Shown here: piece by piece, positions 1 through 64,000 of the stretch | How positions within the stretch are numbered: the first letter of the stretch is position 1 | Layout: every line of letters starts with the position of its first letter | Assembly: GCA_963681505.1 (NCBI GenBank) | Contig: OY811980.1 | Span: 746,117-810,116 of the forward strand | Source: Eunapius fragilis | Taxonomy: Eukaryota; Porifera; Demospongiae; Spongillida; Spongillidae | Direction of reading: 5' to 3' | Length of the DNA: 64,000 bases | Position numbers and translations under genes: made by a program | Notes under the pieces: model-generated | The model's input: only the letters and a program-made list of their open reading frames with translations | The model's database searches: none | What the model was told of the DNA's origin: nothing

Positions 1-642
1 TGCCGACTGTAGCCACCTCCTCAATCTAATAGCAACTGTCCATAAGCCACAGCAGTACCGCAATGGACCTATTGTCATCCATGATGGGTGTGTGTGCTGG
101 TGACAGTGCTATTAATAGTGTGCATGTGGTCATGTGGGAGCACTAATTAATGTGTATGCATTTATGTATGTATGTACGTATGTATGTATGTATGTATGTA
201 TGTATGTATGTATGTATGTATGTATGTGTGTATGTATGTATGTACGTACGTATGTATGTATGTATGAATTGGTCGATGTATCGCCCTTTGGTACATGCTT
301 TATAAGACACCAGCTCTAAGATATTAATATTTCTGTACTTCCTTCTCTTCTACTCTAGGTCAAGTTTGGGACGGGCTGGTAGCTTTGCTGTCATTGCTGC
401 AAGTCTGGAACAGCTCAAAGCAGAGGGTGTGGTTGATATCATGTTCACCCTACTCTCAATGCGACAACAGGTGTCGGGAATCGTCCCCACAGAAGTGAGT
501 CCGTTTTTAATACAAGTTCCTCCCCCATCCCTCAATGTGTTCATTATATATGCCCATCAATTTATAGGACTATTACAAGTTTTGCTACAAGGCTTTGGTG
601 GAATATTTGAACTCTTTTCAACAGTATTCCAATTTCGACTGA
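1..642 (+). CDS. Receptor-type protein tyrosine phosphatase, 3' end (catalytically dead D2 domain)
   Basis: Three coding pieces are visible: the window starts inside an exon that ends at 87 (donor GTGTGT at 88); exon 359-494 (acceptor TCTAG, donor GTGAGT); exon 568 to the TGA at 640-642. Spliced, they give the end of a PTP domain: NGPIVIHDG, then SSLGRAGSFAVIAASLEQLK, EGVVDI, MRQQ, and the tail DYYKFCYKALVEYLNSF. The order and spacing match the C terminus of LAR/PTPRF-class or PTPRG/Z-class D2 domains. The signature HCxxGxxR reads H-D-G-S-S-L-G-R here, so the catalytic cysteine is aspartate; the same Cys-to-Asp change is known in the D2 of PTPRG and PTPRZ. This should be a regulatory, non-catalytic membrane-distal domain. 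D1, the membrane segment and the ectodomain lie left of the window. Assignment to the RPTP family is firm; the subclass is inferred. Confidence 0.85.
165..268. repeat. (TATG)n microsatellite in phosphatase intron
   Basis: An almost pure TATG tetranucleotide tract lies in the intron between the first two visible phosphatase exons. The reading frames through it are low-complexity and not genes. Confidence 0.9.
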
Positions 643-800
643 TCACTGTCATCACTAGACACACACACCTCCTGAGGTGTTTGAAGTTTTAAAACAATTC
701 TTTGTGTATGCCGACAATATATCTGGCCAAACAGAATTTTTATATGTTTAAGATTATATAAAACAACTTTGTCTCTGTTAAGTTGCCATGGCCACTAGCA

Positions 801-4455
<3,655 letters not shown>

Positions 4456-4691
4456 CACTGACTTAGAGAGCGAAAGCTAATGATTCCAACGCGATGATGT
4501 TGCATAAACAGTTTGTTTTTTTTTTTTTTGCGAAAGGGGAAGGGCGTGCAATAATCATACTTTGGGCGTGGCTAACTAATTAAACATGCAAAAGTGGGCA
4601 AAGCTCCAGCTTCTCTTTACTCTTATTTTATTGAATATATGGTATTGTTTATAATAATATATTTAAAAATAGGGGGTGGGCAACTGGGTTT

Positions 4692-4723
<32 letters not shown>

Positions 4724-6046
4724 TATCTGCCCTCCGGTATTACATTTGTGCCTAGGTAGTAATTCCATTTTTCTTTTGTTTGGAGTAGTAGCGATGCTAC
4801 AGATTACGACAAACTGCTGTGTAAATCCCCGAGTCACGTTCTATTACGTAACTTTGCCAGGCCGCCATTAGTGTGCAGTGTGCACTGCGTTTACTTGTAC
4901 GAGGGAATTTTTAAATATATATGAACAATACCATATATTCACATAAAAATAAAAAACAAAATATGAGAATCTATTGTGCAAGTAGAAGGGCTTCCCTTGA
5001 CACCAGGTCAAGAAGAGGTTGTGTAGCAGACATATAATGGCCAAGGTGAGAGCGTGCCCTTCGAATGCACATAACTGAACTTCGCAGTAATGAGTAGACA
5101 AGGCGGCATCTCAACCACATGATGGTTAGGCTATAGGCCTGGTTCCATTTAGCAGAGAGCAGAGAGGCCAGACGCTTATAGCTTGTTGTGGCTTGAGGCC
5201 CAAGGCCACCAGTGCAAGAGAGAATAAGTGGAGTGAAAGAGGCATGTTCAACTTCACGGATACGTTGGTCGTATTTCCTCTTTTTCTCGTTTTCATGGCT
5301 ACGGTAGCATGCAGATAAAGGAGTCTTTTGATTCGAGGGGGCGTAAAGATTAAAAATCTTTACATCAAAAAATGCCCGTTCGAACCGACTCCCGATGTAT
5401 GCTTAATGTATCGTCACACTGGCTGATACCCCCTCCCCCCCCTTCAGCGTGACGTAATTTATGAATAGCCCTCGTACGTAAGTGTGCCACAATGAATGTG
5501 TCCACAGAGCCTCATCTACAACCCATGACAGGTGAGGTCATGAGTGGACTCTCAGCGAATATCCAGCAGGATGGTGCACGATCGGATATTGCAGCAGATG
5601 TATGGGATGTGTGACGGGGGGTCCATAATGGTCAAAAATAGCGTGACGTAATTTATGAACGGCCCCAATGTAGTTTGTCCCCAGTCCTCACGTCTAGATG
5701 TATTCTATTTAGTACTATTTATGGTCCGCACGGGCCAATGACTGAATAACTTATAATAGTGGGTGAGGGATCCAACCATAAGGGGATCTCGCGGGCCGCA
5801 CGCAAGCTCAATTACAACAATAAGGACTAATTAAACTAGATGGGAAGGGAGGTGCCAGTGATACGTAACTAGTGGGGCGTGGCCCAACTCTCGCAATTGT
5901 GCTCTTCCCGTTGTACAATGCAACAGTGAAACAATTAGATAACAGAGAACAGCATGAGAGAACATAAACTTTGCATGCGACCAGGTTAATTTATAGTATC
6001 TGGTCCCCCAGGCTTCATTGCTGACACCACACCCATGGAGTGCTTG
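4456..6046. other. Intergenic region upstream of CYP4 and downstream of EXOSC10
   Basis: No gene is supported here. The interval holds a pure C run (4694-4721), an 18-bp palindrome around 5345-5365 (GTAAAGATT/AATCTTTAC) and two copies of GCGTGACGTAATTTATGAA (about 5447 and 5641) some 190 bp apart. A 77-codon minus-strand frame at 4868-5101 has no recognisable domain. Confidence 0.6.
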
Positions 6047-7661
6047 TTAGCGTCTGACCCCTGGCCATGACTGCCTCTTCCTGCAAGACATGACATCAAC
6101 ACCGCTTAATAATGCTTAATAATGCCAACAGCCCACCTCTCGCAGCAACACACACGTCTCTATGGTTACCTGGCACGGCTGTCCTGCCCGTAGGTGTGTG
6201 CACGCTCCCTGGACTTCATGTTGACATTGGACCTTGCGACACGCTCTCTTCGGCCGGACAGCTGCTGCTGGCTGGGGTCGAACACTGAAGACAGGCGTTC
6301 CTTGCGTTCTAAATAACCATACATTTTCAACCACAACTTCACTCACACATGCACAAAGGATTAACAACCTTCTAGGAAGTCTGTGAACTGTGCTTTTTCG
6401 TAGTCAAACGCTTCAACCTTTGGCTCTTTGGCAGCCAACTTGGATTTCTTTGTAGGTGGAGCTTTCTCGCAAGTAACTTCTGATTCATCTTTTTTGGCCA
6501 TATTACCCTACAATAGAGATGGAATCAGCTGTCACGCTGGTACATTAACCCCCCCCCCCCCCCCCCACCAGCTAGCTCCCACTCCAGACTTCCTTACAAA
6601 CACCATGTTCTCACCATCTCTCTAACTGAAAGTTTCTTAGACTTGGGTCTCTTTGCTGGAGGCACGTGCTTTGAAATTGCTGGCAAGGTATTCCCTTCTT
6701 CCTTCTTCTCTTCTGTCTCAACTTCATCTCCCTCGTCCTCTTCCTCTTCTACCATCTCCATTACATTCACAGCAGACATGACATCATCATTCAACTCTAC
6801 ACCCAAAGACAACCGGCTCTGTAGGTAAGGACGTGTTAGGGGGAGGAGGAGGCCCATTGCAGTAGCAACATTACTTTGTGCAGCGGTGTCTGGGGGGAGT
6901 GAGTAGCACCACCACCAGGTGAGGATGATACGCCAAAGACACTGCACACAAGAAAATATTCTGTACCACAGGGAGAGGAGGCCAGGGACAGGAAGTGGGA
7001 GGGACCAGGGACAGGAAGGAGGAGGGACCAGGGACAGGAAGTGGGAGGGACCAGGGACAGGAAGTGGGAGGGCCAGGGTGAGGGGGTACACCTACGTTGT
7101 GCTGTTCCTTTTTGCCAAGAGGATAATGACCTCAGAAGGGGACATGGGTTTGGCTTCAAGGAACTGCCCAAAACAGAGGTAAGCAAACACGTTAGAGAAA
7201 TGCTATGTCCTACCTGGGATAGCAGGCTGGGTAGGCTGGCCTTCACCGCTTTGCATTTATCTGCTACCTCTTTACCACTGGGTGGTGCTGCAGTCCTTGT
7301 CAGGGCTGATAAGGAGGGCTGACCCAGGGGCACTGCTGGTCCAGTGATCTTGGCATCAACAACAGGAGGGGTGGGTACTGACAGATCTGGTCCTACAGGT
7401 GACAAGTGTGCTACTCCACTCAACCTACTCAAACATCACCAGTCCACCTCCTCACCACCTACTCACACCATCACCAGTCCATCCCCTCATCAGCCACCAC
7501 TATATCACCATTCCACCACCCCCCTCATCACCACCAACCTTCCATAGCCTCTTCCCTGTTTGTGGTAGGTGTGGTCAAAGATTGTTCGTCCACCACCTGA
7601 GGTAACAGAGGTGGGAACTGCAAAGGAGAAGCCCAAGGTGTGAAAAAACCCAATGCACGCA

Positions 7662-7702
<41 letters not shown>

Positions 7703-7703
7703 A

Positions 7704-7739
<36 letters not shown>

Positions 7740-7918
7740 GCCTTCACACAACCACACTTTGTCAAGTGGCTGCTCCCTGGCCTGTTGCACGAGACGGAAT
7801 ATCTCATTTAACTCCTGTCTGACAAGCGTAGGTATGGGGTTACAACAAGCAAGCACCCCCTGTGGCTCCCGAGGAAGAATCTCCGCTATCTGAAACAACA
7901 TATGGTTTGGTAGCACAT

Positions 7919-7957
<39 letters not shown>

Positions 7958-7989
7958 TGTGTGTGTGTGCGTATGTTTGTGTGTGTGCA

Positions 7990-8021
<32 letters not shown>

Positions 8022-11000
8022 TGTGAGCAGAAGTATGCATGAGTGAGTGAAAACATGCGGACACAAAGTGTGCATTAAAATATAACTCACTTGGTGCTTT
8101 CATCTTGTTCCCTGGCAACCCTGTCCCTCCACGCACAGAGGAGCCTCAAGCACTGCAGCTGTAACAACACACCAAGCAGTTCAAATAGTCTTCTTCCATC
8201 CCGAAACACACTCATTCCCCTCCTCCCCATCAACTGCTCTGTGACCACACTCACTCTCCTCCTACCAACTGTTTTGTGACCACACCCTCCTCCCCATCAA
8301 CTGCCCTGTGACCACACCCATTTCCCCTCCTACCAACTGCCCAGTTACTACACCCACTCCCTCATCCCTACCAAATGCCCTGTGACCACAACCATTCCCC
8401 TCCTCCCTCCCAAATGCCCTGTGACCACACTCACCCTCCCAAATGCCGTGACCACACCCATTCCCTCCTATCAAATGCCGTGACCACACCCATTCCCCTC
8501 CCTCCCAAATGCCCTGTGACCACACCCACTTCCTCCCCCCCCCCCAAATGCCCTGTGACCACACCCATTCCCCTCCTTCCTACACCTGCTGCAAGTTGAA
8601 CTGTTTCCTGTGCTTGTAGTGAAGCTTCATGTAGCTGTCCTCAGTGAACTGTGGCTTGGCATACAGTTTGAGACACACATCTTTGCTCCTCTCCAGAACA
8701 GAGTGGATAAGATTAAGGTTCTTATTGCTGCGTCTCACTAGTTCGTTTCTCATTCGATCATATATATACAGGAGATAGTGTGTGTCTTCACGAGCATATT
8801 TCATCATTTCCTCTGGAAGTGGCCTGCAAAGCAATCACCAGAGGGTTAAACAGCGGACCCACCCAGCTGCAAAATGTGGGATCACCTGATCCTCCAGTCG
8901 GCCAGCTGGTACTGTTTGTCTGCCTGTACTTCGCAGCAGTACTGAAGGAGGTACGCCAGAGAGAACTTGGGCAACTCAAGCACCCGGCTGGCTTGACCAG
9001 TGTCGAAGAGGTTAACCACATAGATGCCAAAGTCTCTCTGTAGCCAGGGAATGTCCCAGTCCGCTCCATGCATGACCTTTGGAGAAGACAGAGGATAGTC
9101 AATGCAAGGGTGGTGGGGTGGGGACTGGTGGGAGTGAGGGTGGGGACTGGTGGGAGTGAGGATGGGGACTGGTGGGAGTGAGGGTGGGGACTGGTGGGAG
9201 TGAGGGTGGGGACTGGTGGGAGTGGGGTGGGGACTTGTGGGAGTGAGGGTGGGGACTGGTGGGAGTTCTCACTTTGACGATCTTTGGGTCAGTGAAAACA
9301 TCCAATAAGATTTGCATGTGCTCTCTAAGCACCAGCGTGTCGACAATATAGTCATGGCAACGGGTCGAAACTTGCATGAGACACACAAAACCTTGGTAAC
9401 TGCGATACGAGTGTGCCTTTGAACATTAGAAAACAGAAGTGAGAGGGAGAAAACAAGGGATGGACCAGAGAGGTTAAGTAGCAACATGACCTCAAGAGGT
9501 TAACTAGCGGTATAACCTCACCTCAAGGTCAACTGCAAATTCAGTCACCCCATGCAGGACCTGACGCAGGTCCTCCAACTGCTGGAGTGTCTCGACATAT
9601 GTGAATGGCGTGTCTTGTAGGGATCCTACAGCCTGTGTGTGCATACGACTCCATTGAACAAATCACACCCACCCACACATATCTACCCCCTCAAACACAC
9701 CCACACCCACACATATCTACACCCCCCCAAACACACCCACACATATCTACCCCCTCAAACACACCCACACCCACACATATCTACCCCCCCTCCTCCCCCC
9801 CAAACACCCCCACCCCCGGCCCCATACCTTTGGCTCTCTCAATTGAAGCTGTTCCTGCATTGGCTCGAGGTGTTCTAACTCATACAGGTAAGGATGCGCC
9901 AGGGCCACCCTACAAATGGGGGACCAGTAGCCTAGAGGATACCAACCATGTCAGCCAGCCCATCTACCTAACATCCATCTGGGCACACTCCTTGGCGTTG
10001 GCTATGACGGCATTCAAGGACGTTGGGTTCTGCAGTCGAAGGAAGACTGGAGCATACAAGACCAAAGGAGTGACACAGTCGGAGCAGAGGGCACTGCACT
10101 AACTTTCAGGGAGTGGCCTCAGTGCGTTGGGCTTGCGACGAATGAGGGGGATGAAGGGAGCGTTGCTATTGTCGACGTGGTCTTTGAACTTGAGCTGTGG
10201 GCGCTCGATGGATTTGGTGTGAATGAAGCGGTACGACGTACTCATTTCTCGGTCAAATTCCTAAAACAACGAACATTGAGTAGCATACACGCCAAATAAG
10301 GGCGTGATCACCTTCTGTTTCTTGTTCCAACTGGCCACCTCAGCCGTCCCTTCTTGTATACTTGGAGGCATGAGTGGCTTTTCAGTTTTAGTTTCAGTCG
10401 CTTCATCCAGTAGTGTACCCTGCGTGGCACATAAATATTACTAAACAAGACAAAAACATTCCTATCTACCCAAAGTGCTGTGATTACATACATTTTGTCA
10501 TAGAAAGAAAATGGAACAGAGCAAGGTGTGCTAATGTACTACCCTATGCATCCCTTCACACTTCCCTTGTTTTCACCACTCAACGTAACATTCAACAACA
10601 CAATTTTGCCAAGAAGTTATTATTATGAAACTTCACCTGTTAGATAATTACTGTACAAAATTTTAATTAATTAAAATAAAAATAGTTCCAAACAACAGGT
10701 AATCACATTATGTTCTAATTGATGGATTATTATAACAGTTAATTTATTAACTGATTACCAGCCGTAAGCATCTAAAAACACGCAGCCGGTTAGGTGGACA
10801 AAGATGATTTTAAGTGACCAGGCAGTGCTGTTATGACAAGTTTGTCAAAATTAGGGTCTGCTAAACAGATACAAGAGACATCCTGGTACTTACGCTCATG
10901 AACACTCGTATAGAAACTAAAAAATACCAGCCGTGCACTAATTGGAATTAAATGCATATTGGAACGAAAAACTTTATTCACTCAATACAAAAGATTACAA

Positions 11001-12394
11001 TGGCATCTATACATTTCCAAGAAGGTTGAAGAATTCCCTACCACATATACGTAGTTAGGTTGGTGACAAACGTAAGCTTCATTCAACAAAATCGTAACAC
11101 TAGCCTACGGTTTATAGAATGAAAAATCAATGTTTTGACGGCGGTCTAGCAGTGAGGTTCTAGTCCACGGATGTATACAACAAAATAACAAACCTTCTCA
11201 TACTAAACTTCATCCGTTTAAGCGCTGAACTAAACCTGATGGAGTTCTGTGTAACGTACATCACATTTAAAACGATAGCAAAATTAATTTGGCCGGAAGT
11301 GGATTTACGTAAAATAAACTATTCAGCTGGTAATCAGTTAACCACTTAGCTGCTGCAACAACTTTACCTCCAGAGATATATGGGTTAAGGAGTCCCACTA
11401 TTTAACCACAATTAATTGTTGCAAAATAATTCCCTTGTGAAATAAGGGAACTATTACTAACTTGAAATGGGTGGTCGCTTAATCTAGATTGTTCGACTCA
11501 CTGCTATGTCTGCATACACAACAAATGCATTCCTTGTACAGAAACTCTTGTACAGAACAACTATCCTTTTTCTTATAACGTTACGATTTCGCTATTGAAC
11601 CTAGATTACCTCCCGCATACAGGGGTGCCTGTAGTGTGGTGGGGTGTGGGGTGCCTGTAGTGTGGTGGGGTGTGGGGTGCCTGTAGTGTGGTGGGGTGTG
11701 AGGTGCCTGTAGTGTGGTGGGGTGTGAGGTGCCTGTAGTGTGGTGGGGAGTATGATTGTGATCCTATAGTACACTAAATGGGTTGGGGGGGGGGGGGGGA
11801 AGGGGAGAGGGGCGGGGTGTATATGTGACACACAGCCCCTTCCAACCCTTACCAAAAGAAAAACAACAAGCAGATATACTTACAACTCTCTCCAGGAGGA
11901 TGTCGTTAGCTTCCAATAGTACCTCGAATTTCTCCTCCACATCCTCGCCTCCACCGCCGCCATCCGTTGCTGACCAGAAGCAGGGTAGCTGGTGGTAACG
12001 CATCATCTTACCAACTCTACGTGATTGGGGAAAACCGATGCAACGCGGCCTTCGTTCCATCGTAATCGGACTCACATCTTGTTAACACGTGTGCTCATTT
12101 TGGCGCAAAACGTCTTAAACCCTGGAAAACTTGAGTAGTAGTCGTAGTCATCTCCCTCTGTGGGAAGGGCATTGGCGCTCTTGGTTGCTTTCATCACGTT
12201 CTCAAGTAGTGCCTAGGGGATGTGGCGGCGATTTCTTATTTGAACCTCACAATCCGATCGAATACCTTTGAGTACGCTTCAAAGGTAGGAAAACCAGGAA
12301 TGAACTCCTCCTCCGCCTTACCAAGCGATTCTTCTTCGATGTCCTCATCTGCAGCAGTGTCACCTCTGACGGCTCCTTCGTCCATGTCCTCCAT
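6047..12394 (-). CDS. EXOSC10: Exosome component 10 (RRP6-type DEDDy 3'-5' exoribonuclease)
   Basis: The nuclear exosome exonuclease that processes and degrades rRNA, snoRNA and aberrant RNAs. The ATG is at 12392-12394; the first five exons are 12266-12394, 12076-12212, 11884-12016, 10312-10419 and 10104-10260. The N-terminal PMC2NT-like part reads [19 protein letters not shown]. The DEDDy site is complete: Exo I FAVDLE (about 9525-9610), Exo [17 protein letters not shown] (about 9030-9080), Exo [14 protein letters not shown] (about 8760-8815). The HRDC region follows ([20 protein letters not shown]; about 7840-7920), then an acidic/lysine-rich tail (6594-6830), the [13 protein letters not shown] motif near 6380-6410 and a last short exon ending in a TAA at 6047-6049. 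One or two exons around 9900-10070 are not resolved. Several introns carry minisatellites. It shares its promoter region with the divergent ATP synthase gene. Confidence 0.93.
6982..7076. repeat. 24-bp minisatellite (x4) in EXOSC10 3' intron
   Basis: The unit GGGACCAGGGACAGGAAGTG plus four bases is repeated about four times. Frames through it on both strands are spurious. Confidence 0.85.
7659..8031. repeat. (CA)n and (TG)n microsatellites flanking an EXOSC10 exon
   Basis: A CA tract (7659-7739) and a TG tract (7921-8031) lie on either side of the HRDC-region exon (about 7750-7915), in opposite repeat phase. The exon between them is clean coding sequence. Confidence 0.9.
8195..8580. repeat. 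~36-bp minisatellite in EXOSC10 intron
   Basis: Units built around CCAAATGCCCTGTGACCACA with variable CT-rich spacers are repeated about ten times and end at the exon that begins near 8590. Confidence 0.88.
9103..9265. repeat. ~21-bp minisatellite in EXOSC10 intron between Exo I and Exo II exons
   Basis: GGGGACTGGTGGGAGTGAG units are repeated about seven times within a 165-bp intron, so the intron is almost entirely repeat. Confidence 0.9.
9661..9828. repeat. CA-rich minisatellite in EXOSC10 intron
   Basis: ACACCCACACATATCTACCC-type units are repeated about five times with C-rich linkers. Confidence 0.85.
11620..11753. repeat. ~29-bp minisatellite in EXOSC10 intron
   Basis: GGGGTGCCTGTAGTGTGGTG-type units are repeated about five times, followed by a G run near 11786. 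They sit in the large intron (10420-11883), which otherwise shows no coding sequence. Confidence 0.88.
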
Positions 12395-12697
12395 CCTCAA
12401 AGTACTAGTAAATTATATACTACACGTGTGTGTGGCAACAGTAATATTTCACAATATTATATATGTGAATATTTAGAACACATCGTTGGGCAACGCCTAC
12501 ACTTTTCATGTTAGTATTAAAAGTTCTTATTTTAAAAAGAAATCGGGCTAACTCTACAAAGGTAATGGCATGAGATTCTGATGCAATTAAGTTAGCTATC
12601 GCTATGTATTTGTACTGTATATTGTAAATATTATCATTATTTTAAATCGTGTTTACAGTGTCGTGTTGCGCATGCGTGTATTTGACGTTGGCTCAAG
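12395..12697. promoter_or_regulatory. Bidirectional promoter region between EXOSC10 and ATP5F1D
   Basis: The start codons of the minus-strand EXOSC10 (12394) and plus-strand ATP synthase delta gene (12698) are only 303 bp apart, so both transcripts must start in this interval. It is AT-rich in the middle and I see no clear TATA box. Promoter function is inferred from position only. Confidence 0.65.
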
Positions 12698-14056
12698 ATG
12701 GCTTCGGCGATGGCTTGTTTTCTTCGCCGGAGGGGGGTCCAGACTGCCTCAACATTAGCTAGAAGGGCGTACTCCACTGACAGCATGGCTCTTACGTTCT
12801 CATCCCCAACAGAGGTTAGAAACATTTGAACTCTGTACGGGAGGCTTCAATTAGAATAACCGCTATTGCAGGCTTTTTACAAAGGGGTAGGCGTAAAGCA
12901 AGTGGACATTAATACTACTTCTGGAAGCTTTGGTATTCTTCCCATGCACGTGCCAGCCGTTGCAGTGCTAAAACCCGGTGTTGTCACCGTTTACGAAGGG
13001 GACAAGACTCAGAAGTTTTTTGGTACGTACCGGTTCGTAGCTAAGACTGGTAAAGTCCTAATGGCTGCGACGTGTACAATGTGTACATCTCCATTTTCAT
13101 CCCGTTCTGTAGCAAGTAGCGGAGCAGTGACGATTAATGCCGACAGCTCTGTGCAGATCTTAGCTGAAGAAGCGTTTCCCATTGATCGCCTGGATGCGCA
13201 GGTTGGGGTCATATATAGTGTAAACCCTAACTAATAAGACCAATGTTAATACTGGTGGTTATTTATCCTGCCAAGTTATGACCGTAGCTGGCCAAGTTCG
13301 ACCCATCAATGCCTGGCTTTTACCTATATGTTGTTCGTCAGCCTTTGGGTCATTGTTAGCATTTTCCAATGGAGGAGTTGGACTGGTTGGTGGTGCACAC
13401 ACAGCAATGCAATTGGTAGGGTCCATCAATAACAAATGCTTCCTACGCAAGGGCAGTCTAATAGAGAGCCCTTGCATTGTATCTGCTTCTTATTTTGACT
13501 GCGTATGCATGAATTAACTGCACCGTGTGTATGGCTGGGCTTGGAATATTTGGTGTGCACAGCCAAATCATTCTGAAAGGCGTTCAGATGAGGCCATACC
13601 AATCAAATTTGTGAGAGAGGTAGGGGAAATACATTAGATATTCATACCATTTTCCATGATCCTCTGGTGATTGGCACTTCATGCCTTGTAAGGCAATGGT
13701 AACCATATTCATTTATTTCTGCTCAGCAATTTTTAAAAAAAAAAACATTTATTTAATAAAAGGAAAGCACTTAAAATATACCATTATTAATTTGAGTACT
13801 GTGTGCCCAATAGTCACAGCCCTGTTAATCAAGTACTCAGAGGCCCTTTTTCAGCACTAACATGCTTCAGTTCTCTTATTTTGTAGCATTGCGTTACTTA
13901 GCTGTTTCCCCCTCCCCACTTTTAACGCAGGCTGCAAGACAGGGCCTTGAGAAGTGTCAGCAGGAGCTGGTGTCTGCGGGAAGTGATGCTGGCAAGGCTT
14001 CAGCACAGATTGGTGTAGAGCTTTATGAGGCTGTCCTCAAGGCACTAGAACACTGA
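12698..14056 (+). CDS. ATP5F1D: Mitochondrial ATP synthase F1 subunit delta (epsilon-type)
   Basis: The central-stalk subunit of mitochondrial ATP synthase. Three exons: 12698-12814, 12872-13201 and 13931-14056. The N terminus (MASAMACFLRRRGVQTAS) is an Arg-rich mitochondrial targeting peptide. The beta-sandwich follows, with TSGSFGILPMHVPAVAVLKPG and VQILAEEAFPIDRLD, then the two-helix C terminus (RQGLEKCQQELVS to ELYEAVLKALEH). Total 573 nt, 190 residues, close to the usual precursor length. The donor after exon 2 (GTTGGG) is weak. The adjacent in-frame read-through would add nine residues and stop, so an alternative intron-retaining end is possible, but homology supports the spliced form. 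Confidence 0.94.
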
Positions 14057-14205
14057 TAGGCACTGGTAGTACTTATCTAGCTAGGTGGACGGGTTCAACA
14101 CACCCACCCAAAAAAAAAAAAAACCGGCAAATACACCATCAATAATTATTCGTTGAGCACGTGATACTGTAGGGTTTTTGAAAGTAATTTTAAAAATAAC
14201 TTGGA

Positions 14206-17200
14206 ATGGGGCATGGCAGCGACGTGAACCTTGGACATCACGGGGCTGGGGATGACTGCTTCGGCAAAGTGTTCAGATATGTCGGCGGTGGAGCAACGGC
14301 CGGTCAGGGCTAGCCGATCCTATTAGTGCGCTTTAATAAAGAAAAAATTCTTGTTAGGAGCTGCATACGGAACAGTGGAAGGATGTTTTGTAAAGCCAGT
14401 AAAAGGCTCCACCACGCCTATGATTTTCCGAGCGTTACAGGTTATTGTGAGCAGAGCTGTTCTTATTGGTAAGTAATTATACTACTACTCAGACGTGGGG
14501 AGCGTTATTTAAATTGTTGGGGGCGGGGTGTTATTATTTTTTACGATAAGAACTTAACTTCACGTAACTTTGAAGCACCACACCTTTCGTCTCGGGGGGG
14601 ATGGAGCAGGGTTCTATCCCATTAAGTCACCCACAACCATTATGTGTTTTATGTTATATACAAGTCCTAAGCTGTGTTTAATACCAGGCTGCTCTAATTA
14701 AGTGTAAAGTAGCCAATGCAATGAATATGAAGATGACTTGCAGAAGTATGATTTATTGTAAATGGCTAAGCTGCAGACTGAAGTAGGCTGGGGGAGGAGG
14801 GGGATGATGTGTAATTCATGAGAAGTATTACTGTTTTAAATACCCACATACAATGGACTCCATACTGCCTTCATGCTATTTGATGCACAACCCTACCTTC
14901 ATGCTCTTTGATGCACACCCCTACAGGCTACCTTTGCGTAGTCTTGATAAGCACACTGGAGGCTTGGAATTTGAACTGAGTTTGATTAATTTTTGCAAGG
15001 GAATAGGGTGGTGGTTGGAAGCTGATCCAGTTACTTTTAATCCTTGTCGTGTTGGAATCTTGTAGGTCTAACCAGCCTCTGTAGCAACCCGTGTTTGTTT
15101 GGCACACCCTGTTGTACAATGCAGTTTTTGAATCTGAGTTATTTATTAACTTGAATTGAAAGCTGTGTTCCTTCTCTGTTATAATCAGAACCCTGATAGG
15201 CACCCTCATCCCCACGTCCAGATAGACACCCTCATCCCCACGTCCAGATAGGCACCCTCATCCCCACGTCCAGATAGGCACCCTCATCCCCACATCCAGA
15301 TAGGCACCCTCATCCCCACATCCAGATAGGCACCCTCATCCCCACGTCCAGATAGGCACCCTCATCCCCACGTCCAGATAGGCACCCTCATCCCCACGTC
15401 CAGATAGGCACCCTCATCCCCACATCCAGATAGGCACCCTCATCCCCACATCCAGATAGGCACCCTCATCCCCACGTCCAGATTGGCACCCTCATCCCCA
15501 CGTCCAGATAGGCACCCTCATCCCCACATCCAGATAGGCACCCTCATCCCCACGTCCAGATAGGCACCCTCATCCCCACTTCCAGATAGGCACCCTCATC
15601 CCCACGTCCAGATTGGCACCCTCATCCCCACATCCAGATAGGCACCCTCATCCCCACGTCCAGATTGGCACCCTCATCCCCACGTCCAGATAGGCACCCT
15701 CATCCCCACGTCCAGATAGGCACCCTCATCCCCCCGTCCAGATAGGTACCCTCATCCCCACGTCCAGATAGGCACCCTCATCCCCACGTCCAGATAGGCA
15801 CCCTCATCTCCACGTCCAGATAGGCACCCTCATCCCCACGTCCAGATAGGCACCCTCATCCCCCCGTCCAGATAGGTACCCTCATCCCCACGTCCAGATA
15901 GGCACCCTCATCCCCACGTCCAGATAGGCACCCTCATCCCCACATCCAGATAGGCACCCTCATCCCCACGTCCAGATAGGCACCCTCATCCCCACATCCA
16001 GATAGGCACCCTCATCCCCACGTCCAGATAGGCACCCTCATCTCCACGTCCAGATAGGCACCCTCATCCCCACGTCCAGATAGGCACCCTCATCCCCACG
16101 TCCAGATAGGCACCCTCATCCCCACGTCTGGTGTCTAGCATCATGAAGCAAATTAATTAACCTTTTAACATTTTTGCCTGGTTGTTACATATCACACTCA
16201 ATAGAGGCAGCTGACTAGCTCAATAAAGGGCGGGAAGAGGCAGCTGACGAGTTATCTATGTCAAAGGTTTAATTGGCAATTAAAAGCTTCTTTTAACAAC
16301 AGGTCTGGTCTTCTGGTTTTCAGAAGTGGGTCATTGAAAGGTGTACTCTGGTTTGTTGATACTACCTAATTGTAATCTTGGTGACACCCAGCCAAATTAG
16401 TCTCTCACTTTTTTCCATGTGTGGGAGTCATTTGTGGCCAGGCATAGTTTTGTACTTGCTTTTTGAACTTCAAAATCTTTAATATTGCGTACTACTTGGA
16501 CCGATGGGGTTCCCAGGTGGGCCAGGGGGGTTCCATGGACCGATGGGGTTTGCAGGTGGGCCAGGGTGGTTCCATGGACCGATGGGGTTTGCAGGTGGGC
16601 CAGGGTGGTTCCATGGACCAATGGGGTTTGCAGGTGGGCCAGGGTGGTTCCATGGACCGATGGGGTTTGCAGGTGGGCCAGGGTGGTTCCATCCCATCCA
16701 CAGTGGCACCATCAAAGCCACCACACATTACGATGTCCAGACCACCCACCAGAGTGAAATGCCAAGCCACTCAGGTTACGTGCATGACCATACAGCTGCA
16801 GCTGGAAGTAACTAAGGCCGACTTGCGTATCGCTATGACCAAGCTAAATTTAGCTTGGCAAGTGACCTAGATTTTACCTTGCACACCAAAGGATTTTATT
16901 AAGCTGATTTGCACCATGATGTAATATTCAAAATTGTCGTCATGGCTACATGATCTCTTTTTTTGTTGCTAAGCTGTCTCTATGGAAGTGCGTAGGATTT
17001 CAGTTTTTGGTTTTGACGTGCATTTACATGTAGTTAATTGTAGTAGGCTTTTGAGGAGGAACGGCAGAAGTAGACCCAGCCATACATACATGTCCCCTGC
17101 TCGTTTGTGTGGAGGGAATTAGCGCAGAAGATGTGTGCTTGAAAGGTCGAGCGTGTGCGTGGGGACATGCCGTCACATTTGAAATCAGTATATGCAGTCC

Positions 17201-17654
17201 GTGGGCTGTAACGTCATAGATGTTTGATGACTGCTCCGTCAGTTGAGATGGGGACCAGATTGCATTGTATTTTGTTTTGTTGATAGTGACACCCACCCCC
17301 TCCCTCTTACTTCTGCTACCTTTGATGGTCTTTTGATGGTCTTTTGATCAGGGATTATGTCACCATCCCGTGAGTGGTTTGTGTCCCACTGTAAAGGAAA
17401 TATGGCTTTGTGTTGTCGGGGAACATGGCATGAGGGAGTGGACCAAATACCTGCTAAAATGGTGTGTATTATCAAGGAAATCTGCCCTCCCTTCCCACCC
17501 CTCCCTCCCCACCCTCCCTCCCCAGGTACGGTGGGTGGTACATTTGCCGCAGGTGCGTGTGTATCGGCTAGTGTCAGGAACAAGGATGACTACGTTAATG
17601 CAGTCGTTGGAGGGACATTGGCTGGCTCTGTGTTCGGCATCAAATGTGAGTGCT

Positions 17655-17735
<81 letters not shown>

Positions 17736-20700
17736 TATGTCTGTGTGTGTGTCTGTGAGCAGGCATATAAGGGCCTTTACATAAGGAAAAGGTGTGTACG
17801 GCCCGAAACACATGGAGCAATACGCCAACGATATTGCTGGCAATTCCTGGGTTTCTTCTCTTTTTAGATTACGGACAAATTACGGACAAAATGCAGGAAT
17901 CGCTAACGATATTGTCGGGCGATATCGTCTTATGTGTGCCAGGCCTAAGAGTGTTAGAACCTTACATACTTGTGGCATCTGCTGTTGTTATGGCATGAGG
18001 TTGACATGAGGTTGGTATGAGGTTGACATGAGGTTGATGTATTAGGTCATTTGGGGATAAGGTGATGACCATTGTAGGTACATGTAGATAAGGGGATGCT
18101 CTTATTGCATTAGGCATGTGACCCATATGGTTGGTTGAGGTCATTTGACACAGATGTTGGTGAGGTTGTGTGACCCATATGGTTGGTGAGATCATGTGAC
18201 CCACATGTTGGTGAGGTCATGTGGCCCACCATGTTTAGATAACTAGGCAAGTTGTCCATGAGATACCATGACCATTGAGTATCTAGGGTATCACTTATTG
18301 GTATCAGTTGGTTGAACCCCCACCCCAGGTCAGTACCATTCGTTGGCTCCATTGACACTGTTGGTAATGAGAATATCTTAAATTCAAAATGATTCTCCAG
18401 CCATCTGTGTGCAGCATATGACAGAGAGACAATATTAACTATTAATAACTGAGCTTTGAAGCCAGTCATTACATGACAACAGATTATGTTTCACCATCAA
18501 ACCCTTTTCCCATGGAACTTCAATGCAAATTTCCTTTTATCCTCAGTTTTGGATAAAACATCTGCACCTATAGATATTACTAACATCAGCACATCACACA
18601 CGCTGGCTCATACATATCATAATGTGCTTAGGAAGATATTGCTTTGTCCATATAAGAAGTCTTATCAAGTAAACGTGGGGGGTCATGCATGGGTGCCCGC
18701 CCACACACAGGGGTGTAGGGGTTTGATGGCTTTCGCCTTCCCAGGAGAGATTCTTGGCTAATAATATAAGTGAATAATGTGTGTGGGAGTGGGGGGGGGG
18801 AGGAGGAGAAGCATAATGTAAAAAAAAAAGGAAAGAGGGTTTGGCAGTTCTAGCAACCATCCTGAGACAGACAGTGATACTTGTGTGTGTTTACATGTAG
18901 GTTGTTCATTAGGGGGACTAGAGATCACATTACTCCACCAAAAGTGGTAACTGACTCCACCAACTAAACTCTGATAGTTTCAATTGAAACTATCAGAGGT
19001 CATAATGGTTGCTATGTTGATCAAGCTGGGTGTGTTATCACCCTCATTCCCTTCTGACCAGCCCACACTCTTGCTTCCTTCTCCACCATCACTAACCACA
19101 CCCTCACTCCTCACCCATCACTAACCACACACATCACACATCACTAACCACACCTCACTCTTCACACATCACTAACCACACCCTCACTCCACCCATCACT
19201 AACCACCCCTCACTCCTCACACATCACTAACCACACCCTCACTCCTCACCCATCACTTACCACACCCTCACTCCCTTCTCTCACCCGTCACTAACCCACA
19301 CCACTCCTCTCGCCCATCACTAACCCACACCCTCACTCCATTCTCTCACTAACCCACATCCTCACTTCTCTCACTCCATCATTAATAACACCCTCACTCC
19401 ATTCTCTCACCCGTCACTAACCCACACCACTCCTCTCGCCCATCACTAACCCACACCCTCACTCCATTCTCTCACTAACCCACATCCTCACTTCTCACTC
19501 CATCACCAATAACACCCTCACTCCATTCTCTCACCCCCATTACTAACCCATACCCTCACCCATCACTAGCCTGCAAACCACACCATGACCCCACCCACTA
19601 AATTTGGTGATTTCTGCTTTGCCAATCATGGTAATGACCTAATGGTTGCCATCACTTGCTTCATCTGCTCTCAGCCAAAAAATAAGCCTTGGGTCATTTC
19701 ATAAGGTTTAGTGGAGTATGAGAGGATGGGGGTGTGGAGGAGGTGAACTCTGTTCTCACTGCTCAGGTTTTTATTGCAAGGGGAAGTTGTTAACAAGTTA
19801 CAGCTAAGTGGATTGACATGTTGTAGTGATCTGTTGTTGTTCTAAAATATATTGTCACGTGGATGTTCTCATGACAAAGATATTGGCATGTTTGTACGTA
19901 TGTGTGCTTGTGTATGCACACAGAGATAGCAAAAACAGCCGATTGGATTTTAATGAGCGATTTAATTATGGTGATGCAGTACAGGATCAAATACGCTAAG
20001 TGTAAGGGACACTTAGCTGACGTTGGTGATTGTATGACATACAACACCTGATATCTGATACCTTTGTCCATACACCAATGCTGTTGTCATGGTGATTTCA
20101 GTCCATTGCTTGGGTCATACCTCTGGTATTGCTGTCAAAGCTAAGTGCGTTGGTAGGCTGACTGTATTTGCCCTACCATTTGTCCATGTGGAGGAGGGAG
20201 GGAGGGAGGGGGGGGGGGAAACATGAAGTCATTAAATAAATATTGGTGTTTCCTCACGTCATTAATTGATTTGGTTGTAAGTTGCCTCTCTCATGTTAGA
20301 ACTGGCTGGGTACTTGATGTCTTAGGAGCTTCTGGAGGCAGCCAAGTCTCACGCCATATCTGAACCTGTTAGTATCAATTGGAACTAAGGTTCCTTTTTG
20401 AAATGGGGCAATGGTAGGGGTTACTTCATTTATCTAACAGCCTCCTTTCTGCCAGAGCAAATGAAATTTCAGTAGTGATCCCTATTTGGAGATAGGTGTG
20501 TTCACTAATTAATTATGAAAATGTAAGCATAATAAGATTACCAGATACTGGCACATGGTGTGGTTAGCACCTGGAGCATTGTGGTACAGACTGTGGTTAG
20601 CATGGTTATTCCCATGGGAGCAATCCATAATAGGGCATCAACGGGTCCCCATGCTTATAACTGTAGCCACGGGTCCCCATGCTTATAACTGTAGCCATGG

Positions 20701-21579
20701 GTCCCCATGCTTATAACTGTAGCCACGAGTCCCCATGCTTATAACTGTAGCCACGGGTCCCCATGCTTATAACTAGCCACGGGTCCCCATGCTTATAACT
20801 AGCCACGGGTCCCCATGCTTATAACTGCGGCTATACAAACTACAGCTTGTCAACAATTTTTTATTGCAAGACCTCTGGAGTGCTCTGTGAAGGGTGTCTA
20901 CATGTAATGGGGGTTTGATAGTTCAGTTACCAACTGTTCAGAGGTGCTGGACTACTCATAGATGGTGGTGCAGTGCCATCTTTAGATGACCTCTCCTGCT
21001 TGCATTTGTGTTACCAGTGCAGTGGATTATGAACAGAAGAACTCCGCGTTTCATTTCATATCGTTTGTCCAGAAATTGCTCTGCGTATGCGAGACATTAT
21101 TGCTGAAACATAAAAGCAGGAGTTGGTGCTGTATGTGAAGATAATATTGCATTGGTTAGTGGCCATGGGAAGATAAAGACGCATTGGATAGGGCCAGCAG
21201 CTATGCTGCGGAAGGTGACAATTTGATCTACAATTTTATGACAGATGGTAGTTTGAAAATGGGAACGTAGTTAAAAAGGTACATGCCCCTCCTCCCCCCC
21301 CCCCCAAACGGTTGCTGACGTCATCATGGTTATGCATGTGTCATGTTTCCAAGTAGCCTTTGCACTACTGTCATGTGACACCTGTATGTGACGAGTGCTT
21401 GGGTTCTATTACAGATCGCAGTAATATAATTTGTCTCCATTACAGATCGCAGTTGGCCACTTGGGTTGGGGCTGGCATCTGGGATGGCATTGGTCCTCGG
21501 TGCGATCAAGTACCGCCATGGTACTTATCTTCCGCCTTATCCGTCGTCAGAGACTGAGAGCACGCGGGATGGACACTAA
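14206..21579 (+). CDS. NDUFA11: NADH dehydrogenase 1 alpha subcomplex subunit 11 (complex I B14.7)
   Basis: A Tim17-family membrane subunit of respiratory complex I in the inner mitochondrial membrane. Four exons: 14206-14302, 14358-14468, 17526-17645, 21446-21579; total 462 nt, 153 residues. The sequence has DDCFGKVFRYVGGGATAG, AAYGTVEGCFVKPVKG, TVGGTFAAGACVSASVR (matching the vertebrate AVFGxTTCISAHVRE segment) and the glycine-rich helix WPLGLGLASGMALVLGAIKY. Introns are 55, 3057 and 3800 bp; the two long ones carry large minisatellites. The acceptor of exon 4 is duplicated (see findings). The assignment rests on the Tim17-like glycine pattern and the central motif. Confidence 0.85.
15190..16128. 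repeat. 26-bp minisatellite, ~36 copies, in NDUFA11 intron 2
   Basis: The 26-bp unit AGATAGGCACCCTCATCCCC plus ACGTCC is repeated about 36 times head to tail with few variants (ACATCC, ACTTCC, TTGGC, GGTAC). It is a tandem array without unique spacers. Confidence 0.96.
16500..16692. repeat. 39-bp minisatellite, ~5 copies, in NDUFA11 intron 2
   Basis: Units of 39 bp containing GACCGATGGGGTTTGCAGGT and GGGCCAGGGTGGTTCCAT are repeated five times. As 39 is a multiple of three, all frames stay open, giving false collagen-like and Trp-rich ORFs on both strands. Confidence 0.93.
17659..17752. repeat. (TG)n microsatellite just after NDUFA11 exon 3
   Basis: A TG tract starts 14 bp after the exon 3 donor and is interrupted by TGGTG and TCTATGTC. 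Confidence 0.93.
19040..19580. repeat. Degenerate CA/CT-rich minisatellite in NDUFA11 intron 3
   Basis: CATCACTAACCACACCCTCACTCC-type units of about 24-36 bp are reiterated irregularly, with one longer block (from about 19280) duplicated near 19400. The rest of intron 3 (17753-21445) shows no coding sequence I can support. Confidence 0.85.
20641..20830. repeat. 28-bp minisatellite, ~7 copies, in NDUFA11 intron 3
   Basis: The unit GGGTCCCCATGCTTATAACT plus GTAGCCAC is repeated about seven times; the last copies lack TGTA. Confidence 0.93.
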
Positions 21580-21932
21580 AATGCTCACTATTCGCCTGGA
21601 GTTACGGGTTTGATAATATCTCTATTTCATGTTTAGTGACAGACCTATCTATAATTGCGTACATGATATCAAGGTCTCTGCCCCCCGGTCCATTTTTTTT
21701 ATTGCCAGGGCTGCGGTGCGTGTGTACTAAGTGCGTTACGCGGGGAGACAGGTGTGGGATTGAGGGGATGAGCAAATGTCCTCGCCCCGGGGGCGTATTT
21801 CATCATCGCCGCGCAGCTATTAACACTTAATTCTAGGTGCGTATGAAATCGAATTTTGCAACACTATAAGTACCAACGCTGCGTTCTGGGGGAGAGATCA
21901 GTTTCTGAGATTTATTTCGTTGTGAGAAAAAT

Positions 21933-24900
21933 ATGCTTTGCCGCGTCCTCGCGTTGTGCGGTATTTGGGTCGCGATCGCCCCAGGTACTATGCAAGTCCC
22001 GCTGAAAAAGCATGCGGGCGTCGCCACATCCAGTAAGTATATGTTATGAAGACCTGGAAGTGAATGGTTTGTATTTGTGTTATGCGGTCCGTATCAATTT
22101 TGTAGGTGAGAGTGCCAACGTTGCCACTGACACCCAATTGGTAGTACCGGTCTTCGTGAATGACGACGGGAGCGCCATACCGCACGGTTTGCGCGCCATG
22201 CGGATCGGCCGCAGAAACTACGTAAAGATAGCTGCATTCGGGAAGGAGTTTGTGCTGAATATGACCCACAGCAGTGACTTCGTGACCAGTAGCGTCCTCG
22301 CTGGGCATAGGGCCAACGACTCTACCCACGAGATGCTTCACGCGTTCGACCCAACCTGCTACCACCGCGGGAGCGTAATGGTGGGAAATGTTACCGTGGG
22401 AAGAGCTGCGCTTAGTGCATGCGGAGGCCTGGTGAGAGATGTGCAACGCACAGCTTGTGTTTAGTTTATTACCAACATATCACACCTCACCTCACGCCGC
22501 CCGCCCCCCCCTCTCCCCCCCAACCTATCGTTGGAAAATTTTGCAACAGCGCGGGCTTATTGCAATTGATGGCGACGTGGATTATCTAATCGAGCCGCTT
22601 CCAAGCGAGGGTGAAGGCGAGAGCGACAAAATGTATCTGCTGCACCGCCGGCGGGCGAACCTGCGCGCAAGGAGCCCCGTGTGTGGCCTTGTCCAGCGAG
22701 GGAGCCTCTCCGAGCAGCAGTGGCGACATCGCACCGAAAGGGCTGCGGTCACCGAGCGCTATGTTGAAATTGCTCTCGTTGCAGACCGTTCGATGCAAGA
22801 CTTTTATGGATCCGACCTAAGAAATTATCTCTATACACTCATGAACATGGTAAGGTGGGGGGGGGGGGCATGGATGTTTTTTTTATGTGCTGGCATTAAC
22901 GAGCTCGTTTTACCTAAACCCCCACAGGTTAGTCTGCTTTTCAAGGATTCTTCTCTAAACACAGCTTTAAATATCGTTTTGGTGAAGTTGCCGCCCACGG
23001 GACAAAATGGCGGGGTGAGATCCGAGGAATTCATTACTAGTATCATATCAAGTGGTTGTGCGCCTCGTTCCCTTGTAGGCGGGATTTGTGTCTGGCACCG
23101 CACAGGAAAGTGTAGAAAGTTTCTGCGCGTGGCAAAACAACTTGCGAAAGATCCCGCCAAATCACGACATTGCGGTACTCCTAACGCGCCAGCAGATATG
23201 CACTGAATGGGATTCTAGCTGCAGCGTAGTAGGTGTGTGTGTGTGTGTGTGTGTGTTGCGCACGTGCGCATATATTTGTGCAAAGTGAGGAAGGGATGAG
23301 TAAAGTTGGCATGTGAAGTACAGGAGACTCGTGAAGGATGGAGGTGTTTACGCCATGTTAACACACAGGTGCAGCTCCCGAAGGAGGTGGTTGCGCTCCC
23401 ACACGGAGCTGTAACATCAATAAAGACATAGGACCAGCCACGGCCTACACCATAGCACACGAGATTGGCCACAAGTATGCATCTTACCACCCCCACCCCC
23501 CCCCCCCAAAACATGTCATCTTAATCTTCTGGTCCCCAGCCTTGGTATGCTCCACGACGATAACCCCACCCAGCCCTGCCCATCTGGTCTGTACCTGATG
23601 ACATCATCACTGGCTACATCCACCAACCTCAATCGTTGGTCCACCTGCAGTCAACAACAGCTGTTCCAATTTTTTGAGTATGTCCCCTTCTCTTATTAAT
23701 GCTCACTTTCCCTCATGCTGCCCAATACCCTGGTATGCAGATCCAACACATGCCTGGACAACAGACCAGAGGTGGCACTAATAAGCACTGAGACTTTGGT
23801 CTTACCTGGGACGGTCTACTCAGCTGACAACCAGTGCCAATGGCTGTTTGATGTGCCTGCCAGATACTGTGAAGGACCAATGGTAAGCTAAGGTTGAGAA
23901 GATGGCCTCTTAGATGGGTGGAGTCAGCACCTCTTAGATGGATGGAGTCACCACCTCTTAGATGGGTGGAGTCACCACCTCTTAGATGGGTGGAGTCACC
24001 ACCTCTTAGCTGGGTGGAGTCACCACCTCTTGATAGGTGGAGTCACCACCTCTTAGATGGGTGGAGTCACCACCTCTTAGATGGGTGGAGTCACCACCTC
24101 TTAGATGGGTGGAGTCACCACCTCTTAGATGGGTGGAGTCACCACCTCTTAGATGGGTGGAGTCACCACCTCTTAGATGGGTGGAGTCACCACCTCTTAG
24201 ATGGGTGGAGTCACCACCTCTTAGATGGGTGGAGTCATGGCCTTTTTGAGAAGTGCATGTTTTTTTTTTTAATTGTCCAATCATAGTGCATTAAGTATGC
24301 AAACCAACACACAGCACTGAGGTCACCTCATACACATTATGGGCACAGCACTGAGGTCACCTCATCACATTATGGGCACAGCACTGAGGTCACCTCATGT
24401 GTTTGCATAGCACTGAAGTCACCTCATACATGTTTACCACGTTAACCTCTCCACTCCTTACATAGCACATTCTCACTCCTCACAACACATCTCCGCTCCT
24501 CACATAACACATTCTCACATCTCCACTCCTCACATAGCACATTCTCACTCCTCACAACACATCTCCACTCCTCACATAACACATTCTCACATCTCCACTC
24601 CTCACATAGCACATTCTCACTCCTCACACAACACATCTCCACTCCTCACATAACACATCTCCACTCCTCACAACACATCTCCACTCCTCACATAACACAT
24701 CGCTCTTCTCATTGTACAATGATAATTTTGCCTCCTTTCTTGGCCTCAAGCACAACAGTATGTGGTCATTCCACAGTCCTCAAACATGCCCATTGGTTGA
24801 AGTACTGTTTGCATTCATCCCAGTAACAACCTATTGTAGCTAATTACCCTATCCATTTACTCATGTAATTAGCTTATTCAGTTTGAGTGCATTTCAAGAA

Positions 24901-25564
24901 TGATTGCATTCCTGGAATCATTGATTTAGTCTGTGTTATTGTCTCTGTCTGACTTGGTTATCTTTTGTGTTCTTGAGTTTAATTAGGCTTGTTGCTAAAC
25001 ATAGGAAACAGAACAATGTTCCCGCCTCTACTGTAACACCAGTGGTGTATGCAAGGCAACCTTTGTTCCTCCTGTTCCCGGGACCAACTGTACTTACAAT
25101 GGAACTGCTAATGCTGGGGTAAGCTGGTACATCCCTAGGGTGTAGGTTGGGATATGTTTGTTTATCCTGGGCAAATTGGGATATGTCTGTGTATCATGGG
25201 ATATGTTGGGATATCTGTCAGTATACCTTGAGAATATTTTTGGTTGGGGAGTTAGACCCTTTAACTCCTTGGCTTACGCTTTGGCTCCACCCCCAGCGCT
25301 GCTTTGATGGTGTCTGCGTTCAGGCTGCCTTGTTGGAAAGTCCTGTCAGTGGGGGGTGGGGCAGCTGGGGAGATTGGAGCTCGTGTAGTGCCACTTGCGG
25401 TACAGGCGTCCAGTACCAGGAGAGGTCATGCAACTCACCAGTGTACGTCCATGGTGTGTGTGTGTGTGTGTGTTTGTGTGTATGTGTGTGTGTGTGTTTA
25501 TGTGTGTTTGTGTGTGTGTTTGTGTGTGTGTTTGTGTGTGTTTGTGTGTGTGTTTGTGTGTGTT

Positions 25565-25604
<40 letters not shown>

Positions 25605-26285
25605 GAGGATGGTGTGCTTGCTATATGTAGACCCACTTCTAATGGTGTGCTGTGCTGTCGTACTCCCACAGACCTAAGTACGGGGGTAGCTTTTGCAAAG
25701 GAAGCAGCCGGCAGTATCAAACGTGCAACACTGATCCATGTCCAGGCAAGATGACCTACAGAGATGAACTTTGCAAGCACTGGAAACCTGAATTTCATGC
25801 TTATTATCCAAGTAAGTACTGGAGCGGGGAAGGAAGGAGGTGACATGTTTTCTTAGTGTAGATAATTGTTTTTATTAAAGTTTGTTACACGCTCTAACTA
25901 ATGCCCCCTTCCCATTAATTAATTAATGCCCTCCTCCCCAGCATACACTGTAACTTTACCGTGCAGTCTGTACTGCACTAATGACAAAGTACACATTCTG
26001 CTCTCCAACAAACTGAACGATGGGACGTCCTGTTACATACCTTCGAGCACCCCAGGTAATGCCCAACAACAAGGCGTCTGTGTTTCCTCCGAGTGCATTC
26101 CTGTTGGGTGTGGCCACCTCTTGAACACCACCACCACAAAGGATGTGTGCGGAGTGACGTGTGGCAATGGTAGCACATGCACTAAAGTGACCAGGACCTT
26201 TGTCAGCCAATGTAAGTTAATATGGATTAGTTTTTTACATATCATATAAGGAAATTTCTCTCTCCTCTCTCTCTCTCTCTCTCCC

Positions 26286-26335
<50 letters not shown>

Positions 26336-26682
26336 CCTCCCTCCCTCCCTCCCTCCCTCTACCTCTTCCCCATTCTTTCCCAGCTAACCTTATCATTCCA
26401 AAAGGGGCCACCACCATATCAGTAATAGGGGAAGAATTATCCAACTACACCTTGGCACTGAATACATCTGTTGGGATGGTGAACGTTACTGCAAATCCTC
26501 CAACGTTACCTGCTGCTGGCACAACATGGACATTCACAGTAGCACTGCCAATGGCCTTAAGAGCGACAGGCCCCACCGAGGAGAGCGTTGCCTTGTATTT
26601 GATACCAACAACAGGAGGAGTCCTATCAAATGTCACAGGTGTCAGTTACACATACTATGTCCCACGTCCTGCAGTCGTCTGA
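21933..26682 (+). CDS. ADAMTS-like secreted metalloprotease, complete (13 exons)
   Basis: A zinc metalloprotease of the reprolysin/ADAMTS group, predicted to act in the extracellular matrix. Exons: 21933-22032, 22106-22431, 22550-22849, 22928-23014, 23106-23232, 23369-23474, 23540-23677, 23741-23882, 25005-25118, 25297-25442, 25672-25811, 25942-26211, 26384-26682; 2295 nt, 764 residues, in phase throughout. Order: signal peptide (MLCRVLALCGIWVAIAPG), propeptide with a cysteine-switch-like SPVCGL and a basic RHRTER site, catalytic domain from ERYVEIALVADRSM, zinc site HEIGHNLGMLHD with Met-turn LYLMTSS, disintegrin-like region, one thrombospondin type-1 repeat (WGSWGDWSSCSATCGTGVQ), Cys-rich region, spacer, stop. 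It lacks the extra C-terminal TSP1 repeats of most vertebrate ADAMTSs. It starts 354 bp after the NDUFA11 stop. Confidence 0.94.
23907..24237. repeat. 24-bp minisatellite, ~14 copies, in ADAMTS intron
   Basis: The unit CTTAGATGGGTGGAGTCACC plus ACCT is repeated about 14 times starting shortly after the donor of exon 23741-23882. The period is a multiple of three, so both strands stay open and produce false repeat proteins. Confidence 0.95.
24440..24708. repeat. CT/CA-rich minisatellite in ADAMTS intron
   Basis: CACATCTCCACTCCTCACAT-type units of 16-34 bp are repeated irregularly. Confidence 0.85.
25454..25604. repeat. (TG)n microsatellite after ADAMTS TSP1 exon
   Basis: A TG tract with regular TTTG interruptions begins 11 bp after the exon 25297-25442 donor. 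Confidence 0.92.
26262..26362. repeat. (CT)n tract before last ADAMTS exon
   Basis: About 100 bp of CT/CCCT repeat runs up to 20 bp before the acceptor of the last exon and probably serves as an oversized polypyrimidine tract. Confidence 0.88.
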
Positions 26683-26970
26683 AGCACATGGTGACATGTT
26701 GCAGTAACCCAATCATCCTTAACGTTTGACTTGTTCTCAGGATTGGTATTTATGCCCCCTCCCTCCCTTCTACTACACCCTCCTCCCTGCCACTCAACCC
26801 TTCCACACCACTCCTCTCCCCTCCACTTCCTCCCCTCCGTCCCCGCCATCCCCTCTTCCATCCCATTCCCATTTCGTGGGAGAGTATGTTATCGTGTTAT
26901 TTGTGTAAGAATGCCACCACATTGAGTTTCTCATTTGTGTTCATGTACTGGGTTCAACAAAAATATTATT

Positions 26971-28650
26971 TTAACACCGGGTTTACGTAAGACGCGGGGA
27001 AATCTTGATTATTTTGGGGATATTCAAAAACTGAAAAATTCCCTCTGAATGGAGTTGTTGCTTCATAATGCAGCATCTGCTATTATGAGCATTTTGATAG
27101 TCACAGCGTATTTACGACTGCCTTGGGGAAAATTGCCTTGGTCAAAAAAGGCCCGCAATGTCGGACTACCTAGCTAACGGGCCGCGGCAGGTGCACTTTT
27201 TTTCTAAGCAATCCCAGATCAGTCTTACAAGTTCATAATATACTATTGGTGGTATTTGAAAATACATTTGAAACTGTTTCTGTACCTCTGCCTTTTCGTT
27301 TGGCTGATTTTGTAAAGAATCGATATATGTTAAACCGCTAATTAGGCTACGCCCACACGCGGATGTACTTCATATTGCATGCTGTTTGATGTACATGTAC
27401 AGAAAATAAGCTCATACATGTATATCAGAGTGTTTCGAGCCAATGGTTTGATAATGTGTTAGCAGGAGTGAGAGTTCTGCAAAAATTAGGGCATGGGGAT
27501 GCATATGCATGTAATAGCAATGGTTGTTAGAGCTTAAGTCAATGTAGGCCCACACCCCCCCGCCCAACTTTCATATCAAGCTGTAGCATTCCAATGAAGA
27601 GGAGGCAAGGGGTTGTTTTTTCTCTTCACCTGTCCCCCATCCCTCCCTCCCCACTTTTCCCTGTGGACTTTATTTCAATTGCCCCTAGCTGTGGGAACAG
27701 TAGCAGGGACAGCTGTGAGAACAGTACCAGGGACAGCTGTGGGAACACAACTGTGAGAACAGTACCAGGGACAGCTGTGTGAAAACAGCTATGAGAACAG
27801 TACCAGGGACAGCTGTGGGAACACAGCTGTGAGAACAGTACCAGGGACAGCTGTGGGAACACAGTTGTGAGAACAGTACCAGGGACAGCTGTGGGAACAG
27901 TACCAGGGACAGCTGTGGGAACAGTAGCAGGGACAGCTGTGGGAACATTAGCAGGGACAGCAGGAGAAAGGACAACGGTATCTGCAGCGGCAGGGCAGCA
28001 AGGTGGACAGTACTAATGCTCCAAGGAACAACAGACTCAGCAACTATGCCTATGCTCATAGCTGGAGTGCTATGACGACGGGTTTTATTAGCCAATGCAG
28101 TTTCAACTTGTTTGCGAGGACGTCCGCGAGTGTGTTGCCTAAAATTACAGACACACATGAATTACACATTTTACATGCTCCGCTTCTGTTTTCCTTTTTC
28201 GGCTATGCATCCCGGTGCCATCCTCGTAAAATGCGAAACAATTTCGAGGCAGCTGTTAATAGGGTAATTGTATTCATCATTATTATTACTTCTCTTCGTG
28301 AGTAAAACACACTGCTCCTCGAAAGGCAGTTGCGTTGTCTTCACACATAGCTATTGTGTAGCCTTTCCTTATGCCAGAGATACTAATGGCACACTTTATA
28401 AGCCAAGAAATTATATAGAAAAAAGTGCACCTTGAAATCGAGGGCCATAGCGAAAACGCTAATGAGATTGGTTTGAGACTTCAGTGTACGACAACGGTAT
28501 GAACTTTTCGGCCCAAACTCTACAGTATGGTTGCATATAAGACGGTCTGTTAGGCAACGTAATTAGCTTGGGAATCAAACGTAAGGAGGGAATTATGAAA
28601 GTTTTATATTCCCCAAAATTTCCCCGCGTCTTACGTAAACCCGGTGTTAA
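26971..28650. mobile_element. Non-autonomous inverted-repeat DNA element with TTAA ends
   Basis: Both ends carry the same roughly 33-bp inverted repeat, starting TTAACACCGGGTTTACGTAA and continuing with GACGCGGGGAAA; TTAA lies at 26971-26974 and 28647-28650. TTAA at both ends fits a piggyBac-type target site. The 1.7-kb interior holds a ~25-bp minisatellite (27690-27960, GGGACAGCTGTGGGAACAGT-type) and no transposase that I can recognise. Family assignment is inferred from the TTAA alone. Confidence 0.7.
27690..27960. repeat. ~25-bp minisatellite inside the TTAA element
   Basis: Units of ACCAGGGACAGCTGTGGGAA with variants of 24-40 bp are repeated about ten times. The frames on both strands are repeat translations. 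Confidence 0.9.
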
Positions 28651-28927
28651 ACAAAGCAGATTGAGGTGTGTTCAAGGTCATCTTGTTCCAAATTTACTAG
28701 TTTAGTAGTGAGTGTCTCAGGCCATGCTAGAAGCTTTGGTCACTGCTCTAATTGTATGATAGGGTACAGCAAAATCACCCTTCTGGGTAGTTTTTCAAGT
28801 TTTCAAATAGTTAATTTTCTATCGAATTATTCATCATAAAGTTATTGGACACTGAATTTATAATTAGCCATAGCGAGTGTTACTTTTCTTTAATCTTAAT
28901 TTGAAGGGGGAAAAAAATACTACAAGG

Positions 28928-28933
28928 GTGGCT
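28928..28933. repeat. Left copy of 6-bp target-site duplication (GTGGCT)
   Basis: It directly abuts the left palindrome end; the partner is at 37448-37453, directly abutting the right end. Confidence 0.7.
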
Positions 28934-29439
28934 GGTCCGTGTAAGAAACCGCCACTCAATATTTCAATTGTTCAATTTATTGGAATTTGCAATTTTGACG
29001 CACTAATTGCCGATTTTTGATGATATTTGTAATTTTCACTACGTGAATAATTGATCTAGCGAGGTTTTTTCAAATTTTCAAAATTTCAATTAAAAATTGA
29101 AAAATTGAAATTTTGAAAAATGCTTCGTGCGGGCAGGTCCGTGGTCCGTGTACTTTTAGAGCACTCCGCGTCCCAATCAGTAAAAATATTTGGAATATGA
29201 TTTTCTATCACGAAATTGATGCAAACATCTCATTACTGGACATTTCGGCCATTTGAAGTTAGTCATTCGGAATATACGTCACCGCGCATATAAATATCTA
29301 AACTCCTAAACTTCAAATGGCCGAAACCTCAAACTCGTTTGAATTTTTACTTCCTTGTACGATTCGGACTAAATTCTATCCCCTCATTCCCAGTTGCCTT
29401 ATTTATAATTTTACTTGGTTTTCGCTTTAAAACTCTAAA

Positions 29440-29705
29440 CTTCTAAACTCCCGATACTCAACGGTTCAAATGTTTAGAAATTTAGGTTTTTAGTTGTAAA
29501 CTCCACGGTTCAAATGTTTAGAAATTTAGTCAACGGTTCAAATGTTTAGAAATTTAGGTTTTTAGTTGTAAACTCAACGGTTCAAATGTTTAGAAATTTA
29601 GGTTTTTATAGTTGTAAACTCAACGGTTCAGATGTTTAGAAGTTTAGGTTTTTAGTTGTAAACTCAACGGTTCAGATGTTTAGAAATTTAGGTTTTTTGT
29701 TGTAA
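29440..29705. repeat. ~44-bp tandem repeat in palindrome left arm
   Basis: Units around CAACGGTTCAAATGTTTAGA plus AATTTAGGTTTTTAGTTGTAAACT are repeated about six times. The mirrored array lies at about 36676-36941 in the right arm. Confidence 0.92.
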
Positions 29706-30151
29706 CTCGCTTATATATCCATCGTCCAAGCCTCGGTTAGTGACTTAGAGAGTTTTCATTACTTTTGGTGCAAAAATCAAATTTGGTCGAGTTCAATCCC
29801 CGAAGATGTTAAATCTGTTTATGTATTTGGTTATCCATATCCTCGTCTGTCCGGTTCCAGGAACCCACGTCGCTGAAGTTAATTGGGCTGACGCTTTGTG
29901 AGAATAATAAAGAAGTACGCAAGCCTGAGCTAAACGGTTACGTGCCAGGTATACGCGGGCTTCAAAGTTAGCGCCAGTGGCATCTTAGCATTTTGTTGGT
30001 GCAGGCGCACACTGATGGCTGCTATGCACATATGCATCCCTGTGTCAGTTTTTCCAGAAAACGTGTGGGTGGGTGTATCTGTGCATGTGTGTACATGTAC
30101 ATGTACAGGTTTGCATTTGCAAATGCAGCCAGCATTATGGTGTGTAATGGT

Positions 30152-30153
<2 letters not shown>

Positions 30154-30223
<70 letters not shown>
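30154..30223. repeat. (TG)n microsatellite in left arm (the only arm-to-arm length difference)
   Basis: A pure TG tract; its mirror (CA, about 36157-36228) differs by one dinucleotide. Confidence 0.9.
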
Positions 30224-30224
<1 letters not shown>

Positions 30225-31845
30225 ACTATGTGTGTGCAATGGGTTCATGTATTTGTGGCTGTATTTGATTGGCTTACCTTTTGGACTGTGGCCACACCCT
30301 CTTACATATAATGCTATCAGCTTGCTTTAAAAAAACTCTTCCTCTACCATTAGTACCTCCCTCTCTGGCCCCTCCTCCTCATGAATGAGGACATCAGTAG
30401 AAGATAGCTGCAGTGTTCCATGATGACCACACCCACCCAGCCCTCAAAAATACTGTGGTTTGAGGAAATCTAATCTGGCCATGGTAGGTATAGCACGTTC
30501 CAATGCTCTCTAAGGCAATTTCATTGGCTTACTGACTAAAATTCAAGCAAATGGATGCTTAATGCAGCTCATCCAGAATGGATGGGTTGTTGGTATCTGA
30601 CACTGTGGAAGCTGGATAGTCAATTAAGTAGATAAAGGGGTGCTGTAGTAACGTATCTGGTTTTGTCGGATGATCTGCCTTAACTGGACGGGTGTCCTCC
30701 ACCCTTTATTTTTTTTAAAGGTTTGCTTTCAAAGTGATCAGTAGTGATGTGTAACAAGCACTTATCCTCTTTTTCAGTTAGAGCCTCAGTCACCTGCTGA
30801 GTGCAGAAATTCTCCTAGAGTGGTCCTCCTCCAGGGATGGCACTGTGCACAGATGGTTTGGTCTGCAACTCCCAGATGGATAAACAACCTTGCTTGTATA
30901 GTACCTGCATTAGACCTTTAGCAGTAGTCAACTAGCTGCCACACACCCCTGCAATTGTTGCACGTGAAAATCTATTCCATTTGATGTATACTATATCTAC
31001 CCTCCAGAGGATTGTTCCAGTTGTAGCCATTACCACTTGTCTTTGACATGCTTTTGGGCTTAGACTACTAACCTAGTTTGTCTATAATCTCATCACTTCT
31101 CGTTCCCATGACCATAAATATCTAAATATCAAACCTAATTTCCTGCACAGCCATGCCAGAGATTATATTAGGGGATTGGAAGCTGATCGTGCACGTTTCG
31201 CTGTACCTATGCACAGAATATTCGAGGTAGTTTTAATATTAATCACACCTCTGAATTTATGGATTTTTGGTGAAAGACCATTGGGATTTGGAGTTGTCTC
31301 TCTTACAAAGTAAGCCAAAAAGTTTACTGTAACTTGATCAACAAATAAATGTAGCTCTATGAATATGATTTGACAATGCAATCTTTTTATGTTAGCCAAA
31401 TTCATATCTGCTATTTCTTTTGCTTCACACTTGTGAAAGGATGCTATTTTTTTTTACTTCACACTAGTGAAAGGATGGTATTTTTTCCCTGGGTAACTGC
31501 TCGTTACCTGTTAAAGCTTTAGTTTCTTTTTTGTGCTTTAAATGTCTTGCATTGTGTGTTGATGAAGGTTTTAACTTTTAAGAGTGATCCTTGCCAATGT
31601 TTTGCTGCAAGATCCTGAAAACATGATTTGGTACACAGGACACAGCTTGAAGTTGTGTTGTGTGGTTACTGTAATGCAGCGTGAAACTGACACCAATATT
31701 TTAGTACGGTCAAAACCCATGCATATGCCAATATACATTTTGGGTCACGTTTATGGTTTGAAATTAATTTTGTTTTCATGCATGGGTGGATCAAACTTTA
31801 GGCTAGGAAGAATTCCACAGTACACAGACCAGCTAAAGTGAAAGC

Positions 31846-32201
31846 CTATGACTGCTTGAAAGGCTTTCTGCTGCACTTGTGGTGATCAGGGCAGATAGTG
31901 CACATGAGATGACAGTGTGTACAACAGAACTCCTCCGCAGGACCATTGCGTCCATCTATACATTCATAAAAATATGCCACTGTTACTTGTAATCTTGGAC
32001 ACAAGCAGCTACCAAGATCGAGGTTCTGAGGGAGACCACTGGCCCCTCCCACTGGGATGTTCATTTTTTGTTCACAGGTAGGACACTTGAACACTTGTTG
32101 GGAACCACTTTTCTCTATCACAGAATGTAGTCATACTGACAGAAGGAGTGCAGACATACACGTAGTAGAATTCTTGGATGACTGCGATAACAACGTGGTA
32201 T
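31846..32201 (-). pseudogene. TRIM-like RING/B-box fragment, left arm
   Basis: Minus-strand sequence has RING-like SHPRILLRVCLHSFCQYDYI, then, after a frame change, VFKCPTCEQKMNIPVGGASG and a B-box-like EEFCCTHCHLMCTICPDHHK, then a stop. In TRIM E3 ubiquitin ligases the RING begins with a CxxC that is not preserved here, and no coiled coil or C-terminal domain follows. It is probably a captured and decayed TRIM exon. The identical mirror copy is in the right arm. Confidence 0.55.
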
Positions 32202-32672
32202 ACCTATCCTGCCCAGCCCCTCTCCCCACTCATTTACCTGCTATGGAATTCATTTGTCTCCATGGCTAAGCATATGGAATTTCTGCTGAACTATAAAATA
32301 TCGTGCTCAGACACCATTACATCTCACATGGGTCTGAGTACAAAACATGATAGTTATAATTACTGGTACAGCACAAAGCAGTGCAAAAAAAAAAAAAAAA
32401 AAACTGGTTGGGGGGGGGAGGGATTTGTGTATGGTATCAATACATGCATGGCTCCTTGCATCCAAATACCCAGGGCAGGACACTGGGACCCCACAGACTT
32501 GATGTATACATCATTTGCAATTATGCATAGTTATATGTGTCGCACTTGATTCTCTTTTTTCTTCTTGTTCTCAAAAACAGACCTGAATAGCAGGATATAT
32601 GTGTGTATGTTCAGAGTAATCATTAAAGACCAATGAGCATAGCATTATGTGAGCAGGTGTACTGCATGTACA

Positions 32673-33706
32673 GCTGGGAGGGAGGAGAGTGTGGAATGGT
32701 AGGGAAAACACACAACACAGAGCTGTAGATAATCTATTCACTGGGTTGGATCTGTAGTGTGATCTTTTGCTGGTTATCCAAGCATTCACAGTTTGTTTTC
32801 GGCCATTTTCAGCCTCTGTTCCAGAATGGTCTATGTCATGGGTACAATCACAAGATGATGAAATGGAAAATAATCTCACACCTATTAAACCTTTGGTCTT
32901 ACTATGAGGCATGTTAAATTAAAATGTTCTTTTGATATTTACATGGCGACCTGATGTCGACATAATATCTTCCTAGGTAGTATGACATCTTTCTTTCTTC
33001 TTCATTAAGAATCACATGGTGGAGAGGATCTGGGTTGTATTTCACCGTGCAACTATCCAATGAAAAGCAGGCCTGATTGATATGGATAAAAAAGGAAGCT
33101 TGGACAATGCTGTACACCGCTTCATCCTGGTTTGAAATAAATGTTGGAGCAATGATGACAGCATAATAGTTCTTGGAATCAGCTCCACGTCTCACATCTG
33201 ATGTGGGAATTCCTGAATGAGTAGCTGTACATGTTTCTGCCTCCATTTTTTGAATAGCAAGAAAGCTTTTAAGAACAGGTGGATATTGTAACATAAATGT
33301 CACAATTTACATTTCCTATTTGAAACTTGCTGTCATATTTAACAACATTCAAGTCTGGTTCCATCCATTAGATATACATGTTCTGTAAACAGGCTTTGCA
33401 TAAGTGCAGTACACGACAAATGCCATCACTTGACTGATTTTGGTGTATGTACTGATTTCAATTTAATGTATATGGAATGTTGCACGAGATCACGAGATTC
33501 AAGTTTGACCCTTGTGGATAGATTTATATACACACAAGTAAATAAAAACATTCTCTAACAAGATCTGTTGTTGGTATATAGGATTGACTAATGGTGGTGT
33601 AAAAAGCACGGAAGAAATTTTACTGGAAAATTGAAATAGGCCTATATTTAGCACACATGGGCTATTTCAAAATTTCTGTCACACTTGTTTCTGTGCTTTT
33701 TACTGT
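32673..33706. other. Unique loop of the giant palindrome
   Basis: A 1.03-kb single-copy spacer between the arms. It holds a 129-codon minus-strand frame (32914-33303) and a 113-codon one (32571-32912, overlapping the arm), neither with a domain I recognise. Near its right end (about 33585-33705) is a short hairpin whose GGTGGTGTAAAAAGCACGGA and CCTATATTTAGCACAC resemble the core of the hairpin element at 37931-38250. Confidence 0.6.
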
Positions 33707-34177
33707 TGTACATGCAGTACACCTGCTCACATAATGCTATGCTCATTGGTCTTTAATGATTACTCTGAACATACACACATATATCCTGCTATTCAGGTCT
33801 GTTTTTGAGAACAAGAAGAAAAAAGAGAATCAAGTGCGACACATATAACTATGCATAATTGCAAATGATGTATACATCAAGTCTGTGGGGTCCCAGTGTC
33901 CTGCCCTGGGTATTTGGATGCAAGGAGCCATGCATGTATTGATACCATACACAAATCCCTCCCCCCCCCAACCAGTTTTTTTTTTTTTTTTTTTGCACTG
34001 CTTTGTGCTGTACCAGTAATTATAACTATCATGTTTTGTACTCAGACCCATGTGAGATGTAATGGTGTCTGAGCACGATATTTTATAGTTCAGCAGAAAT
34101 TCCATATGCTTAGCCATGGAGACAAATGAATTCCATAGCAGGTAAATGAGTGGGGAGAGGGGCTGGGCAGGATAGGT

Positions 34178-34533
34178 ATACCACGTTGTTATCGCAGTCA
34201 TCCAAGAATTCTACTACGTGTATGTCTGCACTCCTTCTGTCAGTATGACTACATTCTGTGATAGAGAAAAGTGGTTCCCAACAAGTGTTCAAGTGTCCTA
34301 CCTGTGAACAAAAAATGAACATCCCAGTGGGAGGGGCCAGTGGTCTCCCTCAGAACCTCGATCTTGGTAGCTGCTTGTGTCCAAGATTACAAGTAACAGT
34401 GGCATATTTTTATGAATGTATAGATGGACGCAATGGTCCTGCGGAGGAGTTCTGTTGTACACACTGTCATCTCATGTGCACTATCTGCCCTGATCACCAC
34501 AAGTGCAGCAGAAAGCCTTTCAAGCAGTCATAG
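34178..34533 (+). pseudogene. TRIM-like RING/B-box fragment, right arm
   Basis: The exact mirror of 31846-32201, with the same frame change and stop. It is listed separately because it lies on the other strand. Confidence 0.55.
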
Positions 34534-36154
34534 GCTTTCACTTTAGCTGGTCTGTGTACTGTGGAATTCTTCCTAGCCTAAAGTTTGATCCACCCATGCA
34601 TGAAAACAAAATTAATTTCAAACCATAAACGTGACCCAAAATGTATATTGGCATATGCATGGGTTTTGACCGTACTAAAATATTGGTGTCAGTTTCACGC
34701 TGCATTACAGTAACCACACAACACAACTTCAAGCTGTGTCCTGTGTACCAAATCATGTTTTCAGGATCTTGCAGCAAAACATTGGCAAGGATCACTCTTA
34801 AAAGTTAAAACCTTCATCAACACACAATGCAAGACATTTAAAGCACAAAAAAGAAACTAAAGCTTTAACAGGTAACGAGCAGTTACCCAGGGAAAAAATA
34901 CCATCCTTTCACTAGTGTGAAGTAAAAAAAAATAGCATCCTTTCACAAGTGTGAAGCAAAAGAAATAGCAGATATGAATTTGGCTAACATAAAAAGATTG
35001 CATTGTCAAATCATATTCATAGAGCTACATTTATTTGTTGATCAAGTTACAGTAAACTTTTTGGCTTACTTTGTAAGAGAGACAACTCCAAATCCCAATG
35101 GTCTTTCACCAAAAATCCATAAATTCAGAGGTGTGATTAATATTAAAACTACCTCGAATATTCTGTGCATAGGTACAGCGAAACGTGCACGATCAGCTTC
35201 CAATCCCCTAATATAATCTCTGGCATGGCTGTGCAGGAAATTAGGTTTGATATTTAGATATTTATGGTCATGGGAACGAGAAGTGATGAGATTATAGACA
35301 AACTAGGTTAGTAGTCTAAGCCCAAAAGCATGTCAAAGACAAGTGGTAATGGCTACAACTGGAACAATCCTCTGGAGGGTAGATATAGTATACATCAAAT
35401 GGAATAGATTTTCACGTGCAACAATTGCAGGGGTGTGTGGCAGCTAGTTGACTACTGCTAAAGGTCTAATGCAGGTACTATACAAGCAAGGTTGTTTATC
35501 CATCTGGGAGTTGCAGACCAAACCATCTGTGCACAGTGCCATCCCTGGAGGAGGACCACTCTAGGAGAATTTCTGCACTCAGCAGGTGACTGAGGCTCTA
35601 ACTGAAAAAGAGGATAAGTGCTTGTTACACATCACTACTGATCACTTTGAAAGCAAACCTTTAAAAAAAATAAAGGGTGGAGGACACCCGTCCAGTTAAG
35701 GCAGATCATCCGACAAAACCAGATACGTTACTACAGCACCCCTTTATCTACTTAATTGACTATCCAGCTTCCACAGTGTCAGATACCAACAACCCATCCA
35801 TTCTGGATGAGCTGCATTAAGCATCCATTTGCTTGAATTTTAGTCAGTAAGCCAATGAAATTGCCTTAGAGAGCATTGGAACGTGCTATACCTACCATGG
35901 CCAGATTAGATTTCCTCAAACCACAGTATTTTTGAGGGCTGGGTGGGTGTGGTCATCATGGAACACTGCAGCTATCTTCTACTGATGTCCTCATTCATGA
36001 GGAGGAGGGGCCAGAGAGGGAGGTACTAATGGTAGAGGAAGAGTTTTTTTAAAGCAAGCTGATAGCATTATATGTAAGAGGGTGTGGCCACAGTCCAAAA
36101 GGTAAGCCAATCAAATACAGCCACAAATACATGAACCCATTGCACACACATAGT

Positions 36155-36229
<75 letters not shown>

Positions 36230-37447
36230 ACCATTACACACCATAATGCTGGCTGCATTTGCAAATGCAAACCTGTACATGTACATGTACACACATGCAC
36301 AGATACACCCACCCACACGTTTTCTGGAAAAACTGACACAGGGATGCATATGTGCATAGCAGCCATCAGTGTGCGCCTGCACCAACAAAATGCTAAGATG
36401 CCACTGGCGCTAACTTTGAAGCCCGCGTATACCTGGCACGTAACCGTTTAGCTCAGGCTTGCGTACTTCTTTATTATTCTCACAAAGCGTCAGCCCAATT
36501 AACTTCAGCGACGTGGGTTCCTGGAACCGGACAGACGAGGATATGGATAACCAAATACATAAACAGATTTAACATCTTCGGGGATTGAACTCGACCAAAT
36601 TTGATTTTTGCACCAAAAGTAATGAAAACTCTCTAAGTCACTAACCGAGGCTTGGACGATGGATATATAAGCGAGTTACAACAAAAAACCTAAATTTCTA
36701 AACATCTGAACCGTTGAGTTTACAACTAAAAACCTAAACTTCTAAACATCTGAACCGTTGAGTTTACAACTATAAAAACCTAAATTTCTAAACATTTGAA
36801 CCGTTGAGTTTACAACTAAAAACCTAAATTTCTAAACATTTGAACCGTTGACTAAATTTCTAAACATTTGAACCGTGGAGTTTACAACTAAAAACCTAAA
36901 TTTCTAAACATTTGAACCGTTGAGTATCGGGAGTTTAGAAGTTTAGAGTTTTAAAGCGAAAACCAAGTAAAATTATAAATAAGGCAACTGGGAATGAGGG
37001 GATAGAATTTAGTCCGAATCGTACAAGGAAGTAAAAATTCAAACGAGTTTGAGGTTTCGGCCATTTGAAGTTTAGGAGTTTAGATATTTATATGCGCGGT
37101 GACGTATATTCCGAATGACTAACTTCAAATGGCCGAAATGTCCAGTAATGAGATGTTTGCATCAATTTCGTGATAGAAAATCATATTCCAAATATTTTTA
37201 CTGATTGGGACGCGGAGTGCTCTAAAAGTACACGGACCACGGACCTGCCCGCACGAAGCATTTTTCAAAATTTCAATTTTTCAATTTTTAATTGAAATTT
37301 TGAAAATTTGAAAAAACCTCGCTAGATCAATTATTCACGTAGTGAAAATTACAAATATCATCAAAAATCGGCAATTAGTGCGTCAAAATTGCAAATTCCA
37401 ATAAATTGAACAATTGAAATATTGAGTGGCGGTTTCTTACACGGACC

Positions 37448-37930
37448 GTGGCTGTCCTATCGGAAGTTTCGCTAGAAAACTTCCATATCCGACTATGAAA
37501 TCATTATAAACACGCGATCCGTTTATAACGAGACTCCTGACGATCGGATCGTTTAGCTAGTTGTAATCAAACGAGATGACGAAATGGAGTAGCTTCGTTG
37601 TATGTTTTTATGTCTCAATAAAACCGCGCGGTTGTAGAGAACTCCTGCCCGTCCTCGTACCCAGTCCCGGAATAATCCTTCTCCTTCTTGACCACACATA
37701 ACCATAACTCATGACAGGAACACATTTAAAGTTCACCAATAGCTTTAGAATTGACTGGAAGAGTGCCTACTGTGATCAAATAGTCGATGGTATATTTTGG
37801 TAATTGTATCGTTAGATTTCGGCCGTACTAAACGTTACTCGTATCATTACGGCCGAACCTTAGAATTGTCGATACCAAACCAGAAAACTACAGCAAATAA
37901 TTTACAATCAACTATACGGTAGTGTAAGAC
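37448..37930. other. Unassigned spacer right of the palindrome
   Basis: It begins with the right copy of GTGGCT. I see no gene or long repeat. A short inverted pair (CGGAAGTTTCGCTAG/AAAACTTCC) lies near 37460-37485. Confidence 0.5.
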
Positions 37931-38250
37931 GTATAATTAGATATGAGAAAAAATAAGTAACTAAAAACGTTTTCTATGAGAAAGTTGGTGAGATATAGGA
38001 TTTGAAGGCAATGGTGGTGCAAAAAGCAAGGAAACAAGAGTCTGTAATAGTAAGGGAAATTTAAATGTCATAGTCCTATATTTAGCACACCAACATAGTA
38101 TAGGCTACAAACGGGCTAAATATGACTATGACATTTTCCCTTACTATTACAGACTCTTGTTTCCTTGCTTTATGCACCACCATTGCCTTCAAATCCTATA
38201 TCTCACAAACTTTCTCATAGAGAATGTTTTTAGTTACTTGTCTAATTATA
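37931..38250. mobile_element. ~320-bp hairpin (foldback/MITE-like) element
   Basis: The two halves are near-perfect reverse complements from TATAATTAGA (37931) to TCTAATTATA (38250), with one 13-bp insertion near the left end. The core is GGTGGTGCAAAAAGCAAGGA. TA at each extremity could be a Tc1/mariner-type target duplication, but the family is unproven. Confidence 0.75.
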
Positions 38251-39066
38251 ACCAGTCTCGCAGCCAAGTCATAATGAGTGCATTTCTTTAACAACTACAG
38301 TCTCGCACATATGTGTGCTGGTCATGAGTTTCCAGTTCATTTCTTCATTAACTGTACACATGGTGCCTTAGCCGCTGATCTTTAGTTGGGTCCCCACATT
38401 GTTTGATTGCACGACTTTCTGCTCACTTGTATGACTTGCGAAAAGATATGTAACAAGGAGAGAAGGAAGGGGGGGGGGGGGGGGGGGGGAAAGGGGGGGA
38501 GAAAGGAAGGAAGGATGGAGATATCTAGTGAACAAACGACCAGCTGATGTTTTGGTTGGTAGTTGGGATGGTAACCTGCAGCACTTGATATCTCTGTTAC
38601 ATCTCTGCTTAAATCAAACACTATCATTTGAAGCGAGCATAACAGAACCAGTTGAGCTACTGCAGATCTGAGCTCATCACGTTTGTTTACATCACACCCT
38701 AAATGTCAACATTTAGGGTGGGAGTGTGTTCCACTGGTGGTCAAGTCTCTCTGGAGCTTGGGGCAAACATGTTCTTAGCTCCTTCTGTCTTTGGCTATAC
38801 TCAGCCGGGGGGGGGGGGGGGGGGGGAGAGGACATTTATGGCCTTTACATACATATATAAATATAAATATATATCTGGGTTTCTATATGTAATATAGACA
38901 ATGGGATGGACTTTCTCACATTTGGAATATTTTCAGGCATTGCTCGTGTATCATCATGTGATATACAAATCTAAATAAACATACAACATGTACCTACAAA
39001 CAGGGGGAGATAAATGCTATTGTGAACGATTCTTTTTTCTTCGTTTACAATTAGCTGAAGTTCCTC
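38251..39066. other. Spacer with G homopolymer runs; 3' flank of reductase copy A
   Basis: There are G runs at about 38470-38488 and 38808-38826. From about 38933 the sequence matches the flank of the second reductase copy (about 49815 on), which marks the duplication edge. No gene is supported. Confidence 0.6.
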
Positions 39067-41883
<2,817 letters not shown>

Positions 41884-42523
41884 GGCTGTCTCGACGTAAA
41901 ATGTAAATAGATTATTGATTGATCAGGGCCGCTTGCTAATAAATAAATACCCATCTGCATATAAGTCGCTGATTCCATGGGAACGGCAAGACATTTATGT
42001 CCATTTCTCACCATGAATATCATACCGTAATAGGTACATCACATATAAGGGATAAGAGATGAATTCTCGCCACATAGATGCGCGTGTAGGCTGCATACAG
42101 TACTTACTCACTACACTGATGCATTCCCTACATATCTAGACTACTACATGCGGGATTGCGCGAACTATATCATGATGTGGTCGTGCAATTCCACAGCAAA
42201 ATGACGTGCGAACACGAAGGTAGTTATAAGTACACAATTCTTATGCCGCACGCTGCAAATATGTACAATATGCATGCATGGGGGATCCTGATATCTGTAC
42301 GTACGTGTGCAAAAGCGTTCATGACTACGGATATGCATGTTATACAGTCCACCTATTCTGATTTTTGGAGAAAATCATATCGTCTTGTACATTGTGAGTG
42401 TCTTAGAGTACCTTATCATTTTGAAAGTGATAGAATGAGCGGTAAGAATTTAGTGAATTTTCTATGAAAATTGTAAAGCGATTACTCGTAACGCTTAAAA
42501 ATCACAATATAAATATTGTATAA

Positions 42524-42923
42524 AACGGACTACAGTAACGGCTTGCTCCAGCGGTAATTATCACATTCGCTCCAGCTAGCGGAAAAATAAGTATTTCACC
42601 TGGTACAGAAGAAACTGTTGGTGTACTTCACAAACCCGCCTGTGGTCCTCTCTAAATGGAATTCACTGTTTATACGCGGCTTTGCTGTGTATATATAGCG
42701 CTTCGTAATCCACCCCTTCTCTCGTACATGTACTATTAGAAAAGGGGCAACGCTATGTACACAGCAAAGCCGCGTATAAACAGTGAATTCCATTTAGAGA
42801 GGAGCATAGCCAACCACGGCGGGTTTGCTAAGTACACCAACAGTTTCTTCTGTACCAGGTGAAATAATTATTTTTCCGAATGTGATAATTACCGGTGGAG
42901 CAAGCCGCTACTGTAGTTGGAAT
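42524..42923. mobile_element. ~400-bp hairpin element
   Basis: Left CTACAGTAACGGCTTGCTCC mirrors right GGAGCAAGCCGCTACTGTAG. The arms continue inward through GGTACAGAAGAAACTGTTGG and TATACGCGGCTTTGCTGTGT with small indels, leaving a loop of roughly 40 bp. Confidence 0.8.
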
Positions 42924-43061
42924 TGCGTAAAAACCTACTACCATATTTTCTGAGTAACTAAGAATCCAACTCAAACTGTTCATTCCTAAACAGCTCATTT
43001 GTCGCTAAAATACTTTATCAAAAACAATTATTACGCTTGAATCGGCTTGATTACAATAAAT

Positions 43062-43213
43062 ATAACACAGCGTCGAATCAAATTTTGATTTGCAATTGAT
43101 CGATCAATGACATTCTGATACTGGATTGATACAACATTCTGTATCAGAATGTCATTGATCAATCAATTGCAAATCAAAATTTGATTCGACGCGTTTTTTT
43201 TTTGCTGTGTAAC
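43062..43213. mobile_element. ~150-bp hairpin element
   Basis: GCGTCGAATCAAATTTTGAT on the left is mirrored on the right almost perfectly, with a short loop. A T run is inserted near the right end, after which the terminal AACACAGC/GCTGTGTAA pairing resumes. Confidence 0.8.
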
Positions 43214-43837
43214 GGCTCTCCCAAATTTACTACAAATTTTTACAAAGTAATCTCATGCACTAAGTAATCTCATGCACTAAGTAATCTCACTAAGGCGCCG
43301 GATATGCATGTTTACACACGCTTTTTTTTTTCAATGGGGGTCGGATGTGGCCGGTACTTCTATAAATCTGCATGAGCGCAGTATCTTCATTTGTATGGTG
43401 CATGACTGAATGGCGAGTAGGTTCTCTCCTGCAGTTTGTCAGATTCATACCGATGCACGTTGCATATTTACTCCAAATGGTATACTTTAGATTTAGGCAT
43501 TTGACTAGGACAGATGTTTATTTTTAAAAATCCAATTTCCATTGCTAAAGCTAATCTTGAAGCAATGCATGCATGTGATATATAATATGTTATCGGTGCG
43601 TTTCTGTTAGTAGTGTGTTATTTTATGCATTGTACATTATTACTATAGCTCATTGTGGTACAAAATAAAAAATTAATAAAAATAATATGACTCTGGTTCG
43701 TTCCATCACCAAAGCCATCCTGTCGAGGGAGCTCCCACCCTCCTAACTGCTATTAGTTTGTGCCTTTTTGTGTAATAATGTATTATCATGCACATATATA
43801 TAATATTAGTAATAACATAATATGCATGGTTGACAAA

Positions 43838-44357
43838 TTCACCACCTAGGCCTGTTGTTTGAACAACACAAAGGTTTTCTCTTGCGATTTGTCATACATA
43901 AATTTTTCCGTTGAGAAAAACTAAATTCTTCCATTGAGAAAAACTAGCTATAAGACCGCATCTCATTATAACTGTTGAACCTGAAGCTACATGTACCTTT
44001 AAATAAAATGGCCTTTAAATGCTATCCAGGTACACTTTTCAGGTTGTTAAAACTTTCTCTGTCTCGCTCATTTCCTCCCTTCTTTTGTTGGACATCCATT
44101 CAAACTTTGCGACCAGATTCATACCACTCAAATGAGGAAATGAGCGAGACAGAAAAAGTTTTTTTTTTAACAACCTGAAAAGTGTACATGGATAACATTT
44201 AAAGGCCATTTTATTTAAAGGTACATGTAGCTTCAGCTGGTTCAACAGTTATATAATGAGATGCGGTCTTATAGCTCAACGGAAGAATTTATGTATGACA
44301 AACTGCATGAGAAAACCTTTGGGTTGTTCAAACAACAGGCCTAGGTGGTGAAGTGTA
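43838..44357. mobile_element. ~520-bp hairpin element
   Basis: Left TTCACCACCTAGGCCTGTTG mirrors the right end CAGGCCTAGGTGGTGAA. The arms include AGACCGCATCTCATTATA and GGAAATGAGCGAGACAG, with a ~50-bp loop. The two short mirrored frames are spurious. Confidence 0.82.
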
Positions 44358-44647
44358 AGAAATACCATATATGGAAATACATAACCCTTGGGTAATCCCC
44401 CTTCTTGTAACAAGTTGTGAACAGAAAGCACACTTATAACACAAAGAGTGCTACCTGCTCCAACTGCCACCCTTAAATATACAGAAATGATGTACACCAA
44501 TATAATGGTCCAGGCCAATGGTTCCACTCAAACCAGTCCGACTACAATAGACTGCACATACTCTCTACTGGTGGTAGCTAGTGAGTGATCAAATATGACA
44601 GGTCCACATTGGTACACATGCACACACACACACACACACACAGGTTT

Positions 44648-47600
44648 TCACACAGTCGCACTTCGGCAGTAACCAAGGAGACATGCACCCCTGTTCATGT
44701 CCATCTGGAGTTGGTTCCACGCCTCCTTGTGATAAAGCAAAAGTTGTTCCACCAGAGGTGCAAACACTGCTGAACTGGTGATGGTGTCTAGGTGAAGCTG
44801 TGAAGGAGGATGAGACACAATTACATCACACACTTGTACCACCATAACACTCACTTTTAGGAACAACCCCATGTATGCCTCTACCAGCTCAAAGTTGGTT
44901 CCTGTCTTGATCTGGTCCAACAGAAACCTCAGAAACCATTCCAAATGTTCAGTAGTACCGCCCCCATCAGGGGAAAGTCCCCTGATCTCCCCTTCAATGG
45001 CCGCTGGGCCCATCCCCTTAAGAATCTCCATCACGGGACTGACTGTCGCCATGGGAGCAGATGGCAACCTTCAGTAACTATAAACTGCAAGCACAAACTC
45101 ACAGCTCTTCCCGGCAGAGGCACACTCCTTCAATGACCTAACAAAGTCAGTCGCTGGTATCAGCTTGCCAAGGTTAATGATCTTTGATGCAGAGGACTAT
45201 AAATTGGACAGGAATCATTAAAAAATTAATGAGGGGCAGGGCATAGGTGATGGGGCTCATGGGTGAGGATGAAACCAATGGATGAGGGAGTATGTTAGGA
45301 TGTATGATGTGCAGGTAAGGATGTGTGATGTGCAGGTGTGTGTGATATGTATGTGAGGATGTGTGATGCACAGGTGTGTGTGATATGTATGTGAGGATGT
45401 GTGATGCACAGGTGTGTGTGATGTGTATGTGAGGATGTGTGATGTGCAGGTGTGTGTGATATGTATGTGAGGATGTGTGATGCACAGGTGTGTGTGATGT
45501 GTACGTGAGGATGTGTGATGCACAGGTGTGTGTGATATGTATGTGAGGATGTGTGATGCACAGGTGTGTGTGATGTGTACGTGAGGATGTGTGATGCACA
45601 GGTGTGTGATGTGTGTGAGATGTGTGATGCACAGGCGTGTGATGTGTATGTGAGGATGTGTGATGCACAGGTGTGTGTGATGTGTATGTGAGGATGTGTG
45701 ATGCACAGGTGTGTGTGATGTGTATGTGAGGATGTGTGATGTGCAGGTGTGTGTGATATGTATGTGAGGATGTGTGATGCACAGGTGTGTGTGATGTGTA
45801 TGTGAGGATGTGTGATGCACAGGTGTGTGTGATATGTATGTGAGGATGTGTGATGCACAGGTGTGTGTGATGTGTACGTGAGGATGTGTGATGCACAGGT
45901 GTGTGATGTGTGTGAGATGTGTGATGCACAGGCGTGTGATGTGTATGTGAGGATGTGTGATGCACAGGTGTGTGTGATGTGTATGTGAGGATGTGTGATG
46001 CACAGGTGTGTGTGATGTGTATGTGAGGATGTGTGATGCACAGGTGTGTGTGATGTGTATGTGAGGATGTGTGATGCACAGGTGTGTGTGATGTGTATGT
46101 GAGGATGTGTGATGCACAGGTGGATAACCTCATTTAATGGGATTTCACTCTCAGAAAGAGGAGCAAACTTAGGCTCCAGGCCAGGCAGTGTGGGCAAGAA
46201 GAAGGGTGCTTCTTTAGGCTGCTTTGGTGGTTCCACAGGCTTGTTACGTTGCTACAGGAGAGAGGTTAGAAGACTGACCACACCTCCTTACACTGTATCT
46301 TACCTTAATTGTGTCCAGAAGCTCCAGAGTGTGCCAGCGAGATTTGGGAAGAGCAGAGAGGGTTAAAAGCCCCTTGGAGATTGGCAACACTGAGCCTTGC
46401 TCCAATGAGTGCCCATCATGGTCCTTGATCTCATGTTGTTGAGGACTCTCATCTAAAACTAAATAAGTTATAGTAAACATAGCCTTGCCAGCCCATACCT
46501 ACCAAGTTCCTACCCACATTACATTAGGTACCAGGTCCCATTCCCATACCTGCCCAGTCCCTTCCCTACAGCTAATGGTTTCCACCCTCGTACTAGCTCC
46601 ACTCACCAGCCCCTCCCTTCCGACCATCATTTTCCTCCTCCCCATCCACCACAACAGTAGCGGGAAGTTCAACCAGGTGTGGCACATAGCCGGCAGGAAG
46701 GGGGCGGAGACTGAGGTGTGAGTAGACGGACCTGTTGCACCTGTTAGATGTACCCATAGTGAAGCCAATCAAACCACACCCACAGGCAGCAGATCTAACC
46801 AGAGGTATATTCCAAGGTCATCCACATGTGAGGTGGCCAAGAAATCACCTGTTGGTGAGAAGGCAATGCTGGTGGCTGGAGACTCCTCCAAGAAATAGTC
46901 AATGAGCCTATTAACAGAACACAGGCAAGCACCCACCCACACACACAAACACACAATAATTATCAACCATTTGCACAATTGATTATTGCACACCTCCCAC
47001 TGGGCAGGTCCCAAGTACGAATGGTACAGTCCATTGATGATGTCATCAGCCATCTAGCATCGGGACTAAAAGCCTTTTTAAATTTTTTAAAAAGGGTGGG
47101 AGGTGGGAGGGGCTAAGCACAGATGCAAATAATCATGTCTGGCAAGCTCACCATATCCATAATCCTGTTTCCATGACCACTGAACTTTCTGACAATTCTT
47201 TTGGTGTCCGTATCTATTACCAGTACACCAAAGTTGTCACAGGATACTGCTAGCATAGAGCTGTGTGCAATGTAATTTGTTTGTGATAGAGGAAGGGAGA
47301 CAAAGGGAGGGGAAGGGTGAGAGGGAAGAGGGAGAGGGAGTGAGGGGAGGGAGGGAAGGGTGAGGGGAGAAGTGAGGAGAAGAATGAGAGAGAGTGAGGG
47401 ACTTCCATATTGAGGGCATCCACAGCCACTCCTCTAACAGACCCGCCATGAGCTGACCCCAAAACACACCAGATCACAGCATAACGTAACCACATGTTAA
47501 TACACTCAACTCTTCTCTGCCTTCACTACTCCCCCTCACTTCAAGGTCCCACCACTCCCCCTTACCTACAGGTTCCCAGCCACTCCCACTTATCTACAGG

Positions 47601-48710
47601 TCCCCAGCCACTCCTCACCTCGGGTCCCTCCAAACTCTCCCCTATGCAGGCCAGACTGCATGTTGAACATCTCTACGTGCCCAGTGGTCATTCCCACCAC
47701 TGCAAAGTTGCCACAAGCGGTGATACACACACACTATTCCATATAAATGAAAAGAGGTGGCATATGTGTGAAGCACAGAAAGGTACCCCACTCCCCCACC
47801 ACCAGGTTGTTATTAAATTAACCAGACACACCCCCTGTTCTCTCACTCACAGAAGGCGTGGCTCATTCACTGGCATGCACAGACACCAGTGAATGTTTCC
47901 CTAAGGTCTTGTTCTGAAGGGTCCACGTGTGCACTGCTTCATGTCCCACATGGCAGTTGACAATACTGTCCCACTCGTACCGCCGAGTGTCCTCTGGACA
48001 AAGGAGGAGGAATGCTTGAACCAGAGCCTGTCCCAACACACCAATATTACCTATGACAAAGTCCACAATTTGTGGTAATTTCAAGGTTTCTGGCCTTGAC
48101 CTTTTGCCTTTGGATTTCTTCATTAAGGAACCTGTTTTGTAGGGGGTGTGGCACTGACACCCTGAGCATGGAAAAGGTACATCTCGTGTGATGGAGAATA
48201 TCCTCAGTGAGTTGTCGAGTCCTAAAGAGAGCACATGTGATGTGAGGTGTGTGCACATGTGATGTGAGGTATGTGCACATGTGATGTGAGGTGTGCACAT
48301 GTGATATGAGGTGTGCACAGGTGATGTGAGGTGTGTGCACATGTGATGTGAGGTGTGTGCACATGTGATGTGAGGTGTGCACATGTGATGTGAGGTGTGC
48401 ACATGTGATGTGGTGTGCACATGTGATGTGGTGTGCACATGTGATGTGAGGTGTGTGCACATGTGATGTGAGGTGTGTGCACATGTGATGTGAGGTGTGC
48501 ACATGTGATGTGAGGTGTGCACATGTGATGTGGTGTGCACATGTGATGTGAGGTGTGTGCACATGTGACAGTGCCATGCCTGCACTCAGGATGCCACGCC
48601 CCCCGGGCACAAGTAACGAAGCTTCATGGGCGGGGCACTGTGATCGCACCGAGACCTCAGCAGTCTAGCGCTGCCATCTGATTGGTCAAAGATCCACATC
48701 AAATAGTGCT
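44648..48710 (-). CDS. WDR36: WD repeat-containing protein 36 (UTP21), 5'-incomplete
   Basis: A component of the small-subunit processome, needed for 18S rRNA maturation in the nucleolus. Minus-strand exons match WDR36 in order: MWIFDQSDGSARLLRSR and HSAPPMKLRYL (about 48620-48705), LDNSLRIFSITRDVPFP (about 48170-48220), the lysine-rich segment and WDSIVNCHVGHEAVHTW (about 47880-48140), VVGMTTGHVEMFNMQSGLHR (about 47640-47720), HGGSVRGVAVDALNM, the VIDTDTKRIVRKFSGHGNRI repeat (about 47150-47265), SPTGDFLATSHVDDLGIYLW (about 46795-46870), SALPKSRWHTLELLDTIK, EAPFFLPTLPGLEPKFAP, and the C-terminal UTP21 domain (EGEIRGLSPDGGG to LLGYCRSATV). The N-terminal WD repeats are absent here. In the first visible exon the frame shifts across a six-G run (about 48605-48612): either an assembly error or a pseudogenising lesion. 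Confidence 0.85.
45300..46120. repeat. 38-bp minisatellite, ~21 copies, in WDR36 intron
   Basis: The unit AGGATGTGTGATGCACAG plus GTGTGTGTGATGTGTATGTG recurs with variants. A distinctive shortened block (GATGTGTGTGAGATGTGTG) occurs near 45607 and again near 45906, which shows a higher-order duplication of about 300 bp. Long His/Thr-rich frames of up to 319 codons on the minus strand are artefacts. Confidence 0.95.
48228..48560. repeat. ~19-21-bp minisatellite in WDR36 intron
   Basis: GCACATGTGATGTGAGGTGT units are repeated about 16 times with a higher-order pattern (short GATGTGGTGTGC units in two places about 120 bp apart). Confidence 0.93.
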
Positions 48711-49097
48711 TTGTACTTTATTTTATACTGGAATAATTTATGATAGTTATTAAAAATATTTACCACATAATTATATAACAGCTTCAACCTTAATAACTTT
48801 AAAGTCTTTGAACCTAGTAACTTGAAATCAGTACTGTTCCACCGCGTATCCATATATTGTGTGACTTATTAGTAGTTATTAAATCTATTATCGTAACCAC
48901 AATCTTGAATAACATTGTTAATAGAGAGCTTTGAATATTTTGACTTATGAGGTTTTGATACAGTTATTTAACCGCTTAGAATCTAATTGGATTATTTGTG
49001 ACTACTGCAAAAATCAAAATCAAGCAGTTAATTAATTTCAATCCTGAGTTATAGGGATTTTAAAGCGTTGCGTTCTTTCGCAAACACCCTGTATATA
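48711..49097. other. AT-rich spacer where WDR36 N-terminal exons would be expected
   Basis: AT-rich unique sequence with no coding similarity that I can detect. It separates the last recognisable WDR36 exon from the hairpin at 49098. Confidence 0.5.
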
Positions 49098-49752
49098 GCA
49101 TAAAAATCAAATCGATATATCTACCGATATATTAACGCTATCGGGTTCCTATTTTTAACACAACATACCACACCATTACTATATGTGAAAATCCATTTTG
49201 GTGTCTTACACATGCGGGGTACCGACGTTACATGGTCCGATACTCCATAGGGTTCAAAACGGCCACATCTTCAGGTAATCGGTTCAAATTCGGTACGTAC
49301 ATAGAAGGGTCCTGTCGCTATTGACTTCTTCTGTTAGTTAATTTTTACTTCATCGGTTACGGAGATATAGCTGTGCAAAGTGCGTGCATTTTTTCCCGCT
49401 CGATTCACGCCATACATTGAATGTCTAATTCACTGGCGCGAATCAAGCGGGAAACCGTGCATGCACTTTGCACAGCTATATCTCCGTAACGGATAAAGTA
49501 AAAATTAACGAACAGAACAAATCAAAAGCGACAGGACCTTTCTACGTACGTACCGAATCTGAACCGATTTGGACGCTCCTATCGCGTTTTGAACCATACG
49601 GGGTATCGGACCTTGTAACGTCGGTACCCCGCATGAGTAAGACACCAGAATGGATTCTAACATATAGTAATGAAGTGGTATGTTGTGTTTAAAATATGAA
49701 CCCGATAGTGTATACTTAGGAAGATATATCGATTTGCTTTTTATATATATAA
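49098..49752. mobile_element. ~650-bp hairpin element
   Basis: The arms are reverse complements with moderate divergence: left AAATCGATATATC, GGGGTACCGACGTTAC and CAGCTATATCTCCGTAAC-type segments reappear inverted on the right, around a centre near 49415. No target duplication is clear. Confidence 0.75.
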
Positions 49753-49951
49753 ATCCACAAGACCCATTTTCCCATTGAACGTCCCATACAGTAAATCATT
49801 TAAACTTTCTCATTTTCAGGCATTGCTTTTGCGTCATCATGTGATATACAAATCTAAATAAACGTACAACATGTACCTACAAACAGGGGGAGCTAAATGC
49901 TATTGTGAATGATTCCTTTTTTTTTTCTTTTACAATTAGCTGAAGTTCCTC

Positions 49952-51962
49952 TCACACTGTGACCAGAACTATCACTATCAGTATGAATGTTATTGTGATG
50001 CACAAGAACAGAGACAGACCAATCCATCGGAGCACAACATCCTGTCAAGGTGGGGGGGGGGGGGGGGGGGGTAAGCACAAACATAAGTGACCAATGATAC
50101 ATTGCAAGAGGCACACACACACACACATACACACACACACACACACTTACCTTGGACTTTGGCTGTTTTATGGACGGAGTTTGGGAAGGAGTAGGCGGGG
50201 CAGGTGTGGGCGTGACAGGCATGGGTGGTTTATCATTATCAGCGAGCTTCTGTTCTGTCTTCGTTTCGCCAATGTAGTATTCAAGGATTGGTTTTATCAG
50301 CGCCGGTCCTAACTTCAGACCCTCTGAAAAGAGGATGAGGGTGGAGTGTGGGGGAGAGGGGAGGGGAAATGGGGGAGGTGGAGGGGAGAGGGAAGTGGGG
50401 GAGGTGGGGGGGTCAGTACATCATCTAGTTATTGTATGGAGCTGTCTGACTTACTCTCCCCTCCCGTGACAATGGCTATTCCTGTGAACAGGCCAAAGAG
50501 GAGCACAAACAGAAGGAACAGCAGTGCTGCGTAGGTCACATAGAAGCCAAGGGTTCTGTAGGACCCAGGGCTGCTGCTGTATCCATTGGTCTCGAAAAGG
50601 GCCAGACCAATACCACAGTTGACCACTACAACATGTGAGGGGCATGGGATTATTGCTCAGGTTGTGAGTGTGTGTGTGTGTGTGTGTATGTGTGTGTGTG
50701 GGGGGGCTTAAGTTAGTTCTTACGTGCTAGTATCTCAACTGCAAGTCCTATCAGGCTTCCATGGAGGATGTTGAAGATCCAACGTCTGGAAATGTGAAAG
50801 GAGTGCTATGTTTAACCCCTTGAGTTCTGCTGGCCCTTCACACACATCGCGCATATACACACATACATGCATCATTGCTTCCTTCAGTACCCGCACACGT
50901 AAATCTTTGTAACGTGCACACTAACCTTGGACTTGTGGGCAAGCATCTGAATGCTGAGATGATGGGCTGTAATAGGGAGACATATTACCCATTGCAAGTA
51001 ACTACCAAGGACAGCCCCCAATTATGGAGTAGATGTGTTGCTATGGATACAGAGCACTCACATTGATGATATGGAGAAACATGACGAGAATTCCAATCAC
51101 GAAGTGAGCAAGTCCACCATTCTGAAAGTGAATACCAACACATTTAATTGGATCAATAATAAGACATCACATCTCTCTCCCTCCCTCTCTCTTCCCCCTC
51201 CTCTCCCTCTCTCTTCTCCCTCCTCCCTCCCTCCCTCTCTCTCTGTCTCTCTCTCTCTCTCTCTCCTTACTGAGCTGAGGGAAATTATCCCATTGTTTCC
51301 AGCGTTGGCAATGAAGACAATAAAAAACCCAGCTGCTCCAACAAACATTGAAGCCAACATCAGTATTCTGTGGATCTAAAAACAAGCACAGAACCCACAT
51401 CACACAAGTCCCCAGACCATGCACCAAAGTCCCCAGCCCTAAAACTGACCGTGAACCACTTGGGGGGCATAGGAGGTGGTCCCAAGGCTGGCTTCATCCA
51501 AGCAGCAAAGAATATCCCAGTTACTGCCAAGAGGGGCCAAGCGATGAGCATAAGGATACCATGAACCTTCGTGAGGATGGTCTTTGGGATAGCTGTTTTG
51601 ACTGCACTTGTACCAGTGGCCATGGCAACAATCACAGCTTGGGAAGTGGCGACAGGATCCGTACTGTGTTGGGACGGTGCCAGTGTGGCTCCAGAACCCA
51701 CTTCAGCAGTAACAACAAAAGTAAATAAACAACCTGTAACCATAACAACATGGTTTACCTGGAGCATTTCCCACTGCTGCAAGCAGTAAGTAATATGGAG
51801 AACTAAGGTCACTGTCTTGGGTAGTGTCACCAGTTTTAATGAGTCTGCTGAAGCTGAAAAATGGCATGGGCACTCGATGAAGAAGACATGGCATGCAACA
51901 GGAGGTACATACCTGCAGGTTATCCGTCCACCAACGACAGAAGTCAAGCGTGGGCAGACATC
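49952..51962 (-). CDS. Ferric-chelate reductase 1-like copy 2, exons 4-13
   Basis: Each exon has exactly the length of its copy A counterpart: 51913-51962, 51759-51853, 51450-51700, 51271-51375, 51062-51121, 50926-50966, 50724-50785, 50455-50625, 50151-50323, 49952-50041 (1098 nt). Splice sites, haem histidines, proline-rich linker and last helix are all conserved, and most differences from copy A are single substitutions. The matching exons 1-3 are not next to exon 4: after the (CA)n tract of intron 3 comes 10.2 kb of LINE-rich DNA, and exons 3 and 2 resume at 62245. If that intron splices, the gene is intact over this part; otherwise this is a 5'-truncated copy. Confidence 0.85.
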
Positions 51963-51970
51963 CTAAGAGG

Positions 51971-51971
<1 letters not shown>

Positions 51972-52028
<57 letters not shown>
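51972..52028. repeat. (CA)n microsatellite at edge of the inserted DNA in copy 2 intron 3
   Basis: A CA tract directly after exon 4. Copy A similarity stops here; the sequence that follows (CATGATAATAAATGTACCTG) is instead shared with 63155-63175. Confidence 0.9.
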
Positions 52029-52030
<2 letters not shown>

Positions 52031-52499
52031 ACAACATGATAATAAATGTACCTGCAATGAGTAATTATATATTATTTAATATTATTATAGATACAAGAGA
52101 ATACACGAATAGGAATAAATGCACTTACAGGATTATTATTATTATTAATTATTATTATTTTTTTTTATTATTATTAGATATTAGATACATGAAATACATG
52201 AAACAAGACAATACACGAATGGAATAAATGCTCATACAGAATTATTATTAATATTGTCCACAAAAAACACCTATAGATGTTCTAAACTACATAGCTTCTA
52301 CCTAGAATGGATCTAGCCACTGAACGCACCAGGGACATATTAAGGCGGCTGTAGATGGTGTGGAGGGCCCAAGACTTTGAAGTTCCTTGGTGCATCCCGA
52401 GTGCAGAATTTTTTTTTTTAACCAGTCAAATATTTTCATAACTCACTATTGAACTAAATCATACAAAAAACTCTTCATCATCCCCATTCATTGTTATTT

Positions 52500-53712
52500 A
52501 AATATTTTTTCTGCATATGCATGAATTGAGATACAAAATACACTGACGCACAATTACATACACATAACAATTCATGAGGGCACAATCCTGGTGAGGATAG
52601 CCGAAGAAATGGATCTCATGAGGCAGGTGTTAAGCCTTCCGTAAATCTCATTTATGACGACTGATTTAGGTTTGGAGCATGCAATTGCCAGCCTGGATGC
52701 CAACTGCGCAAAAGTTTTAACTGCCTCTTGACCCCATGCTCCGTACGTCTCGACAACCAAAGGGATGCACACCCAACCTAATTCCCCACATTTAGCATCA
52801 TTACTGTTGTGTTTTCTTATCTCTGAGGCCTGAGCCGCCACTCCTGAAAACACTCCCGCTTCCAAAAGGATAAGTGAATTTAGTGGAGAGGTCACACAGA
52901 AGTCAAAGGCTGCAGGCTTGCCCAGTGACCAATTGTGGACAAGGACATCTGCGGGTCTACTGTGGTCATGGTCTGGAGTTAAATTATTACCTACTTCGAG
53001 CTTGACAGGAAGGTGAGCCAGGCGGCAGGAATCTGCAAACACATCTTGCAGCAGGTTATGGCGATGAACTGCGTCTCCCCCTCGTTTGCACGTGGACGCA
53101 TGGTGGCCTAGTGGATCCAGGATAGAATCTGGGCAGAATGCACAACTAGAGCCACATGATGTGTCTAAACCTAGCCACCATTTAAGGGCTACATTGTATT
53201 GGTTTGGTTTGAAATGGAACCCAAGGCCTTCTGATGGCACAACCGAAAGCCAAGCAGAGGAATGAGGGGCAGAGATGGATAATAGGCGTGCCCTATCAGC
53301 GACTGAAGACCTGTTAAATATGCCCTGAAGTTGATAATCATCCAGTTTGGATGACAGGATCTTTTGATTTATGTTGGAAGATGCGAGGGAGTCCAACGAA
53401 ATCTTATCAGCTGGTGCTACACATACATTGAACATCTCCACAGCATGGGTGAGGTGGGTAAGAGACTGGAGGCCATAGCCGGATGAACAAACGGAGGCAA
53501 TGTAAGCAGCTGGAGCATGTAGCATGAGAGAGCGCATACCCAAACCACCTCTACTCAAACTTAGCTGGGCCTGATCCATGATACATCACTCAAGTCTACC
53601 GAAGTACTCTGAGACAAACAACATCTAACATCCTGGTCGAAAAGCTCCAGAGCTTTGACGGAGAGCGAGGGTGGAGTAGCACGAGCCAGATGAGATAGTT
53701 TGCAAAAGCCAC
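52500..53712 (-). mobile_element. RLE-type LINE, 5'-truncated copy 1 (C-terminal part)
   Basis: The long minus-strand frame 52572-53579 encodes the region after the reverse transcriptase core: DQAQLSLSRGGLGMRSL, a CCHC knuckle (CAFCPDSILDPLGHHASTC), HRHNLL, and a restriction-like endonuclease core with SRPADVLVHNW and AAFDFCVTSPLNS, then LGWVCIPLVVETYGAWGQEA. Upstream homology (LARATPPSLSVKALELFDQD) continues to about 53712 after a one-base frame change, then stops. The layout CCHC, RHN-like, PD-like and D-x-x-V follows R2-group LINEs. The closest relative here is the fragment at 63606-63865. Confidence 0.85.
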
Positions 53713-54129
53713 TTTAAACATAACATTACAACATTATTATTATTATTATTACTAAAAAATGGTTAATACATATTTTATAACTATATAGATAGGACTATAA
53801 GAACACAAGAACGTTATTATTATTAAAATTAAAGTTACAATACATGTACATACACCATACAGCACACCAACAAAATCAAAGTCACAGCAGCAACCACCCC
53901 ACACCCACACACCTTAACCCCCTCCTCCGAATGCCGAAACCTTGCACGGGAGAGCAAGGCTCTAGCATTGGCTCTCATGAGCGAAAGGCTTAGCCTCTGG
54001 TACAGGATGGTGGTAGCCTGTGATTTGTAGTGCTTATGTTTTAAATTAATGTATTCTGATATTCTCTTAAACTTGTTATAATATTATTATAAATAGTTAA
54101 TTTTAATAATATTATATAGTAGTTGGTGT
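53713..54129. other. Spacer between LINE fragments
   Basis: (ATT)n tracts (about 53737-53752 and 54075-54120) and a short GC-richer stretch (53900-54010). No coding sequence is recognised. Confidence 0.5.
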
Positions 54130-55870
54130 TATAGACAGCATCCTATTTTGTGGCACCAGATGGGCACTCTTTCCTCACAACAAGGAGTGCAACAAGGAGA
54201 CCCCTTTGGTCCTTTCTATTTTCTTTAGTGCTTCAGCTTGTTGTCAACACTATCAAATCTGATGATGGATGTGTTAGTCTAGATCTCCATGCCTGGTACC
54301 TTGATGATGGTGCACTGGCCGGTAAATCATCCTCAGTGCTGAATGCTTTCAACATCTTGCAGTCATTAGGCCCCTCACTTGGCCTCTTCATTAATTTGAA
54401 GAAATGTGAATTATTTGGATGTGTTATCTCAGTTTCCTGTTTCAGTTCCATCTTTCAATGTTCCCAATATGGAGATTTTGGGTTCCCCAATTGGTGATGC
54501 AGTTTTTTGTTCACAGTTTGTAGCCAAGAAGCATAAAGCTGCTTTTGAGCGAATAGGTACTATTGACCCTCAAGTGGCACTAATTCTACTACGAAGTTGT
54601 GCCAGTTTTTGCAAACTAGTCACCATCACCAGAGCCACCCCACCATCTTTAATTTCTTCTGCACTGGAGAGTTATGATGCCACCATACGTCATACTTCTG
54701 CAGAATGCAGTTGATGCCACCGATGTTGCATGGGATCAAGCCCAATTAAGTATACACAGAGGGGGCTTTGGGCTCCGCTTTTAGTGCACCATTCTCCAGC
54801 AGCCTACATTGCATCTTTGTGCACTGCCACTGATATATCACCTTTACATCGCCATCTAGCTGATGCAATATTACAGTTCAATAACCATATTCCCCAGTCT
54901 GCAGCCTTATCTATCCCTAATCTGTCTGCCCACATGCCATCTCAGAAGAAGTTGTCTGATTTGATGGAGGAAGTGCAGTTCAGCTCTCTTCTTGAAAAGA
55001 GCTCATTGGCAGATAGGGCTAGGCTATTATCAATCACATCTCCACACGCTGCTGCCTGGATTTCTGTTACTCCATCCATCAGTCAGGGCTTACATCTCCT
55101 CCCCGATGAATTCCAAGTTGCAGTTCAGTGGTGGCTTGGCATTAATCCATCACCCACGTCTAATCAGGATGGATTTCTTTTGATATGCCCTTTCTGTCCC
55201 AGTAGTACATTGGACACTTTAGGACATCATTGTGTTACCTGTCGATGTGGTGGGGATGTAATGACATGGCACAATGCCCTGAGAAGTGTGCTCTATACTA
55301 CCCTTCATCGCGCAGGTTTGTCAGCTCATCTCGAAGAGGGTAGCAGCTGGAGTATTGAAAAGCCAAAGTCTCGTCCAGCAGATATTTTAGTGGCTAACTG
55401 GGACAGAGGCTTTTCTGCTGCTTTTGATGTCTCAGTGACATCCCCGCTTAATCCTTTACACATTGTAGAAGCAGGCATATCACCTGGGGCAGCAGCAAAG
55501 GCAACAGAGGAACGCAAACATAGGAACAATGACGCGAAGTGTGCAGAGTTGGGATGGTGCTGCATTCCAATGGTGGTGGAGTCTTATGGTTGTTGGGGCA
55601 CAGAGGCGAGGCAGGCTTTGTCGCAGATGGCCTCACGACTGGCTGTTCGAACCAACACTTACAAATCCCAAATGCTGAACAGCCTATATGGTCGTGTTAA
55701 CCTCACTTTGATTAGGTGCAATGCTAGAGCCATACTTAGCAGGTCTCACTTTGCTTCTTGTGAGCAAGTTGTTCCGGACGATGTTTTTGTATATGTACTC
55801 TTGTTCGAAAAAAAAAAAAGTACGGAAGCAAGAATAAATACACAATATTATTATTAATGTTATTATTTTG
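54130..55870 (+). mobile_element. RLE-type LINE, 5'-truncated copy 2 (plus strand)
   Basis: It starts inside the reverse transcriptase (RT motif B region out of frame at about 54170-54215; motif C LHAWYLDDGALAG at about 54280-54320), shows frame changes near 54430 and 54710, then a long frame 54730-55857. That frame has LVHHSPAAYIASLCTA, the CCHC knuckle CPFCPSSTLDTLGHHCVTC, SRPADILVANW and AAFDVSVTSPLNP. After the stop lie AATAAA and an (ATT)n tail (about 55840-55868), the usual 3' end of these copies. It is divergent from the other copies, so a different subfamily. Confidence 0.85.
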
Positions 55871-55920
55871 GAGGAGAAACAACATGCATGAATTAAAATC
55901 ATGCTACAGTTCAATAAACT

Positions 55921-56710
55921 TTAAGATGGGAGCCACCTGGAAAGGATTGCTGTCGCATTTTCCCTCACCAGATGCAAGTTGAGCCTGCTATACAGTTCAG
56001 ACAGCACAACTGACTTTGGTTTGCCCGATATGATGGCAAGACGGGAGGCAAGCATCTTAAACGAGTCCATGGCTTCCTTTCCCCAAGCACCATAGGACTC
56101 CGTGACCAGAGGTACACAACACCAGCCCAAAGCATTGCATTTGGGGTCATTCTCAGTATGCTTTCGCTCTTCAGTGGACAAGGCGGCTGCCCCAGCTGAC
56201 AATCCCGCTACTGAAATGATTTTGGGGTTTAGCAGTGATGTCACTGAAATATCAAAGGCAGCTGGTTTGCCAAGGGCCCAGTTGGGTAGCAAAATGTCTG
56301 CAGGGCGTGAATGGTCATGCTCAGATGTAAGATTGCTACCCATCTCCACCTTTACGCTCAAGTGGGCTCTACAGCAAGTCTCCGCCAACACATTGCGCAG
56401 CTGGTTGTGGCGGGTGACTACGTCTCCTCCTTTTTGCACGTTGTAGCATGATGACCAAGGGGATCTAATGCACTGTTTGGGCACAGGGCACACAGGGAAC
56501 CATTGGAGGTGTCCAAACCAAGCCACCACTTGACTGCTACCTGGAATACTGAAGGCTCAAGATGAAGGTCGAGACCTTCAGAAGGGACTACAGTTAGCCA
56601 TGAAGCAGCATGTGGGGACGAGACAGACAACAAACGAGCCTTATCAGCAACAGAAGAAATGATCAGGATGTTTGAACTGATGGATGTCAATCTTGCTCGA
56701 AAGTTCATTT
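55921..56710 (-). pseudogene. LINE copy 3: CCHC knuckle and restriction-like endonuclease
   Basis: Two overlapping frames (56418-56708 and 55921-56529) together show CALCPNSALDPLGHHATTC, TRHNQLRNVLAETC, SRPADILLPNW, AAFDISVTSLLN and LGWCCVPLVTESYGAWGKEA. In R2-type elements this domain makes the target-site nick. One frame change lies in the run after the last Cys of the knuckle. Confidence 0.85.
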
Positions 56711-57990
56711 TGATGGACTGTAAATGAAACTAAACCATCAGACTGAATTGCATCAGAAGGAGATACAGATTCATTGAATGTCTGTATTGCATCAGAGAGA
56801 TGGTGGTTGGAAGGGGAGCCATAGCCAGAAGAGCATAAAGATGCAATGAATGCTGCAGGTGAGTGTAGGGACAGAGACCTCATGCCCAACCCTCCTCTGC
56901 TTAGGCTTAGCTGGGCCTGCTGCCAGGCAACATCAGTTGTATCAACTGCAGTGCATAATGAAAAAGATCTACGAACATCTTCATCAAAAAGCTGAAGAGA
57001 AGTCATAGCAAGTGAAGGAGGAGTGGCACGGGCTAGATGTGCAAGCCGACAAAATCCCCCACACATACGCAAAAGTGTTAAAGCAACGTGAGGGTCCACT
57101 GCACCAACTTCCTCAAGTCTTTCAAGCAAGGGTCTTGCCTCAGACCGCTTCCTGGAGATAAAGGCTGAGCAAAAATCTTTGTCACCTATTGGAATTCCCA
57201 ATATCTCAATGTTGGGATTGTGAGACTGTTTCATGTTAATTGAGAACTAGCTCAAATCACTTCGGCTGAAGACCTCACATTCTGACACATTCAGGAACAG
57301 GCCAAGTGATGGACCAATAGCTTTGATCAATGCCAGTGCCCTATGCCCCGCAGATATGGGACCAGCCAGCACTCCGTCATCACGATACCAGGCATGGAAT
57401 TGAAGATGCGAACAAACTTCATCTTCAGATATTTCAGAAATCAGTAAGTTCAAGATCAGGTCAAAAAAAAGAGGTCCAAGTGGATCCCCTTGCTGAACTC
57501 CAGATTCAGACTGCAGATGACCCATTGTTTGCCATAACAAAGGATGTAGCCCATAGCACCAACAGGCCCAAGGGAGTAACTTTGGAAAGTGATTTTTAAC
57601 TTCAACCAAGAGTGCCTGACGTGACACCACGTTAAATGCGTTCTTCAGATCTACCTTAAGAACAGCAAATTCAGGATCAGACCAATGCTCCTCAATACAC
57701 CCCTTAGCCCATGGGCAATTTTCTCTGTGCCAAAAAAGCATGCCACACCAAATTGATGTGGTTGAAAGAACTCTGCTGCCTTGCACTTCACTGCAGCACA
57801 AAGACACTTTCCCGTCAGGCAATGGTGGGTTTCTCCAACAGCAATGGGCCAAACATCCAGGGGACAATCAGGCTTAGATTTATTCAATGCAGTCAGGTTT
57901 CCACCAGCTGGAAGACAGACAGTTGAGATGGGGCTTTTCCTGATGCAAGAAGATGAACAACTGCCTTGAGAGAAGACAGAATCGCCATCT
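56644..57990 (-). pseudogene. LINE copy 3: reverse transcriptase domain
   Basis: RT motifs in order: a block around KCKAAEFFQPHQFGVAC, motif A VLKVDLKNAFNVVSRQ, motif B SGVQQGDPLGPLFFDL, motif C FHAWYRDDGVLAG, then the thumb-side GVAxDPHVALTLLR-like segment and QQAQLSLSRGGLGMRSLSL. The YRDD box and motif A Asp are present. It is broken by at least one frame change upstream of motif A, one stop near 57247 and a frame change near 56650. Confidence 0.88.
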
Positions 57991-57998
57991 GAAAAGGA

Positions 57999-59047
57999 GG
58001 GTCATTCCAAAAACGTTTTTACCACCCTAGTGTCAAATCTGCATTATATTACCCATATTTATTATCCACTTAGAAATATATACTTTCACAATACAATTGT
58101 ATACTCTATCACTCTTTGTTTACCAGATACACTGCCTTTGAATAATTAATCATTTTTTGCTTTGAATGACTGCTGCTTCCCCCTTACAATTGGCATGCTC
58201 ATTTTCTGTGCACAGAAGGAAGGGTTTTATGGGAACACACCCTTCAGCATGCGAATGCACATTGTTGGTCATAAGGGGGAGTGGCAATACATCCATTTAG
58301 CATAAGGTTGTAACATAGCCAAAAATTATGACACCATTCTTTGTTTGTTAGATAGCTGCCGACAGTTAACGGCTTTCTGTGAATTCAACTTTTTGGGATA
58401 CTGATCACTTGTTCTGGGATTTTGATTCAAAAGCCAGGCTGCCATATTTAATCTCCCTTTTGCATTCACATCAATCACATTCATCAAAACAAAACAACCA
58501 CGAAGTAATTGTTCAATTACTTTGTGGTTGATTTGTTTTGATAAAAGTTTCAATAATGTGATTGATATGAATGCCAAAGGGAGATTAAATATGGCAGCCT
58601 GGCTTTTGAATCAAAATCCCAGACCATGTGATCAGTATCCCAAAAAGTTGAATTCACAGAAAGCCGTTAACTGTCGGCAGCTATCTAACAAACAAAGAAT
58701 GGTGTCATAATTTTTAAATTATTTTTGGCTATGTTACAACCTTATGCTAAATGGATGTATTGCCACTCCCCCTTATGACCAACAATGTGCATTCGCATGC
58801 TGAAGGGTGTGTTCCCATAAAACCCTTCCTTCTGTGCACAGAAGATGAGCATGCCAATTGTAAGGGGGAAGCAGTAGTCATTCAAAGCAAAAAATGATTA
58901 ATTATTCAAGGCAGTGTATCTGGTAAACAAAGAGTGATAGAGTATACAATTGTATTGTAAAAGTACATATTTCTAAGTGGATAATAAATATGGGTAATAT
59001 AATGCAGATTTGACACTAGGGTGGTAAAAACGTTTTTGGAATGACCC
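57999..59047. mobile_element. 1.05-kb hairpin element inserted in the LINE RT region
   Basis: Perfect terminal inverted repeats GGGTCATTCCAAAAACGTTT at each end continue as near-identical arms to a centre near 58520, with almost no loop. The flanks (CTGAAAAGGA left, AGTGAGTCTC right) are both LINE coding sequence, so it inserted after the LINE. No target duplication is evident. Its mirrored frames (58326-58577 and 58522-58710) encode the same spurious peptide. Confidence 0.88.
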
Positions 59048-60143
59048 AGTGAGTCTCTGCTGCATCAATGAGATGCTGGACACGGAGGCCAGTAGGCCCG
59101 GCAGCAGTGAGTTTAGGAAATGATCTTAAAATTGCCATCATGTTAACACTACTGAGAATGCTAGTATCAAATTCAGGTGCTGCAGGTGTGGTAGGTTGTT
59201 CACACTTGGGGTGCTTTGAAAGTAGCAACTTCCATGTCTCTTCAGAATTTGGTGCAACACCTGTTGAAACTAATGCCTGACATGCTTTGCCATAAAGACC
59301 ATCTTGTGCAAGGGAGATTGCTGAGACCCCCTGTTGTTTTGAAGAGCTGTCCTTGGCATGATGCAATCGGTTGGATGGTGAAGCACGGGCCTTTGCCATC
59401 CTCCACAATTCACTGAAGCTATCCTTAAACCAAAGGTCACAAAGAGCCTCAATGGGGACTGGTTTATTATGACGGCCTCCTCTCTTGGCACTTGGAAGGA
59501 TGCACTTTGGAAGCATTAATAGCTTCAACCAGGAATCCAAGGAGTTCTTAGAAACAACCATCTGTAAAGTTGAGGAGAGAGCTCTTGCAAAGGCATGCTT
59601 AGCTCGGTTTGGAATAAATCGAATGGTGGCACATTTGAGGCTGAAAACCTCTTCTAAGGAAGGTAACACATCTGATGGAAGAGCACTTGAGTTTGAAATA
59701 TTGGACCGGCTACCAGGGGAGGCCAATGGATTGGACTGGCTACCAGGGGAGGCCAATGGATTGGACTGGCTACCAGGGGAGGCCAATGGATTGGACTGGC
59801 TACCAGGGGAGGCCAATGGATTGGACTGGCTACCAGGGGAGGCCAATGGATTGGACTGGCTACCAGGGGAGGCCAATGGATATGATGTAGAAGATGTACA
59901 TTTTCGACTGTGTGAGGACTGATGGGACAAGGCAACTAACTCCGAACAATGGTGGCAAATATAAAGACATTTTTCCTGCAACCAGGTGATAGGGACATCA
60001 CCAGGAAAAATTCCTTTAGCATGACTGGACATATGGGAGTGCCACATGGATGGAGCAATATTTTCTCTACACCCTTGCACCAAACACGGTTTCCTTTCAG
60101 ACACAGAGACAGTCGATGAATGATTTTTTGCCTCCTCCAACAC
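59016..60143 (-). pseudogene. LINE copy 3: zinc-finger-like N-terminal region
   Basis: A 375-codon frame with CLVQGC...HSHMSSH and CHHCSELVALSHQSSHSRKC (two C2H2-like motifs, probably nucleic-acid binding as in R2-group LINEs), the ten-residue tandem repeat, and a conserved segment SILSSVNMMAILRSFPKLTA that leads into the RT. Its first ~10 codons continue upstream without an obvious ATG. Confidence 0.8.
59703..59885. repeat. 30-bp coding minisatellite (x6) in the LINE ORF
   Basis: Six near-identical 30-bp units (GGATTGGACTGGCTACCAGG plus GGAGGCCAAT on the plus strand) encode the ten-residue repeat PLASPGSQSN in the LINE frame. Confidence 0.95.
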
Positions 60144-60681
60144 ATGAAACGCTGAAAGAGAGTTTGATTTTGATGTCGTCTGCGGTGAAGACTGAGATTA
60201 AATTATTTGTGGTGGTTGTAGTAGCTGTTGTGAAGGTGATTGATGTGACGGTGGCGAAATTTGTACCGACACCTTCGTTTCTGTGGAAGCCTTAACGGAA
60301 CTGTTGCAGATTATGGCCATGGTTGGTGCCGCAAGTGTACTATAATAGATGCCGAAACCACTTGACCGCTTGACAACAATGGTTGTGAATTAGGAGTCAG
60401 CCCGGCAGATATTGGAAAAACAGTTTGCGGAGGCTGGTGCTCGTGTTGTAGTGGTTGCGATTGTGATGGTTGTAGTGGTTTAGGCTGCGTATCAGATACT
60501 GTACACGGAGCAGGTGGAAACTCATTAACAGTGAGATTCAAATGCTGAGAGAGTGTATTCAAAGCAGAAGGTGACAAAGGCTGTGAATACGACAGAACAG
60601 ATGGTTGCGAAGACGACGGCGGAATATCTGTGTTACAACACCGACTATTTCTAAACGGCTGGCAGCTGGTGCATCGTTGAC

Positions 60682-61901
60682 CATAGATTATTTAGACAGA
60701 GATTGGAAACGGGTCACGTGAGCCATACATTTTACGGTAGAAGGCTATGCGCCGTCAATATTATAATGGATAGCACCTTTTCAGTTTGGCGGGAAAATGT
60801 CTTATAGCTGGTTTTGGTGAAATCCGTATCATGTAGAGTCTCGAATGTGTTCCACTCAATTCATGAAAGGTAAGGTTTGTCTAGAAACGTGTTTGAAGTT
60901 CTAGTGAACGAACCTTCGGGAGCTTTTAATAAAAACTGAGAAATGAAGCTATGTGAATCCTTTCTGGGCGTGCAAAAACTGTTCTGTACGTTTTTTGACC
61001 TTGATTTTTTGTAAATAAGCTCTTCGTAGCAATCTGAATAGAACTGGATAGGTTTTGCTCTTTCCCCTAGCTTTGAAAACATAACGTGGCACGAAACAGC
61101 GTTTTAGACATACAGGCAGTTCTGGGCGTATAACTACTTTTGTAAATAGTGTAAACGTGGTTTGAAGGTTTCATCCTCTAGTGCACTCATTTTGCGATAG
61201 AACTGGGCTATGGACTAAGCCAGGGAGTGTTGGTATGACGTTATAAAAAGTTCGCTTTACATCGACTATCGCGTCAATCATTAGGGACACGGCACGAATA
61301 GACTAGGCCGTACTGGCAGTTCTGGGCGTATAGCTACTTTTTTATATAGTATTAGCAGGGTTTGAAGGTATTTTTCTCTAGTGCACTCATTTTGCGATAG
61401 AACTGAGCTATGGGCTATGCCAGGAAGTGTTGGTATGAGGTTATAAAGAGTTGGCTTTACATCGACTCTCGGGTCAATCATTAGCCTGATTAGGGAACGG
61501 CGCGAATATAGAATACTGTCAGTTCTGGGCGTATAGCTTCTTTTAAAAATAGTATTAACGGAGGTTGAAGGTTTCAACCTCTAGTGCACTCATTTTGCGA
61601 TAGAACTGGGCTATGCACTAGCACTAAGCCAGGGAGTGTTGGTATGAGGTTTTAAAAAGTTGGCTTTACATAGCGTCAATCATTTTTGGGACACGGCACG
61701 AATAGAGTAAGACTGCTGTCCTTTCTGGGCCTGTGGCTACTTTTGTAAATAGTATTAATTAACGGGGTTTGAAGGTTGGTTTCTTGCTACTCATTCAGAC
61801 TTAATAACTACTACAATAACCTATCTTCCGCTATAACACAGACGGAGCTGTTAATTGGCGTGCACGTGATCCGTTTCCAATCCCTGTCTAAATAATCTAT
61901 G
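60682..61901. mobile_element. 1.2-kb inverted-repeat DNA element inserted in the LINE N-terminal region
   Basis: The ends are inverted repeats of about 38 bp (CATAGATTATTTAGACAG, then GATTGGAAACGG and CACGTG with two mismatches), flanked by the 7-bp direct repeat CGTTGAC at 60675-60681 and 61902-61908. The interior is mostly a ~200-bp tandem repeat. CA...TG ends with a 7- or 8-bp duplication would fit a P-like or hAT-like family, but no transposase is present. Confidence 0.85.
61100..61800. repeat. ~200-bp tandem repeat (x3.5) inside the inverted-repeat element
   Basis: The phrase TTCTGGGCGTATA recurs near 61120, 61320 and 61523, with a diverged copy (TTCTGGGCCTGTGG) near 61723. Each is followed by GTGCACTCATTTTGCGATAG and GGGAGTGTTGGTATGA-like blocks. 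Confidence 0.9.
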
Positions 61902-62070
61902 CGTTGACCTGAGATAGCACATTTGCATCGTTCGCACCGCGCGTTTTTGCCGTTGCAGGAACAACAACGGTTTGAACCACTAACCTGCTGTTGACTTTAA
62001 TGTGTGGTTGTCCGTCATGCCCGCAAAGTTGCTTTTTGTACCGCAGCTAGAAACACTGCACCGCCATTAA

Positions 62071-62244
62071 TTATGATAATTGTTATTATTATTATTATTA
62101 TTAAAAAATTAAAATAAAAAAAATGTATTATGTATTCTATACTTATTATTATTAAAAAAATTAAATTAAAAAAATAAATAAATTAAAAAATAAAAGCATA
62201 AATGTCTTGAAATAATTTATTTTTAAAAGTGCTCCCGCTCTTAC
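62071..62244. other. AT-rich (ATT)n/(AAAT)n junction at LINE 5' end
   Basis: Simple (TTA)n and A-rich sequence lies between the LINE 5' side and the point (about 62195) where reductase intron 3 similarity resumes. Confidence 0.6.
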
Positions 62245-63060
62245 CTGCTTTGTGGAATCCCGGGCACTGCTGTATCCTGTATTGTATGCATCCACTACGC
62301 CCACGCCTCCAGTAGCCGTACTGTCGACACCGCACATGATTACGTCGCTGGAAGCCTTATGAATCAACATGGTATTTCATAAGCCTCCCTCTGTTGTTTC
62401 GCTGCTTACCATACGACCAGTAGGCGAAAACCCAACGGCTATATACCCAGCTGCACTCCCCTCCATCCAGAAGTCGAGGTAGTTAGAGTCGATAGTGCTT
62501 GTGTTAACACCAAGGAAGAAGGTGCAGGCCGTCCGTTGGCAACCGGACGGATTCGTGACCGTATATCTGAACGTCTGTGTGGCCTATAGGACGCAAAACC
62601 GGCTTTCACTCATTTTGCCACCTGAATGCAGCAAAGGAAACCGGTTAGTTATCTAACTCACTGACACAGCCAGTATGCCACCACCGGTCGGACATGTCAC
62701 GGCGTGTATCGGAGTGGCCACGGAAACATTCACAGCTTGGGAAGTGGCGACAGGATTTGAACTGTGTTGGGACGGTGCCAGTGTGGCTCCAGAACCCACT
62801 TCAGCAGTAACAACAAAAGTAAATAAACAACCTGTAACCATAACAACATGGTTTACCTGGAGCATTTCCCACTGCTGCAAGCAGTAAGTAATATGGAGAA
62901 CTAAGGTCACTGTCTTGGGCAGTGTCACCAGTTTTAATGAGTCTGCTGAAGCTGAAAAGTGGCATGGGCACTCGATGAAGAAGATATGGCATGCAACAGG
63001 AGGTGCATACCTGCAGGTTATCCGTCCACCAACGACAGAAGTCAAGCGTGGGCAGACATC
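62245..63060 (-). CDS. Ferric-chelate reductase 1-like copy 2: rearranged exon block 4-5-6'/1'-2-3
   Basis: Minus-strand exons: 63011-63060 (= exon 4), 62857-62951 (= exon 5), 62662-62798 (start of exon 6 fused to the end of exon 1), 62410-62583 (= exon 2), 62245-62355 (= exon 3). Total 567 nt, all splice sites present, frame kept across the fusion: exon 6 TSQAVNVSVAT runs into exon 1 IHAVTCPTGGGILAVS. The signal peptide part of exon 1 is lost. Exons 3 to 4 would join over the 10.3-kb intron to 49952-51962. The product would have two DOMON units before cytochrome b561, provided more upstream exons lie beyond the window. The alternative is a non-expressed duplication remnant. Confidence 0.78.
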
Positions 63061-63069
63061 CTAAGAGGA

Positions 63070-63108
63070 CACACACACACACATGCATGCACACACACAC
63101 GCACACAC

Positions 63109-63153
<45 letters not shown>
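63070..63153. repeat. (CA)n microsatellite beside rearranged block
   Basis: A CA tract with GCATGC and GCAC interruptions, in the same position relative to exon 4 as 51972-52028, followed by the same CATGATAATAAATGTACCTG sequence. Confidence 0.9.
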
Positions 63154-63154
<1 letters not shown>

Positions 63155-63249
63155 CATGATAATAAATGTACCTGCGATGAGTAATTATATATTATTATAT
63201 TATATTATATTTTATTTTATTTTTTTATTTTTTTCTGTATAGAATACAT

Positions 63250-63520
63250 TAATTTAAAACATAAGCACTATAAATAACTAAAAGTCACAGCAAGTGTTTG
63301 GTGAGACACATCTGGCCAAAATTGCCCTGTCATTCTGCCTCATGAGGGTGAGGCTGAGGCGACTGTAGATGCCCGACATAACCTCATTTAGAGGTCGACA
63401 GAGTTGAGTGGCTACCTTTTTGGATATGGCCAAAAGTACATTGATGGCTTCATTGCCCCATCCCCCAAACACCTCCACAACCAAAGGGATGCATGTCCAT
63501 CCTCTAAGGACATTATATTT
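63250..63520 (-). mobile_element. RLE-type LINE fragment (3' end, different subfamily)
   Basis: A minus-strand frame with GWTCIPLVVEVFGGWGNEA, then AISKKVATQL and IYSRLSLTLMRQNDRAILAR, matches the last ~70 residues of the LINE protein. It is severely 5'-truncated. Confidence 0.75.
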
Positions 63521-63599
63521 TATTATAAATATATTGATCATACTACTCAAATACAATACACTGATACATAAATAACACACAAACGACCATCCTACTAAG

Positions 63600-63865
63600 G
63601 ATGGCCTAAGAAATTGATCTTATGAGGCAAGTGTTCAGCCTGCCGTAAAGATCATTTATAACGACCGACTTTGGCTTGGAGCAGGCGATTGCCAGCCTAG
63701 ATGCCAACTGAGCAAAACTTTTGACAGCCTCTTGACCCCATGCACCGTATGTCTCAACAACCAATGGGATGCAAACCCATCCTAATTCCCCACATTTGGC
63801 ATCATTGCTGTTGTGCTTTCTGATCTCAGATGCATGAGCAGCCGCTCCCAAAGACACTCCCACTT
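63600..63865 (-). mobile_element. RLE-type LINE fragment (3' end, same subfamily as 52500-53712)
   Basis: Minus-strand frame 63606-63863 (SEIRKHNSNDAKCGELGW, VCIPLVVETYGAWGQEAVKS, RLNTCLIRSIS) is nearly identical to the end of the LINE at 52572-53579. It is 5'-truncated at about 63865. Confidence 0.82.
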
Positions 63866-64000
63866 CCGATCATAAAAAAATAACTTGGGGAAGGAGGCCC
63901 AAGAGACATTCTCCCAGCTAGCCTCTCTTCTTGCTGCACATCACAGTGTGCCTAAATCGAAGGCAGCAGCTGACATTTATGGCCGCTTAAACCTGACCCT
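63866..64000 (+). mobile_element. RLE-type LINE fragment on plus strand, running off the window
   Basis: Plus-strand translation from about 63880 gives WGKEAQETFSQLASLLAAHH and AAADIYGRLNLT, the same C-terminal motif as the other copies but a third subfamily. It abuts the minus-strand fragment at about 63866. Confidence 0.7.

What the first reader, a model, noticed from the sequence alone, without database searches (positions are those of the whole stretch)
28928..37453. 8.5-kb near-perfect palindrome flanked by a 6-bp direct repeat: a giant foldback transposon
The 3.74-kb arms differ, as far as I can see, by only one dinucleotide in a microsatellite, enclose a 1.03-kb loop, and are bounded on both sides by GTGGCT. 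An exact flanking duplication at both arm tips is what a transposition event leaves. I know of no named family with arms this long and these ends. It is either very recent or kept identical by gene conversion.
Basis: partly seen in the sequence, partly recalled or inferred. Interest (0 to 1): 0.88.

Follow-up and report, generated by a model that had tools for sequence, protein, structure and literature searches.

The report
Giant foldback transposon with mirrored ends
An 8.5-kb stretch of what looks like a sponge chromosome is a jumping DNA element made almost entirely of two mirror-image halves, and the remains of other elements trapped symmetrically at its ends suggest that one half is sometimes copied onto the other.

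Summary
The palindrome is real: arms 28934-32672 and 33707-37447 differ only by one TG unit in a microsatellite, around a 1034-bp loop, with GTGGCT on both sides. It belongs to a large family in this 219-Mb genome: 31 of 46 tip pairs tabulated carry an exact 6-bp target duplication (shuffled mean 0.8). No Pfam domain was found in the one B and one A element searched, so they look non-autonomous.

The new point lies at the ends. An inner palindrome (type B, 29143-37238) is capped on both sides by the same 209 bp: 202 bp of a type A element plus 7 bp of another tip. The exact 16-mer across that junction occurs at three places: both ends here and C11:8300399, an ordinary one-sided nested insertion with its own duplication. 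A one-sided nest was apparently mirrored onto the other arm.

Arms of one copy are sisters in the tree for 9 of 9 A copies and 7 of 8 B copies (several weakly supported), so arms are rewritten from each other. Two B copies share an arm-specific haplotype, so not at every jump. Fold-back fill-in is the likeliest mechanism, not proven.

The parts
28928..28933 (.). left copy of 6-bp target-site duplication GTGGCT
   Evidence: 31 of 46 tabulated tip pairs of the family have an exact 6-bp duplication
37448..37453 (.). right copy of 6-bp target-site duplication GTGGCT
28934..32672 (+). left arm, 3739 bp
   Evidence: 99.95% to the right arm, 0 mismatches, 2 gap positions
33707..37447 (-). right arm, 3741 bp
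32673..33706 (.). single-copy loop, 1034 bp; the same loop (1034-1035 bp, 99.4-100%) lies in five other full-length copies
28934..29135 (+). left cap: first 202 bp of a type A element (tip GGTCCGTGTAAGAAACCGCCACTC)
   Evidence: 202/202 identical to L029
37246..37447 (-). right cap: mirror copy of the same 202 bp
29136..29142 (+). 7-bp remnant GGTCCGT, read as the start of a type C tip; the junction with the cap equals the type C insertion junction at C11:8300399
37239..37245 (-). mirror copy of the 7-bp remnant
29143..37238 (.). inner type B palindrome (tip GGTCCGTGTACTTTTAGAGCACTC), homologous to five other full-length B copies
29458..29705 (+). minisatellite in the left arm (44-bp unit and longer periods)
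36676..36923 (-). same minisatellite in the right arm
30154..30223 (+). TG run, 35 units; with its partner the only difference between the arms
36156..36227 (-). CA run, 36 units
31853..32179 (-). fragment of a TRIM-type (RING/B-box/filamin) gene, 81.5% identical over 346 columns to part of an open 476-codon frame on contig C1
34200..34526 (+). mirror copy of the TRIM-type fragment
33526..33703 (.). end of the loop, matching a dispersed short repeat whose hits often come as inverted pairs (best hits 83-92% over 120-200 bp)

Best explanation
This is a copy of a non-autonomous foldback-type DNA transposon family of a sponge-like animal. Its ends (GGTCCGTGTA...) are cut and pasted by a transposase made elsewhere, leaving a 6-bp target duplication (the duplication is shown; the transposase is inferred). 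Its two arms are from time to time rewritten from each other. The likeliest route is fold-back copying: a broken or single-stranded end pairs with the other arm and DNA synthesis copies that arm outwards, past the old tip, into whatever lies next to it. In the window copy this turned a one-sided nest (A end, start of a C tip, B palindrome) into a symmetric element with A ends on both sides, which then jumped to its present place. Shown: family, duplications, shared nest junction, mirror symmetry, concerted arms. Inferred: the copying chemistry, B having landed in a C tip, and mirroring before the jump.
For: 1) 87 exact tips of one pattern, 0 of its reversed control; 31 of 46 inverted tip pairs with an exact 6-bp duplication against a shuffled mean of 0.8, maximum 5 in 1000. 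2) Six full-length B palindromes with within-copy mismatches 0/3530, 0/3521, 1/3289, 5/3507, 8/3561 and 9/3514. 3) Arms of one copy are sisters in 9 of 9 A copies (6 with starred support) and 7 of 8 B copies (4 starred); 0 of 10000 random pairings reach either. 4) The exact 16-mer across the cap junction is found at 3 places: both window ends and C11:8300399, where it is a C insertion with duplication CGGGCA on both sides. In the window the two sides of B read GTCCGT and ACGGAC, mirror images, not a direct repeat. 5) The arm/loop boundary moves: the centres of C9:8101501 and C9:8261472 (recent duplicates of each other) hold an inverted copy of loop bases 1-285, and C23:1762290 has the whole loop doubled in inverse orientation. 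6) A variant (alignment column 191) is on both arms of C5a and on one arm of C9a, as arm-to-arm transfer predicts. 7) Fill-in synthesis primed from a foldback is reported in yeast (PMC10622511, abstract read).
Against: C9a and C9b share an arm-specific haplotype (two substitutions and a 2-bp deletion on the same side of the loop), so unequal arms were passed on: rewriting is not obligatory. C9a's arms are not sisters; C10w and C9b pair only in weakly supported forks. Among A copies C12, C16 and C18 pair with support below the starred level, and C12 and C18 are as close to each other (5/1439) as their own arms are (7/1486 and 15/1618). Raw within-copy counts for the fixed 1663-bp slices are as high as 48/1650 (C17) and 64/1639 (C3; its slice runs past the inverted repeat; C17 not looked into). 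The junction is unique only as an exact 16-mer: C20 has an A tip and a C tip 199 bp apart, not read, so C elements may have landed near A position 200 more than once; a looser search did not complete. Fold-back copying, conversion and inverted crossover are not separated. No transposase and no half-mirrored intermediate were found. 15 of the 46 pairs, and one type C pair not entered among them, have no 6-bp duplication. The 7-bp remnant also fits the start of a B or D tip.
Confidence: 0.7

Rival explanations
1. The mirrored cap came from an inverted crossover between two oppositely oriented copies of the one-sided nest, pairing through the self-complementary B palindrome. Arm likeness is kept by ordinary gene conversion in place, as in sex-chromosome palindromes.
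For: Galileo authors propose recombination and conversion among long inverted repeats to extend them (PMC3573991, passages). Several B copies sit close together on C9 and C5. C5a, C9b and others lack duplications, as expected after exchange.
Against: It needs two nearly identical nests in opposite orientation; one one-sided copy of the exact junction was found in this assembly, though a similar nest at C20 was not read. Crossover alone does not make arms of one copy sisters in 9 of 9 A copies; conversion has to be added.
Confidence: 0.22
2. The palindrome is an assembly or library artefact.
For: Near-perfect inverted repeats are classic artefacts (general knowledge). Two other tip pairs (C7:3172858-3201498, C1:9042784-9085025) have 2 kb of mirrored host flank at 99.8 and 100%, as far as I fetched, and might be artefacts.
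Against: Six full-length copies with their own flanks, private arm variants and a 1-kb single-copy loop. Exact target duplication at both ends here. Different duplications across the family.
Confidence: 0.02
3. A derivative of a Polinton/Maverick-type element, which also makes 6-bp duplications and has long inverted ends.
For: 6 bp is given for Polinton in PMC10045372 (passage). Some tip pairs lie 20-42 kb apart.
Against: Tips start GGTCCG, not AG (the AG rule is recalled). Three 3.5-kb pieces of one 24-kb member hold integrase, Ulp1, PHD and zinc-knuckle matches and frames that I take from recall for Helitron-like; I read these as nested elements. No Pfam match in the A and B elements searched.
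Confidence: 0.04

Closest known systems
Galileo (P superfamily, Drosophila)
   Same: long inverted ends, subfamilies, copies without transposase, recruitment of inner sequence into the ends, chimeric copies (PMC3573991, passages)
   Different: 7-bp duplication there, 6 here; longest ends 1,260 bp there, 3.5-4.05 kb here; no mirrored nested cap in the passages read
Tetris (foldback, Drosophila virilis)
   Same: foldback form, tandem repeats in the ends, no transposase found, ends shared with another element (PMC4079207, passages)
   Different: ends up to 1,735 bp and 8-10-bp duplications there
Mutator-like elements with tandem inverted ends (plants)
   Same: an outer and an inner set of ends on both sides, gene fragments carried (PMC3310237, passages)
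   Different: there the way to symmetric doubling was left open; here an identifiable one-sided nest junction points to mirroring; ends of different element types here
Fold-back inverted duplications in yeast
   Same: inverted repeats near a break prime fill-in synthesis (PMC10622511, abstract)
   Different: chromosome rearrangements, not mobile elements

Membership tests
Foldback-type transposons (structural class) | long inverted repeats making up much of the element, with a middle domain | tested here: met
   arms 3.5-4.05 kb of 8.0-9.0 kb in eight B copies, 1.5-1.7 kb of 6.2-6.5 kb in two A copies
Foldback-type transposons (structural class) | dispersed copies with target duplications | tested here: met
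   31 of 46 tip pairs
Foldback-type transposons (structural class) | tandem repeats inside the inverted ends | tested here: met
   44-bp minisatellite in both window arms; tip-proximal subrepeats of about 162 bp in type C
Galileo / P superfamily | 7-bp duplication (value from PMC3573991, passages) | tested here: not met
   0 of 46 pairs at 7 bp, 31 at 6 bp
Galileo / P superfamily | P-type transposase | tested here: inconclusive
   no Pfam match in six-frame reads of one B arm plus loop and most of one A arm plus loop; an autonomous partner was not found
Mutator superfamily | duplication of 4-10 bp and MULE transposase | tested here: inconclusive
   6 bp lies inside the range given for IS256/MuDR in PMC10045372 (passage); no transposase found
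Polinton/Maverick | 6-bp duplication | tested here: met
Polinton/Maverick | 5'-AG termini (recalled) | tested here: not met
   tips GGTCCGTG
Polinton/Maverick | DNA polymerase and packaging/capsid genes (recalled) | not tested
   PF03175 search unanswered eight times
Dada | insertion into multicopy small RNA genes (PMC3706591, title and start of abstract in a listing) | tested here: not met
   no Rfam match at gathering scores and no tRNA in the window; other insertion sites not scanned

The most novel reading that the evidence does not exclude
Foldback transposons of this family renew themselves by mirror copying: one arm serves as template for the other through a hairpin, so a copy altered on one side can be reborn as a perfect palindrome. 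The copying can run past the old ends, so the element can swap its ends for those of a neighbouring element and gain a new transposase specificity in one step.
Probability: 0.45. Interest if true: 0.78.

Novelty: new variant of a known kind. Interest (0 to 1): 0.62.

Why it matters
How foldback elements get and keep long, nearly identical arms, and how elements with doubled ends become symmetric, is left open in the passages read. Here a one-sided nested insertion and what looks like its mirrored descendant survive in one genome, giving a before-and-after pair. It also gives a family of young, very long palindromes in an animal chromosome set, useful for studying how genomes tolerate and repair palindromes.

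Tried and rejected
Coding content: ORFs of arms, loop, and A and C elements gave no Pfam match above a curated cut-off, and six-frame reads of one B and one A element none at E 0.1. The weak cytochrome b561 hit (E 0.0039, below cut-off) and lysozyme hits (E 0.35) are taken as chance. The TRIM resemblance of an arm ORF had no Pfam support by itself; it rests on 81.5% DNA identity to an open C1 gene with RING, B-box and filamin matches.

Autonomous partner: long members were read in whole or part. C7:5220951 is a chimera with about 7.7 kb of unrelated DNA. C9:3671881 is a C element with a D element nested in it. C9:569372 gave low-complexity and repeat frames (right end not fetched). Three pieces of C4:2692491 gave integrase, Ulp1, PHD and zinc-knuckle matches, read as nested elements. 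None shows a transposase for this family.

Empty site: the joined flanks found no full-length match. For another copy (C9:8117631) a paralogous stretch with a single GACTAC looks like its empty site.

Idea that arms are rewritten at every jump: rejected by the shared arm haplotype of C9a and C9b.

Full report
1. The observation. A self-comparison gives one inverted repeat of 3739/3741 bp at 28934-32672 and 33707-37447, 99.95% identical with no mismatch and two gap positions. The only difference is a TG run of 35 versus 36 units; everything before and after that run is identical. The loop is 1034 bp. GTGGCT stands directly outside both tips.

2. It is a family. The window lies at G000:C10:746117-810116 in a genome of 218,937,333 bases in 24 contigs. 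Searches with tip, arm and loop found many relatives (only 40 candidates were scored in each, so counts are lower bounds). The pattern GGTCCGTGTAN9CACTC occurs 87 times, its reversed control 0 times. I paired inward-facing tips by eye into 33 pairs, which use 65 of these 87 tips plus one mutated tip; 22 tips were left out (unpaired, or inner to another pair). 24 of the 33 carry an exact 6-bp direct repeat. With 4 type C and 9 type D pairs added (tips), 31 of 46 have it; the longest match in the other 15 is 0 (eight pairs), 1 (four), 2, 4 and 8. Shuffled partners give a mean of 0.8 and a maximum of 5 in 1000 shuffles. One more type C pair that I read, C9:3671881-3691256, has none and was not entered, which makes 31 of 47. 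The pairs are not all independent: C9:8101501 and C9:8261472 are a recent inverted duplicate (1 mismatch, 26 gap positions in 8975 columns). I did not check all C and D pairs in the listings, and the listing was itself cut.

3. Anatomy. Of 22 type A pairs, 16 are 6.1-7.1 kb long and the rest 8-29 kb; two read in full have arms of 1.5-1.7 kb (L029, L030). Of 10 type B pairs besides the window, 9 are 8-10.3 kb, with arms of 3.5-4.05 kb in those measured. Four type C are 2.8-8.7 kb, with tip subrepeats. Type D tips mostly read GGTCCGTGTACTTTTYCAC. Six-frame reads of the window's B arm plus loop and of most of one A arm plus loop, with X at stops, gave no Pfam match at E 0.1. The B arms carry a piece of a TRIM-type gene whose open relative lies on contig C1 (RING, B-box and filamin matches). 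Among the 120 listed of 706 homologues of that gene, those with an organism name are from Ephydatia muelleri at 55-59% identity, so the host is probably a sponge.

4. The mirrored cap. Window 28934-29135 equals the first 202 bp of type A, 202 of 202. It is followed by GGTCCGT and then the B tip. The reverse complement stands at the other end. At C11:8300205 an A element is interrupted at exactly position 202 by a 4250-bp type C element whose two sides both read CGGGCA, the 6-bp duplication; its first 210 bp equal the window's. The exact 16-mer across that junction occurs three times in the genome: both window ends and C11:8300399. So the window cap seems to carry the scar of that nest, with B sitting 7 bp inside the C tip. 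If B had simply been inserted there, its two sides would repeat GTCCGT directly. They read GTCCGT and ACGGAC, mirror images. The left side was therefore copied onto the right side, or the reverse. That this came before the jump is inferred from the position of GTGGCT outside both caps. A caution: C20 has an A tip and a C tip 199 bp apart, and the C element at C9:3671881 is flanked by sequence resembling the A cap in reverse, so C elements may favour this part of A. Neither matches the 16-mer; a looser pattern search did not complete.

5. Arms evolve together. In a maximum-likelihood tree of 18 arms from 9 A copies the two arms of a copy are sisters in 9 of 9, against a mean of 0.5 in random pairings; 6 of the 9 pairs have starred support, C12, C16 and C18 less (1299 columns). 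The 9 are 9 of the 22 A pairs: those whose arms I fetched, the chimeric C7:5220951 left out. Raw within-copy counts over fixed 1663-bp slices run from 5/1643 to 64/1639, the latter in C3 whose slice passes the end of the inverted repeat; the least distance between copies is 5/1439 for C12 and C18 and 20-70 for the others. For 8 B copies (a duplicate left out) it is 7 of 8; four pairs have starred support, C5a 86/87, C10w and C9b sit in weakly supported forks, and C9a fails. C9c and C4a differ from the majority of the other young copies at 16 and 13 sites on both arms alike, while their own arms differ at 6 and 7 counted sites. The centre moves too: two older copies, duplicates of each other, have loop bases 1-285 turned into arm, and C23:1762290 has the entire loop in inverse duplicate.

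6. Against a simple version. C9a and C9b share two substitutions and a 2-bp deletion on the same arm only. Their parent thus seems to have had unequal arms and to have transposed without levelling them. Arm copying is occasional.

7. How it may work. Inverted repeats near a break can fold back and prime synthesis; in yeast this is reported with polymerase delta (PMC10622511, abstract). Applied here, a 3' end lying in the B arm pairs with the other arm and is extended outwards through the 7-bp remnant and the A cap. Inverted crossover between two copies is the main rival. Galileo authors propose recombination and conversion for the growth of its ends (PMC3573991, passages). Two loci here have host flanks mirrored over the 2 kb fetched, which may be larger products of the same process or assembly errors.

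8. Comparison. Galileo ends reach 1,260 bp with 7-bp duplications and Tetris ends 1,735 bp with 8-10-bp duplications (passages). The present arms are more than twice as long, with 6 bp. Plant Mutator-like elements with doubled ends are known, and how both ends become doubled was left open (PMC3310237, passages). My paper searches showed in their listings, which are cut, no sponge foldback family and no mirrored nest; that library lacks most subscription journals. I file it as a new variant of the foldback class with superfamily unknown.

Noticed in passing
window 38929-41831, 49812-52037, 62192-63209: Segmental repeats of about 91-97% identity, some 10.9 kb and 21 kb apart.
   Followed up: no
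window 57999-59047; also 49092-49751, 37955-38239, 43946-44276: Sequences that are their own reverse complement at 83-94% without a spacer, the first 1.05 kb long; they may be other palindromic elements.
   Followed up: no
window 15195-16128 and 45301-46122: Long minisatellites: 35.9 copies of 26 bp and 22 copies of 38 bp.
   Followed up: no
window 33526-33703: The end of the loop matches a dispersed short repeat with dozens of genome hits, often as inverted pairs.
   Followed up: no
window about 37458-37667: The right flank is a dispersed repeat (77-84% in 38 other places listed), so the element landed at the edge of another repeat.
   Followed up: partly
G000 C7:3172858-3201498 and C1:9042784-9085025: Tip pairs whose host flanks are mirrored over the 2 kb fetched at 99.8% and 100%: large inverted duplications or assembly errors.
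   Followed up: partly
G000 C9:5497662, 7588582, 8101501, 2444188, C23:1762290: Elements with a 6-bp duplication inserted in or next to tips of relatives; in all, 11 of 46 pairs have a tip-like 7-mer within 20 bp outside a tip, which suggests a target preference or mutual nesting.
   Followed up: partly
G000 C20:5394420-5398354 and C9:3671881: Further type C tips in or beside type A sequence near A position 190-202, a possible insertion hot spot.
   Followed up: no
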